DNA of 64,000 nt from Seongchinamella unica (lineage in GTDB: Bacteria; Pseudomonadota; Gammaproteobacteria; Pseudomonadales; Halieaceae), in the NCBI RefSeq assembly GCF_004354085.1, contig NZ_SMSE01000001.1, positions 233,335-297,334 on the forward strand, given 5' to 3'. Position 1 is the first letter of the stretch. Every line of letters starts with the position of its first letter. The notes beneath the pieces were generated by a model, which did not search any database, had not been told where the DNA came from, and was given only the letters and a program-made list of their open reading frames with translations. The position numbers and the translations under genes are program-made. This document shows, one piece after another, positions 1 through 64,000 of the stretch.

Positions 1-134
1 TGGACAATGACCGCAGAGCAAACACCCCCGGCCTGTTGCAATGGCTGCCAACGCCGCCCGGGGGAGAATGGCGCGCCGGCTGGGCGACGCTGGCGGCAGG
101 CCGCTGTGCCATTCTCGCCGGAAGGGCGGTAGTC

Positions 135-587
135 ATGGCTCGCCACCCGGTGCCCGCCGCAGCCGATATCGAGGCGCTCGCCGGACACCGATTTCCCGGC
201 GGCACGTATCGCATTGCCCACTGGGAAAACGTTTTGCTCAGCGGTTGCACCGGTGCCGATTTGCTGCCCGACGGCATCGCCCACCCCAGCGCCCTGTTTC
301 ACCTGCCCATTGCCGGCAGTGGCACCAGCATTGCCGAGATGTTTGCGCTTGGTCAGGCGGAGTCAGACCTCTCTATCATGATTGAGAGCTACGACTGGGA
401 ATTCTTCCAGCCCCTGCGCGAGGAAACCGACTACCGGGTAGAGGGAAAGATTCATTCCGCCGAGCGCATCCAGGAACAGGACCGGGAATACGACCGTATC
501 CAGTTTTGCTTTGCGGTGAGCCTGGCCTCCGGCGAACCCGTCGCCCGCTCGGTGGTCACCTGGCATTACACGAGGAATACGTTGTGA
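135..587 (+). CDS. MaoC-like (FAS1-type) hotdog dehydratase subunit, non-catalytic partner
   Basis: The 150-residue product resembles the N-terminal hotdog half of MaoC/FAS1-like enoyl-CoA hydratases. It has no D-x-N-x-x-H hydratase motif, whereas the next gene does, so the two probably form a heteromeric hydratase acting on acyl-CoA intermediates. I chose ATG 135 because GGAAGG lies about 8 bases upstream and the protein then has the usual single-hotdog length. The same frame stays open to the left edge (a TTG at 36 is the first possible start inside the window), so a longer or truncated gene cannot be excluded. Its stop overlaps the GTG start of the next gene by 4 bases, which indicates translational coupling. 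Family assignment is fairly sure; the substrate is unknown. Confidence 0.7.
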   Translation: MARHPVPAAADIEALAGHRFPGGTYRIAHWENVLLSGCTGADLLPDGIAHPSALFHLPIAGSGTSIAEMFALGQAESDLSIMIESYDWEFFQPLREETDYRVEGKIHSAERIQEQDREYDRIQFCFAVSLASGEPVARSVVTWHYTRNTL

Positions 588-1021
588 CGGTAGCGGTCGG
601 CGATCGCATTCCCGAGTGGGTCATGCCCGAGGTCAGCGCTGAACGTATGCGCACCATGGCAGCGCTGCTGCGCGACCCCAATCCACTGCACTGGGACAGG
701 GACGCAGTGGCGGCCCTACCCCTGGGCCTGGGCCGGCGAACCATCAATCAGGGGCCGCTGGGGCTGGGCTACATGGTCAACATGCTGCATGCCTGGGCTG
801 GCCCTGGCTGTATTCGCAAAATGGTCACCCGCTTTCCACAGGTGGTGCTGGACGGCGAAACGGTAATCGCCAGGGGCGAGGTCACCGCTGTCGACAACAC
901 TGGCGACCTCCAGCTGATCGAGTGCAGCATCTGGCTGGAGCACGCCGAGAGAGGCATTCTGCTCGAAGGGGAAGCGACCGTCGTGCGCCCCGGCTCCCAC
1001 CAGCCGCAGGCAGAACCATAA
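584..1021 (+). CDS. MaoC-like acyl-CoA hydratase subunit, catalytic
   Basis: The product is 145 residues with a single hotdog fold. The sequence RDPNPLHWD near residues 30-38 supplies the D-x-N-x-x-H catalytic pair (D31, H36) of R-specific enoyl-CoA hydratases. I start it at GTG 584 because GAGGA lies 8 bases upstream and the start overlaps the preceding stop (GTGA). The open frame continues upstream to 506, but that stretch lies inside the preceding gene. Together with the preceding gene it recalls two-subunit hydratases such as ChsH1/ChsH2 of steroid side-chain breakdown, where only one subunit carries the catalytic residues. That comparison rests on architecture only and says little about the substrate. 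Confidence 0.75.
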   Translation: MTVAVGDRIPEWVMPEVSAERMRTMAALLRDPNPLHWDRDAVAALPLGLGRRTINQGPLGLGYMVNMLHAWAGPGCIRKMVTRFPQVVLDGETVIARGEVTAVDNTGDLQLIECSIWLEHAERGILLEGEATVVRPGSHQPQAEP

Positions 1022-1041
1022 CCAGAAACACGGAGAGAAAC

Positions 1042-1485
1042 ATGAGCTATTCCTGCCAGTGTCCCTGCGGCACTACCCGCTACCAGATTCACGGCGAACC
1101 GATTCTCAGGTTTTACTGCCACTGCACTATCTGCCAGCAGCAGTACCAGGCGCCCTACGTGGATGTATCCCTGTTCAAGCTCAGTGATGTGGACTGGCCT
1201 GAAGGCCAGGAGATCACCTACAGCCGGTTCAAACGCTTTGGCGCGGTCGACCGCGGGCGCTGCCCGGCATGCGACAAGCCCATTCTTTCCAAAATGGGTA
1301 AAGGCGACAAGGCGTTCGCATTCCTGGCGGCGAGAAACTGTGTCAACGCCGGGGACTTACCACCAGCCGACATGCATGTGTTCTATGGCACGCGCACCGC
1401 CGACGTGGAGGACGACCTGCCCAAGTACAATAACGTGTTCAGCAGCCGCTATGCGTTTATCAAACGCATGATGGCCGGGTCCTGA
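1042..1485 (+). CDS. GFA/CENP-V family zinc-binding protein
   Basis: This 147-residue protein has the cysteine pattern of the GFA (glutathione-dependent formaldehyde-activating enzyme-like) family: C5 and C7 in CQCPCGTTRY, C26-x-C28-xx-C31 in YCHCTICQ, and C74-xx-C77. These residues bind zinc in characterised members. The family is broad and most members have no proven reaction, so formaldehyde activation should not be assumed. ATG 1042 follows a GGAGAG ribosome site. The gene lies 20 bases after the hydratase pair and is probably in the same operon. Confidence 0.75.
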   Translation: MSYSCQCPCGTTRYQIHGEPILRFYCHCTICQQQYQAPYVDVSLFKLSDVDWPEGQEITYSRFKRFGAVDRGRCPACDKPILSKMGKGDKAFAFLAARNCVNAGDLPPADMHVFYGTRTADVEDDLPKYNNVFSSRYAFIKRMMAGS

Positions 1486-1496
1486 CCCCATAGCCA

Positions 1497-1520
1497 GCGC
1501 CCTGTTACTGCCAAGGGCGC
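1497..1520. other. Stem-loop between convergent genes
   Basis: GCGCCCT (1497-1503) and AGGGCGC (1514-1520) are perfect 7-base arms around a 10-base loop, located between the convergent GFA-family gene and the carotenoid oxygenase gene. No T-tract follows on either strand, so this is at best a weak or factor-assisted terminator. Confidence 0.3.
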
Positions 1521-1571
1521 CTGCGGAACAGAGCGCGACGCCACCGGCCTTGCCGCCGCTCGCGGCTATAA

Positions 1572-3002
1572 TTATTGCGCCGGACGCCAGGTGCCGTGAA
1601 AGCCCGGCGGCACCCGGTGGGACAGGTTCGCCCGGGCTATCGGCCCGGCGGTGATATCAAGGGCGTTGAAGATCAGCAGGCTGCTCAGTCGGGTATCGAA
1701 ATCGATGGTCACCGCCAGCAAGTAACCGTCGCCCTCGGAGGCGTCGTCGCTGCGCGGGACGAACAAAGCCTCAGACACCATGCTCCTGCCACAGGAATAG
1801 GTCAGTGCTTCATTGCTCTGGTGATCCCAATAACCAATGGTGTTGTAGAGGTTCTGGTTAACCTCCATGTCACTCTTCAACTGCCCGTCGGTGGTGGTAT
1901 ACCAGCCGTGACGATAGGGCCGGCCGGCATAGCGCAAATCGATTTGGGGGAATTCCAGCTCGAAGTCATCCAGCGGCGTGGACTCAACCCGGGCGTCCGG
2001 GTTGCTCAAATCAATGGTCCAGCGGCACAACTGACTGCTCACCTCGCCGGTAGTTTCACCCTCCAGGGTCGGGAACAGGGGCGCCCGGGTGAACTGCGCG
2101 GCGTCCACGGTAATTACCCCGTCCTGATCAAAGGCGTTCATAAAGTGGAAAACAAAGCAGTTGTCCATTTCCAGCCAGCGAATACCCTCGGCACTGTCGG
2201 CATTGCGCGGCAGCACGCCAACGTGAACCCCTTTGCTGGGTTCCCAGGCGAAGGGAGGCCCGCCCTCCATGGCCCGTTCCAGGCTGCCGGTAATGGGGAA
2301 TATCGGGATGACGATATAATTCTCGGTGATCACGAAATCGTGAACCATCGCCGAGTAAGGGGTGGGAATATGAATACTCTGGGTCAGTACACCATCCGCA
2401 TTGACCTTGTGCACCATGACATCTTCTGAAAACGGCCCGGTGGCCATATAGGCGAAGAACACCATTTCACCGGTGGCAGGGTCAATTTTCGGGTGGGCAG
2501 TCATGGCCGTGTGCAGCTTGCCGCGGAATGTCCAACTGCCAATGGAATCAAGCGTCAGCGGATCGATCTCGTAGGGCCTGTGCCCCTCCTCCATGACCAG
2601 CATCCTGCCGCCGTGCCATACCGCCGCGGTATTGGCCAGGCCCTCCTTGTCGGCAAGCGTGAACTCGGCGTAATCCGGGTCACAGTCGAAGGGGTTCATG
2701 GCATTGATAACCGCCCTGCCCTCCATGTCCTCGATATTGAACTTGGCGGTGCGGACCCAGCGGTTGATGTAGTCCACCCTGCCCTCGGCGATATGGAAGG
2801 CGTGCACCATGCCGTCACCTGCAAACAGGTGGTAGTCGCCCCTCGGCCTGAAACGCTGGTTGGGTCCTGCACGGTAAAGTGTGCCATGAAGGTCCTTGGG
2901 GACTTCCCCCTCAATGACGAGGTCCTGTGCCTCGCACTCCATCTGGATGGGCCCCCAGGGAAAGTTGAGGAAGGGGTTGTCTGCGGGCATTGCCTGGGCC
3001 AT
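1572..3002 (-). CDS. Carotenoid-cleavage-type oxygenase (RPE65/lignostilbene dioxygenase family)
   Basis: The 476-residue product is a full-length carotenoid oxygenase family protein. These non-haem iron enzymes split a double bond in carotenoids, apocarotenoids or stilbenes. All four iron-binding histidines are in context: H170 (TAHPKIDP), H221 (MVHDF), H286 (FHFMNAF) and H469 near the C terminus (PPGFHGTW). The N-terminal LYRAGPNQRF motif is also typical. It is divergent from a TonB-dependent receptor gene with a shared 140-base promoter gap containing a palindrome found twice more in this window. No signal peptide is seen, so it should be cytoplasmic. The substrate could be an apocarotenoid or a lignin-derived stilbene; the sequence does not decide. 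Confidence 0.9.
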   Translation of the reverse strand: MAQAMPADNPFLNFPWGPIQMECEAQDLVIEGEVPKDLHGTLYRAGPNQRFRPRGDYHLFAGDGMVHAFHIAEGRVDYINRWVRTAKFNIEDMEGRAVINAMNPFDCDPDYAEFTLADKEGLANTAAVWHGGRMLVMEEGHRPYEIDPLTLDSIGSWTFRGKLHTAMTAHPKIDPATGEMVFFAYMATGPFSEDVMVHKVNADGVLTQSIHIPTPYSAMVHDFVITENYIVIPIFPITGSLERAMEGGPPFAWEPSKGVHVGVLPRNADSAEGIRWLEMDNCFVFHFMNAFDQDGVITVDAAQFTRAPLFPTLEGETTGEVSSQLCRWTIDLSNPDARVESTPLDDFELEFPQIDLRYAGRPYRHGWYTTTDGQLKSDMEVNQNLYNTIGYWDHQSNEALTYSCGRSMVSEALFVPRSDDASEGDGYLLAVTIDFDTRLSSLLIFNALDITAGPIARANLSHRVPPGFHGTWRPAQ

Positions 3003-3058
3003 GAGGATCTCGCTGTGTTCTTATGACAGGTACGCCAACATACCCGCGCCATTAAAAT

Positions 3059-3074
3059 CAGTCAATTCTGTTTG
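3059..3074 (+). promoter_or_regulatory. Candidate operator, copy 1 of 3
   Basis: CAGTCAATTCTGTTTG is an imperfect inverted repeat matching copy 2 (11289-11304) at 14 of 16 positions and the reverse complement of copy 3 (16421-16436) at 13 of 16. It sits between the divergent carotenoid oxygenase and TonB-receptor genes, and its right end overlaps the putative -35 box of the receptor gene. A TetR-like repressor site is one reading; no suitable regulator gene is in the window. Confidence 0.6.
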
Positions 3075-3100
3075 TTTTTAAAAAAGGCATTTGCTAAGGT
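3072..3100 (+). promoter_or_regulatory. Putative promoter of TonB-dependent receptor gene
   Basis: TTGTTT (3072-3077), a 17-base spacer ending in TGC, and TAAGGT (3095-3100) form a weak -35 with an extended -10. The same arrangement, including the TTTGCTA string, recurs downstream of operator copy 2. The -35 box shares its TTG with the operator, which fits repression by steric block. Confidence 0.4.
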
Positions 3101-3142
3101 CTTTGCCATTAATAACCATAATTTAAACCCTGGTACTGCTTT

Positions 3143-5554
3143 ATGAATAAAGCCATCCCCGCACTGGTGAGCGCAGCGCTCGTCACCCCGCTGAGCAGTT
3201 CGCCCGTCAAGGCCCAGGAACACCTGGCCCTGGAGGAAATCCTGGTCACCGCCAGCCGTCGGGTGGAGAGCCTGCAGGAAGTGGCCATGTCCGTGTCCGC
3301 TTTCTCCACTGACTTTCTTCAGAATACCGGGGTCAACGGCCTGGCAGCCCTGGAAGAATACACCCCCAACCTCAAGATCACGCCCGGAGGCACCGATTCC
3401 AACGCCACTTCCATCCGTATCCGCGGTATCGGCTCCATGGGTACCAATGCAGGCATAGACCCCAGCGTGGGCGTGTTCATCGACGGCATCTACCAGGGTC
3501 GCGCCGGGATGAGCATTGGCGACCTTGTCGATATCGAGCGGGTGGAAGTCCTGCGCGGCCCCCAGGGGACCCTGTACGGCAAGAACACCGCCGCGGGCGC
3601 CATCAGCGTGATCAGCAAACAGCCCGGCGGTGAGTTTGAAGCTTTTGCTGAAGTCACTTACGACAGCAACGATAAAGGCGAACTGCGCGGCATGCTCAAC
3701 CTGCCGCTGGGCGACAGTCCTCACGCGTTGCGGATGTCGGCGTTTGCAGCGAACGGTGACCACCTCTACAAAAACACCTTCACCGGCAGGGGCACCAACG
3801 ACGTCAACAAGTACGGCGGCCGCGCCAGGGTGCTGTTCGACCTCGAGGGTGACAGCAGCACCGAGGGTTTCGGTCAGTTTATCCTGACCCTGGATTACAC
3901 CAAAGAAGACACGGACTGCTGTGCTTTGGCCACGATCGGCTACGAGGGCCTGTCCACGCTCAACTCACCCACCACGGCAATCCCGACGGCGCAGCTGCAA
4001 CAGGAGCTGGGCATGAATGCCGCCGGACGTTACATCCTCCAGTACAAGACCCTGGAGGACGGGGCCGGATTTTCACCTCCGGCCGCTGATTCCTTCGATG
4101 ACGACTACTGGTTTGACGCCCCGGTTTACAACAAGGTAGACATCGGCGGCGCAGCACTGGAATGGAACCGCGACCTCGCCAACGACAGCACGATTACCTT
4201 CATCAACGCCTGGCGCTTTTACCAGTCGGACAGCGCCTATGATGGTGATTTTACCGCCTATGACGCGGTGATAGGCACCACCGATATCGACCTGGACCAG
4301 TTCTCGTCCGAACTGCGCATCACCTCCGGAGGCGGTGAGACGTTCGATTACCAGGGTGGGCTCTACGCCTATGTGTCGGACATGGATTCGGTGGGCACTT
4401 TCGAACAGGGCGAGCTGCTGGTTGACAGCATCTTTGTCATTCCCAACACCGACCTGACCATGGGGGTGTTCTTCCCCGATGGCACCCTCAACACCGACAC
4501 CAACAACTACAAGACCACCAGCTACGCCGCCTTTGGCCAGGTGGTGTGGAACATGACCGAGGCATTGAGCGCCACCCTCGGCCTGCGCTATACCTACGAA
4601 CGTAAGGAACGGTCCGGATCGCAAATCACCGACCCCGAATCCTTCCTGGATATTCCCCCGGTGGCGGGTCCCGATACACATTACGATAACAGCCGTTCCG
4701 ATTCCGCGGTTTCGCCATCCCTCAATGTCCGTTATTTCTTCAACCCGGATGTCATGGGCTATGCGTCAGTCAGCCGCGGCTTTAAATCAGGCGGCTTCGA
4801 CCAGCGGCGCCTGGTGCAGGGAGAAGCCGGGGAGTTCGACGAGGAAATCGCCACCAGTTATGAACTGGGCTGGAAAACAACGTTCGCCAATCGCCGCCTG
4901 CGGTTCAACGGCACCCTGTTCCTGGTTAACTACGACGACTTCCAGTCGCAGAGTTTTGACGGCGCGTCCGTGCGTGTGACCAACGCAGGTGATCTGCAAA
5001 GCTACGGCAGTGAGCTGGAACTGATCTTCCTGCCGGTGTCTAATATGACGCTGGGCAGCGCCATCGGCTACAACAAGGCGGAATACGACTCTTTTGACAA
5101 TGGCCAGTGCACCGTGACCCAGGCCTTCCAGCAGTACTATGTCATCGAGGGTGCCCAGTCTGGCTCTCCAAGCACCAGCGCCGTCTGCACCCAGGACCTT
5201 GCCGGACACCGACTTGACAATGCGCCGGAGTGGAACATCAGTTCATTCCTGCAATATTACCGCGACGTGGGCAGCACGCTTGCGGCAACGGCTCGCCTGG
5301 AGCACAGCTATATCGACGAGTTTTACCTGGACCAGGACCTGGACGAACACCTGAAAAACGACGCCGTGAACCTGGTCAACCTGCGGCTGTCGCTGAGCAA
5401 CCTGTCCCGGGACTGGGAGGTGTCGGTCTGGGGCCGCAACCTGCTGGACGAGGAATATTATTCCTGGGGCCTGGATACGCCCACCATCGGCGGCTACACC
5501 GGTGCGGTTGCACCCGGCGCCTATTACGGCGTCACCCTGCGCTACTTCCACTAG
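3143..5554 (+). CDS. TonB-dependent outer-membrane receptor
   Basis: This 803-residue outer-membrane receptor has a signal peptide ending near residue 25 (VKA|QEH), a TonB-box-like LEEILVTASRR, a plug domain (DIERVEVLRGPQGTLYGKNT region) and a long beta-barrel ending in YGVTLRYFH, with the usual aromatic last residue. It belongs to the broad receptor class expanded in sphingomonads and Halieaceae, where many members take up hydrophobic or complex organic compounds rather than siderophores. Its divergence from the carotenoid oxygenase suggests uptake of that enzyme's substrate, which is inference. No clear Shine-Dalgarno sequence precedes the ATG. Confidence 0.9.
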   Translation: MNKAIPALVSAALVTPLSSSPVKAQEHLALEEILVTASRRVESLQEVAMSVSAFSTDFLQNTGVNGLAALEEYTPNLKITPGGTDSNATSIRIRGIGSMGTNAGIDPSVGVFIDGIYQGRAGMSIGDLVDIERVEVLRGPQGTLYGKNTAAGAISVISKQPGGEFEAFAEVTYDSNDKGELRGMLNLPLGDSPHALRMSAFAANGDHLYKNTFTGRGTNDVNKYGGRARVLFDLEGDSSTEGFGQFILTLDYTKEDTDCCALATIGYEGLSTLNSPTTAIPTAQLQQELGMNAAGRYILQYKTLEDGAGFSPPAADSFDDDYWFDAPVYNKVDIGGAALEWNRDLANDSTITFINAWRFYQSDSAYDGDFTAYDAVIGTTDIDLDQFSSELRITSGGGETFDYQGGLYAYVSDMDSVGTFEQGELLVDSIFVIPNTDLTMGVFFPDGTLNTDTNNYKTTSYAAFGQVVWNMTEALSATLGLRYTYERKERSGSQITDPESFLDIPPVAGPDTHYDNSRSDSAVSPSLNVRYFFNPDVMGYASVSRGFKSGGFDQRRLVQGEAGEFDEEIATSYELGWKTTFANRRLRFNGTLFLVNYDDFQSQSFDGASVRVTNAGDLQSYGSELELIFLPVSNMTLGSAIGYNKAEYDSFDNGQCTVTQAFQQYYVIEGAQSGSPSTSAVCTQDLAGHRLDNAPEWNISSFLQYYRDVGSTLAATARLEHSYIDEFYLDQDLDEHLKNDAVNLVNLRLSLSNLSRDWEVSVWGRNLLDEEYYSWGLDTPTIGGYTGAVAPGAYYGVTLRYFH

Positions 5555-5618
5555 CACGAAGCGGGCGAGCTATACTTTTCCACTGAAGGCAGCGAACCGC
5601 GCAGCCCGGAGAGACCCA

Positions 5619-6425
5619 ATGAGCGACGAGCAGATTATCAGCAGCGACAGGGGTACCGGTCGCGTTGCCCCGGTTAAACGCAGTGGCTGGTACTACAACT
5701 GGGGGCCCCAGGCGTGGATAGATATGTGGATGTCCAACGCCATGCTGATGAAAAAAGCCATGCCCATCATCAGCCACACCTTCGTCCCCATACTGCGCCT
5801 GTCCGGCGACAAGGAACAGGTAGACCGGGACTATGCAGCGATAAAGGCGCGGCGGGAAATCGTCAGGCGCTTTGAGTCACCGCGGGAAAAGTGGCGCAAG
5901 CGCTACGGCAATTTTGTCCGCGAGGCCGAGTGGGCACTGCTGGAATTGCGCAAGCACTACAGCCAGAAGCAGTACGAAGAAATCGTCATCGGCACTTCTG
6001 TGGCCCTGTCCTACGAGACCTCCGCTGACTTCCTGAAGATGATGAATTCAATGTCCGAGAAAAATAAGGGCAAAAAGACCCGCAAGACTTCCGACGGTCG
6101 CCCACAAAAGCCCGGCCGCTGGAGCACTTTCCTGTTTGAAACGTTCAATCCGGCGCACTGGCTGACCGGGCCGGCAACAATTACCGCGTTCGATCCCTCC
6201 AACGGGCTTACGGTTATGGAGATCCCCGACTGCGCCTGGCATCGCTGCGGCCCCCAGCAAGATCTCCCGAACCCGAACGCGCTGCCGGAAGAAGGCTGCC
6301 TGAATATCTGCAAGGGCCCTTTCGAAGCACTATTCAACGGCGAAGGTGGCGGGCTCAAGATGGAGTTTGACCCCCATCTACCCGAGACATCCTGCACGGT
6401 AAGAATGAGCTGGGCCACCGATTAA
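5619..6425 (+). CDS. Hypothetical protein with cysteine-containing C-terminal domain
   Basis: I do not recognise this 268-residue protein with confidence. The N-terminal half is basic and probably helical. A lysine-rich linker near residues 149-165 is followed by a domain with conserved-looking cysteines (IPDCAWHRCG, EGCLNICKGPF, TSCTVRMSW). The spacing of C...C...C with a final aromatic recalls V4R or L-2-amino-thiazoline-4-carboxylate hydrolase-like domains, but that is a weak impression. There is no signal peptide. ATG 5619 follows GGAGAG. Its stop overlaps the start of the next small gene (TAATG), and both precede an SDR gene, so they probably form one operon with a role in the same catabolic pathway. 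Confidence 0.7.
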   Translation: MSDEQIISSDRGTGRVAPVKRSGWYYNWGPQAWIDMWMSNAMLMKKAMPIISHTFVPILRLSGDKEQVDRDYAAIKARREIVRRFESPREKWRKRYGNFVREAEWALLELRKHYSQKQYEEIVIGTSVALSYETSADFLKMMNSMSEKNKGKKTRKTSDGRPQKPGRWSTFLFETFNPAHWLTGPATITAFDPSNGLTVMEIPDCAWHRCGPQQDLPNPNALPEEGCLNICKGPFEALFNGEGGGLKMEFDPHLPETSCTVRMSWATD

Positions 6426-6634
6426 TGCTGTCATTGCGAGACCTGTTCTCACCCCGGCGGCGATTATTGCAACAGGAGCGGCGCATCCGGCAACTGGAAC
6501 AAAGCTTACAACAGCTCGAGGCACAGAATGCCAGCATGCGTGAAGGCATGCGACGCTGTGTCAGCTGCGACTACCGCCTGGAATTCAAAGACCGCCAGGG
6601 CGCAACAGGCATCGACATTATCAAAGCTAACTAA
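6425..6634 (+). CDS. Small coiled-coil protein with CxxC motif
   Basis: This 69-residue basic protein has a predicted coiled coil at about residues 15-40 (repeated Q/L/E heptads) followed by RRCVSCDYRLEF. No family is recognised. The start overlaps the preceding stop by one base (TAATG) and the SDR gene begins 12 bases after its stop, so coupling to both neighbours is likely. A role as a partner or oligomerisation subunit of the upstream unknown protein is possible but unproven. Confidence 0.6.
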   Translation: MLSLRDLFSPRRRLLQQERRIRQLEQSLQQLEAQNASMREGMRRCVSCDYRLEFKDRQGATGIDIIKAN

Positions 6635-6646
6635 CAAGGAGTATCT

Positions 6647-7519
6647 ATGTCCGTCATTCTAGTCACCGGCGCCAGCACCGGTATCGGCCAGACCACGTCC
6701 CTGCACCTGGCCAGCAAGGGACACCAGGTCTTTGCCGGCGTGCGCAGCCCGGACACCGCCCACGAACTGAAGGAACGAATCGACGCCCAGGGCAACCCGG
6801 TAGAATTGATCCAGCTCGATGTCACCGACCAGGGCTCCGTAGACAGTGCCGTACAACAGATCATGGCGCAGGCCGGCCGTATCGACGTACTGGTCAATAA
6901 CGCCGGTGTGGGCGGCGGCCGCGCAGTGGAGGAAACCCCGTTGGAGGAAGTCCGGGGCGTATTCGAGACCAACTACTTCGGGGTTACCCGGATGCTGCTG
7001 GCGGTTACCCCGATTATGCGCAAACAGCGGGCCGGCCGGATCATCAACATGAGTTCACTGGCGGGACGGATGGTGTTTGGCTGCCACGGCCACTACTCGG
7101 CAGCGAAGTGGGCGCTGGAAGGCCTGAGCGAGGCCCTGGCCTTTGAAATGGCCGAGTTCAATGTACGGGTGGCTCTGATAGAACCGGGTTCCGTGCCGAC
7201 CCCCGCATGGGAGAAGGGCTCCCCGCCCCCGGAAGACACCAGTTACGGTAACAGCCTCGCCCGGCTCGCCGCCTGGGCAACCTATACCATGAAAAACCCC
7301 GCCTCCACCCAGGATGTGGCCGATGCGGTGACTCATGCCATCGAATCAGAGGCGCCGCATTTCCGCTACCTGGTCGGCCAGGATGCTATCGAAGATGTGG
7401 CTGGCCGACACAGCGTAACCGACGATGAGTGGATCGAAATGAATCGCCTTCAGGGCCAGGACTTTGCCCGCCGCTGGAAACAGGTGGTGGGCGTTGATTA
7501 CTTCGGCGCTGACGACTAG
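6647..7519 (+). CDS. Short-chain dehydrogenase/reductase
   Basis: This is a classical SDR of 290 residues. It has the nucleotide-binding motif TGASTGIG (residues 7-14), NNAG in VLVNNAGVGG, a serine in INMSSLAG and the catalytic Y-S-A-A-K. The first motif resembles NADP(H)- or NAD(H)-using oxidoreductases acting on secondary alcohols or ketones. AAGGAG lies 6 bases upstream of ATG 6647. It is the last gene of a three-gene plus-strand unit with the two unknown genes at 5619 and 6425. The substrate is unknown. Confidence 0.88.
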   Translation: MSVILVTGASTGIGQTTSLHLASKGHQVFAGVRSPDTAHELKERIDAQGNPVELIQLDVTDQGSVDSAVQQIMAQAGRIDVLVNNAGVGGGRAVEETPLEEVRGVFETNYFGVTRMLLAVTPIMRKQRAGRIINMSSLAGRMVFGCHGHYSAAKWALEGLSEALAFEMAEFNVRVALIEPGSVPTPAWEKGSPPPEDTSYGNSLARLAAWATYTMKNPASTQDVADAVTHAIESEAPHFRYLVGQDAIEDVAGRHSVTDDEWIEMNRLQGQDFARRWKQVVGVDYFGADD

Positions 7520-7531
7520 GTGCTGAAGCAG

Positions 7532-7550
7532 GGGCGGCTTCTGGCCGCCC
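7532..7550. other. Stem-loop between convergent genes
   Basis: GGGCGGC (7532-7538) and GCCGCCC (7544-7550) pair perfectly around a 5-base loop, 13 bases after the SDR stop and before the convergent alcohol dehydrogenase stop. There is no strong T-tract, so termination is plausible but not certain. Confidence 0.4.
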
Positions 7551-7597
7551 TCCTCTCCCAGCACTGTGGTATCAACGCTTGCTCACACGTGCAGCGC

Positions 7598-8632
7598 CTA
7601 GCAGAACCGGGTCAGCACCTTGCACTGGTGGCTGGGGGTTCGCAGGGCCTCGAAAGCATCCGGCAGGTCATCGAGGCTGACGATATCGGTAATCATCGGC
7701 GAGACCTCAATACGTCCCTCCGCCAGCATCGCCAGACAGGTTTCGAAATCATCCTTGGTATAAGCAATGGCAAACTGGATTTGCAACTCCTTCACCAGAC
7801 CGAAAAACGGCATGATGGCGTCGGGCTTTTCACACACTCCCACCGGAATGATTTTGCCTCTTTGCGGTGCAACTTCAATGCATTGCTGCAACAGTCCCGG
7901 CGCACCCACGCACTCAAAAATAACGTCGGGCGGCCCGCCGGTTTCAGCGATGTACTGCTCGAGGAGTTGCTCAGCGCCCGCCGCCGGGTCGGGCTGAATC
8001 ACGCTGGTTGCGCCCATCTTTTTCGCCAGCGCGGAGCGACTGCTGGCGAGTTCGCTGACCACTACATCCCGGGCGCCAAAAAAACGCGCCCAGAGGGCAA
8101 CCGTTAGGCCAATAGGTCCCGCGCCAATCACCAGCACACGACTTCCGGCCTTCACCTCCGCTATCCGCACAGCGTGAATCCCCACCGCCAGCGGCTCTAC
8201 CAGGGACGCGGTTTGCAGTTCCAGGTTATCGGGTAAACGCAGGGTCTCCCTGGCGCCGGTAGCCACGTACTCGGCAAAGCCGCCGGGGGCGTCTACCCCT
8301 GAAGTTTTCTTGTTCTGGCACTCGAAGAAGTGACCCTGGGCGCAGGGCAAACACTTGCCGCAGGCGATAAACGGCAGCGCGCACACCCGGTCACCGACTG
8401 CCCAGTCACCTTCAGCCTCCTTGCCCACTTCGACAATTTCACCCACGTATTCGTGACCCAGCACCTGGCCGCAGCAGGCGGTGGTCAGGCCCTCGCGGGT
8501 GGCGTGCAGGTCGGTGCCACACACGCCGCAGTAAGCGACCTTGACCACCAGGTTGTCGGCCGCTGGGGCTGGGTCGGCAATGGACTCCACCGCCAGTGGC
8601 TTGCCTACTTCCTTGAATACAGCTGCCTTCAT
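7598..8632 (-). CDS. Zinc-dependent medium-chain alcohol dehydrogenase
   Basis: The 344-residue MDR-family enzyme has catalytic zinc residues C38 (YCGVCGTD), H60 and E61 (GHEYVG), four structural-zinc cysteines C91, C94, C97 and C105, and a nucleotide-binding GAGPIG. It resembles the threonine/butanediol dehydrogenase branch, oxidising a secondary or primary alcohol with NAD(P). Its start overlaps the end of the upstream P450 gene by 4 bases (ATGA), so it is co-translated with a monooxygenase and probably oxidises the hydroxylated product. This functional link is inference. Confidence 0.88.
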   Translation of the reverse strand: MKAAVFKEVGKPLAVESIADPAPAADNLVVKVAYCGVCGTDLHATREGLTTACCGQVLGHEYVGEIVEVGKEAEGDWAVGDRVCALPFIACGKCLPCAQGHFFECQNKKTSGVDAPGGFAEYVATGARETLRLPDNLELQTASLVEPLAVGIHAVRIAEVKAGSRVLVIGAGPIGLTVALWARFFGARDVVVSELASSRSALAKKMGATSVIQPDPAAGAEQLLEQYIAETGGPPDVIFECVGAPGLLQQCIEVAPQRGKIIPVGVCEKPDAIMPFFGLVKELQIQFAIAYTKDDFETCLAMLAEGRIEVSPMITDIVSLDDLPDAFEALRTPSHQCKVLTRFC

Positions 8633-9903
8633 GATGCCTCGTTCTCCAGTGTCCGGGTTGCCCGCCGCGGGCGCTTGTCAAAGGTGATGTGTAGCGACTT
8701 AAGGCCACGCAGCACCATGTTGGGCCAGTGGCTCAGGTCATTTTTGCCCTCGGCAAGCTGAATGTTGTCCAGTCGCTCCAGCAGTTTACCCAGGCCCACG
8801 ATCATTTCCTTGCGCGCCAGCATGGCGCCGGGACAGAAATGCGTTCCCTGGCCAAAGGCGATGTGATCATCGGCATTGTGCCGACAGATATCAAAGCGTT
8901 CCGCATCGTCAAACACCCGCTCGTCGCGGTTGGCCGCCGCGTAGCGCAACATGACCATGGCACCCGCGGGGATCAGGGTGCCATTAAATTCCACGTCGCG
9001 GGTCACCGCTCGCCACAAACCGGCGCTGGGCGTTTCCATGCGCAGAATCTCTTCCACCGCGTTTGCCATATGCAAAGGGCCTTCCCGCAACAGACACATC
9101 TGCTGCGGGTTCCGGATCAGCGACAGCATTCCGCCGGCCAGTGAACTGGTGGTGGTCTCGTTGCCGGCCACCAGGAATTGCTGGACGATGCTGATAAGCT
9201 CGGCATCGCTCAAACTCCGGCCATCATCGATCTCGGCGGTGGCGAGGTCTGAAATCATGTCATCCCTGGGTTCCCGGCGACGGGCGTCAATCACCCCCAG
9301 TATGTACTGCTGGAATTCCCGCACCGCCAACGCAATGTCTTTTGCCTGCTCCGGGGAGACCATGCCACCGAGGCGCGCCGCCAGCGAGTCAGACCACACT
9401 TTGAATCGCGGCAGCAACTCCCTGTCGATCCCCAGCTGATCGGCGATCACCATCAGCGGCAGTGGCGAGGCAAAGGCGGCAATGAACTCGCACTCGCCAT
9501 CATCAATAAAACCATCGATTAACTCGTCGACGATTTGCTCAATATAGTCGTGCATCTGCTGCACCCGCCTGGCGGAAAACACCTTGTTCACCAGGCTGCG
9601 ATATACCCGGTGCCGGGGCGGGTCCAGGGTCAGCAGGGTATCGGCCGGTTCGACGGTGCCCTCATAGAGCGCCCTCACCTCCTCGGTCTCGCCGGCGCCG
9701 GACAGCAGGTGGGCGAAATTACTGGAAAAAGTTTCCGTATCCTTGAGCATGGCACGGATATCCGCATGCCGGGTCACCAGGTAGATGTTGCTACCCGGTA
9801 GCAGGTACACCGGCGCCTCTTCCCTGGCCAGCCGGTAGAAGTCAAAGGGGCACTCCAGGACTTCCTCGGAAAAGAAGTTGTAGTCCTGCAACGACCGGGA
9901 CAA
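8629..9903 (-). CDS. Cytochrome P450 (second of a tandem pair)
   Basis: This is a soluble bacterial P450 of 424 residues without a membrane anchor. The haem-binding motif FGQGTHFCPG places the thiolate at C357, the I-helix oxygen-activation motif is AGNET (246-250), and the K-helix ExxR is E285-R288. It shares long stretches with the adjacent P450 (DPPxHxVYRSLxNKVFSA, YIEQxVDELID, ADDHIAFG), so the pair arose by tandem duplication. The two are separated by 4 bases, and the alcohol dehydrogenase gene follows with a 4-base overlap. It needs a ferredoxin and reductase; no classical P450 redox partner lies nearby. Confidence 0.93.
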   Translation of the reverse strand: MSRSLQDYNFFSEEVLECPFDFYRLAREEAPVYLLPGSNIYLVTRHADIRAMLKDTETFSSNFAHLLSGAGETEEVRALYEGTVEPADTLLTLDPPRHRVYRSLVNKVFSARRVQQMHDYIEQIVDELIDGFIDDGECEFIAAFASPLPLMVIADQLGIDRELLPRFKVWSDSLAARLGGMVSPEQAKDIALAVREFQQYILGVIDARRREPRDDMISDLATAEIDDGRSLSDAELISIVQQFLVAGNETTTSSLAGGMLSLIRNPQQMCLLREGPLHMANAVEEILRMETPSAGLWRAVTRDVEFNGTLIPAGAMVMLRYAAANRDERVFDDAERFDICRHNADDHIAFGQGTHFCPGAMLARKEMIVGLGKLLERLDNIQLAEGKNDLSHWPNMVLRGLKSLHITFDKRPRRATRTLENEAS

Positions 9904-9907
9904 GCGA

Positions 9908-11185
9908 TCAGGCCTCCATCGCAGCGGGTGCAGCCTGCGCCGCCCGAGGCTCGAAGGTAATATGCAGTTCCTTCAGGCCGCGCAATACCATGTTAGGCCA
10001 ATGCGTCAGGTCGTTTTTGCCCTCCGCCAGACGGATATTGGTCATCCGCGCCAGAATGCGTTCGTAGGCGACCTGCATTTCCTTGCGCCCGAGAAAGGCC
10101 CCCGGGCAGAAGTGCGTGCCATAGCCGAAGGCGATATGGTCATCGGCGTTGTGCCGGCAAACATCCATGACTTCCGGATTGTCGAACACCTGTTCATCGC
10201 GATTGGCCGCCGCATAGCGCAGCATCAGCAGGGAACCTTTGGGAATAGCCACTCCGCGCAGTTCAACGTCGCGGGTCACCACCCGCCACAAACCGGCGGA
10301 GGGTGATTCAAGGCGCAGGATTTCCTCAACGGCATTGGCAATCATGGCCGGGTCGTCCAACAGCGCCTGCAACTGGTCAGACAGCTGGATCAGCGACAAA
10401 AGGCCGCCGGTGGTGGCCGAGGTCGTGGTCTCGTTGCCGGCCACCAGCAATTGCTCGATCATGCTGAGCAGTTCCTCCACGGTCATCAGGCGCTCCCCTT
10501 CCGGGGGTTTGATCAGGTTGTTGGCGAGGTCGGAGATCATATCGTCCTGCGGGTTTTCCCGGCGGTCGGCGATGATGCCTGCCATATAGTTCTGGTATTC
10601 GACAATCAGCCGGGCATTCTCTACTTCTTCCTCCGCCGAGGCCATGCCGCCCAGGCGGGAAGCAAAGGCATCAGACCAGGCCTTGATACGCCGCAGGTCC
10701 TTGCGCGGCACGCCCAGCTGGTCTGCAATCACATACACCGGCAGCGGGGTGGCAAAGTCACGCACGAACTCACACTCGCCGCTGTCAATAAACTCGTCGA
10801 TCAACTCATCCACCACCTGCTCGATGTAATCACGCATGCCCTCTACCCGCTTGGCGGAAAACACCTTGTTGATCAGCGAGCGATACACCTTGTGCTGGGG
10901 CGGGTCCAGGGTTAGCAGCGTGGGCGGCTGGGCGTATCCGGACGCATAAATTTCGGCGGCCTCTGGCGAGGGCTCTGGCCCCTTCAGCAGCTCCTGGAAA
11001 TCGTTGGAGAACGTCGCCGTATCGCGGTTGATCTGGCGGATATCTTCCCAGCGAGAGACCATGTATATCTCGGTGCCCGGCAGGTGATAAACCGGTGCCT
11101 CGCGGCGAATGACCTCATAAAACTCGAACGGTGACTCGATAACCTCAGGTGAAAAGAAGTCGAAATCGGCGGGGCATTTGGCCAT
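9908..11185 (-). CDS. Cytochrome P450 (first of a tandem pair)
   Basis: This is a 425-residue soluble P450: haem motif FGYGTHFCPG with C360, I-helix AGNET (249-253), and ExxR at E288-R291. The frame is open to 11257, but I start at ATG 11185 because GGAG lies about 10 bases upstream and the N terminus then aligns residue for residue with the downstream paralogue (DFFSPEVIESPFEFY against NFFSEEVLECPFDFY). It is the first gene of a P450-P450-alcohol dehydrogenase operon, divergent from an SDR operon. The gap between them holds operator copy 2. Confidence 0.93.
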   Translation of the reverse strand: MAKCPADFDFFSPEVIESPFEFYEVIRREAPVYHLPGTEIYMVSRWEDIRQINRDTATFSNDFQELLKGPEPSPEAAEIYASGYAQPPTLLTLDPPQHKVYRSLINKVFSAKRVEGMRDYIEQVVDELIDEFIDSGECEFVRDFATPLPVYVIADQLGVPRKDLRRIKAWSDAFASRLGGMASAEEEVENARLIVEYQNYMAGIIADRRENPQDDMISDLANNLIKPPEGERLMTVEELLSMIEQLLVAGNETTTSATTGGLLSLIQLSDQLQALLDDPAMIANAVEEILRLESPSAGLWRVVTRDVELRGVAIPKGSLLMLRYAAANRDEQVFDNPEVMDVCRHNADDHIAFGYGTHFCPGAFLGRKEMQVAYERILARMTNIRLAEGKNDLTHWPNMVLRGLKELHITFEPRAAQAAPAAMEA

Positions 11186-11288
11186 GGTTTTCTCCAGTGC
11201 CACTGGGGTGGCTATGAGTCTTATTCGCGGTGTCTGCTCCGGCCAGAACACCGGCAAGACTGGCTCACATTAGCGAATAGAAAATAAA

Positions 11289-11304
11289 CAGTCAAATCTG
11301 ATTG
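11289..11304 (+). promoter_or_regulatory. Candidate operator, copy 2 of 3
   Basis: CAGTCAAATCTGATTG is the most symmetrical copy, differing from the perfect palindrome CAATCAGATCTGATTG at two positions. It lies between the divergent P450 and SDR operons and overlaps the putative -35 box of the SDR operon, so one protein bound here could control both. Confidence 0.65.
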
Positions 11305-11330
11305 TTTTTTTCAGGGTTGTTTGCTACTTT
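11302..11330 (+). promoter_or_regulatory. Putative promoter of SDR/acyl-CoA dehydrogenase/Rieske operon
   Basis: TTGTTT (11302-11307), a 17-base spacer ending TGC, then TACTTT (11325-11330). Both the spacing and the TTTGCTA and TTTGCCA strings match the promoter at 3072-3100, although the surrounding bases differ. Confidence 0.4.
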
Positions 11331-11433
11331 GCCAATGGACGCAAATTTAACCCTCAGAACGGCGTTCGCAGCGGCACACCCACCGCGCAATTCCGTCTGG
11401 CTTACCCACTATCCCCCGCTTCAGGAGACAGAC

Positions 11434-12195
11434 ATGGATCTCGGACTCGCTGGCAAGAATGCCGTAATCACTGGTTCAACCCGCGGCATCGGCCGCGCCA
11501 TCGCCAACCTGCTGGCTGACGAAGGCGTCAACCTGGCTATTTGTGCGCGCAACCAGGCAGAAGTAGACGGCGCCGTTGCCGACCTGAGTGCCAGGGGCGT
11601 CAAGGTCACCGGCGCCGTGGTAGACGTGGCTGACAAGGCGGCCTACCAGGAATGGATTACCAGCGCCGGTGAAGCACTGGGGGGTATCGATATTTTCGTG
11701 CCCAACGTCAGCGCCGGCGGCGGTAACATGGGTGAGGAAGGCTGGGAGGCCAATTTCAACATCGACCTGCTGGGCACCACCCGCGGCATAGAGGCGGCCA
11801 TGCCCTTCCTGGAGAAGTCTTCCGCAGCCTCTATCGTCATCATCTCCTCCACCGCGGGCGTGGAAACCTTCATGGGGCCACAACCCTATAACGCTATCAA
11901 GGGGGCGCTGGTCATTCATGCCAAGCAACTGAGCCAGGCACTGGCACCTGCGGGTATCCGCGTAAACTGCGTATCCCCGGGCCCCATTTACATCGAAGGC
12001 GGCGCCTGGGAATTTATCAAGGACAATATGACCGAACTGTACGATGCCACGCTGGCAGATATCCCCTCCGGCCGCTTTGGCAGCGCCGAGGAAGTGGCCA
12101 ACGCCGTGGCGTTCATCGCCAGCCCGGCGGCCAGCCTGATCACCGGCGTCAACCTGGTGGCGGACGGCGGGTTCACCAAGCGCGTCCAGCTGTAA
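11434..12195 (+). CDS. Short-chain dehydrogenase/reductase, SDR family
   Basis: The 253-residue SDR has TGSTRGIGRA for cofactor binding, ISSTAG with the catalytic serine region and Y-N-A-I-K as the catalytic tyrosine-lysine pair. The usual NNAG is replaced by VPNVSAGGG, which is uncommon. The DGGFTKRVQL ending is typical of 3-oxoacyl reductase-like SDRs. I start at ATG 11434, which follows AGGAGA; the longer frame from 11302 would run through the promoter. It is the first gene of an operon with the acyl-CoA dehydrogenase at 12218 and the Rieske oxygenase at 13435. Confidence 0.88.
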   Translation: MDLGLAGKNAVITGSTRGIGRAIANLLADEGVNLAICARNQAEVDGAVADLSARGVKVTGAVVDVADKAAYQEWITSAGEALGGIDIFVPNVSAGGGNMGEEGWEANFNIDLLGTTRGIEAAMPFLEKSSAASIVIISSTAGVETFMGPQPYNAIKGALVIHAKQLSQALAPAGIRVNCVSPGPIYIEGGAWEFIKDNMTELYDATLADIPSGRFGSAEEVANAVAFIASPAASLITGVNLVADGGFTKRVQL

Positions 12196-12217
12196 ACCAC
12201 CGCCGGGGCTGTCATCG

Positions 12218-13405
12218 ATGGATCTCAAGTTTTCAGATCAGGAACTGGCGTTCCAGCAGGAAGTCCGGCAATTCCTTGCCGATAACCTCAGCGAGGAAAT
12301 CGTCGAGACCACGGCGCGCAATGCCAGTGTGTTCGTCGAAAAGGAGTTGGCGCTGCAATGGCAGTCTATCCTCGTACAGAAAGGCTGGGCAGTGCCCCAG
12401 TGGCCCACCGAGCACGGCGGCACCGAATGGACACCGGCACAGAAATACATCTTCAGCCGGGAGTGCTATCTGGCCGGGGCGCCCATGCTGATTCCCCTGG
12501 GTCTGCTGATGCTGGCGCCGGTCATCATGGCTTTCGGTTCCGAGCAGCAGAAGCGCGAGATTCTGCCGAAGATTCTCTCCGGCGAGCAGTACTGGTGCCA
12601 GGGTTACAGCGAACCCGGTGCGGGATCAGACCTGGCCAGCCTGAAACTGAAAGCAGAAGCGGATGGCGATGACTATATCGTCAACGGCTCCAAGATCTGG
12701 ACAACCCACGCCCACATGGCGGACCATATTTTCTGCCTGGTGCGCACCGACAACAGCGGCAGGCCGCAACAGGGCATCAGCTTCCTGCTTATCGACATGG
12801 ACAGTCCCGGCGTGACCGTTGAGCCCATCATTACCATGGCCGGTGACCACGAGGTCAACCAGGTATTCTTCGACAACGTGCGCGTGCCCCAGAGCAATCG
12901 CATCGGCGAGGAGAACAAGGGCTGGACCTACGCCAAGTACCTGCTGGAATTTGAGCGCGGCGGCGGCTTCTCCGGTCCGCTGGTGCAACATGAACTGGCT
13001 CGCTTGCAGGCGCTCTACGGCGAGACCCGCGAAGCGGTGCATAATTTCGATAGCACCGGTGACCTGCAGCGCAAGATCGCCCGCATCGAGATTGACCTCA
13101 AGGCGCTGGAGATTACCGAACTGCGGATTCTGTCGGCGGTCAGCGGCGGTGGCAACCCCGGACCGGAGTCCTCGCTGCTCAAGCTCAACACCACCCGACT
13201 GGAGCAGGAAATCAACCAGCTGTCGCTGGACATACTCGGTTACCGCGGCCTTGAGCTGGACCCGGTGGCAGGCGGCAGCCCCTATCGCCCCGACCCCATA
13301 TCTGCCGTACTGCCGCGCTACCTCAATAATCGCGCGGCCTCCATCTTTGGCGGTTCGCAGGAAGTACAGCGCAATATCATTGCCAAAATGGTCCTCGGCC
13401 TTTAG
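12218..13405 (+). CDS. Acyl-CoA dehydrogenase family protein
   Basis: The 395-residue flavoprotein has the three-domain acyl-CoA dehydrogenase layout. It shows an N-terminal helical segment, the central CQGYSEPGAGSDLASL and KIWTTHAHMAD motifs that contact FAD and substrate, and a C-terminal helical domain ending FGGSQEVQRNIIAKMVLGL. It resembles the branch acting on bulky or dicarboxylic acyl-CoAs (pimeloyl-CoA dehydrogenase or FadE-like proteins of sterol breakdown) more than straight-chain enzymes. Together with the MaoC pair it could supply beta-oxidation-type steps. It sits 22 bases after the SDR and 29 before the Rieske gene. Confidence 0.88.
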   Translation: MDLKFSDQELAFQQEVRQFLADNLSEEIVETTARNASVFVEKELALQWQSILVQKGWAVPQWPTEHGGTEWTPAQKYIFSRECYLAGAPMLIPLGLLMLAPVIMAFGSEQQKREILPKILSGEQYWCQGYSEPGAGSDLASLKLKAEADGDDYIVNGSKIWTTHAHMADHIFCLVRTDNSGRPQQGISFLLIDMDSPGVTVEPIITMAGDHEVNQVFFDNVRVPQSNRIGEENKGWTYAKYLLEFERGGGFSGPLVQHELARLQALYGETREAVHNFDSTGDLQRKIARIEIDLKALEITELRILSAVSGGGNPGPESSLLKLNTTRLEQEINQLSLDILGYRGLELDPVAGGSPYRPDPISAVLPRYLNNRAASIFGGSQEVQRNIIAKMVLGL

Positions 13406-13434
13406 CGCCGTTCGCCACAGGGAGACCGCTTCCC

Positions 13435-14589
13435 ATGCATAGGGACAGGCAGATCGCCGAAGTAAAAGCCCTGCTCGCGCTCATCGCCCGCAAGTCTACC
13501 GCGCTCGCCAGGGAGGTCATGGCGATCGACGTGCAGGAGTACACAGACCCCGCACTGTTCGAACGCGAGAAGCGCCAGCTGTTTCGCAACTACCCGCAGT
13601 TTGTCGGGCCCAGCTGCCTGCTGCCGGAGGCCGGCGATTACTTCGCATTTGACGACACCGGCGTACCTATCCTCCTGGTACGGCAACCCGAGGGTACATT
13701 AAACGCGTTCCTCAATATCTGCTCGCACCGCGGGGCACCCCTGAACGAATGCCAGCACGGCAAGGCCAAAAAAGGCCGGCTGTTCAGCTGTCCCTATCAT
13801 GGCTGGAGCTACGACCTGGAGGGCTGCCTGATTGGCGTACCCTTCGGCAGCGAGGGGTTCCCCGGACTGGAGCGGGACAAACTGGGCCTGCGCCCGCTTA
13901 AGGTAGCGGAGAAAAACGGGCTGATCTTCGTTATGCCCAATCCGGAACTGAATTTCGATATCGATGAGGTGCTCGGGGGTATCGATGAACATCTGGCCGG
14001 TTTCGGCCTGCAGGATCACCACTACCTGGGCGTCAAACAGGTGTACACCGATTTCAGCTGGAAGCTGAACATGGACACCTTCCACGAGTTTTATCACTTT
14101 GAGCACCTGCATGCCGAGTCCATTGCGCAGATGGCCTACAGCAACCTGGGAACCTATCACCAGTACGGACGCAATCACGCTATGGGTTCCGCCACCCTGT
14201 CGATTACCGAGCTGGAATCGCTTCCCGAGGACCAGTGGCAACCCCGGGCCTACACCTCCCATGTTCACTATATTTTTCCGAACACCGTGATCTTCGTGGT
14301 GGAGGACCATTTCCAGACCTGGCGGGTATACCCGCTGGCTGCGGACCGCTCGGTGGTGTACCACAGCATGTTCCTGCCGCAGGCGCCGGCCAGCGAGGAA
14401 CAGCGCGACGAGTACGAGGCCTATTTCCAGATGATTAACGATGTGGCGGTGACCGAGGACTACACCCTGGTCGACAAAATCAGGCGCGGCCTGGACGCAG
14501 ACATAAAGCGCCAGGTATTGCTGGGACGCAATGAACCGGGCGTGCAAAACATGCATCGACAAATTCATGATGTGCTCGGCATGAAATAA
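13435..14589 (+). CDS. Rieske non-haem iron oxygenase, alpha subunit
   Basis: The 384-residue oxygenase has a Rieske [2Fe-2S] domain with C96-x-H98 (ICSHRG) and C119-xx-H122 (CPYHGW). A catalytic domain follows, with the mononuclear-iron histidines H221 and H226 in the EFYHFEHLH motif. Such enzymes hydroxylate or demethylate aromatic or alicyclic substrates using electrons from a reductase or ferredoxin. No beta subunit gene adjoins it, so it is probably an alpha-only oxygenase. It is last in the plus-strand operon starting at 11434 and converges on the Rieske ferredoxin gene. Confidence 0.92.
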   Translation: MHRDRQIAEVKALLALIARKSTALAREVMAIDVQEYTDPALFEREKRQLFRNYPQFVGPSCLLPEAGDYFAFDDTGVPILLVRQPEGTLNAFLNICSHRGAPLNECQHGKAKKGRLFSCPYHGWSYDLEGCLIGVPFGSEGFPGLERDKLGLRPLKVAEKNGLIFVMPNPELNFDIDEVLGGIDEHLAGFGLQDHHYLGVKQVYTDFSWKLNMDTFHEFYHFEHLHAESIAQMAYSNLGTYHQYGRNHAMGSATLSITELESLPEDQWQPRAYTSHVHYIFPNTVIFVVEDHFQTWRVYPLAADRSVVYHSMFLPQAPASEEQRDEYEAYFQMINDVAVTEDYTLVDKIRRGLDADIKRQVLLGRNEPGVQNMHRQIHDVLGMK

Positions 14590-14658
14590 CGCCGCATTTT
14601 AGCCCGAGAGCCGACGTCCCACGGGGCTGGTCCAGCGATGGCGGCTGCGCTACCGGCA

Positions 14659-14979
14659 CTAATCCGTCACTGCGATAGCGATGGCATCCCCAGTGACTTT
14701 AACCCGGTAACTGGCCAGTCCTCGGACCGCCGGTCGACTGAGGGCGCTGCCGTCGCGAACGTCGAAAGCCGCTCCGTGTAACGGACACAGTACCCTGTTG
14801 CCCTTGAGCTTGCCCTCACACAGGCGGGCGGCACCGTGGGTACACAGGTTATCCAGCGCGAATACGCCGTCGGCGGTGTGGCATAACAATATTTCCCTGT
14901 CCGCCACAGCAACAGCGGCGCAGCGCCCCTGCGGCAGGTTGGCGAGACTGGCCACCTGGACGAATTCGTCGTTACTCAT
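14659..14979 (-). CDS. Rieske-type [2Fe-2S] ferredoxin
   Basis: This 106-residue single-domain protein has C46-x-H48 (LCTHGAA) and C65-xx-H68 (CPLHGA), the ligands of a Rieske cluster. It is the size of ferredoxins that carry electrons to ring-hydroxylating oxygenases. A GAGGAGG ribosome site precedes ATG 14979, and the gene overlaps the end of the Rieske oxygenase gene by 8 bases, so that oxygenase is its likely partner. It may also serve the oxygenase at 13435. The cognate flavoprotein reductase is not encoded nearby. Confidence 0.88.
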   Translation of the reverse strand: MSNDEFVQVASLANLPQGRCAAVAVADREILLCHTADGVFALDNLCTHGAARLCEGKLKGNRVLCPLHGAAFDVRDGSALSRPAVRGLASYRVKVTGDAIAIAVTD

Positions 14980-16366
14980 TACCCGCCTCCTCGAGAAATT
15001 CATCCAGGGTCATGTGCACCCGGCGTATACGTGATTCCTGGTAGTTACCCAGGGTGATACCGGGCTTGCGGGCGGTTTTAAAGCCCTGCTGCTGTAATGC
15101 CAGGTTACCCGTGTCCTCGTCGTAAACCGGCCCCAACCAGCCCAGACCCTCGGCCTCGGTGTAGGACTGTTCCACGCTCAGGCAGACTGGTTCCGGTGGC
15201 TGCGGATGTTGCGCGCCTTCCGCCAGGGGTTCAAGAATCAGGAAATCGAACAGGCTGCTGTCGACGTCTTCCCCGTTGGGACGGAAGCGGTATACCATGG
15301 ACACCGTAATTCCAGGGAAGAAAAACATATTCGGAAACAGGTGGTATTCGATGGAGTCCAGCATGAGCGTGTCGCTGGTTGCCGAAAAATCGATCCCCAG
15401 TGCCTCGCCCAGTTTATGGCGCAGGTCTTGTGCCGCCACCTCTCGCGCCGTCTTACCGGCGGGGACCTCATCATGTTCCAGCCCGAACACTGACAACATC
15501 TGCAGGATTTCATTTTCGCTGAGTGGCGGCGCACGCCACTTATCCCCCGGATAGTCCGCCAGTGATTCCGCGCTGTAATTGCCGATGTTGTGGATAAAGC
15601 GACTGACGTACTTGCCAAAAATGTCGTACTGGGCATTGGCACCATTGGGACCATCGTGGGTTTCAAAGTTGTGGTAGGCCTCCATAAAGGCCTCCTGGGC
15701 GGCCTTCCAGTTGGCCGGTAAAGTTTTCTGCACATGCAGGCGGACACGTCTGCGCTCCAGCGGAAAGTGACTGAAATGCGCCGGCAGCACCTCCAGGTAG
15801 TCGGCCAGCGGCCCGGCGTGGGTGTCCAGGTTGATAAATACGAAGCCGCCCCAGGTCTCGCACTGCACCGGCTGCAAGCTGTGGGTCTCCTCGCTGACGT
15901 GGGGAAAGTCCCAGCGCGCGGGCAGCGCCTGCAAACAGCCGTCGAGACTGAAAGACCAGCCGTGGAACGGGCAGGTAAATGCATTGCTAAAGCCCGTCCC
16001 CTCGCCACCCAGAATACGCGTGGCCCGGTGAGGACAGCTGTTGATAAACGCGCGGATACCGTCCGCCGAACTGCGCACCACGATGACCGAGTAGGGGCCG
16101 ATCTGGTAGACATAATTGTCGCCCACATCGGGAATGTGCTCTTCCCGGCACACCCACTGCCAGCAGCGATTCCACAAACGATCGAACTCCTTGCGGGCGA
16201 AATCCGCCGAGATGTAACGACTGCAGTCGATATCGTCGTCACCCAGGAACTGGTAACTCTGGTCCAGCAGTGGCGCAGGGACCTCCCGGGAATCGGTGGC
16301 CAGCGTCTCTGCGACAGTCGCTCCACCGGCGCGGGCCGCACCTGGTGCTGGGTTATTCTGGTTCAT
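14972..16366 (-). CDS. Rieske non-haem iron oxygenase, alpha subunit (long form)
   Basis: The 464-residue oxygenase has Rieske ligands C111, H113 (SCPHRAT), C132 and H135 (CPFHGW), and catalytic-iron histidines H232 and H237 (AYHNFETH). It has an extra N-terminal stretch and a long C-terminal region compared with the 384-residue oxygenase at 13435, and the two are not close paralogues. It is co-transcribed with a Rieske ferredoxin and divergent from two NTF2-like genes across a 131-base gap containing operator copy 3. The substrate is unknown. Confidence 0.92.
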   Translation of the reverse strand: MNQNNPAPGAARAGGATVAETLATDSREVPAPLLDQSYQFLGDDDIDCSRYISADFARKEFDRLWNRCWQWVCREEHIPDVGDNYVYQIGPYSVIVVRSSADGIRAFINSCPHRATRILGGEGTGFSNAFTCPFHGWSFSLDGCLQALPARWDFPHVSEETHSLQPVQCETWGGFVFINLDTHAGPLADYLEVLPAHFSHFPLERRRVRLHVQKTLPANWKAAQEAFMEAYHNFETHDGPNGANAQYDIFGKYVSRFIHNIGNYSAESLADYPGDKWRAPPLSENEILQMLSVFGLEHDEVPAGKTAREVAAQDLRHKLGEALGIDFSATSDTLMLDSIEYHLFPNMFFFPGITVSMVYRFRPNGEDVDSSLFDFLILEPLAEGAQHPQPPEPVCLSVEQSYTEAEGLGWLGPVYDEDTGNLALQQQGFKTARKPGITLGNYQESRIRRVHMTLDEFLEEAGNE

Positions 16367-16420
16367 GCTGTAGGGGTCTCCTGCTCGCCTGTGGCTGGAC
16401 GGAACGGCATCACATCAATA

Positions 16421-16436
16421 CAATCAGGATCGACTG
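16421..16436 (-). promoter_or_regulatory. Candidate operator, copy 3 of 3
   Basis: CAATCAGGATCGACTG on the plus strand; its reverse complement matches copies 1 and 2 at 13 of 16 positions each. It lies between the divergent Rieske oxygenase and NTF2-like operons. In the minus orientation it points toward the Rieske oxygenase, as the other two copies point toward their plus-strand operons. No clear -10 box is visible on either side. Confidence 0.5.
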
Positions 16437-16497
16437 TTTTTAATTATGGACGCCGGGTGCAGGACAATGCAAGTCCGCCCGCCGCAGGTAGCCGCCA

Positions 16498-17034
16498 ATG
16501 ACTGACCCTTCCGTACCCTGCCCATCGCCCGCAGAAGTAGACGATCGCCTGGCGATCATCGATGTGCTGCTCCGGCATTGTCGCGGCCTGGACCGCAATG
16601 ACGCCCCGCTGCTCAAGCGTTGCTACTGGCCCGAGGCCGAGGTGGACTACGGCAGTTTCAAGGGCCCTGCCCACAGCTTCGCCGAGCTCATTGGTCCCGC
16701 ACTGGCGGAGGCCTACGAACTGACCCGCCACTGCATCGGCAACACCCTCGTTGAACTGCAGGGCGATACGGCGCTGGTCGAGAGCTACGTGCGGGCAGGC
16801 CACCTGTTTACCGGGGGGCAGGCAGAAATGTGCTTCGAGGGACGCTACCTGGATCGTCTGCAAAAGCGCGCTGGTCGCTGGGGCATCATCCACCGCCAGG
16901 TGGTGATGGACTGGAGCCGAACCCGGAAGCTGGAAGACGCCCGTGACAGCGAGGCCTTTGCCGACCTGGCCAGGGGCCGCGATGATGACCGGGACCCGCT
17001 CCACGCCTTTCTGGCGGGAGGAAATACAGCATGA
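16498..17034 (+). CDS. NTF2/SnoaL-like protein, first of a tandem pair
   Basis: This 178-residue protein has the alpha+beta cone fold signature of SnoaL-like (SnoaL_4-type) proteins, beginning with the helix LLRHCRGLDRNDAPLLKRCYWP and ending with the strand VVMDWSRTR. The fold is used by isomerases, dehydratases and the small subunits of Rieske dioxygenases. It shares RGLDR and DWSRT with the next gene and overlaps it by 4 bases, so the two are paralogues probably forming one complex. No reaction can be assigned; isomerase or dehydratase activity in the catabolic pathway is a reasonable guess. Confidence 0.75.
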   Translation: MTDPSVPCPSPAEVDDRLAIIDVLLRHCRGLDRNDAPLLKRCYWPEAEVDYGSFKGPAHSFAELIGPALAEAYELTRHCIGNTLVELQGDTALVESYVRAGHLFTGGQAEMCFEGRYLDRLQKRAGRWGIIHRQVVMDWSRTRKLEDARDSEAFADLARGRDDDRDPLHAFLAGGNTA

Positions 17035-17543
17035 ATGCAGCGATTGAGGCCCTGCTGGCCAAACAGGACATCTACGAACTGAGCTGTCGCTATATGCGTG
17101 GCCTGGACCGGCATGACCCGCTGCTGATGCGCGATCAGTTCTGGGCAGACGGCTGGTGCGAGTACGGCTTTTTCGACAGTTCACCGGCAGACTTCATTGA
17201 TTTCTGCATGCAGGCGCTGCAGGCGCACGTGGCCAACCAGCACCTGATCGGAAACGTACTGATCGAGCTCGACGGTGAGCAGGCCTATGGCGAGGTGTAC
17301 TTCCAGGCCTACCACAAAGTACCGGCGGAAACCGGCTTTGAGGATGTGATTATCGCCGGGCGCTATCGCGACCGCTACGAACGCCGGAACGGGATGTGGA
17401 AGCTCGCGTACCGCAGCGAAATTGTCGACTGGAGTCGCACTCAACCCAGCAACGACAGCTACTTTGACCTGGCACCCCAGTGTCTTCGCGGCGGCCGTCA
17501 GGACGACCCAGTATACCGCCGTGACGACCGCCGCAAGCCCTGA
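17031..17543 (+). CDS. NTF2/SnoaL-like protein, second of a tandem pair
   Basis: This 170-residue paralogue of the preceding gene starts with LSCRYMRGLDRHDPLLMRDQFW and carries a SEIVDWSRTQ strand near the C terminus. The start overlaps the previous stop by 4 bases (ATGA). It converges on the SDR gene at 17551 with 7 bases between the stop codons. The conserved RGLDRxD motif in both copies hints at similar fold and partner surfaces. Family assignment is good, function unknown. Confidence 0.75.
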   Translation: MNAAIEALLAKQDIYELSCRYMRGLDRHDPLLMRDQFWADGWCEYGFFDSSPADFIDFCMQALQAHVANQHLIGNVLIELDGEQAYGEVYFQAYHKVPAETGFEDVIIAGRYRDRYERRNGMWKLAYRSEIVDWSRTQPSNDSYFDLAPQCLRGGRQDDPVYRRDDRRKP

Positions 17544-17550
17544 ACCGGCC

Positions 17551-18378
17551 TCAGTCGGCGGCCGCGTCTTCCCGTTGCCCGGCATGCAACAGCAACTGGG
17601 CATCCTGGCTGAAAAACGGCGGAGGGTTCCAGCCGGCGGTGGTCAGGCCGGCATCGACGGTCAGCGTATGCCCGGTCACATAGCGCGACTCGGGACCAAG
17701 CAGGTACAGAATGGCCGCGGCAATATCCTCTGGCATGCAGGCAATGCCCAGTGGCGACTGTTCGGCAAGCACCGCCGCAGTGGTATCGGCATCAACACCG
17801 GCGAGGTGGTTCACCAGCGGCGTAACCGTGCCGCCGGGGGCGACCGCATTGACCCGGATCTTGCGCGCCATCAACTCGGAAGCCGCGGAGCGGGTAAGTC
17901 CGATCACCGCATGCTTGGCCATGGTGTACACGTGCGGGCCCTGGCCACCCAGAAGGCCGGCGGTACTGGAAATGGTGACGATGGCCGACCCTTCGCCCAT
18001 GACCCGCGCCGCATGTTTGACGCACAGCAGGGCGCCCTTGCAGTGAATGTCCATGGTGCGCTGGTAGGCCTCAACGCTGGTGTCGGTGATGGAACCCACC
18101 GCACCGACTACCCCCGCGCAGTGCACCATTCCACTGAGGCAACCAAAGCGCTTCACCGCCGTGGCGACGGCCAATTCAATATCCACCTCGCGGGTCACAT
18201 CGGTCTGGCAGAAAACTGCCCTGTCACCCAATTCGGTCGCCAGCGCCTCGCCCAGCTCTCGCTGCAGGTCAGCGATCACCACGCCGGCGCCCTCTTTCAC
18301 CAGTGCACGCACCGTGGCCTCGCCGATTCCGCTGGCACCCCCGGTAACCACCACCGCTGCGTTTTCAAATCGATTCAC
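17551..18378 (-). CDS. Short-chain dehydrogenase/reductase
   Basis: The 275-residue SDR has TGGASGIGE for NAD binding (residues 12-20), an aspartate in IADLQRE that favours NAD over NADP, HCAG in place of NNAG, ISSTAG and Y-T-M-A-K as the active site. It has a longer C-terminal tail than usual after the DAGLTTAGW segment. It is transcribed alone, divergent from the aldehyde dehydrogenase gene. Its likely job is oxidation of a cyclic or secondary alcohol. Confidence 0.87.
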   Translation of the reverse strand: MNRFENAAVVVTGGASGIGEATVRALVKEGAGVVIADLQRELGEALATELGDRAVFCQTDVTREVDIELAVATAVKRFGCLSGMVHCAGVVGAVGSITDTSVEAYQRTMDIHCKGALLCVKHAARVMGEGSAIVTISSTAGLLGGQGPHVYTMAKHAVIGLTRSAASELMARKIRVNAVAPGGTVTPLVNHLAGVDADTTAAVLAEQSPLGIACMPEDIAAAILYLLGPESRYVTGHTLTVDAGLTTAGWNPPPFFSQDAQLLLHAGQREDAAAD

Positions 18379-18476
18379 TCAATACCCCCTGTCAGAAACT
18401 GCTGGCCTGACGTTCCAGCCAGCGCGATAATCCCTGGCTCATTTAAACAACCTGTGCAATGTTAAGGAATCAGAAA

Positions 18477-19940
18477 ATGTCTCTTTCGCTATCGGATCCC
18501 AGCCTGCTGAAAAGCCAGGCGTACATCAATGGCCAGTGGGTAGACGCAGACAATGGCGCTACCTTTGCGGTCACCAATCCCGCCAACGGGGAACTGATTG
18601 TCGAGGTCGCCAAAGCGGGCGCCGCCGAGACCGCACGCGCGGTGGCTGCTGCGGACGAGGCCATGCGCAGCTGGAAAAGGCAGCCCGCCAAGGCCCGCGC
18701 CCAGGTGCTGAGAAAATGGTTTGACCTGATGATGGCCAACCAGGAAGACCTGGCCCAGATCATGACCGCCGAACAGGGCAAGGTGCTTGCCGAGTCACGG
18801 GGCGAAGTCGCCTATGGCGCGGCCTTTATCGAGTGGTTTGGCGAAGAAGCCAAGCGCATCGACGGCGATGTGATCCCGGGACCTTCCGCCGACAAACGCA
18901 TCGTCTGTATCAAACAGCCGGTCGGCGTGGTGGCAGCCATCACCCCGTGGAACTTCCCCAATGCGATGATCGCCAGAAAGGCCGCCCCGGCATTGGCCGC
19001 CGGCTGCAGCATTGTGATCAAACCCGCCTCTGAGACGCCGCTGTCGGCCCTGGCCATGGCGGAGCTGGCGGAACGCGCCGGTGTGCCCGCAGGCGTCATC
19101 AATGTCGTGGCCGGAAGCTCCAGCGACATTGGCGGCGAGCTCACGTCCAACCCGACCGTGCGCAAACTCACCTTCACCGGCTCCACGCCGGTGGGCAAAA
19201 TGCTCACCGCCGCCTGCGCTGACACCATGAAGAAAACCTCCATGGAACTGGGTGGCAATGCGCCGTTCATCGTGTTCGATGACGCCGACATTGACGCGGC
19301 AATCCAGGGCGCAATGATTTCCAAGTACCGCAACGCTGGCCAGACCTGCGTCTGCTCCAATCGCCTGTTCGTCCAGGACGGTGTCTACGATGAATTCGTG
19401 GAAAAACTGGTGAAGGCCACCGCCGACCTGACCGTCGGCAACGGCACCGACGACGGCGTGGTCATCGGGCCACTGGTGAACAGCAAGGCGGTTGCCGATG
19501 TGGACAAGCTGGTGCAGGATTCCATCAGCCAGGGCGCCAAACTGGCGGTGGGTGGCGGCGCCCATGAGTTGGGTGGCTGCTTCTACCAGCCTACGGTGCT
19601 CACCGAAGTCACCTCCGACATGGCCGTATTCCGCAACGAGATTTTCGGCCCCGTCTCACCGGTGGTGCGTTTCTCCACCGAGGAAGAAGTGATCGCCATG
19701 GCCAATGACACCGAGTTCGGCCTGGCTTCCTACTTCTACACCCGCGACATTGGCCGGGTCTGGCGGGTTGCGGAGGAACTCGATTACGGCATCGTCGGCA
19801 TCAACGAGGGCATTATTTCCAACGAGATGGCACCCTTCGGCGGGGTCAAGGAATCCGGCTCCGGGCGCGAGGGATCAAAGTACGGTATTGATGACTACGT
19901 CGAGATCAAGTACATGCTGATGGGTGGACTGGACAGCTAG
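18477..19940 (+). CDS. NAD(P)-dependent aldehyde dehydrogenase, succinate-semialdehyde dehydrogenase-like
   Basis: The 487-residue enzyme carries the aldehyde dehydrogenase motifs ITPWNFPNAM, FTGSTPVGK, MELGGNAPF (catalytic glutamate) and GQTCVCSNR (catalytic cysteine). Length and motifs match the GabD-type succinate/glutarate semialdehyde group. I start at ATG 18477 with AAGGAA 9 bases upstream; an in-frame ATG at 18459 lacks such a site. In this neighbourhood it may oxidise an aldehyde from the unknown pathway rather than succinate semialdehyde itself. Confidence 0.85.
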   Translation: MSLSLSDPSLLKSQAYINGQWVDADNGATFAVTNPANGELIVEVAKAGAAETARAVAAADEAMRSWKRQPAKARAQVLRKWFDLMMANQEDLAQIMTAEQGKVLAESRGEVAYGAAFIEWFGEEAKRIDGDVIPGPSADKRIVCIKQPVGVVAAITPWNFPNAMIARKAAPALAAGCSIVIKPASETPLSALAMAELAERAGVPAGVINVVAGSSSDIGGELTSNPTVRKLTFTGSTPVGKMLTAACADTMKKTSMELGGNAPFIVFDDADIDAAIQGAMISKYRNAGQTCVCSNRLFVQDGVYDEFVEKLVKATADLTVGNGTDDGVVIGPLVNSKAVADVDKLVQDSISQGAKLAVGGGAHELGGCFYQPTVLTEVTSDMAVFRNEIFGPVSPVVRFSTEEEVIAMANDTEFGLASYFYTRDIGRVWRVAEELDYGIVGINEGIISNEMAPFGGVKESGSGREGSKYGIDDYVEIKYMLMGGLDS

Positions 19941-20099
19941 CCCAGTCATCCAGACGGAGGGGCAAGTGGAGACGGTGCCATTGTCTTCCAGCAACAGAAT
20001 TTTCACCGCAGGTCTCCGCTTGTTGGCCATGTTCCGGCCAGCCTGCACTGACCAACCGCAGGTGAAATCCGTGCGAACTTAGCGGCAATCTCCGGGCAC

Positions 20100-20137
20100 A
20101 AAAAAAGGGCGGGTTAACAACCCGCCCTTCTTCTTTT
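20100..20137 (-). terminator. Rho-independent terminator of isocitrate lyase gene
   Basis: Perfect 11-base arms (20105-20115 and 20119-20129, AAGGGCGGGTT and its complement) enclose a 3-base loop. On the minus strand the hairpin is followed by a T run (20100-20106 on the plus strand are A), ending isocitrate lyase transcription. A T-rich stretch follows on the plus strand too, so it may also stop read-through from the aldehyde dehydrogenase gene. Confidence 0.85.
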
Positions 20138-20152
20138 TTGCCAGCGTGACGT

Positions 20153-21748
20153 TTAGCCGAACTGGTTCATGGTGTTGTCTTCACCGGCAGCCTTCAGGGC
20201 AGCGTCACCAGCAAAGTATTCCTTGTGGTCGTCACCCATGTCGGAGCCAGCCATGTTCTGGTGCTTGACGCAGGCGATACCCTGGCGAATCTCCTTGCGC
20301 TGCACACCGGCAACGTAGCCCAGCATACCCTGCTCGCCAAAGTACTCCTTGGCCAGGTTGTCGGTAGACAGGGCCGCGGTGTGGTAGGTCGGCAGGGTGA
20401 TCAGGTGGTGGAAGATACCCGCTTCACGCGCTGCATCCGCCTGGAAGGTGCGAATGCGGTTGTCCGCTTCAACAGCCAGCTCAGACTCGTCGTAATCCAC
20501 GCTCATCAGGTTGTCGCGATCGTAGGCAGACACATCCTTGCCCTCTTCAGACCAGGCATCGAATACCTGCTGGCGGAAGTTCAAAGTCCAGTTAAAGGAC
20601 GGGCTGTTGTTGTACACCAGCTTGGCATTGGGCACCACTTCACGGATGCGGTTTACCATGCCGCCGATCTGGCCAACGTGGGGCTTCTCGGTTTCGATCC
20701 ACAGCAGGTCAGCGCCGTGCTGCAGGGACGTGATGCAGTCCAGTACGCAGCGGTCCTCACCGGTATCCTTGCGGAACTGGAACAGGTTCGAAGGCAGGCG
20801 CTTGGGACGCAGCAGCTTGCCGTCGCGGTTGAGGACAACGTCGCCGTTGTTCATGTCTTCCAGGGCAACCTCCTCACAGTCGAGGAAGCTGTTGTACTGG
20901 TCGCCAAGGTCGCCGGGTTCGTTGGTCACGGCAATCTGCTTGGTCAGGCCAGCACCCAGGGAGTCGGTACGGGCAACGATGACACCGTCGTCCACACCCA
21001 GTTCAAGGAAGGCGTAACGTACAGCGCGGATCTTGGCCAGGAAGTCCTCGTGGGGAACGGTTACCTTACCGTCCTGGTGGCCACACTGCTTCTCGTCAGA
21101 GACCTGGTTTTCCAGCTGGATGGCGCAGGCACCGGCCTCAATCATCTTCTTGGCCAGCAGGTAGGTCGCTTCGGCGTTACCGAAGCCGGCGTCGATGTCG
21201 GCGATGATGGGCACGACGTGAGTCTGGTGGTTATCGATCTGGTTCTGGATATCCTTTTCCTTCACCTCGTCGCCAGCTTTGCGGGCAGCGTCGAGTTCGC
21301 GGAACAGGCCGCCCAGCTCGCGAGCGTCAGCCTGGCGCAGGAAGGTGTACAGCTCTTCGATCAGACCGGGAACGGAGGTCTTCTCGTGCATGGACTGGTC
21401 GGGCAGCGGACCAAACTCGGAACGCAGGGCTGCAATCATCCAGCCGGACAGGTACAGGTAGCGCTTGTTGGTGTCGCCAAAGTGCTTCTTGATGGCGATC
21501 AGCTTCTGCTGGCCGATAAAGCCGTGCCAGCAGCCAAGGGACTGGGTGTACTGGGAGCTGTCGGCATCGTACTCGGCCATGTCCTTGCGCATGATGGCGG
21601 CGGTGTAGCGAGCGATATCCAGGCCGGTCTTGAACTGGTTCTGGAGGCGCATACGCGCTGCGGATTCGGGGTTGATCTCGTCCCAGGGAGCACCGGCATC
21701 GGCACGCAGTTGGGCGATTTCACTGATATGGTCTTGATAGGTAGACAT
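20153..21748 (-). CDS. aceA: Isocitrate lyase
   Basis: The 531-residue enzyme cleaves isocitrate to glyoxylate and succinate, the first glyoxylate-shunt step, needed for growth on fatty acids and other acetyl-CoA-yielding substrates. It belongs to the longer bacterial form (about 530 residues, as in Pseudomonas). The catalytic region reads EKQCGHQDGK, with the conserved C-G-H but glutamine inserted relative to the KKCGH signature; NNSPSFNW and LPTYHTAA motifs are also present. It is monocistronic with its own terminator. Its position beside catabolic genes fits use of the acetyl-CoA they release. Confidence 0.96.
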   Translation of the reverse strand: MSTYQDHISEIAQLRADAGAPWDEINPESAARMRLQNQFKTGLDIARYTAAIMRKDMAEYDADSSQYTQSLGCWHGFIGQQKLIAIKKHFGDTNKRYLYLSGWMIAALRSEFGPLPDQSMHEKTSVPGLIEELYTFLRQADARELGGLFRELDAARKAGDEVKEKDIQNQIDNHQTHVVPIIADIDAGFGNAEATYLLAKKMIEAGACAIQLENQVSDEKQCGHQDGKVTVPHEDFLAKIRAVRYAFLELGVDDGVIVARTDSLGAGLTKQIAVTNEPGDLGDQYNSFLDCEEVALEDMNNGDVVLNRDGKLLRPKRLPSNLFQFRKDTGEDRCVLDCITSLQHGADLLWIETEKPHVGQIGGMVNRIREVVPNAKLVYNNSPSFNWTLNFRQQVFDAWSEEGKDVSAYDRDNLMSVDYDESELAVEADNRIRTFQADAAREAGIFHHLITLPTYHTAALSTDNLAKEYFGEQGMLGYVAGVQRKEIRQGIACVKHQNMAGSDMGDDHKEYFAGDAALKAAGEDNTMNQFG

Positions 21749-22136
21749 GTTGTTACCTCTACAGGTTGAGAACTATGGACAGCCGGGAGACTCGGGGTCA
21801 GCCAGTCAGTGCAGGCATATTAGACCCGGCCCCAACATAATTGAAATAAATACACAGGATTTTTGCTATTCATCTGGGAAATGCCAGTCAGGACGCCCTC
21901 ACCCCGATGAGCCGGCCTTTTGCCCCCCGTACCCATCATCACGGGAGACCCCGGTTGCCAGGCCCTGCGACCCGGACACGAGGCCAAATGTTGTGAATGC
22001 TACTACTTGTATTACTCCCCGCACTTATGCACTCTATTGGCGTTGACTGGTTGACTGCTGCCCCGCAGCATCCACCGGTTTCGCATGAAGTAGTATTGAA
22101 TATAAAAATAGTAATTACTAAGCATGGGAACAGACT
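21749..22136. other. Intergenic region with divergent promoters
   Basis: This 388-base gap separates divergent isocitrate lyase and TonB-receptor genes. The minus strand has GAGG about 11 bases upstream of the aceA start and an AT-rich stretch near 21820-21880 that may hold its promoter. The right end (22090-22120) is very AT-rich and includes a 12-base palindrome. I find no convincing small gene or RNA in the middle. Confidence 0.5.
22109..22120. promoter_or_regulatory. 12-base palindrome upstream of TonB-dependent receptor
   Basis: TAGTAATTACTA is a perfect palindrome ending 16 bases before the receptor ATG. An upstream TTGAAT (22097-22102) could act as a -35 box with a -10 overlapping the palindrome, so it may be an operator. 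Base composition is locally AT-rich, which raises the chance of coincidence. Confidence 0.3.
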
Positions 22137-24503
22137 ATGAATAACGGCAACTTTCCGCCCCAAAACCCCTTTCGCCTGCTTACCCTGACCGCCTCGGTGA
22201 TAACCGTCATGGGTTTAGCCCTGCCGGCAACCCAGGTTGCGGCCCAGGAAAGCGGCGCCCGCGGCAGCTCTGCGCTGCTCGAGGAAGTGATCGTCACCGC
22301 CCGCAAGCGGGAAGAAGGCTCCCAGGATGTACCGATGTCCATCAGCGCCTATAACTCCAACCAGATCGAGGCACTGAAAGTCCGCGACCTCACCAACCTC
22401 GCGGTGGGCATGCCCAATGTGGCCCTCGATGACGTGGGCACCACCCGCGGTACCGCCAACTTCTCCATTCGCGGCCTCGGCATCAACAGTTCCATCCCCT
22501 CCATTGACCCCACCGTCGGCGTGTTCGTCAACGGCATCTACCTGGGCGTCAACAACGGCATCATTTTTGACGTGTTCGACCTGGAGAGCATCGAGGTGCT
22601 GCGCGGTCCGCAGGGCATCCTGTTCGGCCGCAACGTCACCGGCGGCGCCATCCTGATGAATACCCGCAAGCCCGGCGACGCGCTTGATGCCACCGTCAGG
22701 GCGGCCATAGACACCGGCGGCGATGGCGGCGAAAACACCTACCTGATGGGGGCCATTGGCGGCCCCGTCACCGACACCCTGGGCCTGCGCCTGACCGCCT
22801 ACTGGAACGATGACGACGGCTGGCACGAAAACCAGTTCGACGGCAGCGATGTACAGGAGGTCGAGCAGCAGATGATTCGCGGCACCCTGGTCTGGGAACC
22901 CACCGACAGCGCCGAACTGGTGCTGCGCTATGAAAACACCGACATCGACGGCGACGGCCCGGTGTCCCAAAACCATACCAATGGTCTCGGCTTGCCCGGT
23001 ACCCCCTTTAACGCTGACCGTGACAGTTTCGACGCGAGCTATGACGAAGTTGGCGAACAGAGTATCGAAACCGACTTCTTTACCGCTGAACTGAACCTGG
23101 ACGTCGGTTTCGGCGAAGGCACCATCACCGCGCTGTACGGCTGGCGGGACAACGAATCGCGCAGCGTTTCCGATATCGACGCACAACCAATCCCCCTGTT
23201 CCACGCCCCGGCGGACCTGGTGGCCGAGCAGAACAGCTTCGAACTGCGCTACAACGGTCAGTTCGGCAACGCCAATGTCACCACGGGCATTTACTGGTTT
23301 GACAACGATATCGAGTACCACGAACGGCGTAACCTGCTGGGGGCCCTGACCCCGGTGGTCAGTGGCGGAGCGCTGAGCAGCACCATCCCCTACCAGATAC
23401 AGGACGGTGGCGGCCTCTACGATGTCGAGACCACCGCCTTCTTCGCCGCGGTGGACTACGACCTGACCGACCGCCTGACCCTGACGGCCGGAGCGCGCTG
23501 GTCCTCCGAGGAGAAGAGTGCTGAAATCGCCACCCTGGCACTGAACACCAACGTGCTGCAGATCCCGGAGACGATTGTCAGCGGCCAGCCGACCTACCTG
23601 AACCCGGTCTATGGCACTGACACCCGCTGTAACATCGTCGACCGCGGCAACTGCTTGCTGGACTTCAAGGACGACGACAAGTGGGACACCTTTGCCCCCA
23701 AACTGGGCCTGGGCTATGCCCTGAGCGATGAGGCGCAACTCTACGCCCACTGGAGCCGTGGTTTCCGGTCCGGCGGTTACAACCTGCGCAACACCAGCCC
23801 CACCGCCGAGCCCGGCCCCTTCGATGAAGAGCAGGTGGACAACTACGAGATCGGCTACAAGTCGCAGCAGGGCTGGGGCAAGCTGAACGCGGCCCTGTTC
23901 TACAGTGACATCGCCGACATGCAGCGTGAGGTGAACCTGGCGGACGCGACCTCCGGGGTAGTACAGATCATCGACAACACCGCCGATGCGACCATCTGGG
24001 GTCTTGAGGTAGATGGCACCTTCCGTCTCGGCGACAACCTGTTAATGCTCGCCTCCGTCGGCTACATGGATGCCAGCTACGACAAGGTCAGGTTTGACCT
24101 CAATGGTGATGGCGTGGTGGACGGCAAGGACAAGGACCTGGACCTGCCCCGCGCGCCGGAGTGGACCTACAGCCTGGGCTTTAACTACGACCTCGAACTG
24201 GGCAGCTGGGGCTTCGCCACGGCGCGTATCAACTACGCCTACCGCGACGAGACAGCTTTCACTGACAACAACCTGGGCTTCGTTCAGGAGCAGGACATCC
24301 TCGATGCCGGCCTGGACTTCTACTCCAACAGTGGCAGCTGGGTATTCTCGCTGTACGGCCGCAACCTGCTCGATGAGGTCAAACATGGTGGCGACACCCA
24401 GTTGCCCTCAGCGCTGGGCCCCATCCCCCTCGGCGGCACCTTCTCGCCACTGGCCAAGGGCCGGGTCTACGGTGCGGAGATTACCTACAACTTCATGCGC
24501 TGA
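22137..24503 (+). CDS. TonB-dependent outer-membrane receptor
   Basis: The 788-residue receptor has a signal peptide ending near residue 36 (QVAA|QES), a TonB-box-like LLEEVIVTARKREE, a plug domain (LESIEVLRGPQGILFGRNVTGG) and a barrel ending in ITYNFMR. It belongs to the same broad class as the receptor at 3143, but the two are clearly distinct. A strong terminator follows. Adjacent fatty-acid genes suggest a lipid-like ligand, which is inference. Confidence 0.9.
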   Translation: MNNGNFPPQNPFRLLTLTASVITVMGLALPATQVAAQESGARGSSALLEEVIVTARKREEGSQDVPMSISAYNSNQIEALKVRDLTNLAVGMPNVALDDVGTTRGTANFSIRGLGINSSIPSIDPTVGVFVNGIYLGVNNGIIFDVFDLESIEVLRGPQGILFGRNVTGGAILMNTRKPGDALDATVRAAIDTGGDGGENTYLMGAIGGPVTDTLGLRLTAYWNDDDGWHENQFDGSDVQEVEQQMIRGTLVWEPTDSAELVLRYENTDIDGDGPVSQNHTNGLGLPGTPFNADRDSFDASYDEVGEQSIETDFFTAELNLDVGFGEGTITALYGWRDNESRSVSDIDAQPIPLFHAPADLVAEQNSFELRYNGQFGNANVTTGIYWFDNDIEYHERRNLLGALTPVVSGGALSSTIPYQIQDGGGLYDVETTAFFAAVDYDLTDRLTLTAGARWSSEEKSAEIATLALNTNVLQIPETIVSGQPTYLNPVYGTDTRCNIVDRGNCLLDFKDDDKWDTFAPKLGLGYALSDEAQLYAHWSRGFRSGGYNLRNTSPTAEPGPFDEEQVDNYEIGYKSQQGWGKLNAALFYSDIADMQREVNLADATSGVVQIIDNTADATIWGLEVDGTFRLGDNLLMLASVGYMDASYDKVRFDLNGDGVVDGKDKDLDLPRAPEWTYSLGFNYDLELGSWGFATARINYAYRDETAFTDNNLGFVQEQDILDAGLDFYSNSGSWVFSLYGRNLLDEVKHGGDTQLPSALGPIPLGGTFSPLAKGRVYGAEITYNFMR

Positions 24504-24522
24504 TTTCTCACGCGCAGCATCC

Positions 24523-24555
24523 AAGCCGGCGTCGCGAAAGCTCGCCGGCTTTTTT
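24523..24555 (+). terminator. Rho-independent terminator after TonB-dependent receptor
   Basis: AAGCCGGCG (24523-24531) pairs with CGCCGGCTT (24543-24551) around an 11-base loop and is followed by TTTTTT, 20 bases after the receptor stop. It separates the receptor gene from the convergent acyl-CoA dehydrogenase gene. Confidence 0.85.
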
Positions 24556-24561
24556 GTGCCT

Positions 24562-25704
24562 CTATCCCAGCCGGTCCCTGGCGATAATCAGCTTCATCAC
24601 TTCGCTGGTTCCACCGTAGATTCGCTGCACGCGGGCATCCGCGTACGCCCTGGCGATGGGGTACTCCCACATGAAGCCATAACCACCGTGAAGCTGCAGA
24701 CACTGGTCCAGCACTTTGCCCTGCAACTCGGTTGCCAACAGCTTTGCCTTGGAGGCAGTGACCGGGTCCAGACCACCCTGGATATGCAGTTCCAGGCAGC
24801 GATCAAGGAAGACCCGCAAGGCAGTCACCTCGGCATCCATCTCTGCCAGCTTGAACTGGGTGTTCTGGAAATCTGCAATACGCTGGTTGAATGCCTTGCG
24901 TTCCTTGACGTACTCCGTGGTGTACTCCAGCGCCGCTTCCATACTGGCACCAGCGACCAGGGCAATCTGCAATCTTTCCTGGGGTAGCTCCTGCATCAGG
25001 TAGATAAAACCCTTGCCCTCCTCACCCAGCAGGTTGGCCCTGGGCACACGCACCTCATTGAAGAACAGTTCCGAGGTGTCCTGGGCTTTCATACCCAGCT
25101 TCTCCAGGTTACTGCCCTTCTCAAAGCCTTCCATATCCGCCTCCACCAGCAGCAGGCTGATACCCGCGGCACCGGCACCGGCATTGGTTTTGGCAACCAC
25201 GACCACCACATCGGCATGCTGGCCATTGGTGATGAAGGTCTTGGAGCCATTGAGGATGAAATCGTCGCCATCGGCCACCGCCGTTGTCTTGATACCCTGC
25301 AGATCAGAACCGGCTCCCGGTTCCGTCATCGCAATGGCGGTCACGATATCGCCGGAAATACAGCCGGGCAACAGGCGCTGCTTTTGTTCTTCATTACCGA
25401 AATTCATCAGGTAGGGCACGGCGATATCACTGTGCAGCGGCCAGCCAATACCGGTTGCACCGGATTTGCCCAGCTCTTCATTGAGAATGGCGTTATAGCG
25501 GTAGTCGGCGCCAACCCCGCCGTACTCTTCCGGGGCGGTGGGCACCAGGAAACCCTGGTCGCCGGCCTTACGCCAAAGCTCCCGATCCACCTGGCCGTCC
25601 TTTTCCCATTGGGCATGGAAGGGAACGACCTCGGTGTGCAGGAATTTACTGACACTGTCCCGGAACATCTCATGTTCGGGTTCGTAGACGGTTCTCGGAA
25701 TCAT
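24562..25704 (-). CDS. Acyl-CoA dehydrogenase
   Basis: The 380-residue flavoenzyme closely follows the straight-chain acyl-CoA dehydrogenase pattern: MTEPGAGSDLQGI, GSKTFITNGQHAD, ERKAFNQRIADFQNTQF and a C-terminal QLHGGYGFMWEYPIAR leading to RIYGGTSEVMK. It introduces the first double bond of beta-oxidation and passes electrons to ETF. ATG 25704 has GGAGG about 10 bases upstream; an in-frame GTG at 25713 is too close to that site. It follows the ligase gene at 25762 by 57 bases, and the two probably form a fatty-acid activation and oxidation unit. Confidence 0.92.
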   Translation of the reverse strand: MIPRTVYEPEHEMFRDSVSKFLHTEVVPFHAQWEKDGQVDRELWRKAGDQGFLVPTAPEEYGGVGADYRYNAILNEELGKSGATGIGWPLHSDIAVPYLMNFGNEEQKQRLLPGCISGDIVTAIAMTEPGAGSDLQGIKTTAVADGDDFILNGSKTFITNGQHADVVVVVAKTNAGAGAAGISLLLVEADMEGFEKGSNLEKLGMKAQDTSELFFNEVRVPRANLLGEEGKGFIYLMQELPQERLQIALVAGASMEAALEYTTEYVKERKAFNQRIADFQNTQFKLAEMDAEVTALRVFLDRCLELHIQGGLDPVTASKAKLLATELQGKVLDQCLQLHGGYGFMWEYPIARAYADARVQRIYGGTSEVMKLIIARDRLG

Positions 25705-25761
25705 CACTGGCACCTCCTCTCAGGGAAATGCCAGCTTGGCACAACTGCCAGAGAAATTACA

Positions 25762-27456
25762 CTAGTCGGCCTGAGGGTGGTCTGCCAGCAGTGCCGCCTT
25801 GATCTCCCGCTTGAGCAGCTTGTTGGTGGCATTGCGTGGCAATGCCTGTTCCGAGATAACAACCCGGCTGGGCACCTTGTAGGACGCCAGTCGGGATCTG
25901 GCAAATTCAATCAAATCCTGCTCGCTCAGTGAGGCACCCTCGTGCGGGTGAACGACCGCCGCCACTTTCTCGCCCAGTCGTTCGTCCGGCAAGCCGACTA
26001 CGGCGACTTCCTTCACCGCCTCGTGCTCCAGCAATTCATTCTCGATTTCGATGGGGTAGATATTCTCACCGCCGCGAATAATCATGTCCTTGGCGCGATC
26101 CGCCAGGAACAGGAATCCCTCTTCATCCAGGTAACCAATATCGCCGGTTTTAAGCCAGCCATCGCGAAATTCAGAGGCGTTGGCCTCAGGCCGGTTCCAG
26201 TATTCGACGATATTGGTGACGCAGCGGACCCAGATTTCTCCGGTCCCACCCCGGGGCAACTCATCCCCTTCCTCGTCACAAATCCGGATGTCGACAATGG
26301 GATGCGGGAAGCCGGCGGTGCCGGACTTTTCATGGAACGCCCTGCCGGTGAGTGAGGCCCCCTGGGCGTTGGTCTCTGTCATGCCGTAACCGGTTCCGCT
26401 GAAGTTTTCCGGCATTTTCTCCCGCAATAGACTCCCTACCCGGGGAGGGGTCGCGGCGCCACCGACTCCCACGGTAAACAGGCTGCTGGTATCAGTGGCG
26501 GAAAAAGCTTCCGCCTCCAGCAAATCCAGCACCATCGCAGGGGCTGCCGCCAGCGAGGTAACGCGCTCGGATTCGATATATTCCAGTGCGCGTTCCACGT
26601 CCCACTTGTACATCATCACGATACGGCGGCCCCCGCGCAGGTTGGCCAGGAACTGGGCGTGGCAACCACTCACGTGAAATAGCGGGACCGCCAGCAGGGA
26701 CGTCGGCTCAAAACCACGTTCCAGCATGGCGGTAATGAGTTCGCCATTGGTCATCGCCGCAGCGATGGCGGCGCACTCCATGTTAACGATGGCCTGACAG
26801 ATCGCGCGGTGGGTCGACACCGCGCCTTTGGGTTTGCCGCTGGTACCTGAGGTGTACATGATCATGGCCAGGTCATCGCCCTGGATCTCGACCGGCTCCG
26901 GCTTTACTCCCTCGTAGCCTGCGACGAACGCCTCCAGCCCCCTGGGATCCTCGGGGTCGGCAGGCCTCGCTATCAGGGTTTGAATGCCCTTATCATCCAT
27001 CAGCTGGCTGATGCCATCGTGTCGCTGCTGGTCGCATATCACCCACCGGGCGCCCGCGTCTTCTATAGTGTAGGCAATATCCGCCGGCTGGCCCCAACTG
27101 TTCACCGGCACAATCACCGCACCAATAGCGGTAATGGCAATAAAGGCTGCCATCCATTCCGGGTAGTTACGCATCGCCAGCGCCACCCGGTCTCCGGGCC
27201 GGACGCCATTGGCCTGCAGGGCGGCGGCAAGGGCATCGGCTTCATCCAGCAGCTGGTTGTAGCTGCGCCGTTCGCCCTCATAGATAAGGAACTCCCTGTC
27301 ACCGTGGTTGCGGGCTACCGCCAGCGCTTCCGGCAAATTTTCCGGGGCGTTCTTGTAATAGCGCAAACCGGCCTCATCAGTGGCGATCTCATAGGGTGCA
27401 CCCTCGCCCGTCAGTTGGGCCATGGCGGCATCAAATTCCTGTTTCAGTTGCGACAT
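25762..27456 (-). CDS. AMP-forming acyl-CoA ligase (class I adenylate-forming enzyme)
   Basis: The 564-residue ligase has the AMP-binding P-loop MYTSGTSGKPKGAVSTH, the GYGMTETN motif, the TGDIGYLDEEGFLFLADRAKD hinge region and the catalytic lysine near NATNKLLKREI. It activates a carboxylic acid to its CoA thioester through an acyl-adenylate. It resembles medium or long-chain acyl-CoA synthetases more than acetyl-CoA synthetase. I start at ATG 27456 rather than the in-frame TTG at 27474. It is divergent from the AraC-type regulator, which may control it. Confidence 0.9.
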   Translation of the reverse strand: MSQLKQEFDAAMAQLTGEGAPYEIATDEAGLRYYKNAPENLPEALAVARNHGDREFLIYEGERRSYNQLLDEADALAAALQANGVRPGDRVALAMRNYPEWMAAFIAITAIGAVIVPVNSWGQPADIAYTIEDAGARWVICDQQRHDGISQLMDDKGIQTLIARPADPEDPRGLEAFVAGYEGVKPEPVEIQGDDLAMIMYTSGTSGKPKGAVSTHRAICQAIVNMECAAIAAAMTNGELITAMLERGFEPTSLLAVPLFHVSGCHAQFLANLRGGRRIVMMYKWDVERALEYIESERVTSLAAAPAMVLDLLEAEAFSATDTSSLFTVGVGGAATPPRVGSLLREKMPENFSGTGYGMTETNAQGASLTGRAFHEKSGTAGFPHPIVDIRICDEEGDELPRGGTGEIWVRCVTNIVEYWNRPEANASEFRDGWLKTGDIGYLDEEGFLFLADRAKDMIIRGGENIYPIEIENELLEHEAVKEVAVVGLPDERLGEKVAAVVHPHEGASLSEQDLIEFARSRLASYKVPSRVVISEQALPRNATNKLLKREIKAALLADHPQAD

Positions 27457-27523
27457 GGGAATTACCGTTTCCAAGATTTGGTTGAGAGTCTAACCTACCG
27501 GCCAGTCACGGGCATCAGCCGGA

Positions 27524-27552
27524 CTTTGCAAATTCGGCTGACGCAATTTTGC
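27524..27552. promoter_or_regulatory. Possible AraC-type operator half-sites
   Basis: CTTTGCAAA (27524-27532) and ACGCAATT (27541-27548) lie in the gap between the ligase and the AraC-type regulator. The same two words occur, 5 bases closer together, upstream of the acyl-CoA reductase at 28708-28727. GCAAATT and AATTTTGC also form an imperfect inverted repeat here. This is suggestive only. Confidence 0.3.
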
Positions 27553-27619
27553 ACCATCCACGCACACTTGCCCATCAGGGGCAGACCAGTAGAATGGCCA
27601 CAGTTCAGGAGTTTAGCCC

Positions 27620-28690
27620 ATGCCCAACAGCATTCCCCTCCACTACGCGCAATCGCTGCTGCGCCTGGCGCCACTGACACCGGGAGAACTGCGGGACGAA
27701 TTGACGTCGCTGAAATTGCCACTGGTACTGCTGGAAGACAAGGCGGTCCCGGACGCCCGGATCTCGGTCGATGATTACGGCAAACTGTTCATTCACCTGG
27801 TTTACAAGCTCCAGGACACGTTGCCGGGAAATACGGCGGACCCGGAAGATACCCGAAATTTCAGTGCTTATCGCATGATGTTCCAGGCCATGCTGCACGC
27901 CAGGCACCTGGGCCAGGCATTGCAGCGCGCTTCCATTTACTTCAAGCGACTGCAGTCCCACGGCGAGTCATTCGAGCTGGTCGAGGACGGCGATACCGTT
28001 TACTGTAGATTCATCTTCGCCAGGGATACCGACCGGGCACTCACCTCCCCCGAAAACTTCTCGATGGAACACCTGCACTGGCTGCCGGGAATGACTGGCC
28101 AGATTCTGTCCATGGCCATGTGGCACCGGGTTTGCGGTTGGTTCATCGGTAGCTTTATCGATTTGCAGGACGTGGAAATGGTGGACGCGGACAGCGGCGG
28201 CAAGGATTATTCCGAGATATTCGGCATCCCGGTCAAGTTTGCCGGCAGCCAGGACGCTTTCTCGTTTCACCGCCGCTTCCTGGACTTTCCCATTGTCCAG
28301 AACGAGGACTCCCTGGATACCATGCTGGCCACCTACCCGGCGGAATTATTCAAGATCAGCCCGGAGGAACACAGCCTGGCGATCCGTATCCGCAACCTGA
28401 TCGGCAACGATTTCCAGCGCCCGCTGCCAAGTTTACAGGAGGTCGCCCACAGGCTTCACATGACGACCCCGACCCTGCACCGGAGACTGCGGGAGGAAGG
28501 TACCTCGTTCCAGCAGATCAAGGATAACTGTCGCCGGGACGCCGCCATCGGCTATCTTGCCGCGGGTAATCACACCACTGCCGAACTGTCCGAACTTATG
28601 GGTTTCTCCGACAGCAGCACCTTCCACCGCGCGTTCAAGAAATGGACCGGCCTCACTCCCCAGGATTACCGTGCCCGCCACTGCGGCTGA
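27620..28690 (+). CDS. AraC-family transcriptional regulator
   Basis: The 356-residue regulator has an N-terminal ligand-binding domain of the arabinose-binding (OruR-like) type and a C-terminal AraC DNA-binding domain with two helix-turn-helix segments (SLQEVAHRLHMTTPTLHRRL and TTAELSELMGFSDSSTFHRAF, then the GLTPQDYR signature). Members of this subfamily often control lipid or amino-acid catabolism. It lies between the divergent ligase operon and the acyl-CoA reductase, both plausible targets. There is no evidence for its ligand. Confidence 0.9.
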   Translation: MPNSIPLHYAQSLLRLAPLTPGELRDELTSLKLPLVLLEDKAVPDARISVDDYGKLFIHLVYKLQDTLPGNTADPEDTRNFSAYRMMFQAMLHARHLGQALQRASIYFKRLQSHGESFELVEDGDTVYCRFIFARDTDRALTSPENFSMEHLHWLPGMTGQILSMAMWHRVCGWFIGSFIDLQDVEMVDADSGGKDYSEIFGIPVKFAGSQDAFSFHRRFLDFPIVQNEDSLDTMLATYPAELFKISPEEHSLAIRIRNLIGNDFQRPLPSLQEVAHRLHMTTPTLHRRLREEGTSFQQIKDNCRRDAAIGYLAAGNHTTAELSELMGFSDSSTFHRAFKKWTGLTPQDYRARHCG

Positions 28691-28725
28691 AAATTCCTGC
28701 CCCTGCCCTTTGCAAAAAAACGCAA

Positions 28726-28753
28726 TTGTCAGATTCCCACAGCAGACTAGACT
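28726..28753 (+). promoter_or_regulatory. Putative sigma-70 promoter of fatty acyl-CoA reductase
   Basis: TTGTCA (28726-28731) and TAGACT (28748-28753) are separated by 16 bases, 36 bases ahead of the ATG. The -35 box overlaps the ACGCAATT word shared with the AraC-gene promoter region, as expected for an AraC-type activator site adjoining RNA polymerase. Confidence 0.45.
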
Positions 28754-28789
28754 TCATCCTGTCGAACATCCACAGGCAGGAGCAACACA

Positions 28790-30775
28790 ATGGCATATTT
28801 CATTACTGGCGGTACGGGTTTTCTGGGTCGTTTCTTTATCGACAAACTCAAGGAACGCGAAGGCGATATTTATGTACTGACCCGCGCCGGGTCCCGGGAA
28901 AAATTTGACGCACTACAGGAGCGTCTGGGGGACCAGGGCGATCGGCTGATTCCGGTCGAGGGTGATCTGCGCGAAAGTCACCTGGGACTGGATGAGGCCA
29001 CCATTGCCGACCTCAAGGGCCAGGTAAAACACTTCTGCCATTTTGCCGCTATTTACGACCTGTCAGCGTCAGCTGAAGAACAGACCCGCACCAATATAGA
29101 GGGCACCCGCAACGCCGTGGAGCTGGCCGGAGCGCTTGAGGCGGGTTGTTTCCACCATGTCAGCTCAATCGCCGCCGGCGGTATGTACAATGGCACTTTC
29201 CGTGAAGACATGTTCGAGGAAGCGGAGAACCTGGACCATCCCTACTTCTCGACCAAGCACGATTCCGAGGGTGTCGTGCGCAAGGAGTGCCAGGTACCCT
29301 GGCGGGTCTATCGCCCGGCCATGGTTGTTGGCCATTCCAAAACCGGCGAGATCGACAAGATCGACGGGGCTTACTATTTCTTCAAGAGCCTGCAGAAGCT
29401 GCGCAACGTCCTGCCCCCATGGTTCCCGCTGATTGGGATCGAGGGAGGAAAATTCAACGTGGTGCCGGTTGACTATGTGGTCGATGCCATGGATCACATC
29501 GCCCACCTGGATGACCTGGATGGCCGCTGCTTTCACCTCACCGACAGCGAACACCACAGCATGGGCAATATGCTGAACATCTTCGCCGATGCCGGCCACG
29601 CGCCGCGTTTCAGCATGCGCCTGGACACACGGATGTTCTCATTCATACCCCGTTTTGTCCGTGACACCATCGCCGGCCTGCCACCCATCAAACGTATCAT
29701 CAATACCGTGCTCGCCGATATGGGACTGCCGGAATCAGTCACCATGTTTACCAACTACCCCACCCGCTACGACAACCGGGATACAGAACGGGCGCTGAAG
29801 GGTAGCGGCATCAAATGCCCAGAACTGCGCGACTACGCTCCGGTCATCTGGGACTACTGGGAGCGTAATCTCGATCCCGACCTGTTCGTCGACCGCTCAC
29901 TGGAAGGCAACGTCGGCGGTAAAATCGTCCTGATCACCGGCGCCTCCTCCGGCATTGGCAAAACTTCCGCCATCCGTCTGGCAGAGGCCGGGGCCCATGT
30001 GCTGCTGGTGGCAAGAACCGCGGAAAAGCTGGAGGAGACAGCGGCCGAGATCGCAAAACTCGGCGGTATGGCTTCAATCTACCAGGCTGATGTTTCAGTG
30101 CTGGACGACTGCGACCGCCTGGCAGAGGAAGTACTGGCCGCGCACGGGTACGTGGACATTCTGATCAACAATGCCGGCCGCTCCATCCGCCGCTCGCTGG
30201 AATTGTCCTACGACCGCTTTCACGACTTTGAGCGCACCATGCAGGTCAACTATTTCGGCGCCGTGCGCCTGACCATGGCACTGCTGCCGTCCATGACGGC
30301 GCGCAAGCAGGGTCACGTGATCAACATGTCATCCATCGCCGCATTAACACCCAGCCCGCGCTTTTCTGCCTATGTGGCGTCCAAGAGCGCGCTGGATGCC
30401 TGGACACGAGCCGCCGCGGTGGAATTCTCCGACCTCAACGTGCGCTTTACCACCATCAACATGCCGCTGGTGCGCACTCCCATGATTGAAGCCACGACGG
30501 TTTACAATTCAATGCCGGTGCTCACTCCGGAGGAGGCCACTGACATGGTTGTGGATGCGGTTATCAACAAGCCCAAGCGCATCGCCACCAATATGGGTAT
30601 CTTCCTCCAGGTCCAGAACGCGCTTGCCCCGAGAGTGTCGGAAATCGTGATGAACATTGTTTTCCGTATGTTCAACGACTCCGCCGCCGCCCGCGGTGAC
30701 AAGCAGCCGGAGAAGGTGGAAGTGTCCAATGAACAGGTCGCCATCGCCGCACTGATGAAGGGCGTACACTTCTAG
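28790..30775 (+). CDS. Alcohol-forming fatty acyl-CoA reductase, two-domain
   Basis: The 661-residue protein fuses two Rossmann domains. The N-terminal one (TGGTGFLG at 6-13; Y152-x3-K156) is of the male-sterility/FAR type. The C-terminal one is an SDR (TGASSGIG near 382-389; YVASK near 527). Length, domain order and motifs such as HHVSSIAAGG and MFEEAENLDHPY match my recollection of the Marinobacter fatty acyl-CoA reductase that converts acyl-CoA through aldehyde to fatty alcohol for wax esters. No wax ester synthase is in the window, so the fate of the alcohol is open. The stop overlaps the convergent Nramp-like gene by 4 bases. Confidence 0.85.
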   Translation: MAYFITGGTGFLGRFFIDKLKEREGDIYVLTRAGSREKFDALQERLGDQGDRLIPVEGDLRESHLGLDEATIADLKGQVKHFCHFAAIYDLSASAEEQTRTNIEGTRNAVELAGALEAGCFHHVSSIAAGGMYNGTFREDMFEEAENLDHPYFSTKHDSEGVVRKECQVPWRVYRPAMVVGHSKTGEIDKIDGAYYFFKSLQKLRNVLPPWFPLIGIEGGKFNVVPVDYVVDAMDHIAHLDDLDGRCFHLTDSEHHSMGNMLNIFADAGHAPRFSMRLDTRMFSFIPRFVRDTIAGLPPIKRIINTVLADMGLPESVTMFTNYPTRYDNRDTERALKGSGIKCPELRDYAPVIWDYWERNLDPDLFVDRSLEGNVGGKIVLITGASSGIGKTSAIRLAEAGAHVLLVARTAEKLEETAAEIAKLGGMASIYQADVSVLDDCDRLAEEVLAAHGYVDILINNAGRSIRRSLELSYDRFHDFERTMQVNYFGAVRLTMALLPSMTARKQGHVINMSSIAALTPSPRFSAYVASKSALDAWTRAAAVEFSDLNVRFTTINMPLVRTPMIEATTVYNSMPVLTPEEATDMVVDAVINKPKRIATNMGIFLQVQNALAPRVSEIVMNIVFRMFNDSAAARGDKQPEKVEVSNEQVAIAALMKGVHF

Positions 30776-32016
30776 GCGAGGCCAAACACCTGTATCAGTT
30801 TCAGTCCCCCCAGGCCGATGGTGACCAGCACCACGGCCAGGCCGAGCAGATTGGTGATGACGCCGTTGCGGTAGTCGCCCAACTGCCGGGACTGGTTCAT
30901 AACCAACAGCAGGAACAGTGCACACACTGGCAGTAACAGGCCGTTGGCGGCCTGGGCAAACAGAATGGCAGCCAACGGTTTGGTGCCGATCACGGCAAAG
31001 AAAGTCCCACAGAGCAGCACCCCCAGCCAGACCAGCCGGAACCGCGGGGACGACAGACCCCGGTCCCAGCCCAAAGCACCGCAGACGGCGTAGGCGGCGG
31101 CCAGTGGCGCCGCCACCGCGCTGCTCAGGCCGGCGGCAAACAGGCCCGCTGCAAAGAAATAGCGCGCTGCCGGCCCCAGCAGGGGTTCCAGCTGCTGGGC
31201 GATATTGACCGCTGAGACCGCTACGCCCGAGCCGAAAAATGCCGCTGCGCTGGTACTCATAATCGCCAGGGTGATAAGCCCGCCAAGCCCGATGGACAGG
31301 CCCGTGTCCAGGCGCGCCGCTTTCAGCGATTCCCCCAGGGGCAAGTTCTGCGGCCACTTCTCCTGAACGGTACTGGAGTGCAGGAACAGATTGTAGGGCA
31401 CCACCGTGGTACCGATGAGGGCGATTGCCGTCAGCAGCGAGCCCGGGGGCAGACTGGGCTGGAACAGACCGGCCATCAGAGTACCCATCGGCGGACGCAC
31501 CATGAGAAAGGTCAGCAGGAATACCAGGCTCATCAGCAGCACCAGAGCCACCAGCACGTGCTCGATCAGTGTGTAGCGCCCGCTGGCCAACAGTGCCCCC
31601 GCAGACAGGCCCACGGCCAGTGCCCACACCCACCCCGGGAGGCCGCTGATACCCTGCAGCCCCAGCGCCGCCCCGGTGATATTGCCAGCTTCATAGGCCG
31701 CGTTGCCCAGCCCCACTGCCGCGACCACCAGGAACACCGCCAGGGTGCCATACCAGCGCCCGGCAAGGGTTTCCCGCAGTGCCTCGGACAGGCCCTTGCG
31801 AGTAACCAGCCCCAGGCGCGCCGACATTTCCTGCAGAACCGCAGTGGCCACCACCGAGAACAGCAGCGCCCAGAGCAGCGCATAGCCAAAGCCGGCCCCG
31901 ACGACCGTTGCGGTTGTGACCGTGCCCGGCCCGATAAAAGCGGCGGCAACCAGAAGCCCCGGACCGAACGGCCCGGGGCGCTTTTGAAATGACCTGGCAT
32001 CGACCTCAGTGATCAA
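30772..32016 (-). CDS. Nramp-like membrane transporter with altered metal-site motifs
   Basis: The 414-residue membrane protein has about 11 hydrophobic segments and the Nramp (SLC11) signature around YNLFLHSSTVQEKW. The helix 1 DPGN motif is replaced by G29-P-G-T (IGPGTVTTAT) and the helix 6 MPH motif by V206-P-Y. In classical Nramp transporters the Asp, Asn and Met of these motifs bind manganese or iron, so its substrate may differ. It is the last gene of the GntR/ABC operon, overlapping the permease gene by 11 bases. Confidence 0.82.
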   Translation of the reverse strand: MITEVDARSFQKRPGPFGPGLLVAAAFIGPGTVTTATVVGAGFGYALLWALLFSVVATAVLQEMSARLGLVTRKGLSEALRETLAGRWYGTLAVFLVVAAVGLGNAAYEAGNITGAALGLQGISGLPGWVWALAVGLSAGALLASGRYTLIEHVLVALVLLMSLVFLLTFLMVRPPMGTLMAGLFQPSLPPGSLLTAIALIGTTVVPYNLFLHSSTVQEKWPQNLPLGESLKAARLDTGLSIGLGGLITLAIMSTSAAAFFGSGVAVSAVNIAQQLEPLLGPAARYFFAAGLFAAGLSSAVAAPLAAAYAVCGALGWDRGLSSPRFRLVWLGVLLCGTFFAVIGTKPLAAILFAQAANGLLLPVCALFLLLVMNQSRQLGDYRNGVITNLLGLAVVLVTIGLGGLKLIQVFGLA

Positions 32017-33067
32017 ATCGGTAGCGCCGCAAATACACCGAGCCTACAACGGCTATCCCGGCAAACACCAGCCCGAGCAGCAGGCTGGGCATGTTGAGCT
32101 GCTCCCAGTAAAGTCCCTCAAAGTAAAACCCGACCACACTGTGTCCGCCAATGTAATGGGGAATATGCGCCACGACCGCCGATGAGACATAATCGGAGCC
32201 AAGTACAATGGCTTCCGCCAGAGCCAGACCGATGACGGGGGCAATGGCCGTCAGGAACGGCGAGCGCCGGGCGAAAGCGGAGGCCAGCATCAGCCAGCCG
32301 TAGACCGGGGCCACCCAGAGCGCGGTCATTACCCAACCACCCACCTGTTGCAGCAGCAAATCGCCAAATCGAATATTTTCCAGGATGGTTGCATAGGGAT
32401 CCATATCCAGGCGCCATACCAGCAGCATCGCCAACAATACAAAGGATATCTGCAGCAACAGGGATACCCCGATGTAGATCGCCGGCGCTACGACCAACGC
32501 CACAGCCAGGCGAGTCAACACCTCCTCCCACTCGGACACCGGCATGGATTTCCAGAACAGGATGCTGCGATCCTTGCGGTCGGTGTACAGGCAACCCAGC
32601 AGGTAGTTGACGGTGACCAGCACCAGGACCACCAGCATGAACCCGTGAATCACGCTCAGCACAGGATTGAGGCTGCCCACCTCGGTGGGTTCATATTCGG
32701 GCTTGTCGCGTTTGCTCGGCTCAAAGCGCCACTCCCGGGAGAAATTCCACTCCTCTTCTGCGGGTGCGTCTTCCGGTGGCGTCACTTCCACCTGTAGCCG
32801 CTGCCCGGACGCGCCCGGTTCGGCGTCATCGCCGGGGTCATCGAGATCAATGACGATAACCGGGGACACACCGAATTCTTCCTCGGCAATGACCTCCAGG
32901 AAGGTATCACTCATTACGGTAATCCGGTTGGCCACCAACACGCTGACCAGCATCAACAGGGTCAGTGCTGCGGCGATGGCGATCGGGGTCCATACCAGGG
33001 AGCGTTTGTACTCCTGCAGCTCTTTCTGCAACAGGGTAAAACGCCTGCGGGTGGCTGAGGCTGTCAT
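32006..33067 (-). CDS. ABC transporter permease (ABC-2 type)
   Basis: The 353-residue permease has a first membrane helix near residues 25-47 and a soluble, acidic extracytoplasmic domain to about residue 130. Five more hydrophobic segments follow, and it ends with the basic YLRRYRFDH. The DRKDRSILFWKSMPVS sequence after helix 2 is typical of ABC-2 permeases of the YtrC/YxlG type. It pairs with the ATPase gene it overlaps by 4 bases. Direction and substrate of transport are not evident. Confidence 0.85.
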   Translation of the reverse strand: MTASATRRRFTLLQKELQEYKRSLVWTPIAIAAALTLLMLVSVLVANRITVMSDTFLEVIAEEEFGVSPVIVIDLDDPGDDAEPGASGQRLQVEVTPPEDAPAEEEWNFSREWRFEPSKRDKPEYEPTEVGSLNPVLSVIHGFMLVVLVLVTVNYLLGCLYTDRKDRSILFWKSMPVSEWEEVLTRLAVALVVAPAIYIGVSLLLQISFVLLAMLLVWRLDMDPYATILENIRFGDLLLQQVGGWVMTALWVAPVYGWLMLASAFARRSPFLTAIAPVIGLALAEAIVLGSDYVSSAVVAHIPHYIGGHSVVGFYFEGLYWEQLNMPSLLLGLVFAGIAVVGSVYLRRYRFDH

Positions 33068-33921
33068 GACTTGTCTCCTCCCATCATCGCCACGAACAGG
33101 TCGGCTACCGATGGCGTGCGCAGTTCACCCAGCGGCGCCAGGGACTCCCGCTCGATACCTTCATAGATCAGCGCCTTGCCGCCGAGAATACTGTGGGAGC
33201 CCAGATGGGGAATGCTCTGCGCCTTGACGGCTGCCTCCCCAACCGCATTGAGCTGCACGAACTGTTCCTCGATTTCGGCCATGGAGCGAGACAGGACCAG
33301 CTTGCCCCTGTTCAGGAACATCACGTCGGTAAGGATATGCTGGACCTCATCCACCTGGTGGGTGGAAATAATGATGGTTCGCTCCTGGTCGAAATAGTCA
33401 GAGATCAGTTGCTCGAAAAATCGCTTCCGGAACAGGATATCCAGGCCCAGAGTTGGCTCGTCGAGGATAAGCAGGCGGGCGTCGATGGCCATCACCAGGG
33501 CCAGGTGTACCTGGACCATCATCCCCTTGGACAGATCCCGGATACGCCGCTTGAGCCGCACATCGGTATCCTTCAGGTAATCTTCCGCCAGCGATCGATC
33601 GAAGCGCGGGTGCACGCCGCTGGCGTAGTCCAGCAACTGGCTTACGGTCATCCAGCGCGGCAGTACCGCGGTGTCGGCAATAAAGCAGACCTCTTCCATT
33701 AGCCGCGCACGCTGCGACCGCGGCCGGTTACCCAGCACATCCAGTTCACCCTGGTATTCGGTGAGGCCGAGCAAGGCCCGCAGCAGTGTCGTCTTGCCGG
33801 CGCCGTTGGGCCCGATCAAGCCCAGTACGGATCCCGCGGGTACTGCGAAATCCACATGATCGACGGCTTTCAGGTCGCCAAAACTTCGCGTCAGCCCCCT
33901 CGCCTCGACAATATTGCCCAT
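33064..33921 (-). CDS. ABC transporter ATP-binding protein
   Basis: The 285-residue ATPase has Walker A GPNGAGKT, the signature region LSKGMMVQVHLALVMA (a variant of LSGGQ), Walker B LLILDEPTLGLD and the H-loop ISTHQVDE. It energises the adjacent permease. It overlaps the regulator gene by one base and the permease by 4. The arrangement GntR-ATPase-permease matches the Ytr-type systems of Bacillus, which respond to cell-wall antibiotics; a similar stress role here is inference. Confidence 0.9.
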   Translation of the reverse strand: MGNIVEARGLTRSFGDLKAVDHVDFAVPAGSVLGLIGPNGAGKTTLLRALLGLTEYQGELDVLGNRPRSQRARLMEEVCFIADTAVLPRWMTVSQLLDYASGVHPRFDRSLAEDYLKDTDVRLKRRIRDLSKGMMVQVHLALVMAIDARLLILDEPTLGLDILFRKRFFEQLISDYFDQERTIIISTHQVDEVQHILTDVMFLNRGKLVLSRSMAEIEEQFVQLNAVGEAAVKAQSIPHLGSHSILGGKALIYEGIERESLAPLGELRTPSVADLFVAMMGGDKS

Positions 33922-34292
33922 CAGTCATTCCCCCCTGTCTCGAGCAACAATTTCACCACTTCGTCCACATCCAGGCCGAGGACCCGGGCGCGCTCCAGAA
34001 ACGCCGGTACTTCCTCGTCGATAAACTGTTCTTTCTCGTTGCTGGTGAGCGCTTTACAGGCCCCGGCGGTGACGAACATACCCAGCCCCCGGCGCTTCTC
34101 CAGCACACCGGTATCAACCAGTTCCTGGTAAGCCTTGCCAACGGTAAGGTGATTGATCTGGTAGTCTGCCGCCACCTGGCGCACCGAGGGAACCGCCTCT
34201 CCCTCGGGAAAACTGCCGTCCATGATCCGCTGGGCCACCAGGTCGCGGAGCTGGCGGTAGATAGGCTGGTTGTCGTTCCACTCGACGGTCAC
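33921..34292 (-). CDS. GntR-family regulator, YtrA subfamily
   Basis: The 123-residue protein has a winged helix (QPIYRQLRDLVAQRI, SVRQVAADYQINHLTVGKAY) and only a short C-terminal helical part, typical of YtrA-like GntR repressors that dimerise without a large effector domain. It lies inside the operon it probably controls; a palindrome with GTGTTATA arms sits in the operon promoter at 35668-35689. In known Ytr systems the regulator represses its own operon. Confidence 0.9.
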   Translation of the reverse strand: MTVEWNDNQPIYRQLRDLVAQRIMDGSFPEGEAVPSVRQVAADYQINHLTVGKAYQELVDTGVLEKRRGLGMFVTAGACKALTSNEKEQFIDEEVPAFLERARVLGLDVDEVVKLLLETGGND

Positions 34293-34307
34293 TGGCGGCT
34301 CTCCCGG

Positions 34308-35120
34308 TTAGCGCTGGCGATTGAGATCGCCCGAGCCCAGCACATTACTGTCGAGGTGCGGCTCACCGGCATAATAAACATCACCGCTGCCGAGGATATT
34401 GACTTCCAGCGAATCGACCTCACCTACCCGGGCGTCACCGGAACCGATGATATTGACCTCGGCAACATCCGCCGCCAGCGGCGCCAGGTTTACTTCGCCG
34501 CCGCCAATGATATTGATTTCAATCGCCGAGGCCTTTACGCCGGCAGTCTCGATGCCGATGTCGCCGGAGCCGCTGATTGTGGCCTCAACAACGTCCACCA
34601 GCAGGTCACCGATGCTGATATCACCCAGGCCCGAGACCATCAGCTCGAGGAGTGGCACCCTGAGCTCTGCAATTTTGATATCGCCTGATCCGGCAACGCT
34701 GATCCGGGCGGCGCCTGCGCTCAACTCAAACACCCGGACATCGCCTGAGCCCTCAATGCTGATGAGCATTTCACGCACTTCCATGGGCCTGACGAACACA
34801 TCGCCGCTGCCGCTGAGTCGAATTTCGCTGAGTTCGGGCACGGTGAGCATGTATTTCACCGACGAAAAACTTTCCCCCTGGTGCTCCCTCGAATGGCCGA
34901 GGACCAGGGTGGTGTCACGGGTATAGAAAGGACGTTTCTCCAGGTCCCCGCTATCACCACGCACCAGCAGCTCCGTTTGGTCGCCCTGACTGACCTGCAC
35001 CTCCACACCGCCCTGCACCCGCAGCTTGTCGACATCCAGGTCAGTCACCCTGAGGGTTTCCGCCTGAAGACCGGTACTCACCAGCAAACAAAGGGCGGTA
35101 ACACTTGCTCTGCCAATCAT
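34308..35120 (-). CDS. Exported GIN-domain (DUF2807) repeat protein
   Basis: The 270-residue protein begins with a signal peptide (cleavage near LQA|ETL, residue 20) and consists of about nine imperfect repeats of roughly 20 residues centred on GSGD followed by alternating hydrophobic residues. This is the right-handed beta-helix pattern of GIN/DUF2807 putative autotransporter-head adhesins. I start at ATG 35120 because GGGAGGG lies about 9 bases upstream and the signal peptide is then complete. It is in the GntR/ABC operon. A periplasmic or surface role is likely; the partner is unknown. Confidence 0.85.
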   Translation of the reverse strand: MIGRASVTALCLLVSTGLQAETLRVTDLDVDKLRVQGGVEVQVSQGDQTELLVRGDSGDLEKRPFYTRDTTLVLGHSREHQGESFSSVKYMLTVPELSEIRLSGSGDVFVRPMEVREMLISIEGSGDVRVFELSAGAARISVAGSGDIKIAELRVPLLELMVSGLGDISIGDLLVDVVEATISGSGDIGIETAGVKASAIEINIIGGGEVNLAPLAADVAEVNIIGSGDARVGEVDSLEVNILGSGDVYYAGEPHLDSNVLGSGDLNRQR

Positions 35121-35121
35121 T

Positions 35122-35436
35122 TCAACGTCCCTCCCAGGTGACCTCGGAATGTTCCGGATTTTTTCCACGGCGCATCAACAGCTCTGACAATAACGCGGCC
35201 GGCAGGAAAAACATAATCGTCAATACGCCAATGCCCAGCATGGCGGCCAAGCCTCGCACCGACAGTCCACTGCCGGAGCCGGGCGACTGGATCGCAGGCG
35301 TCTGCGTTACCCGCTGGTCCAGGCAATCCCCGGCCTGGATCAGCGCCGCACTGGCTGGTCTGGCAGGATCGCCGTCGACCCTCACCAACACGCTGGCGAT
35401 GACCACCAGACCGACCAAGATCATTCCACGCAACAT
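35122..35436 (-). CDS. Small membrane protein with FLPAAxLxELL motif
   Basis: The 104-residue protein has two hydrophobic segments (about residues 4-20 and 71-91) joined by a loop with one cysteine. The second segment, MFFLPAALLSELLMRRG, resembles the end of the next upstream small protein (LCFLPAAALVELLSAISPRG). No family is recognised. The gene ends one base before the GIN-protein start. The ribosome site is weak and ATG 35436 is the best start seen; the frame continues upstream without a good site. Confidence 0.6.
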   Translation of the reverse strand: MLRGMILVGLVVIASVLVRVDGDPARPASAALIQAGDCLDQRVTQTPAIQSPGSGSGLSVRGLAAMLGIGVLTIMFFLPAALLSELLMRRGKNPEHSEVTWEGR

Positions 35437-35447
35437 GGCGACTACCC

Positions 35448-35645
35448 CTACATTCTGCGGCTGTTGCCGCGGGGAGAGATGGCGGACAGCAACTCCACCA
35501 GAGCCGCGGCCGGCAGGAAGCACAGGAACGCCAGGGCGCCAACGCCCACGGCGCTGAGTGCTAAGCAGATCAGGAACAGACCTGCCTGCACGATCATCCG
35601 CTCGTCACTGTTGGCAAATACTTGTTTTCTCAGCTTTACAGACAT
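35448..35645 (-). CDS. Small membrane protein, first gene of GntR/ABC operon
   Basis: The 65-residue protein has a basic N terminus and one or two hydrophobic segments (about residues 20-52) ending in FLPAAALVELLSAISPRG. ATG 35645 is preceded by GAGGG at about 10 bases and follows the operon promoter. It shares its C-terminal motif with the downstream 104-residue protein. Function unknown; a small regulatory subunit of the ABC transporter is one possibility. Confidence 0.6.
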   Translation of the reverse strand: MSVKLRKQVFANSDERMIVQAGLFLICLALSAVGVGALAFLCFLPAAALVELLSAISPRGNSRRM

Positions 35646-35667
35646 TGTGCAAACCCTCATTGATACG

Positions 35668-35689
35668 GTGTTATACATAACTATAACAC
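35668..35689 (-). promoter_or_regulatory. Candidate YtrA-type operator of the GntR/ABC operon
   Basis: GTGTTATA (35668-35675) and TATAACAC (35682-35689) are perfect 8-base inverted arms around a 6-base centre, 23 bases upstream of the first gene start. The TATAAC/TATAGT words on the minus strand could serve as the -10 box, so a bound GntR dimer would block transcription. Confidence 0.65.
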
Positions 35690-35760
35690 TATATTTTGGA
35701 GGCGCAAGTGCAAATCTGCAGAAATATGCCTTTCATTTAAAAATCAGCAAGTTAGGGCCG

Positions 35761-36153
35761 CTAAACGGTCCCTTCCGGGAGGTTTTGTTCCATATTCGCC
35801 GCTATAGCAGTGGCAATCCGCCTGGCTTTTTCGGCGTACGGACCGCTGTAATGCTCATCCAGGGTTGCCCTGAACAACGACAGCCAGCGTTCGAAGTCAG
35901 CCTGGGTCAGCGGGCGGCGGGCGTGAAGTGCCCGGTGGATATTCATGGTATGGCGACGATAACCCTGCTGCCCCAGCAGTAGTTTGCACCAGTAGTTCTT
36001 GATATGCGGCAGGTGCTCGTCCAGGTCGATGGCCGCCACATCGAGAAAAACAGGGGCCAGTTGCTCGTCGGCAAGTACCCGCTGGTAGAATTGATCGACA
36101 AATTGCTCCACATTCTGGCGGCAATCAAGGTCTGGCAGTGCTGGACCAGTCAT
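35761..36153 (-). CDS. Truncated haemoglobin, group III
   Basis: The 130-residue protein shows the group III truncated-globin pattern FYQRVLADEQLAPVF near the N terminus, HLPHIKNYWCKLLLG, the proximal histidine in TMNIHRAL and the LTQADFERWLSLF segment. These small haem proteins bind oxygen or nitric oxide and may help with nitrosative stress. It follows der by 23 bases on the same strand, so it may be read from the der operon. Confidence 0.88.
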   Translation of the reverse strand: MTGPALPDLDCRQNVEQFVDQFYQRVLADEQLAPVFLDVAAIDLDEHLPHIKNYWCKLLLGQQGYRRHTMNIHRALHARRPLTQADFERWLSLFRATLDEHYSGPYAEKARRIATAIAANMEQNLPEGTV

Positions 36154-36176
36154 ACGTCGATTCTAGCGGAACTGCG

Positions 36177-37586
36177 CTATTTCTTCTTTTTCTTGTTCTT
36201 CTTCACGTGGGCCATCATCCGGCGCTTGCGTTGCACCTGGCGCTGGGTGAGTTTGTTGCGCTTTTCCGAGTAAGGGTTCTCTGAGGTGCGGAATTCGATG
36301 CGAACCGGTGTACCCACCAGGTCCAGTTCACGGCGGTAAATTTTCTCCAGGTAGCGCGCATAACTGGTGGGAACCTTGCCGGTCTGGTTGCCGTGAATCA
36401 CGATCAGGGGCGGGTTCTGACCGCCAGCGTGGGCGTAGCGCAGCTTGATGCGACGGCCATTGATCATGGGTGGCTGGTGGTCAAACACGGCACCCTCGAG
36501 AATTCGAGTCAGCGCGTTGGTGGAGAGCTTGCGCGTTGCGGACTCATAGGCGGCGTCGATTGACTTGTAGAGGTGACCCACACCGGTGCCGTGCAAGGCC
36601 GAGATGAAGTGCGTGTCGGCATAGTCGGCAAATGCCAGCCTGCGACCCAACTCACTTTTTATCCAGTCACGCTGATCGGGTTCGATGCCGTCCCACTTGT
36701 TGACAGCAAGCACCAGCCCCCTGCCCTTTTCGATACAGTGACCCAGCAGGTGCATATCCTGGTCGACGATGCCCTCGTGGGCATCCATGACCAGTATCAC
36801 CACGTGGGCGTCGTCAATCGCTTTCAGGGTTTTGACGATGGAGAACTTCTCCACGGTCTGCTTCACATTCTTGCGCCGCCGAACGCCGGCAGTATCGATC
36901 AGCGTGTAGTCCTTGTCGTCCCGCTGGAAGTCAATATAGATACTGTCGCGCGTGGTGCCTGGCTGGTCGTAAACCACGACCCGGTCTTCACCCAGCAGGC
37001 GGTTGACCAGGGTGGACTTACCGACATTGGGCCGGCCGACCACCGCTACCCGGGTGCTGCTGGGGAATTCGTCTGCTTCCCCTGCCTCCGGGGGCTTCGG
37101 GAACTTCGCCATCACCTCGGAAATCATGCTGCGCACGCCGCGCCCGTGGCTGGCGGCGATGGCGAACATGGATTCCACACCCAGGGCGTAAAAGTCCGCC
37201 ACCGCCACGTCGGCATCAATGCCATCGGTTTTATTGACCACGAGATGGAAGGACTTGTTGCGCTGCCGCAGGTGGCGCGCGAGCGCTTCATCAGCGGCGT
37301 TGAGCCCCTCGCGGGCGTCCACCAGGAACAGCACCGCATCCGCCTCTTCTATGGCCATCAGCGATTGCTCAGCCATCTCCGAATCGATGCCATGCTCATC
37401 CCCGCTGATACCACCGGTATCGATCACCACATAGGGGTGGTCGTCCAGTCTCGCCTCACCGTACTTGCGGTCCCGGGTCAGTCCCGGGAAGTTGGCAACC
37501 AGCGCATCACGACTGCGTGTCAGCTGGTTAAAGAGGGTCGACTTGCCGACATTGGGGCGCCCGACCAGGGCGATAACGGGAATCAT
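36177..37586 (-). CDS. der: Ribosome-assembly GTPase Der (EngA)
   Basis: The 469-residue protein has two consecutive GTPase domains, each with a [10 protein letters not shown]-loop (residues 7-15 and about 185-193), DTGGI/DTAGV switch motifs, NKTD/NKWD specificity motifs and a C-terminal KH-like domain. It ends in a lysine-rich tail. Der acts in 50S subunit maturation. Its start overlaps the bamB stop by one base, and the bamB-der order is conserved in gammaproteobacteria. Confidence 0.97.
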
Positions 37587-38752
37587 CAGCTTCTCGCAGT
37601 GATCTCGTACGCGATCAGGTTACCGTTGTTGGTGAACACATAGAGCAGATTGCCGTCTGCGATCATGTCCGCGCGAGCGCCGCCACCGCCAGCTTTAGCC
37701 CGGCCGACCAGTTCACCGTCAACCTGCGATACCAGGTGCAGGTAGCCTTCCAGGTCGACCACGGCGACATAACTGCTCACCGGTGTCGGCCGGGACAGTT
37801 CGCGATAGCCCAGCGCATCCTGCTCCCAGCGCAGGCCCTGGCCATTGCGCAGGTAGGCACTGATCGTGCCATCCTCATCGGTCACGTAGACGTTGCCGAA
37901 GCCCTGGGACACGCCGGAAAAAGAGGAAACATCCTTCTGCCATATTTTGCGGCCTGCAGTTGCGTCGATGGCCACGACCCGACCCTGGTAGCTGGCGGCA
38001 TAGAGCTCGTTACCTATCAGCGCCATGCGACCATCCACGTCCACAATGCGCTCGATCTCCGAACGCCCCTGGGATATGGCCACGCGCACCTCCCACAGGA
38101 CACCACCGGTCTGGGCATCAAACGCGACAACCCTGCCATTGGCAAAACCGGCATAGGCGGTATTGCCATTGAGGATAGGGGTGCTGGTGCCGCGGATGGT
38201 CAACACCGGCACGTCACTGTCGTAAGTCCAGAGTTTCTCCCCGGTCTCGGCATCGAGACCCTGCAGTTTGCCGTCATAGGTCTGGGCAATGACCACGTTG
38301 CCATTACCCTGGGGTGGCGCCAGCACTTCTCCCTGCAGCCGTGTCGACCAGAGCAATTCACCGCTGTCCGCCGAAACTTTCAACACGAAACCATCGGAAC
38401 TGCCCAGGAACAGGGCGTCACCGTAGTGACCTACGCCACCGGACAGCCCGGTATCCAGGTCCGTTTTCCACAGTGTCTTGCCCCTGTTCCGATCTATGGC
38501 CTTGACCTCACCCTCGGCAGACGCAGCGTACAGGGTGTTGCCATCCATCACCGGCTGGAGCTTGTAAAGGCCCTTGCCCTGGCCATTACCAACGCCCACG
38601 GACCACAGCTTCCTGATCTTTACCTTTTCTTCGATATCCACCAGTTTTACCGGTGCCGTGGGATCCTCGTCGTCAGACTCGAACCAACCCTGTACCGTGC
38701 TGCAGGCACCCAGGGTCAGTACCAGTGGTAGTACCAGCAAAAGCCGTCGCAT
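37586..38752 (-). CDS. bamB: Outer-membrane assembly lipoprotein BamB
   Basis: The 388-residue lipoprotein has a signal peptide and lipobox LGAC with C17 as the acylated residue, followed by an eight-bladed PQQ-type beta-propeller (repeats such as [38 protein letters not shown]). It is part of the BAM complex inserting outer-membrane proteins, relevant here given the large TonB receptors. It lies 3 bases after the YfgM-like gene. Confidence 0.95.
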
Positions 38753-38755
38753 ATC

Positions 38756-39481
38756 TCAGTTCTCCGTGTTTTCTTCGGCAGCGGTCGCGGCACTGGCGGC
38801 CCCGACCTCGGGCTCGTCCGTCGCAGGCAGCTCACGAGGCGCCTGCTGGCTCAGGCTTTGCAGTTTTTGCCTCAGCATGGCCATATTAAGCTGACCCTGG
38901 CCGCGGGAGGCCAGCATCATCGCCGAGCTGTAGGCTTCTCGTGCTTCTTCGTTGCGCGCTTCCATTAGCAGGATATCACCGCGGGCTACCTGGTAGGCCG
39001 AGGCGTAAGCGCCGGGGTCCGCGCTAGCCAGGATGTTCAGCGCCTGGGCGGTATCGCCGGTTGCGGCCAGTACCCGGGCCAATCGCAGCTGCGCCAGCTG
39101 CATGGTATCGCTGCCTTTATCGGCACGGCCCAGCACCCAGCGCAACTCAGCTTCCGCGCGCGCGAGATCGCCCTCGTTGACCGCAAGCCGGGCCAGGTGC
39201 AGGGCGGCAAACTGGGCGTAGGTGCTGCGGCTGTATTCCTGTTTGATAGTCTCCGCCAGATCGGCCGCGCCATCGTTGTCTTCGCCAGCCAGGCTCTGCA
39301 ACATGGCCTGATAACGACTGGAGGCTCCCTCCGATTCATTCTGCTGGTACTTTTGCCAGCCCTGCCAACCAAAGCCCAGCCCAAGCGCCACAATAACGGC
39401 AACAATGGTGGAGCGGCCATTTTCCTCCCACCACTTTTTCAGTGCCTCGACCTGCTCTTCTTCTGTGCGGTACTGTTCCAC
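38756..39481 (-). CDS. YfgM-family membrane-anchored TPR protein
   Basis: The 241-residue protein starts with the YfgM signature (EEEQVEALKKWWEENG), has one membrane helix at about 24-42 and a periplasmic TPR domain. In E. coli YfgM works with PpiD at the Sec translocon. The alanine-rich C-terminal tail is low complexity. Position between hisS and bamB is the conserved one. Confidence 0.92.
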   Translation of the reverse strand: MEQYRTEEEQVEALKKWWEENGRSTIVAVIVALGLGFGWQGWQKYQQNESEGASSRYQAMLQSLAGEDNDGAADLAETIKQEYSRSTYAQFAALHLARLAVNEGDLARAEAELRWVLGRADKGSDTMQLAQLRLARVLAATGDTAQALNILASADPGAYASAYQVARGDILLMEARNEEAREAYSSAMMLASRGQGQLNMAMLRQKLQSLSQQAPRELPATDEPEVGAASAATAAEENTEN

Positions 39482-39503
39482 GTTTTCCTGTTCCTCTAAG
39501 TTT

Positions 39504-40790
39504 TCAGTCTGCCAGCAGCGCCCGCAGGGTTTGTTCCAGTTCGGCGCGCGGCACAGACTGTTGTCCTACCCGCTCCTTGTCGTCTTCTCGCAGGGCTTTC
39601 AGGCTCACTGTGCCCGCAGCGACTTCGTCCTCACCCCAGATCAGTGCCAGCCGGGCACCACTCCTGTCCGCTTTCTTCATCTGGCTCTTGAAGCTGCCGC
39701 CGCCGTTGTGCTGCACGATTCTGAGGGCAGGAAAGGCATCGCGCAACCGCTCGCTGGCCGCTACCGCCTCACTCTGGGCCTCATTACCGAAACTGACCAC
39801 GTAGACGTCCGCGTCCGCAGTGGCCTGTGGCAGCGTTTCGCACTCCTGCAGCAACAGCACCAGGCGCTCTATTCCCATGGCAAAGCCCACGCCGGGCACG
39901 GGCTTGCCACCCAACTGCTCGACCAGGCCATCATAGCGACCGCCGCCGCAGACGGTTCCCTGGGCGCCCAGACGATCGGTCACCCACTCGAAGACGGTTT
40001 TATTGTAGTAGTCCAGTCCGCGCACCAGCCGTGGATTGAGGCTGTACTCCACCCCGGCCGCATCCAGCAGGGCGCAGAGTCGGTTGAAGTCGTCACGCGA
40101 TTGGTCATCGAGATAGTCCGTCAGCGACGGAGCCTCGTCCAGCAATGCCTGGGTATCGGGGTTTTTGCTGTCCAGTATTCGCAGCGGATTGCTGTCCAGG
40201 CGCCGCTGGCTATCCTCATCCAGGGCATCGAAGTGATCGCGCAAATAGCTGACCAGGGCCACGCGGAAATCACTTCGCGACTGGGCGCTGCCAATGGAGT
40301 TAAGCTGCAACTGGACATCGTCGGCGACACCCAGCAGCCGCCACAGGCGCGCTGTCAACAGGATCACTTCCGCATCCATGTCGGGGCTGGCCACGCCGAA
40401 AGCTTCCAGGCCCACCTGGTGGAACTGGCGCTGGCGCCCTTTCTGGGGGCGTTCGTAACGAAACATCGGCCCGGCATACCACAGCCGCTGGGGGGTGTTG
40501 AGCATACCGTGCTGAATCGCGGCGCGAACGCAGCCTGCCGTCCCTTCGGGACGCAGGGTCAGGCTGTCGTCATTGCGGTCGGCAAAGGTGTACATTTCCT
40601 TCTCGACAATGTCAGTGGCCTCGCCGACGCCGCGCCGAAACAGCTCTGTTTGCTCGACAATGGGCAGGCGGATCTCACTGTAACCATAGCCTGCCATCAG
40701 CTGGCGAATCGCCCCTTCAACGTACTGCCATGAAGGTGTTTCATCCGGCAGGATGTCATTCATCCCGCGGATGGCTCGGATATTACTCAC
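39504..40790 (-). CDS. hisS: Histidyl-tRNA synthetase
   Basis: The 428-residue class II synthetase has the N-terminal [10 protein letters not shown] motif, motif 2 ([17 protein letters not shown]), the histidine motif [14 protein letters not shown] and an anticodon-binding C-terminal domain. It charges tRNA-His in the cytoplasm. It follows ispG on the same strand with a 70-base gap containing a short GC-rich repeat. Confidence 0.97.
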
Positions 40791-40817
40791 AACTACTCCA
40801 GTTAGGTCTGTCTGATT

Positions 40818-40854
40818 CGGCCCAGCCAGGCTCGGCCCGGCCAGGCCCGGCCAG
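40818..40854. repeat. Short GC-rich tandem repeat
   Basis: CGGCCCAGCCAGGCT, CGGCCCGGCCAGGC and a partial third unit form two and a half imperfect copies between ispG and hisS. No function is evident; slippage-prone or structured spacer RNA is possible. Confidence 0.5.
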
Positions 40855-40860
40855 ATGCGC

Positions 40861-41991
40861 TCAGGCCGAGGTTTTGAGGATCAGCTTGTCTGCGTCCTCT
40901 GCCCGCTGTTTTTCCAGCTGCGCGGCCTTGTCGCGAATCACCGTTTCCAGGTGATCAATAAATTCTTCATTACTGATTTTGTGGTCCGGCTCGCCGTCCA
41001 CGTAAATCAGGTTGTTGGGTGTGGCGCCGGTCAGGCCCACATCGGCCTCCCGCGCTTCCCCGGGACCATTGACGATGCAGCCAATCACAGCCACGTCCAT
41101 CGCGGTACGCACGTCTTCCAGGCGCTGCTCGAGGATGTTCATGGTACCCACCACGTCAAAATTCTGTCGCGAGCAGCTGGGGCAGGCAATAAAGTTAATG
41201 CCGTTGCTGCGCAGCTTCAGGCTTTTGAGAATATCGAAACCGACTTTCACTTCCTCGACCGGATCTGCCGCCAGGGATATACGGATAGTGTCACCAATGC
41301 CTTCCATCAACAGCATGCCCAGACCCACCGCCGATTTAACCGTGCCGCCGCGCAGGCCGCCGGCCTCGGTAATACCCAGGTGCAATGGCTGATCGATCTC
41401 TTTCGCCAGCAGCCGGTAGGCCTCTACCGCCATAAATACTTCAGAGGCTTTCACGCTGACCTTGAAGTCGGGATAGTCGTGCTTGTCGAGAATATCCACA
41501 TGGCGCATCGCGGACTCGACCAGCGCCGCCGGAGTGGGCTCACCGTACTTGCGCTGGAGGTCCTTGCCCAGTGAGCCGGCATTGACACCGATGCGGATCG
41601 GGATCCCCTTGTCACGGGCGCTGCTGATGACTTCCCGCACCTTGTCATCGCGGCCGATATTACCGGGGTTGATGCGCAGGCAGTCAACACCATACTCCGC
41701 GACCTTGAGGGCAATTTTGTGGTCGAAATGTATATCTGCCACCAACGGAACCGACACCTGCGCCCGAATGTGCCTGAACGCTTCTGCTGCATCCATGCTG
41801 GGCACCGACACCCGGACGATATCAGCCCCGGCATCAGCAATGGACTGTACCTGGGCGACAGTGGCCGCCACGTCGCAGGTCTCGGTATTGGTCATACTCT
41901 GCACACTGATCGGTGCATCACCGCCCACTGCGACATCACCAACGAAGATCTGCCGTGACTTGCGGCGCTTGATCGGGGACTCGGTATTCAT
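40861..41991 (-). CDS. ispG: 4-hydroxy-3-methylbut-2-enyl diphosphate synthase
   Basis: The 376-residue enzyme of the non-mevalonate isoprenoid pathway converts methylerythritol cyclodiphosphate to HMBPP. It has a TIM-barrel N-terminal part ([18 protein letters not shown]) and the [4Fe-4S] cysteines in ACPSCSRQ and the later [10 protein letters not shown]. Its cluster demand fits the nearby isc genes. The start overlaps the RodZ-like stop (ATGA). Confidence 0.97.
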
Positions 41992-42464
41992 TGCTCACCT
42001 GCCGGTATTTCGGCACCGGCGACCACAAATTCACTGGGTACGAATGACACGGTCTCGGCGCCAGCCTGGTCCCGACCGAGCCACCACCAGAGCATAAAAA
42101 ACAATAACAACAGTGTCGCCAGCCCTACGACGACACTCACGCCGGTGCTCTGAAGCTGAAGCGAGCGGGTCTCCACCCGCTTCTTTTCCTGCTCCCAGTT
42201 CTGCCGCTGTTCATCAAATGCAGCCAGCAGTTCGTTCTCGTCCAGCTTCATCAGCTGGCCGTAGGCTCGCACATAGCCCCTGGCAAAGGCGGGACTGCGC
42301 AGCGACTGGTAATCATCCCGCTCCAGAATGCCCACATAGCCGGGCATCAGGTTGAGCTGGTCTTCCACTTCCCGTTCCGACAGGCCCGACTCCAGTCGGG
42401 CCTTGCGCAGGCGCGTACCCGGAGTGACAAATGCGTCGAGCTGTAAAACGACATCGCTGGTCAC
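41988..42464 (-). CDS. Short RodZ-like protein (helix-turn-helix plus membrane helix)
   Basis: The 158-residue protein has a cytoplasmic helix-turn-helix of the RodZ type (residues 14-75: [33 protein letters not shown]), a charged coiled segment and one membrane helix at about 108-129, then only about 29 residues. E. coli RodZ has a much longer periplasmic domain, so this is a short form. GTG 42464 starts one base after the pilF stop; no ATG fits. RodZ links MreB to cell-shape control. The position between pilF and ispG is the conserved rodZ position. Confidence 0.8.
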
Positions 42465-42465
42465 G

Positions 42466-43230
42466 TCACTTGGTCCGTTTATAGGCGTCGTATTCGACTG
42501 AATTCGGGTATAGATTGGCCAGGGCCAGGGCATAACTGCCCTCGGCATCGCGATCGTCGTTTTCGCGGGCCAGGCGGATGCCCAGCCACAAACCGCGCGC
42601 AGATTGCTGGCGGACCACGGTGCGATAGGTATCGTAATAGGACTGCGCTGTTCGGAAGTCGTCGGCCTCAAACCGCAGTTGGGCCAACTCCAGCAGTGCA
42701 ATCGAGTTGGTACGGTCCATGGTCAGCGCACGGCGAAACGCCTCCTCGGCACCCAGGGTATCGAACAACTGCAGGCGACACAGCCCCAGGTTTACAAAGG
42801 CTCTGGGGCGGGCCTTGTACAGGGAATCTTTCACCACGTATTCCAACTGCGCTGCCGCCTCGTCGTAGCGCTGCTGGGAATACAGAAACGTGGCGTAATT
42901 GTTGCGCGCCCTGGAAAAGTTCTTGTCCAGCCTGATCGCAGTCCGATAGCTCTGCTCGGCCAGCTCGAACTCCCCGGTACTCTGGTATACCAGCGCAAAG
43001 GCCTCGTGAACCTCTGCGTTGTCCGGATCCAGATCGTAGGCAAGCTTGAGGTTGCGCTTGGCATTTTCCCAGTTACCTTCACCGATGTATTTTCGAGCCA
43101 GCTCCACCCGCCGCTCCAGCGCTTTCTCCGGATCGGCCTTTTCGGTGAAAACACTGTCAGTGGTGGTGACGCAGGCGCTGGCCAGCAGTGTTACCGCCAG
43201 CGTCGCCAAAATTCGAAATCCTTTCCCCAT
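42466..43230 (-). CDS. pilF: Type IV pilus biogenesis lipoprotein PilF/PilW
   Basis: The 254-residue lipoprotein (lipobox LASAC, C20) consists mainly of TPR repeats (for example AKRNLKLAYDLDPDNAEVHEAFALVY, with A/L/Y at standard positions). It is the outer-membrane pilotin for the PilQ secretin in Pseudomonas. Its place between rlmN and rodZ matches the Pseudomonas order. Confidence 0.92.
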   Translation of the reverse strand: MGKGFRILATLAVTLLASACVTTTDSVFTEKADPEKALERRVELARKYIGEGNWENAKRNLKLAYDLDPDNAEVHEAFALVYQSTGEFELAEQSYRTAIRLDKNFSRARNNYATFLYSQQRYDEAAAQLEYVVKDSLYKARPRAFVNLGLCRLQLFDTLGAEEAFRRALTMDRTNSIALLELAQLRFEADDFRTAQSYYDTYRTVVRQQSARGLWLGIRLARENDDRDAEGSYALALANLYPNSVEYDAYKRTK

Positions 43231-43238
43231 GCCTGTTC

Positions 43239-44411
43239 CTACCTCTGCCCCGGTTGCACATCGTTGTTCTGTTGTTGCGCCGCCTCGCGATAGCGCTCAC
43301 TACGACGGGTGCGGTCTACCACCTGGCCGACCAACTGGCCGCAGGCAGCGTCGATATCGTCACCGCGGGTGGTGCGCACAGTGACAATATATCCTGCATC
43401 CACCAGTACTTGCCAGAACCGGGACACAGCGTTACCGCTGGGGCGGCGATAGTCGGACTGGTCGAAAGTATTGAATGGAATGAGATTGATCTTGCAGGGA
43501 AAATCCCTGAGCAATAATGCCAGTTCCTCGGCGTGCTCGCGCTGGTCGTTGATGCCGGCAATCAGCGTGTACTCAATGGTGACCACCCGCTTCCTGTCTG
43601 CCTGTGCGTCAATGTAGTTGCGGGCGCTCTCCAGCAATACCGAGATGGGGTACTTGCGGTTGATGGGCACCAGCTCGTTGCGCAAGGCGTCGTTGGGGGC
43701 GTGCAGGGAAACCGCCAGCGAAGCCTCGCTGACCCTGGCCAGCCTGTCCAGGGCGGGCACCACGCCGGAGGTACTCAGGGTCACCCGGCGCTTGGAAATA
43801 CCGTAGGCGTTGTCCTCCATCATCAGGTCCATGGCCGCCACCACGTTGTCGAAGTTGAGCAGGGGCTCACCCATGCCCATCATCACCACGTTGGTCACTA
43901 CCCGACCCTTGCCAGACTGAAAGGCATCGTAGGAATCTATCGCCAGCCACACCTGGCCAATAATTTCAGCGGCAGTGAGGTCGCGCTGGAACCCCTGCTT
44001 GCCAGTGGAGCAAAAGCTGCAATCCAGGCTACAGCCCACCTGGGAAGACACGCAAAGTGTTGCCCGGTTGCCATCGGGAATAAGCACCGCTTCGACCAGG
44101 CCACCGCCTTCAACCCGGATAGCCCACTTGCGGGTTCCGTCACTGGAGTCGTGCTGGCTGACGATTTGCGGTGGACGAATTTCGGCGCAGTCCTTGAGCT
44201 TCTCCCTCAGGGCTTTGCCGAGATTCGTCATCTCATCAAAGTCCGTGACCCCGTGGTGATGTATCCACTTCAGAACCTGCCTGGCACGGAACTTCTTCTC
44301 CCCCAGTTCGAGGAAGTACTGTTCCATGGCGGCCAGGGGCAGGCCCAGCAGGTTCGCCTTTTGCGGTGACTGCTGGTCGGGCTCGACAGAAGTGGCGATG
44401 ACGGAGGTCAC
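43239..44411 (-). CDS. rlmN: Dual-specificity RNA methyltransferase RlmN
   Basis: The 390-residue radical-SAM enzyme methylates A2503 of 23S rRNA and A37 of some tRNAs. The cluster motif is [11 protein letters not shown] (CxxxCxxC), with MGMGEPLLN and the C-terminal catalytic cysteine in DAACGQL. It begins 9 bases after ndk ends on the same strand. Confidence 0.97.
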
Positions 44412-44420
44412 GGGGGCGGC

Positions 44421-44846
44421 CTAGCGCTCGCAGATCTCGCTGGCTGCGAAGAAATAAGCGATTTCGCGGGCCGCAGATTCGGGGGAGTCAGAACCGTGAA
44501 CGGCATTGGCGTCGATGCTGGAAGCGAAATCGGCGCGGATGGTACCTTCAGCGGCTTCCTGGGGGTTGGTGGCGCCCATCAGTTCACGGTTTTTGGCGAT
44601 GGCGTCTTCACCCTCCAACACCTGCACAACCACCGGTCCGGAAGTCATGAACTCGACCAGGTCCTTGAAGAAAGGACGCTCACGGTGCTCGGCGTAAAAG
44701 CCGCCGGCGACCACGTCGGACAGGCGCAGCATTTTGGCGGCAACGATTTGCAGGCCGTTGCTCTCAAACCGCGAATAGATTTTGCCGATGATGTTCTTGC
44801 CGACCGCGTCAGGCTTGATGATGGACAGAGTGCGTTCTACAGCCAT
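44421..44846 (-). CDS. ndk: Nucleoside diphosphate kinase
   Basis: The 141-residue enzyme equalises NTP pools through phosphohistidine H117 in [12 protein letters not shown]. The N terminus [15 protein letters not shown] is canonical. ATG 44846 has GGAGAA upstream; the longer frame is not needed. The promoter candidate lies at 44939-44967. Confidence 0.97.
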
Positions 44847-44938
44847 GGGAAGTTCTCCAGTGGGATTTTGAGGATAAACCCCTGCCGCGCGGACAGCCTT
44901 TTGGGCCCCGCCCGGGCAGGTGGGATTAAAGCCGCGCA

Positions 44939-44967
44939 ATTATACGGACTTTGGGTGTCAGTTTCAC
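44939..44967 (-). promoter_or_regulatory. Putative sigma-70 promoter of ndk
   Basis: On the minus strand GTGAAA (44967-44962) and a perfect TATAAT (44944-44939) are 17 bases apart, giving a leader of about 85 bases before ndk. Confidence 0.5.
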
Positions 44968-44986
44968 CCTGATCTTGGCCCGGGAC

Positions 44987-45000
44987 GGATATTAATATCC
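44987..45000. promoter_or_regulatory. 14-base perfect palindrome upstream of ndk
   Basis: GGATATTAATATCC is a perfect palindrome 20 bases upstream of the putative ndk -35 box, next to an imperfect CTTTAAATCAAAG repeat. It may bind an activator, or be coincidental in an AT-rich promoter. Confidence 0.3.
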
Positions 45001-45113
45001 CTTTAAATCAAAGACTTAGCAGAGCCGGGAAAATACACATCGGCGGCGACTGACAAAAGCACCCGGGCGAGCGGACTCAGCCCCTGCCAGAAGGACGATT
45101 CAGGCGGGGGAAA

Positions 45114-45308
45114 TCAGTCCAGTTCCTCAATCCAGGCCGCCTGTATGGCCTCGAGAATCTTCTCCCCGCAGTGCTCCGGGTCATCGTCGAAGCCCGGCAG
45201 GGCCAACACCCAGTTGCGCAGGTCAACGAAATTGAGCGAGAGTGGGTCCACGTTAGGGTGGGCCTCGGAAAGTTCTATGGCGATGTCGTTGATGTCGGTC
45301 CAGTGCAT
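45114..45308 (-). CDS. iscX: Iron-sulfur assembly protein IscX
   Basis: The 64-residue acidic protein matches IscX (MHWTDINDIAIELSEAHPNVDP, FVDLRNWVLALPGFDDDPEHCGEKILEAIQ). It binds IscS and iron and modulates cluster assembly. It lies 146 bases after fdx, further than in E. coli where they are adjacent, and no terminator with a T-tract is visible between them. Confidence 0.95.
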   Translation of the reverse strand: MHWTDINDIAIELSEAHPNVDPLSLNFVDLRNWVLALPGFDDDPEHCGEKILEAIQAAWIEELD

Positions 45309-45454
45309 ATTGGCCTCCCATTGCTTGGTCCCGTCAGTGACGCTGGATTCCCGCTTTCACGACGCTCCGGCGACCCGGCGGTCCGACCCCATTGCCGGGC
45401 CGGATCCCGGGGTGCCTGAGCGTCCCCTGCGCCGCGGGATCGGCGCCAGCGGGC

Positions 45455-45793
45455 TTAATGGCGCTCAGACACCATATTGATCGTGTAGCGCGGAATTTCT
45501 ACCACCAGGTCCTCATCGGCAACAATCGCCTGGCAGGACAGGCGGGAATCGGGTTCCAGGCCCCAGGCCTTGTCCAGGTAGTCATCCTCAAGTTCGTCGG
45601 GCTCTCCCATCGAGTCATAGCCCTCGCGAACAATCACGTGGCAGGTGGTGCAGGCACAGGACATCTCGCAGGCGTGTTCGATTTCGATGTGGTTCCGCAG
45701 CAGGGCGCGGCAGACACTTTCGCCGGGTTCTGCCTCGACGACGGCACCCTCGGGGCAGAGATTTTCGTTGGGCAGGACTACGATGCGGGTCAT
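45455..45793 (-). CDS. fdx: [2Fe-2S] ferredoxin of the ISC system
   Basis: The 112-residue ferredoxin has ligands C42, C48, C51 ([11 protein letters not shown]) and C87 (LSCQ). It donates electrons for cluster assembly on IscU and is a candidate donor for P450 enzymes as well, since adrenodoxin-type ferredoxins share this fold. The start overlaps the hscA stop (ATGA). Confidence 0.95.
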
Positions 45794-47667
45794 TCTCTTA
45801 CCTCCTGATCCAGTTCTTCCAGGCTGACGCCCGCCAAAGCCTGCTTGATGCTCTTGTCCATACGCCGGGCAGCAAATGCCTCGCTGGCCCGACCCAGCTC
45901 CTCGGTTAACGCCCGCAGCAAGGCTCCATCCTCGCCCCTGGCGGCATCCCGCAGGGCCTGCATTTTCTGGTGCAGCGCCTGGCACTCCGCTTCGCTGAGC
46001 AGTTCGGCGCCGTCGGCGGCCAGCGCTGCGTCCAGCCCCTGCAGCAACTGCTCTGCATCCAGCCGCTGTTCCGCCAGCTGGCGAGCCGTCTTGTCCTCTT
46101 CCGCGTGACTGAAGGAAGACTGCAGCATTTCAGTAATCTGCTCGTCGCTCAGACCGAAGGACGGCTTCACCGTGACAGCGCTCTCGACGCCGGTTGTCTC
46201 CTCGCGAGCGGTGACATTGAGCAGACCGTCCGCGTCCACCTGGAAAGTCACCCGGATACGGGCCGCTCCCGCGACCATCGGCGGAATGCCTCGCAACTCA
46301 AAACGCGCCAGGGAGCGCGAATCCGCCACCAGTTCCCGCTCGCCCTGAACGATATGCACTGCCAGGGCGGTCTGTCCGTCCTTGAAAGTGGTGAACTCCT
46401 GGGCCCGGGTTACAGGAATGGTGGTGTTGCGGGGCACGATTTTCTCCACCAGGCCGCCCATGGTTTCCAGGCCCAGTGACAGGGGAATAACATCCAGCAA
46501 CAGCAAATCCCCTTCGGGACGATTACCCACCAGGATGTCGGCCTGAATTGCGGCGCCGATGGCCACCACCCGGTCCGGGTCGATATCGATGAGGGGCGGC
46601 CGCTTGAAAAAATCCTCCACCGCTTCGCGAATCAGCGGTACCCGCGTGGAACCACCGACCAGGACTACATCATCCACAGCGTCGATGTCGGCATCGCGCA
46701 GACAGCGACGACAGGCGCGCAGGGTGCGCTTTACCAGCGGCTGAATGAACGCCTCAAATTCTTCACGGCGCAGCGTCACCGGGTCAGCGTCGGCAATCAC
46801 GTCTCCCAGCGGCAGCTCAACCACCAGTTCGCTGGACAGGCTCTCCTTGGCCTTGCGCGCCATGCGATGCAGCGCGCGGTACTGGCCAGCTTGCAGTTCG
46901 ACGTCGGCGGCCTGCTCCAGTGCCCAGTTGACGATAGCGGCATCGAGGTCGTCACCGCCCAGGGCCGTATCGCCGCCGGTGGCAAGCACTTCAAATACGC
47001 CCCGGTGCAAGCGCAGAATCGAGATATCGAAGGTTCCGCCGCCAAGATCATAGACGGCGATAACCCCCTCTTCCTGCGAGTCCAGGCCATAGGCGACGGC
47101 CGCCGCGGTGGGTTCGTTCAGTAAGCGCAGCACCGGAAGGCCACCCAGGGTGGCGGCGTCCTTGGTGGCCTGGCGCTGGGCATCGTCAAAGTAGGCCGGC
47201 ACCGTGATGACCGCGCCCTCGATCTCACCGCCGAGGGTTTGCCTTGCCCGCTCGCCCAATACCGCGAGAATTTCAGCGGAAGCCTGTACCGGGCTGATGT
47301 CGCCCTGGCTGGTGACGAAACTGACCATTCCCTCCTCGCCGTCAGCCAGCCGGTAATGTGATCGCTCAGCGTCCTTACCGGCGTCCTTCCTGCCCCGGCC
47401 CATAAAACGTTTCACCGACACCAGGGTGTCGGCGGGGTGCTGGCTGGCCAGTTCGAGGGCCGCCGAGCCCACCACAGGCCCATCGGGGCTGGAATAATTA
47501 ACCACCGAGGGCAGCATGAACTGGCCGGACTCATCAACAAGCACATCGGCACGGCCGCCGCGCACGCTGGCCACCAGCGAATTGGTGGTACCCAGATCTA
47601 TACCCACCGCCAGCTTGACCTGGTGTGGAAGGGGTGACTGGCCCGGTTCGGCTATTTGCAACAACAC
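45790..47667 (-). CDS. hscA: Fe-S cluster chaperone HscA
   Basis: The 625-residue Hsp70-type protein has [25 protein letters not shown] and a substrate-binding C-terminal domain. It drives cluster release from IscU with HscB. It uses a GTG start one base after the hscB stop; the N terminus [15 protein letters not shown] aligns with E. coli HscA, supporting that start. Confidence 0.97.
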
Positions 47668-47668
47668 G

Positions 47669-48208
47669 TCAGCTATCCATTAACTCTGATTCGATCTGCT
47701 CCGCTTCCTGGAGTATCTTCTCCAGATACTGCATTTTGACGCAGGCACTGGCTGCGGCGGTCAGATCTGATTGATTGTAAGCAGCTTCAAACTCCGCCTG
47801 GTGAATTTTGATATCGCTGCTGATCTCGGCTACCAGATGATCGAGAACCGTGTCCGGGTCCACCAGGTCGTGCATGGACTCGAGCTTTTCGCGCAGCTCC
47901 ATCTGCTCGATGAGGAAACCGCCATCAACCTGCTGCCCCGATATCTCCTGCTGGCTCATGCCCTTGAGTTCCAGCAGGTAAAGCGCCCGCTTCAGTGGCG
48001 AGCGCAGAGCGGAATACGCCTCATTGACGAAGGCCGAGTACTGCACCGCCACGCGTTTTTCATGCTCAGCTGCGCTGGCATAACGATCCGGGTGCAGTTC
48101 CCGCTGCAGTTGCCGGTAACGATTGCCCAGCAGCTGGGTGTCAATGGCAAACTGCACCGGCAGCTCGAACAGCTGGAAGTAATTCTGGGAAAAATCAGGT
48201 GAGGACAT
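47669..48208 (-). CDS. hscB: Fe-S cluster co-chaperone HscB
   Basis: The 179-residue J-domain protein has HPD at residues 39-41 and a C-terminal helical domain that binds IscU. It stimulates HscA ATPase. It lies between iscA and hscA in the standard order. Confidence 0.96.
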
Positions 48209-48241
48209 GCCGCCAGGGCCGTTTTGGTATCGGGCCGGGGA

Positions 48242-48568
48242 TTATACGGTAAAGCTCTCGCCGCAACCGCACTCTGCAGAGACGTTGGGATTACGAAACT
48301 GCAGGCCCTCGTTGAGACCTTCGCGGACGAAGTCCAGCTCGGTACCATCGAGGTAAACCAGGCTCTTGGGGTCGATAAACACTTTGACCCCGTGGTTCTC
48401 GAACACCTCGTCCTCTGGCGCCGGCTCATCGACGAATTCAAGCACATAGGCCATACCGGAGCAGCCGGAGGTGGTTACGCCCAGGCGTATGCCCAGGCCC
48501 TTGCCGCGCCCCGCCAATTGGGCTGCCACGTGCTTCGCGGCCGACTCGGTGATGGTAATACTACCCAT
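48242..48568 (-). CDS. iscA: Iron-sulfur carrier IscA
   Basis: The 108-residue A-type carrier has the three cluster cysteines C36 (TSGCSGMAY), C100 and C102 (ECGCGESF). The ATG overlaps the iscU stop (TGATG). Confidence 0.96.
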
Positions 48569-48954
48569 CAAGCCTGTCCCCGCTTTTGGCGAATATCCTT
48601 GACCGCGGCCTTGATGGCGTCTTCGGCCAGTACACTGCAGTGGATTTTTACCGGCGGCAAGGCCAGTTCCTCGGCGATCTCGGTGTTCTTGATCTGCTCC
48701 GCTTCATCCAGCTTCTTGCCCTTGACCCACTCAGTGAGCAGGGAGCTGGAAGCGATGGCGCTGCCGCAGCCGTAGGTCTTGAACTTGGCGTCTTCAATAA
48801 CGCCCTCGTCATTGACCTTGATCTGCAGGCGCATCACGTCACCGCAGGCGGGCGCGCCGACCATGCCGGTGCCAACGCTGTCGTCGCCGGCGTCCAGCTT
48901 GCCGACGTTGCGGGGATTCTCGTAGTGATCCAGTACTTTATCGCTGTATGCCAT
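48568..48954 (-). CDS. iscU: Fe-S scaffold IscU
   Basis: The 128-residue scaffold has cysteines C37, C63 and C106, D39, and the LPPVK motif (99-103) recognised by HscA. ATG 48954 gives the canonical N terminus [18 protein letters not shown]. Confidence 0.97.
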
Positions 48955-48972
48955 GATTCTTCTCCTCAACCG

Positions 48973-50187
48973 CTAGTGGGCGGCCCACTCGATGGTGTCC
49001 AGGTCGACACCGTCCTGATACATGTCCCAGAGGGGCGAAAGCTCCCTCAATTTGCCTACTGCATTGCGCAACTGCTCTACTGCCACGTCGACGTCTTCCT
49101 CGGTGGTGAACCGGCCAAAGCTGAAACGCAGGGAGCTGTGTGCCAGCTCGTCGTTCAATCCCAGCGCACGCAGCACATAGGATGGTTCCAGGCTGGCCGA
49201 AGTACAGGCCGAGCCGCTGGAAATCGCCAGGTCTTTCAGCGACATGATCAGTGACTCACCCTCGACAAAGGCAATACTGACATTGATCGCCCCGGGCAGT
49301 CGCTGGTCCATATCACCATTGACGTGCACTTCTTCGATATCCTTGATTCCGTCCCAGAAGCGCTGGCGCAGTGCCTTGAGGCGCTCTGCTTCTTCCGCCA
49401 TGCCTTCTTTGGCAACATGGGCGGCCTCGCCCATGCCCACAATCTGGTGGGTGGCCAGCGTACCGGAACGCATGCCGCGCTCGTGGCCACCGCCGTGCAT
49501 TTGCGCTTCCAGCCGAACCCGTGGCTTGCGGCGTACGAACAAGGCACCCACACCCTTGGGGCCGTACATCTTGTGGCCCGACATGGACAGCAGGTCGACC
49601 TTCATTGTTTCCATATCCAGTTCGATTTTGCCGGCGCTCTGGGCGGCGTCCACGTGGAACAGCACCTTGGCATTGCGAGTCACCTCGCCGATGCCGGCAA
49701 TATCGTTGACCGTGCCGATCTCGTTGTTGGCGTGCATGATGCTCACCAGCACGGTGTCCTCGCGAAGCGCAGCGGCGACGGCCTCAGGCGTGATCAGCCC
49801 GGCCTCGTTCGGGTCCAGGTAAGTCACCTCGTATCCTTCTCGTTCCAGGTGGCGACAGGTGTCCAGCACTGCCTTGTGCTCGATCTTGGAGGTAACGATG
49901 TGCTTGCCCTTCTTCTGGTAGAAGTGGGCTACTCCCTTGATGGCCAGGTTGTCGGACTCGGTGGCACCGGAGGTCCAGACAATCTCCCTGGGGTCGGCAT
50001 TGATCAGGTCGGCCACCTGGCGGCGGGCATTCTCCACCGCCTCTTCCGCTTTCCACCCATACAGGTGGGAGCGGGATGCCGGGTTGCCGAAATTGCCCTC
50101 CATGGACAGGCAGTGGACCATTTTCTCCACAACCCGCGGGTCAACCGGCGTGGTGGCCAGGTAATCAAAGTAAATCGGTTTCTGCAT
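48973..50187 (-). CDS. iscS: Cysteine desulfurase IscS
   Basis: The 404-residue PLP enzyme supplies sulfur from cysteine. K206 in [10 protein letters not shown] binds PLP and C328 in SGSACTSAS forms the persulfide; numbering equals E. coli IscS. It lies 18 bases upstream of iscU and 23 after iscR. Confidence 0.97.
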
Positions 50188-50210
50188 TCTCTAAAGCTCC
50201 GTTACTGCAC

Positions 50211-50684
50211 TCAGGCTTGGCTGAGTACCAAAGTCTCACTTTGCTCTGCCCGCGCGTCCTGGCGCGCAGATATGTGCCGCACCTCACGGCGCTCCACCAG
50301 GTTCGCCAGGCTGATCTGGCTGAGAAAGCCGTGGATCTGCTCGCTGAGGTCACACCATAAATGATGGGTGAGACAGACTTCTCCCTGCTGGCAATTGCTG
50401 GTGCCGCCACAGCCGGTGGCATCCACCGCCTCATTGACCGCATCGACAATCTCGGCGACAAAAATATCCGCCATGTCCCGGCTCAGGCGATAGCCGCCCC
50501 CGGGACCGCGCACACTGGTAACCAGATCGTTACGGCGCAGCTTTGCAAACAGTTGCTCCAGGTAAGACAGGGAGATATCCTGCCGTCCTGAAATATCTGC
50601 CAGACTCACTGGCCCGTCGCTACCGTGTAGCGCCAGATCCAGCATTGCGGTAACTGCGTACCGCCCTTTTGTAGTGAGTCGCAT
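50211..50684 (-). CDS. iscR: Fe-S cluster regulator IscR
   Basis: The 157-residue Rrf2-family regulator has a winged helix at the N terminus and cluster ligands C92, C98, C104 and H107, the same numbering as E. coli IscR. It represses the isc operon when holding [2Fe-2S]. A type 1 site lies in its own promoter. cysE, which precedes iscR in Pseudomonas, is absent; trmJ is directly upstream. Confidence 0.97.
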
Positions 50685-50714
50685 ACTTCCAACCCTTTCG
50701 ATTTCAAGACCGGT

Positions 50715-50747
50715 AGTATGCAATACCTGAGTAAAATGGTCAACTAT
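50715..50747 (-). promoter_or_regulatory. isc operon promoter with IscR type 1 site
   Basis: On the minus strand TTGACC (50743-50738), a 17-base spacer and CATACT (50720-50715) form the promoter. Positions 50723-50747 match the 25-base IscR type 1 consensus at all but three positions, with ATAGTTGAC at one end and CAGGTAT at the other. The site covers the -35 box and spacer, as in E. coli. Confidence 0.8.
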
Positions 50748-50771
50748 AAAACCAACTGTTTTACTTGGTTT

Positions 50772-51536
50772 TCAGCCAGGACCGGGCCCCGAATCTGACG
50801 CTTTTGCCTTGCGCACCCACTTCTGGGTCTCGGTGAGAATGCCCCTGAGAATATTGAGCTCCATCTCGTCCAGTCGCACCCGGCTGTACAGCCGCCTGAG
50901 CCTGGCCATCAATTGTCGGGGGGCAGCAGGATCGAGAAATTCCACGTCAACCAGGGTCTCTTCCAGGTGGGTATAAAAACGCTCCATGTTTTCCCGGGTG
51001 GCGAAGGGCGTATCCCACTCGGCATCCTCGGTGGCCGGTAGCGAAGGCGCATCCAGCAACATCCGCAGTTCGTAGCACACCACCTGCACCGCCATGGCCA
51101 GGTTCAGGGAGCTGTAGTCTGCGGAGGTGGGGATATTCAGGTGCAGGTTGCACACCTTGAGTTCGTCGTTGGTCAAACCCCGGTCCTCGCGACCAAACAG
51201 CACCGCCACCTGCTCCTTCTCGGAAGCAACCGCCATACGCTCGGCACACTGTCGCGGATCCAGCAACGGCCAGGGAATCCGCCGGCCCCGGGCACTGGTG
51301 CCCACCACGAACTGACAGTCGGCAATCGCCTCATCCAGTGACGAGGTGACCACCGCGTCTTCCAGCACGTCCACAGCAGAGGCCGCTCGCCATTCGGCCT
51401 GCTCATCGGGAAACTGTCGTGGATCCACCAGGTACAAGCGGGACAGCCCCATGTTTTTCATGGCACGGGCGACACCACCGATGTTGCCGGGATGACTGGT
51501 ATTGACCAGAACGATGCGGATATTGTCGAGCTTCAT
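50772..51536 (-). CDS. trmJ: tRNA 2'-O-ribose methyltransferase TrmJ
   Basis: The 254-residue SPOUT methyltransferase has the knotted N-terminal domain (NIRIVLVNTSHPGNIGGVARAMKNMG) with the SAM site VLFGREDRGLTNDE, plus a C-terminal helical extension. It modifies position 32 of tRNAs. It is divergent from suhB. Confidence 0.94.
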   Translation of the reverse strand: MKLDNIRIVLVNTSHPGNIGGVARAMKNMGLSRLYLVDPRQFPDEQAEWRAASAVDVLEDAVVTSSLDEAIADCQFVVGTSARGRRIPWPLLDPRQCAERMAVASEKEQVAVLFGREDRGLTNDELKVCNLHLNIPTSADYSSLNLAMAVQVVCYELRMLLDAPSLPATEDAEWDTPFATRENMERFYTHLEETLVDVEFLDPAAPRQLMARLRRLYSRVRLDEMELNILRGILTETQKWVRKAKASDSGPGPG

Positions 51537-51596
51537 GGACGTTTGCGAGTGCCAAAGGGGCCGCGAAGTTTAGCAGATTTTCTGCCACACTTGCTC

Positions 51597-51602
51597 TATA
51601 AT
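51597..51602 (+). promoter_or_regulatory. Putative -10 box of suhB
   Basis: TATAAT lies 31 bases upstream of the suhB ATG in the 97-base divergent gap with trmJ. No good -35 box is found at the usual distance. Confidence 0.4.
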
Positions 51603-51633
51603 CGCGCGCCCGAGACCGACCAAGGATGACCCC

Positions 51634-52428
51634 ATGGAACCGATGATCAACATTGCACTGCGCGCCGCCCGCAAGGCCGGCGAAAATATCGTGCGTGCCT
51701 CCGATGATCTGGATCGTGTCGACATCGTGGCCAAAGGTGTCAACGACTTTGTCAGTGAAGTGGACGTCGCCGCCGAGCAGGAGATCATCTATCACCTGCA
51801 GAAGGCCTACCCGGATCACGCCATCCTCGGTGAGGAAACGGGCCTCACCGGTGATGAAAACGCCGACTACCGCTGGATCATCGACCCCCTGGACGGCACC
51901 ACCAACTTCGCCCGGGGCATCCCCCACTATGCGGTCTCCATTGCCTGCACGCACAAGGGCAAGCTGGAACACGCGGTGATCGTCGACCCGGTACGCCGGG
52001 AAGAATTTACCGCCTCCCGCGGTCGCGGTGCCCAACTGAACGGGCGTCGCCTGCGCGTCAGCAATCGCACCAGCCTGGAGGGCGCTCTGTTGGGTACCGG
52101 TATCCCCTTCAAGGGACACTGTGACGACCGACTCCAGCCCTATGCCAAGTCTGTCGAGGTCCTCGCGGGCCAGTGTGCGGGCATCCGCCGCGCCGGCGCC
52201 GCCTCACTGGACCTGGCCTATGTGGCTGCTGGCCGGTTGGACGCGTTCTGGGAAATCGGTCTCGCCCAGTGGGATATTGCCGCCGGAGCACTGCTGGTGA
52301 AAGAGGCCGGCGGGCTGGTGGCTGATATCGATGCCTCGGATAACTACCTGGCATCCGGCAATATCGTCTGCGGTAATCCCAAGTGCTTCAAGGCTGTGCT
52401 GCAGGTGACCAAGCCTTTGTTGGGCTGA
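51634..52428 (+). CDS. suhB: Inositol-1-monophosphatase family protein SuhB
   Basis: The 264-residue magnesium-dependent phosphatase has WIIDPLDGTTNFARG and LDLAYVAAGRLDAFWE signatures and GEETGLTGDE. SuhB also joins rRNA antitermination complexes in E. coli. Its divergence from trmJ is the conserved arrangement. Confidence 0.95.
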   Translation: MEPMINIALRAARKAGENIVRASDDLDRVDIVAKGVNDFVSEVDVAAEQEIIYHLQKAYPDHAILGEETGLTGDENADYRWIIDPLDGTTNFARGIPHYAVSIACTHKGKLEHAVIVDPVRREEFTASRGRGAQLNGRRLRVSNRTSLEGALLGTGIPFKGHCDDRLQPYAKSVEVLAGQCAGIRRAGAASLDLAYVAAGRLDAFWEIGLAQWDIAAGALLVKEAGGLVADIDASDNYLASGNIVCGNPKCFKAVLQVTKPLLG

Positions 52429-52460
52429 CCACAAAAATTGGTGCCACACCCGTCGGCCCA

Positions 52461-52534
52461 CCGTCAATTCTCTGTTGACGGCTCGGTCGGCAAACTCCGC
52501 CTTGGTTTTTGGGCCGCTGCGGAGTTTGCGACCG
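52461..52534. terminator. Two stem-loops between convergent suhB and secF
   Basis: CCGTCAA (52461-52467) pairs with TTGACGG (52475-52481). Next, 52484-52500 pairs with 52519-52534 over 16 bases with one bulged G (arms centred on GCAAACTCCGC). Neither has a clear T-tract, but their place between convergent stops suggests a bidirectional terminator or RNA-stabilising structure. Confidence 0.5.
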
Positions 52535-52581
52535 TTTCGGCAGGTAAGTCCCGCCTCAGGGCCGTGCCACCAGAGCACCAC

Positions 52582-53496
52582 TCAGGGCATCAAGTCTTCC
52601 TGCTCCGCGCCTTCCCTGACCGGGATCATCAGGTCTTCCTTGCTCACCCCCATCATCAGCAGTGCGTTGGCCGCCACATAGATAGACGAGTAGGTACCGA
52701 TAAACACACCGACCAGCAGGGCAACGGCAAAGGCATTGATCATTTCGCCGCCGAACAGGGCCAGCGCCATCAACACCAGCATCGTCGTTAACGACGTCAC
52801 CAGGGTACGGCCCAGGGTTTCGGTGAGGGAGATATTGATGACTTCCACCGGGTCCGCCTTGCGGATCTTGCGGAAGTTTTCCCGGATGCGGTCGGAAACG
52901 ACAATGGTGTCGTTCAGGGAGTAACCGATAACCGCCAGCAGCGCAGCCAGCACCGTGAGATCGAACTCCATTCCGGTCACGGAGAAGAAACCGAGCACGA
53001 CGATCACGTCGTGAATCAGGGCCACGACAGCGCCCACGGCGAACTTGAGCTGGAAACGGAAAGCGATGTAGAGCATGACCAGGCCCAGTGCCAGTAGCAT
53101 CGCCAGACCGCCCTGCTCGCGTAGTTCATCCCCCACCTGGGGGCCGACAAACTCGATGCGGCGCAGTTCCACGGTTCCGTCGTAGGCGTTCTGCAGCCGG
53201 GTCAGTAATTCAGCGCCCTGGCTGTCGGAATAGCCCTGGGGCAGGCGTATCAGAACGTCCCGATCGGTGCCGAAGCTGACCACTATCGCCCCGGCGTAGC
53301 CCTCGGTTTCCAGCGTTTCCCGGATACCGTTGAGATCAGCGGTTTCACTGTAGTTCACTTCCACCAGCGTGCCGCCGGTAAAGTCCAGGCCCCAGTTGAG
53401 CTGTCTGGTCGCCAGGGAAACGGCAGCAATAGTCAGCAGAATCAAGGAGAAGGCCAGGGCCAGTTTGCGTTGCCCCATGAAGTTGATCACTTTCAT
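52582..53496 (-). CDS. secF: Protein-export membrane protein SecF
   Basis: The 304-residue membrane protein has six helices, the N-terminal helix followed by NWGLDFTGGTLVEV and the RND-type core motif YSLNDTIVVSDRIREN. With SecD it uses proton motive force to aid late steps of Sec export. It overlaps secD by one base. Confidence 0.97.
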   Translation of the reverse strand: MKVINFMGQRKLALAFSLILLTIAAVSLATRQLNWGLDFTGGTLVEVNYSETADLNGIRETLETEGYAGAIVVSFGTDRDVLIRLPQGYSDSQGAELLTRLQNAYDGTVELRRIEFVGPQVGDELREQGGLAMLLALGLVMLYIAFRFQLKFAVGAVVALIHDVIVVLGFFSVTGMEFDLTVLAALLAVIGYSLNDTIVVSDRIRENFRKIRKADPVEVINISLTETLGRTLVTSLTTMLVLMALALFGGEMINAFAVALLVGVFIGTYSSIYVAANALLMMGVSKEDLMIPVREGAEQEDLMP

Positions 53497-55373
53497 CAGA
53501 CGCCTCCTCCAATTGACAGCTTTTCGACACGGCGACCGCCGTAAATCAGGTTGACCAGCGCTCGAGTACCCATGATGGCGGTAAACATGGAGGTCACGAT
53601 ACCTACCGACAGGGTGACGGCGAAGCCCTTGATGGGACCAGTACCTACCGCGTAGAGAATAACTGCAACGATCAGGGTGGTGATGTTGGCATCGAGAATC
53701 GTGGCAACGGCGCGCTCAAATCCGGAGTGAATCGCCATCTGTGGTGACAGCCCGTTCTTCAACTCCTCCCGTATTCGCGAGAAGATCAACACGTTGGCGT
53801 CCACAGCCATACCCACGGTCAGCACGATACCGGCGATACCAGGCAGGGTCAGGGTCGCACCGATAATCGACATGAAGGCAATCATCAGTACCAGGTTGCA
53901 GCTCAGGGCGATCACCGCGGCGACACCGAACACGCGGTAGTAAAGCACCATAAACAGGACCACCAGTGCCAGGCCCATTTGCACCGACTTCACCCCGAGG
54001 CGAATATTCTCCGCGCCCAGGGAGGGACCGACGGTACGCTCCTCAACAAAGCTGATGGGCGCTGCCAGGGCGCCCGCGCGCAACATCAGTGCCAGCTCGG
54101 AAGCCTCCAGTGGACTGTCCAGACCGGTAATCTGGAACTGCGCACCCAGCGCAGACTGGATGACCGGTGCGGTCAGCAGCTTTTTCTCGTCGTAGGGAAT
54201 CTTTACCGCGACTTCTTCGCCGTTTTCATCGCGCTCGTAGGTGGTGCGGTATTTGCGCTCGATAAACAGTACACCCATGCGCCGCTTGATATTGTCGCGG
54301 GTGGCGCGGTTCATCAGCAGGCCGCCCTCGCTGTCCAGGCTTATCTGGACATTGGGTCGGCCGTTCTGGTCGAAACTGGCCTGGGCGTTGGTCACCCGCT
54401 CACCGGTCAGGATCACTTCCCGTTCCAGCCACTCGCTCATGCCGGCGCGATCAGCACTGCGGTACTCGAAGCGCTGCTTCTCGGAGGGAGCCGCTTCCAG
54501 CCTGGCCACCATGCGGAATTCCAGGTTGGCCACCTTGCCGAGGATACGCTTGGCTTCGGCGGTGTCCTGGATGCCGGCCAGTTCCACCACAATGCGATTC
54601 TTGCCCTGGCGCTGGACCAGAGGTTCTGACACGCCCAGCTCGTTGACCCGGTTACGCAGGGTGGTGAGGTTCTGGGTGACGGCGTAGTCGGCAAGCTCAT
54701 CACGGGTGGCCTCGGTCATGACGGCATACAGGTTCCAGCTGCCTTCTTCATCCACCCGGTCGAGCACCAGTTCAGGGTGGTTCTCGGCAATGATTGCCCT
54801 GGCCTGCTCACGCAAATCCTCGGAGCGGAACTTGGTTTCCAGCCGGTTGTCACCGTCGATGTCCACGTAACCACGGATACGGGCCTCACGCAGGGCGCGC
54901 TTGGTGGCGTTGAGGTAATACTCCATACGCCGCTCGATCGCCGCATCCACATCCACTTCCAGCTTGAAGTGCACACCGCCGCGCAGGTCCAGTCCCAACT
55001 TGACCGGCTGGGCGCCGAAATCGCTGAGCCACGAAGGTGTGGTCGGCGCCAGGTTGAGAGCAACAATGAAGCCGTCACCCAGTACCCGCGATACCCGGGC
55101 CTGGGCCTGCAGTTGTTCTTCCTGGTCACGGAGGCGAATCAGTGCGTTGCGGCCATCGGGATCGATGGTCTCGCCGAAATAGTCGATGCCCGCCTCTTCC
55201 AGAGCCTTGTGGGCCCGGGTCAGGGTAGCCTCATCGATAATCTGGGCGCTGCTCTCACCGGTAATCTGCAGGGCCGGGTCCGGCTTGTATAGGTTGGGCG
55301 CGGCGTAGAAGAAACCCAGAGCCAGCACAAACAGCACTAGCAGGTATTTCCACAGGGGATACTTGTTCAGCAT
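53496..55373 (-). CDS. secD: Protein-export membrane protein SecD
   Basis: The 625-residue partner of SecF has a first membrane helix, a large periplasmic domain (LGLDLRGGVHF) and five C-terminal helices with VGMAVDANVLIFSRIREEL. yajC and tgt, usually just upstream, are absent; purL precedes it. Confidence 0.97.
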   Translation of the reverse strand: MLNKYPLWKYLLVLFVLALGFFYAAPNLYKPDPALQITGESSAQIIDEATLTRAHKALEEAGIDYFGETIDPDGRNALIRLRDQEEQLQAQARVSRVLGDGFIVALNLAPTTPSWLSDFGAQPVKLGLDLRGGVHFKLEVDVDAAIERRMEYYLNATKRALREARIRGYVDIDGDNRLETKFRSEDLREQARAIIAENHPELVLDRVDEEGSWNLYAVMTEATRDELADYAVTQNLTTLRNRVNELGVSEPLVQRQGKNRIVVELAGIQDTAEAKRILGKVANLEFRMVARLEAAPSEKQRFEYRSADRAGMSEWLEREVILTGERVTNAQASFDQNGRPNVQISLDSEGGLLMNRATRDNIKRRMGVLFIERKYRTTYERDENGEEVAVKIPYDEKKLLTAPVIQSALGAQFQITGLDSPLEASELALMLRAGALAAPISFVEERTVGPSLGAENIRLGVKSVQMGLALVVLFMVLYYRVFGVAAVIALSCNLVLMIAFMSIIGATLTLPGIAGIVLTVGMAVDANVLIFSRIREELKNGLSPQMAIHSGFERAVATILDANITTLIVAVILYAVGTGPIKGFAVTLSVGIVTSMFTAIMGTRALVNLIYGGRRVEKLSIGGGV

Positions 55374-55426
55374 GTAAATTGCTCAGTAATTGAAACGGGC
55401 GGCGGGCCCGACTCGAAAAAGGCGTC

Positions 55427-55454
55427 ATTATAAGGAATCGACCTCTCGCCACAA
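55427..55454 (-). promoter_or_regulatory. Putative sigma-70 promoter of secDF
   Basis: On the minus strand TTGTGG (55454-55449) and TATAAT (55432-55427) are 16 bases apart in the 139-base gap after purL. It provides an own promoter for secD-secF in the absence of the usual upstream genes. Confidence 0.5.
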
Positions 55455-55512
55455 GGCCGTAGCTCCAGTGATGGGGGCGCCGGGCCTCGAATTCAAGGGC
55501 CCGGCACCGGCC

Positions 55513-58500
55513 CTAACCCAGCCACTTCCGCGCATTGCGGAACAGGCGCATCCAGCCCGCGTCTTCCGGCCACTCTGGCGGCGCCCAGGAATACTGCACA
55601 GTGCGGAACACCCGCTCCGGGTGAGGCATCATGATGGTGGCGCGTCCATCCAGGCTGGCAAGCCCGGTAATGCCATTGGGGGAACCATTGGGGTTGGCAG
55701 GGTAGGCGGTCGCGACCGACAGGTCGCTTTCCACGTAACGCATGGCCACGGTACCAGTGGCTTCACAGGCCTTGAGGGCAGCCTGGTCGGTAAATTCGGC
55801 CCGGCCCTCGCCGTGAGCGACTGCGATTGGCAGGTGCGAGCCGGCCATGCCGGATAACAGGATGGAGGGACTCTCCTGAACCTGGACCAGCGCCAGCCTG
55901 GCCTCGAACTGTTCCGAACGGTTGCGCACAAAGCGTGGCCAGTGATCCGCGCCGGGAATCAGGTCCTTGAGGGTGGAGACCATCTGGCAGCCATTGCATA
56001 CCCCCAGGGTAAAACTGTCCTCCCGCTGGAAAAACGCCCCGAATTGCTCACGCACGCCCTCATTGAAGCGAATGCTCTTGGCCCAACCCTCCCCGGCGCC
56101 GAGTACGTCACCGTAGGAAAATCCGCCACAGGCGACCAGCCCCTTGAAATCCGCCAGCTGCTGGCGGCCACCGAGGATATCGCTCATATGCACGTCTACC
56201 GGGGCAAAGCCCGCCCGGTGGAACGCGGCCGCCATTTCCACATGGCCGTTGACGCCCTGCTCACGGAGCACGGCGAGGCGCGGCCGGGCGCCGATGTTGA
56301 TGTACGGGGCGGCAGTATCCTCTGCCGGATCGAAGCTCAGGCTGGCGCTGAGGCCGGCACCTTCCGAGCCTATCCGCTCAAACTCTTCCCGCGCACAGTC
56401 CGGGTTGTCGCGCAGGGCCTGTATCTCGTAACTGGTCCGCGCCCACAGGCGCTGTGCCTCGGACCGTGTTCCAGCCAGCACTTCCCGTTGTGCATCGCGC
56501 ACTACCAGGCTCTCACCCGGTCTGGCTGTGCCGATGACATGGGTGCAATCGCCAAGCCCGGCGCGGCCCGCGCTGGCGAGAAATTCCTCCAGATCGCTGT
56601 CGCGCAACTGGAGGACGGCGCCGGCCTCCTCGTTGAACAGGCGGGCGATATCGTCACCCGGCAGCGCGTTCAGATCGACGTCCAGCCCACAGTGCCCGGC
56701 AAAGGCCATCTCCGCCAGGGTCACCAACAGGCCGCCGTCGGAGCGGTCGTGGTAGGCCAGCAGTTTGCCGGCCTGCAGGTAGTGCTGGACCAGTTCGAAG
56801 AAAGCCTTCAGGTCGGCAGCTTCAATATCGGGAGCGGTGGTACCTAACTGCCTGCAACTCTGGGCCAGCGCCGAGCCACCCAGGCGGTTGGCGCCGCGAC
56901 CGAGATCAACCAGTAGCAGACTGGCCTCCGCATCGGGCTGCAATTGCGGGGTCACCGACAGGCGAACATCAGTCACCGGGGTAAAGGCGGATACGATCAG
57001 TGACAGGGGCGCGGTGACCGCCTTGTCCTCGCCATCGTTCCAGGTTGTGCGCATGGACATGGAATCCTTGCCCACCGGGATGGTGATACCCAGCTGCGGG
57101 CAAAACTCCATGCCCACCGCGTAGACAGTGTCATACAGCGCCTCGTCCTCGGCACCATAGCCGGCGGCACACATCCAGTTGGCGGACAGCTTGATGTCGC
57201 GAATATCGGCGATGCTGGCAGCGGCAATATTGGTAATCGCCTCGGCAACAGCCATGCGGCCGGAAGCCGGACCATCCAGCAATGCCAGGGGCGTGCGCTC
57301 GCCCATGGCCATGGCCTCACCGGCGAAAGAGTCATAGGACACCGTCGTCACCGCACAGTCAGCCACCGGCACCTGCCAGGGCCCGACCATCTGGTCGCGG
57401 GCGACCATACCGGTCACGGTTCGGTCACCAATGGTGATCAGGAAATTCTTACTGGCCACGGTGGGCAACTGCAACACCCGGGACGCCGCATCGGCCACAC
57501 TCAAATCCAGCGACAGTGACTCCGTCGCAACCTGCTGGCGCGTCACCTCTCTGTGCATGCGCGGCGGCTTGCCGAACAATACCGACATCGGCAGGTCCAC
57601 CGGCGCGTTGCCAAAGATATTGTCGGTCAGCTGCAGGTGCATTTCTTCCGTGGCCTCGCCCACCACCGCATAGGGGCAGCGCTCACGCTCGCAGATGGCT
57701 TCAAAGCGGGCCAGGTTTTCCGGCTCCACCGCCATCACGTAACGCTCCTGGGATTCGTTACACCAGATTTCCAGCGGCGACATGCCCGGCTCATCGTTGG
57801 GCACATTGCGCAGTTCGAAACGGCCGCCTCGATTGCCGTCCTTCACCAGCTCCGGGAAGGCATTGGACAGGCCGCCGGCTCCCACATCGTGGATAAAGGC
57901 AATTGGGTTCATGTCACCCAACTGCCAGCAACGGTCGATCACTTCCTGGCAGCGCCGCTCGATCTCCGGGTTCTGGCGTTGCACCGAGGCAAAGTCCAGG
58001 TCCTCGGCACTCTGGCCGCTGGCCATGGACGAGGCAGCGCCACCGCCCAGGCCAATCAACATGGCCGGTCCACCCAGCACGATAAGTTTCGCGCCGGCCC
58101 GGTACTCACCCTTCTCGACATGCTCCTCGCGGATGTTGCCGTAGCCACCGGCAATCATAATCGGCTTGTGGTAGCCCCGCACTTCGGGACCGTTCACTCC
58201 GGCCGCCTCCAGCTCGAAACTGCGGAAGTAGCCGCAAAGGTTGGGTCTGCCGTATTCGTTGTTGAAGGCCGCCCCCCCAATGGGGCCTTCGAGCATGATA
58301 TCCAGGGCGGAGACGATTCGCCCGGGTTTACCATAATCACGCTCCCAGGGTTGCCCGTAACCCGGAATATTGAGGTTGGATACGGAGAAGCCGGTCAAAC
58401 CCACCTTGGGTTTGGAACCTCGACCGACGGCACCCTCATCACGAATCTCGCCGCCGGAACCGGTGCCGGCCCCGGGGAAAGGCGCAATCGCCGTGGGATG

Positions 58501-59406
58501 GTTATGGGTCTCCACTTTCATCAGCAGGTGGATGTTTTCTTCGGAGAAACCGTACTCACAGTTCTCCGGGTCAGGATAAAACCGCCCGGCGCGATGGCCG
58601 ACCACCACGGCGGCATTGTCGGAATAGGCAGACAGCACGTTTTCGCCACCCAACTCATTGGTGTTGCGAATCATCTTGAACAGGGACAACGGCTGTTCCT
58701 CGCCGTCTATGCTCCAGCTGGCGTTGAAAATCTTGTGCCGGCAGTGCTCCGAGTTGGCCTGGGCGAACATCATCAATTCAACATCGTTGGGATTGCGACC
58801 CAGCTCGGTAAAACTGGCCACGAGGTAGTCGATCTCGTCATCCGCCAGCGCCAACCCCAGGCTGGCATTGGCCGCCTCCAGGGCCGGCTTGCCGCCGGCG
58901 AGAATATCAACGCTGGTCATTGGCGCCGGGGCAGCCGCGACGAACAAGGCCTGCGCATCGTCCAGCGTGTCAAAAACGCTCTCGGTCATGCGGTCGTGCA
59001 ACTGGGCCTTGACCGCTGCCAGCTGTGCTTCGCCCAGGTTCTCTGGCAAAGCCAACTGATAGGCCACACCACGCTCAATGCGCCTCACTTCCGCCAGGCC
59101 GCAGTTATGCGCAATATCGGTCGCCTTGCTGGACCAGGGCGAAATCGTACCGGGCCGGGGGGTCACCAGCAGCAACTGGCCCTGCATGCCCTCGGCCACA
59201 TGACCTGCCTCGTCAATGGTCGGCCCGTATTCCAACAACTGCTCCAGTACCTGGCGCCTCTCCGGCGACAACGCCTGCTCGAGGTCGGCAAAATGCACGA
59301 ACTCGGTGTGCAGAAGCTTGATCTCGGGGTGAACAGCGGAAAGTTTATGACTCAGTTTGTCCAGGCGAAATGCAGACAAAGCCGGTGCGCCGCGCAGGGT
59401 AAGCAT
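55513..59406 (-). CDS. purL: Phosphoribosylformylglycinamidine synthase
   Basis: The 1297-residue single-chain enzyme of purine synthesis converts FGAR to FGAM. It has the N-terminal FGAR-AT domain, two synthetase halves ([40 protein letters not shown]) and a C-terminal glutaminase with nucleophile in LGVCNGCQM and PHPERVF. Length matches the E. coli and Pseudomonas large form. It is divergent from mltF. Confidence 0.97.
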
Positions 59407-59547
59407 GCTGGGGAGGGCTCCAGGGGGGCTGATTTATCGAGGCGGTATTGTACTGTATTCGACCCCGCTCCGTTAACCGAAATAGCGGCTCAATACCACG
59501 GTAATTATCCCTGTGTACGCCGAGCCGGCGCTGGCTAGAATGCACTT

Positions 59548-60975
59548 ATGATTCGACTGCTCACCCTGGTGCTATTTCCGTTGATCCTGCTGCTTTCCGC
59601 CTGTTCGGGAGAGGACAGTCTCGAGCGTATCGAGGAAAGCGGCAAACTGACCGTGGTCAGCCGCAACAGCCCCACCACCTACTATATCGACAAGGGCTCA
59701 CCCACCGGTTTCGAATACACCCTGGTGCGGATGTTCGCTGATGAACTCGGTGTCGAACTGGACATCATCCCGGCCTTTAGCCTGAACGACATCTTCGTGG
59801 CCCTGGACCGGGCCGATGCGGATATCGCGGCGGCGGGCCTTGCCCTGACCGGGGAAAGAGAGAGCGCCTACCCCCACAGCAGGCCTTACTACCAGTTACG
59901 CCCGCTAGTGGTATACAAGGCGGGCAGCTACCGTCCGCGGGCCATCGAGGATCTGGACGACATGTCGATCGTGGTGCTGGCCGGGTCTGCTCACAGTCGC
60001 GCGCTGGAAGCGCTGGCCGTGGGAGGATTTCCCGATCTCAACTGGCAGGAGATAGACGAGGTGGACTCCATGGAGTTACTGGAACTGGTCGACAGCGGCG
60101 AGGCAGAACTGGCTGTTATCGACTCCAACGAGTTCGAAGTCCAGCAAAGCCTCTACCCGCGACTGAAAGTGGCCTTTGAGCTGGGCTCCGCCCAGGATAT
60201 GGTCTGGTACCTGCCTCCGGAGAGTAACAACGACGCGCTGTTGCTGCGCATCAACCAGTTCCTGGCAAGATTACAGGCCGAGGGTGAACTGGAGCAATTG
60301 CGGGAGGAGCACTTCGGGCACAGCAAGACCGTGTCCCGCATAGGCTCTCACACATTCAGTCGCAACATGGCGCGAACGCTACCCCAATACCAGGCGTTGA
60401 TAGAACAGGTGGCGGCCGAATACCAGATGGACTGGCCCCTGCTGGCAGCCATTGCCTATCAGGAATCCCACTGGAACCCTCTGGCGGAATCGCCCACCGG
60501 GGTGCGCGGAATGATGATGCTCACCGCACCGACCGCCCGGGAAGTGGGGGTCGCTGACCGACTGGACCCGGGGCAGAGCCTTCGCGGCGGTGCCCGCTAT
60601 TACAAGCAGCTAAAACGCCGCCTGCCGGATGATATTTTCGAGCCGGATCGCACCTACATGGCGCTGGCCGCCTATAACATTGGTCGCGGCCACCTGGAGG
60701 ATGCCCGCCTGCTCACCGACCGCCAGGGCGGCGACCCGCACCTGTGGAGCGATGTGATGGAACGGCTGCCGCTGTTACAGAACAGCAAGTATTACCAGAA
60801 CTTGCGTCATGGCTATGCCCGCGGAAAGGAGGCGGTGACCTACGTGCAGAATATTCGCCACTACCGCGGCATTCTGCAATGGCAGGATATCGCCAGGAAC
60901 AAACCGCGCCCCCCCATCGACACCGGGCAGTACCTGCCGGCAACCCTGGAGAAAACCAGCCTTAAAGCGCTCTGA
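59548..60975 (+). CDS. mltF: Membrane-bound lytic murein transglycosylase F
   Basis: The 475-residue lipoprotein (LLLSAC, C19) has a solute-binding-like regulatory domain (about 30-260) and a C-terminal SLT domain with the catalytic glutamate in YQESHWNPLAESPTGVRG. It cleaves peptidoglycan at the outer membrane. No Shine-Dalgarno sequence is seen, and a TAGAAT -10 (59536-59541) lies just ahead of the ATG, so the message may be leaderless. The purL-mltF-tadA neighbourhood resembles Pseudomonas. Confidence 0.95.
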   Translation: MIRLLTLVLFPLILLLSACSGEDSLERIEESGKLTVVSRNSPTTYYIDKGSPTGFEYTLVRMFADELGVELDIIPAFSLNDIFVALDRADADIAAAGLALTGERESAYPHSRPYYQLRPLVVYKAGSYRPRAIEDLDDMSIVVLAGSAHSRALEALAVGGFPDLNWQEIDEVDSMELLELVDSGEAELAVIDSNEFEVQQSLYPRLKVAFELGSAQDMVWYLPPESNNDALLLRINQFLARLQAEGELEQLREEHFGHSKTVSRIGSHTFSRNMARTLPQYQALIEQVAAEYQMDWPLLAAIAYQESHWNPLAESPTGVRGMMMLTAPTAREVGVADRLDPGQSLRGGARYYKQLKRRLPDDIFEPDRTYMALAAYNIGRGHLEDARLLTDRQGGDPHLWSDVMERLPLLQNSKYYQNLRHGYARGKEAVTYVQNIRHYRGILQWQDIARNKPRPPIDTGQYLPATLEKTSLKAL

Positions 60976-61437
60976 CTAGCTGCGACGCTCGCGAAAGAAG
61001 GCCTGTAGACGCTCGCTGCTCTGTTCGGCGAGTACGCCACCCTGCCACCTGACCCGGTGATTGTAGCGGGGTTCGTCCAGCAGGCTACAGGTGCTGCATA
61101 CCACCCCGGCCCTGGGTTCGCTGGCGGCAAAAACAACAGTTTCAATACGGGCGTGGATCATCGCGCCGGCGCACATGGTGCAGGGTTCCAGGGTGACATA
61201 AACGGTTGCGCCGGGAAGCCGGTAATTGCCGACCAATCGGGCAGCATCGCGCATGGCAACTATTTCGGCATGGGCGGTCGGGTCAGAATAAGAGATCACC
61301 GAGTTCCAGCCCTCTCCCAGCAATTCTCCATCCCGCACGACCACCGCACCGATAGGCACCTCGCCCTCATTCGCCGCCCGGTCCGCCAGGGTCAGGGCGC
61401 GACGCATCCACTGCTCGTGTTCGCTGATTGACGCCAT
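60976..61437 (-). CDS. tadA: tRNA-specific adenosine deaminase TadA
   Basis: The 153-residue deaminase makes inosine at position 34 of tRNA-Arg. Zinc ligands are H56 (with catalytic E58 in HAE), C86 and C89 (PCTMC). Its stop codon directly abuts the convergent mltF stop. Confidence 0.96.
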   Translation of the reverse strand: MASISEHEQWMRRALTLADRAANEGEVPIGAVVVRDGELLGEGWNSVISYSDPTAHAEIVAMRDAARLVGNYRLPGATVYVTLEPCTMCAGAMIHARIETVVFAASEPRAGVVCSTCSLLDEPRYNHRVRWQGGVLAEQSSERLQAFFRERRS

Positions 61438-61440
61438 TGT

Positions 61441-63027
61441 TCAGCCCCGCCCAGCCGCCTTGTCACACGGCAGGTACAGCTGTTCGACATAGGCGCTGGC
61501 AACCTTATCCCAGGGAAACCGCGCCGCAGCCGCTGACGCGCAGATTTCCTGCCACCGTGCTGGTTGCTCCCGCTTGAGGGTGAGCACCTCCCTGAAACGC
61601 AGCAGCATCTGTTCCCCTTCTTCCGCCAGCGTTGCGCCCTTGAAGCTGAAGCCATTGTCGCCATCGACAACGGTATCGGCGAGACCGCCCACCGCGTGCA
61701 CCAGGCAGGGCTGACCCGCACGCATGGCCAGCATCTGGCTGATCCCGCAGGGCTCGAAGGAGCTGGGCATCACAAAAAGGTCACCCTCGGCGTACAGCTG
61801 GTCGGAAAGTGGTTCCGAATACCCGCGCAAAAACAGGAAATTCTCATGACTGGCACTCACCGCCGCCAGAGCGTGCTCCAGCTCCGGGTCACCGCTGCCC
61901 AGAAGTATGAATACGCCCGAGTCACCCAGTGTCTCCAGCATGTGCACCAATGCGCTGCGTCCATCCTGCAGCGGCCGCAGCAGCAGACCCACTTTCTGCG
62001 GCGTAACACGTCCCACCGAGGTCAACAGCAACCCGGGGCGCTCAGCGCCACAGGCCAGCCACTGGTCCAGCTTGCGCAGGGCGAGGAACTCTGATGGCAG
62101 CACTGCGGCGGATTTCCCCAGCCATTGCAATACCCGCTCCCGGGCCAGGTCGATAAACTCGGTAAACGGCAGCACGGTGGTGCCCTTATCCGGGTATTCG
62201 CAGCCGTTGAGGATACCTACCAATCGTCCCTGCTCCGCCGCCCGGCGCAGGTCTGCCTCGAGGCCAGCACCTCCGCCCGCAGCATCACCGGCGGGGTCCG
62301 GCTGCTGTATTTCGCGCACATAGGTGGGTGACACCGCGTGCACCCGGTGACACAGGTTAATGGCAGCGCGCGCGGGGTTGAAGCAATCCGGGTAACGCGG
62401 GTCGGCAAGCAGGTCGGCCGGGTAATCCATCGCCCCATACCAGCTGTCCAGGGCGGACTCGTCCCCGCTGAACGGGCGAATACCCTGGAGTGCCAGGTTG
62501 TGGATTGTGTAGACCATGGGTATCGCCGGCATCAGCTGGAAGCTTTTGTCGTAGCGTGCCAGCACCGCCACCAGCGCACTGTGCCAGTCATGGAGATGAA
62601 TGATGTCCGGCACTTCCAGGCGCCGGCTGGACAGCGCCTGCAATACTGCACCACAGAACAGTGCAAATTTCGACGCATCAGTGGCGAAGGGGCGCTCCGG
62701 ACCGTCGTCACAGTAAATCTTGCCGGCGCCCTGGGGCGCCAGCAGTGGGTGTTCCAGCACCCAGTGTTTCACCCCCGGCTGGGCAGGTTCCGGCTCCACC
62801 CGCCACAGCCCCACACGCTCGATGCGGCCGCGGAAACGCAGCTGCAATTCGCTTATCCGCTGGGCACCGGACAGCGTGGAAAAATACTGGTAGCCGGGCA
62901 TGACAACCGATACCTGGTGCCCCAGCGCCGCCAGGGCCGGCGGGACATCGCGAATAACATCGCCCATGCCGCCCACCTTGCCGCCGGGAAACGCGCCGTT
63001 TTCGGCGGCAACCATTAAAATTTTCAT
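61441..63027 (-). CDS. glgA: Glycogen/starch synthase (GT5)
   Basis: The 528-residue GT-B glycosyltransferase has the ADP-glucose-binding K17-V-G-G-M motif, HLHDWHSALVAVL and the C-terminal SSFEPCGISQMLAMRAGQP region with the catalytic glutamate. It elongates alpha-1,4-glucan. It follows pgm by 27 bases and precedes tadA by 3, so pgm and glgA form a storage-glucan unit. The glgC, glgB and glgP genes are not in the window. Confidence 0.94.
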   Translation of the reverse strand: MKILMVAAENGAFPGGKVGGMGDVIRDVPPALAALGHQVSVVMPGYQYFSTLSGAQRISELQLRFRGRIERVGLWRVEPEPAQPGVKHWVLEHPLLAPQGAGKIYCDDGPERPFATDASKFALFCGAVLQALSSRRLEVPDIIHLHDWHSALVAVLARYDKSFQLMPAIPMVYTIHNLALQGIRPFSGDESALDSWYGAMDYPADLLADPRYPDCFNPARAAINLCHRVHAVSPTYVREIQQPDPAGDAAGGGAGLEADLRRAAEQGRLVGILNGCEYPDKGTTVLPFTEFIDLARERVLQWLGKSAAVLPSEFLALRKLDQWLACGAERPGLLLTSVGRVTPQKVGLLLRPLQDGRSALVHMLETLGDSGVFILLGSGDPELEHALAAVSASHENFLFLRGYSEPLSDQLYAEGDLFVMPSSFEPCGISQMLAMRAGQPCLVHAVGGLADTVVDGDNGFSFKGATLAEEGEQMLLRFREVLTLKREQPARWQEICASAAAARFPWDKVASAYVEQLYLPCDKAAGRG

Positions 63028-63054
63028 CGCTGTGTCACCCCGATCAAGCGATAC

Positions 63055-64000
<946 letters not shown>

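Follow-up and report, generated by a model that had tools for sequence, protein, structure and literature searches.

The window, as we call the whole stretch of Seongchinamella unica DNA analysed here (64,000 nucleotides; C1:233335-297334), contains three 22-bp imperfect palindromes, each located in the gap between divergently oriented genes. The first, AATCAGTCAATTCTGTTTGTTT (3056..3077; C1:236390), lies between a carotenoid oxygenase gene of the RPE65 family (1572..3002, minus strand), whose product has dioxygenases of the lignostilbene type, lignostilbene dioxygenase included, as its best solved relatives, and a gene for a TonB-dependent receptor (3143..5554, plus strand). The second, AAACAGTCAAATCTGATTGTTT (11286..11307; C1:244620), separates a putative minus-strand operon, made up of a cytochrome P450 whose best solved matches are CYP125/CYP142-type steroid hydroxylases (9908..11185), another cytochrome P450 (8629..9903) and, as third gene, a zinc-type alcohol dehydrogenase (7598..8632), from a putative plus-strand operon encoding a short-chain dehydrogenase (SDR; 11434..12195), an acyl-CoA dehydrogenase (ACAD; 12218..13405) and a Rieske oxygenase alpha subunit (13435..14589). 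The third, ATACAATCAGGATCGACTGTTT (16418..16439; C1:249752), is flanked by a further Rieske oxygenase alpha subunit gene (14972..16366, minus strand) and a pair of genes for SnoaL/NTF2-like proteins (16498..17034 and 17031..17543, plus strand). The second site matches the consensus described below without mismatch, and the first and third differ from it at two positions each. An isocitrate-lyase-family protein of 531 amino acids is encoded at 20153-21748, adjoining the catabolic genes.

The original prediction described the repeat as a 16-bp palindrome, and we found its three 16-mers at the positions and on the strands given, with pairwise agreement of 14, 13 and 13 of 16 positions. The repeated site is real, and its unit is 22 bp long, with an additional 18-bp form, so that the 16-mer represents only the core. 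The consensus of the 22-bp imperfect palindrome, derived from five sites (the three in the window, C1:228001 and C3:37777), is AAACARTCARNNYTGAYTGTTT. Its description as close to a true inverted repeat holds better for this consensus than for the individual sites, as symmetry is only moderate in window sites 1 and 3, which match their own reverse complement at 12 of 22 positions each, compared with 18 of 22 in site 2. The T-rich plus-strand stretch that had been noted corresponds to the palindrome's right arm, and the left arm is A-rich.

Within the window alone, the relaxed 16-mer (up to three mismatches) is not above chance, with 6 matches against 3.87 expected and at least 6 in 21 of 100 shuffles. 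In the whole genome (4,193,411 bases on 10 contigs), the 16-mer at up to two mismatches yields 36 matches against 8 for the reversed pattern, and the 22-bp palindrome at up to three mismatches yields eight sites in 4.19 Mb against none for its reversed control (C1:216588, 227998, 232596, 236390, 244620, 249752 and 362449, and C3:37774). Rather than occurring at background frequency inside genes, the 22-bp motif is found predominantly between divergent promoters: all three window sites and seven of the eight genome-wide matches fall in divergent intergenic gaps, which make up 2.9% of the C1:194-297 kb region. Six of these seven sites, including the three in the window, lie within C1:216,588-249,773, and the seventh is on contig C3. 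We discounted the eighth match, C1:362449, as a chance occurrence, since it lies inside a 756-aa open frame (one that stricter gene calling drops). Among the 36 relaxed 16-mer matches, 30 had an assigned locus that was inspected, and these comprise five operators and a remainder located mostly in open frames; six matches are without an assigned locus. One relaxed match, C3:617414, resembles tRNA genes by eye, and another, CGGTCAGATCTGATTG at window positions 47758-47773, has two mismatches to the 16-mer, lies within an open frame and is probably due to chance.

The proposal that one regulon unites the oxygenase, receptor, P450, Rieske and NTF2-like genes is supported by these data, with the amendment that its bounds were drawn too narrowly, as further sites lie outside the window, one of them on another contig. 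The additional 22-bp sites in divergent gaps are found between genes for a SnoaL-like and a PNPOx-like protein (C1:216588; the latter assignment is weak, slightly below the Pfam cut-off), between a CurA-like reductase and a series encoding an ABM protein, a molybdopterin oxidoreductase and a TetR-type regulator (C1:227998), between an acyl-CoA dehydrogenase and a nitroreductase (C1:232596), and between a series encoding ThuA, E1 alpha, E1 beta, E2 and an AMP ligase and a gene for a 137-aa protein without Pfam match (C3:37774). The nearest relatives of the CurA-like reductase are an oxidoreductase and double-bond reductases. The 18-bp form, AAACAGTCTCGTCTGTTT, lies at C1:226419 between a second carotenoid oxygenase gene, followed on the same strand by genes for a thiolase, a Rieske protein and two SDRs, and a SnoaL gene; the thiolase is SCP2-like. 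This is the only match in the genome to the 18-bp pattern AAACARTCNNGAYTGTTT at up to one mismatch, and the control gave none.

It had also been stated that no fitting regulator is in the window. Among the window proteins scanned (to 28.7 kb), an AraC-family protein with an arabinose-binding-type N-terminal domain (27620-28690) is the only regulator. We rejected it as the regulator of the motif, given that close relatives occur in 11 of 58 genomes, comprising 7 of the 17 that bear the motif (up to two mismatches) and 4 that are motif-free. Our candidate is instead encoded 1.9 kb to the left of the window (C1:230743-231417), 122 bp past the molybdopterin gene and on the same strand, as the last of the three genes behind site C1:227998. 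TetR-type regulators are common, and this one carries a TetR_N helix-turn-helix domain (PF00440, E 3e-15, 56.2 bits against a cut-off of 24). The AlphaFold2 model of its HTCC2148 orthologue consists entirely of helices (mean pLDDT 86.9), and the 50 PDB matches listed for that model are all transcription regulators, many of them labelled TetR family (query TM-score 0.36-0.60). Moreover, the recognition-helix segment RGAMLHHFPSK is invariant in 28 TetRs with identities down to 42% (32 were first listed; L188, L189, L219 and L228 were left out, L189 having a stop in its translation). We consider it very probable that the palindrome is the operator of this TetR protein, which would govern a shared, ligand-released catabolic regulon, most likely through dimer binding and repression.

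A prediction of this reading, conservation upstream of orthologues, was borne out, as orthologous gene pairs in other genera have sites too. At seven gene pairs, mean identity to the site of our genome is 83-94%, compared with 25-52% in the 45-bp flanks, a site identity that is partly selected because the rows were chosen for matching the motif. The carotenoid oxygenase/TonB pair also has a site in G001, G002, G007, G012, G022 and G039. Counterparts of window site 2 lie beside the orthologues in G007, G012 and G013; in G022 the site adjoins a P450 gene at the end of a contig, and in G001 and G002 it separates P450 and ACAD genes. In these last two genomes an SDR relative (55-57%) is located elsewhere, with a three-mismatch site about 80 bp upstream. 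The Rieske/SnoaL pair has a site in G001, G007 and G026; G002 also has one, flanked on its left by a Rieske match of partial length (111 aa). Similarly, the 18-bp form adjoins relatives of the second carotenoid oxygenase and SnoaL genes in G001, G002, G007, G012, G022 and G026. A point against this reading is that, among the matches listed at up to three mismatches, none lies near the carotenoid-oxygenase relatives (56-66%) of G013, G015 and G026. At G007:C31:244294 and G026:C37:81914, a second carotenoid oxygenase gene (51-52% identical to that of the window) lies directly beside the first.

The presence of the motif follows that of the TetR gene closely. Close TetR orthologues (at least 54% identity) are found in 10 of 57 relatives, and in the resulting set of 58 genomes, our own included, sites with up to two mismatches occur in 11 of 11 genomes with such a TetR and in 6 of the 47 others (G021, G027, G039, G043, G054 and G056), with reversed-control matches in 2 of 58; the Fisher tests on genome counts take genomes as independent. 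At this threshold the 11 genomes carry 5 (G000), 8 (G001), 6 (G002), 8 (G007), 4 (G012), 4 (G013), 8 (G015), 4 (G022), 1 (G025), 5 (G026) and 1 (G044) sites, and four genomes of the same genus that have no close TetR lack the motif. At up to three mismatches, we counted 71 sites in ten close-TetR genomes and a single one in seven genomes without (G003-G006, G009, G014 and G017), two of which have TetR homologues of 32-36% identity; G021, G018 and G039 have 3, 4 and 3 sites, and controls total 8 over the 20 genomes. Across 244 genomes drawn from the order, a site with up to one mismatch is present in 11, namely in all 7 with a TetR of at least 66% identity, in none of the 3 with a TetR of 56%, and in 4 of the 234 others, among which five with 32-44% homologues have no site at this threshold. 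Of 14 genomes with a close TetR, 10 carry the 18-bp form (up to one mismatch), as do 2 of 14 without one; the control matches in 2 of these 28 genomes.

The pathway genes show much the same distribution, as close relatives of the carotenoid oxygenase (E <= 1e-120) are found in 10 of 58 genomes, nine with a close TetR plus G039, and close relatives of the SDR (E <= 1e-80) in 12, ten with a close TetR plus G018 and G021. Since TetR and pathway genes co-occur, what the motif tracks is the island as a whole, of which TetR is one part, and co-occurrence by itself is no proof of binding. It is conceivable, if unlikely, that another regulator binds the palindrome, with the TetR gene carried along in the island as a passenger. 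G039 would fit such a scenario: one of its two sites (up to two mismatches) lies at the carotenoid oxygenase/TonB pair (L057, L142), and our search for a full-length TetR there returned only a 125-aa open frame matching TetR residues 119-221. The four genomes of the order that have a site at up to one mismatch and no close TetR likewise count against the TetR reading. In G021, the site AAAAAAGCAAGCTTGATTGTTT lies 107 bp upstream of a TetR gene of 38% identity, with an E1-alpha homologue on the opposite side, and both G018 and G021 (L138-L141) have 38%-identical TetRs alongside diverged sites.

Sites in the promoter of tetR itself provide evidence that is more specific for TetR than co-occurrence, and together with sites near the 40-46% homologues they argue against a passenger. 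A site with up to three mismatches is present in 22 of 27 loci with close TetR orthologues, among them HTCC2148, three Microbulbifer and records of Halioglobus and Haliea (seven of the 27 are genomes also among the 58), and in 38 of 53 loci with 40-46% TetRs, where part of the matches are 18-bp sites read in a shifted frame; the control gave 0 of 80. It had been suggested that the regulator gene should carry the same site in its own promoter, and this is the case in many relatives. In our own genome no clear site immediately precedes tetR, which counts against the TetR reading. In the 260 bp before the gene, the 18-mer (up to three mismatches) occurs in 15 of the 27 orthologue loci (control 0) and the 22-mer in 3; upstream of the 40-46% homologues, the 22-mer occurs in 21 of 53 loci (control 3) and the 18-mer in 5 (control 0). 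The invariant recognition-helix segment, the resemblance to CymR and its operator discussed below, and the failure of the AraC protein at 27620 to track the motif likewise speak for TetR itself.

The arrangement of promoter elements suggests how such a regulator might act. At site 1, the palindrome contains a -35-like TTGACT for the carotenoid oxygenase gene (3060..3065, minus strand), 17 bp from a -10-like TATGTT (3037..3042), and its right end is a -35-like TTGTTT for the TonB receptor gene (3072..3077, plus strand), 17 bp from TAAGGT (3095..3100). The same layout is seen at site 2, where TTGACT (11290..11295, minus strand) is 17 bp from TAATGT (11267..11272) for the P450 operon and TTGTTT (11302..11307, plus strand) is 17 bp from TACTTT (11325..11330) for the SDR operon. 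Site 3 (16418..16439) has no convincing promoter boxes, and the double layout is absent there. In 35 regions drawn from four gene pairs, TTGTTT forms the right end of the palindrome in 34 and TTGACT is present on the other strand in 30. A TANNNT element lies 17 bp beyond these boxes in 30 regions on the right and in 26 on the left, compared with 0-4 of the 35 at any other spacer between 10 and 24 bp. By pair, the right and left counts at 17 bp are 7 and 7 of 9 for carotenoid oxygenase/TonB, 6 and 7 of 8 for P450/SDR, 12 and 11 of 13 for CurA/ABM, and 5 and 1 of 5 for the ThuA pair, so that the double layout holds at three pairs and the ThuA pair shows the ThuA side only, its missing left promoter being a further point against the TetR reading. 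When the -10 elements are instead compared with TATAAT (31 of the 35 regions; the spacer count used all 35), none of 31 on the right matches at four or more of six positions, and the 17-bp spacing stands out on the left only.

From these features we infer binding, repression, operon structure and ligand class. TetR would bind the palindrome as one or more dimers and repress transcription, and since both -35 hexamers (TTGACT and TTGTTT, each 17 bp from TANNNT) lie inside the palindrome, a single bound repressor could turn off the two operons together. Release of TetR would come from a pathway ligand, probably an aromatic or terpenoid acid of hydrophobic character or its CoA ester, and would co-induce TonB-dependent uptake, the two carotenoid-oxygenase-type enzymes, the two P450s, the Rieske proteins and beta-oxidation-type steps. 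Because TetR is encoded within its own target operon, together with the ABM protein and the molybdopterin oxidoreductase, it would also be subject to autoregulation. Activating TetR proteins are known, and the weak fit of the right-hand promoters to the consensus could be read as a sign that TetR activates from the palindrome; we regard this as rather improbable, as the palindrome covers the two -35 hexamers wherever the promoters are resolved, a position from which a repressor typically acts by keeping RNA polymerase out. The two -35-like boxes and their 17-bp spacing to TANNNT at three gene pairs could also mean that the conserved sequence is a recurrent divergent sigma-70 promoter module with no dedicated operator, an option we hold to be very unlikely given that conservation reaches the outer arm bases beyond the -35 boxes, that several other sites are without the double-box layout and that the four same-genus genomes without a close TetR lack the motif. 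A chance or composition artefact, to which only the unremarkable window-only 16-mer count would point, has a negligible probability in light of the genome-wide 22-mer count, its empty control and the cross-genus conservation.

Returning to repression by TetR, its candidate operators come in two half-site spacings. A scan for AAACARTC and GAYTGTTT (up to one mismatch, gaps 0-40) in 89 loci totalling 747,456 bases, with some genomes present twice, found 63 pairs at gap 6, 13 at gap 2, 5 at gap 10 (these overlap gap-6 sites) and one each at gaps 24 and 29, against 2 in the control; gap 6 is over-represented, as many of the loci had been chosen for their 22-bp matches, and the AAAC repeat leaves some spacings ambiguous. 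In the 53 distant loci, gap 2 (29) exceeds gap 6 (15). The half-site AAACARTC is kept near the 40-46% TetR homologues and in three sphingomonad clusters, where gap-2 sites are also found, and a single locus can hold both the 18-bp and the 22-bp form (L171, L206 and L228). It is possible, and we propose it tentatively, that one TetR lineage reads AAACARTC half-sites at both spacings within one regulon, for instance the 22-bp form at structural operons and the 18-bp form at its own promoter. The difference of 4 bp corresponds to about 0.4 helical turn, which would be hard for one rigid dimer to accommodate and suggests dimer pairs or a flexible mode of binding. The two operator spacings thus pose a testable puzzle in DNA recognition by TetR proteins.

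The closest parallel we noted is CymR, the TetR-type p-cumate repressor of Pseudomonas putida F1. The core of its operator CuO, AAACAGACAATCTGGTCTGTTT, has the same 22-bp half-site spacing and three mismatches to our consensus; we treat this likeness as a lead, because 110 of 300,000 random imperfect palindromes fit the consensus as well. Like the TetR proposed here, CymR represses an aromatic-acid catabolic pathway, and its recognition helix, AGVSRGAxxHHFPxK, resembles that of our TetR. Identity to CymR is 31% over 121 aa, and we therefore do not file our TetR as CymR. The present system also differs in having seven divergent 22-bp sites and one 18-bp site, spread over two contigs and serving another gene set. 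As a lead, then, this TetR may work like CymR without being identified as CymR. In KstR-type regulons of steroid catabolism, one TetR protein acts through palindromic sites across a large degradation gene set. The KstR operator differs from our palindrome, and we rejected an identification as KstR, as our TetR reaches 25.9 bits with the NCBIfam model for KstR, whose cut-off is 280. The CuO sequence itself appears as AACAAACAGACAATCTGGTCTGTTTGTA in a passage of PMC12868391.

Clusters resembling our regulon are also found in sphingomonads. In plasmid clusters of Sphingobium sp. RAC03, from the algal phycosphere, and of Croceicoccus marinus, a TetR gene of 35-37% identity has AAACARTC/GAYTGTTT half-sites beside it and is accompanied by SDR, Rieske, acyl-CoA dehydrogenase, OB-fold/thiolase and TonB genes like those described here, as annotated by family only. 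These clusters differ from ours in having the 18-bp and not the 22-bp spacing, and oxoacid dehydrogenase and ThuA genes are found in the RAC03 stretch only. We rejected PheR of Sphingobium as a match, as the passages concerned discuss it with IclR-family regulators and give it a different site (PMC13273656). Carotenoid oxygenases are named in passages of a review on lignin dimers, where matches to 'tetr' are words such as tetrahydrofolate (PMC12997858). Six operator strings were in none of the papers searched, a set that mostly leaves out the subscription literature. None of those papers joins Halioglobus, TetR and carotenoid oxygenase or HTCC2148, aromatic and ring-hydroxylating, and among the titles, abstract openings and, for two papers, passages surveyed, nothing describes this regulon.

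Our findings would join two carotenoid-oxygenase-type enzymes, P450s, Rieske oxygenases, TonB uptake and an oxoacid dehydrogenase in one candidate pathway of Halieaceae and Microbulbifer relatives. Judging from the enzyme families, the substrate would be an aromatic or terpenoid compound of hydrophobic character, with nothing narrower indicated, and since whatever releases TetR is expected to be either this substrate or a pathway intermediate, the operator-regulator pair could itself serve to find the substrate. The embedded double -35 layout would also constitute a compact bidirectional switch. In G001, G002 and G007, three genomes of the same genus that possess the TetR, we observed a 22-bp site with one or two mismatches in the interval between metG-like and rsxA/rnfA-like genes, upstream of the latter (L091, L097 and L104; gene names assigned by eye from the translation). 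The same interval in the other 12 of 15 genomes examined, our own included, has at best five mismatches, and the rsxA/rnfA-like gene may represent a recent recruitment of electron transport into the regulon.
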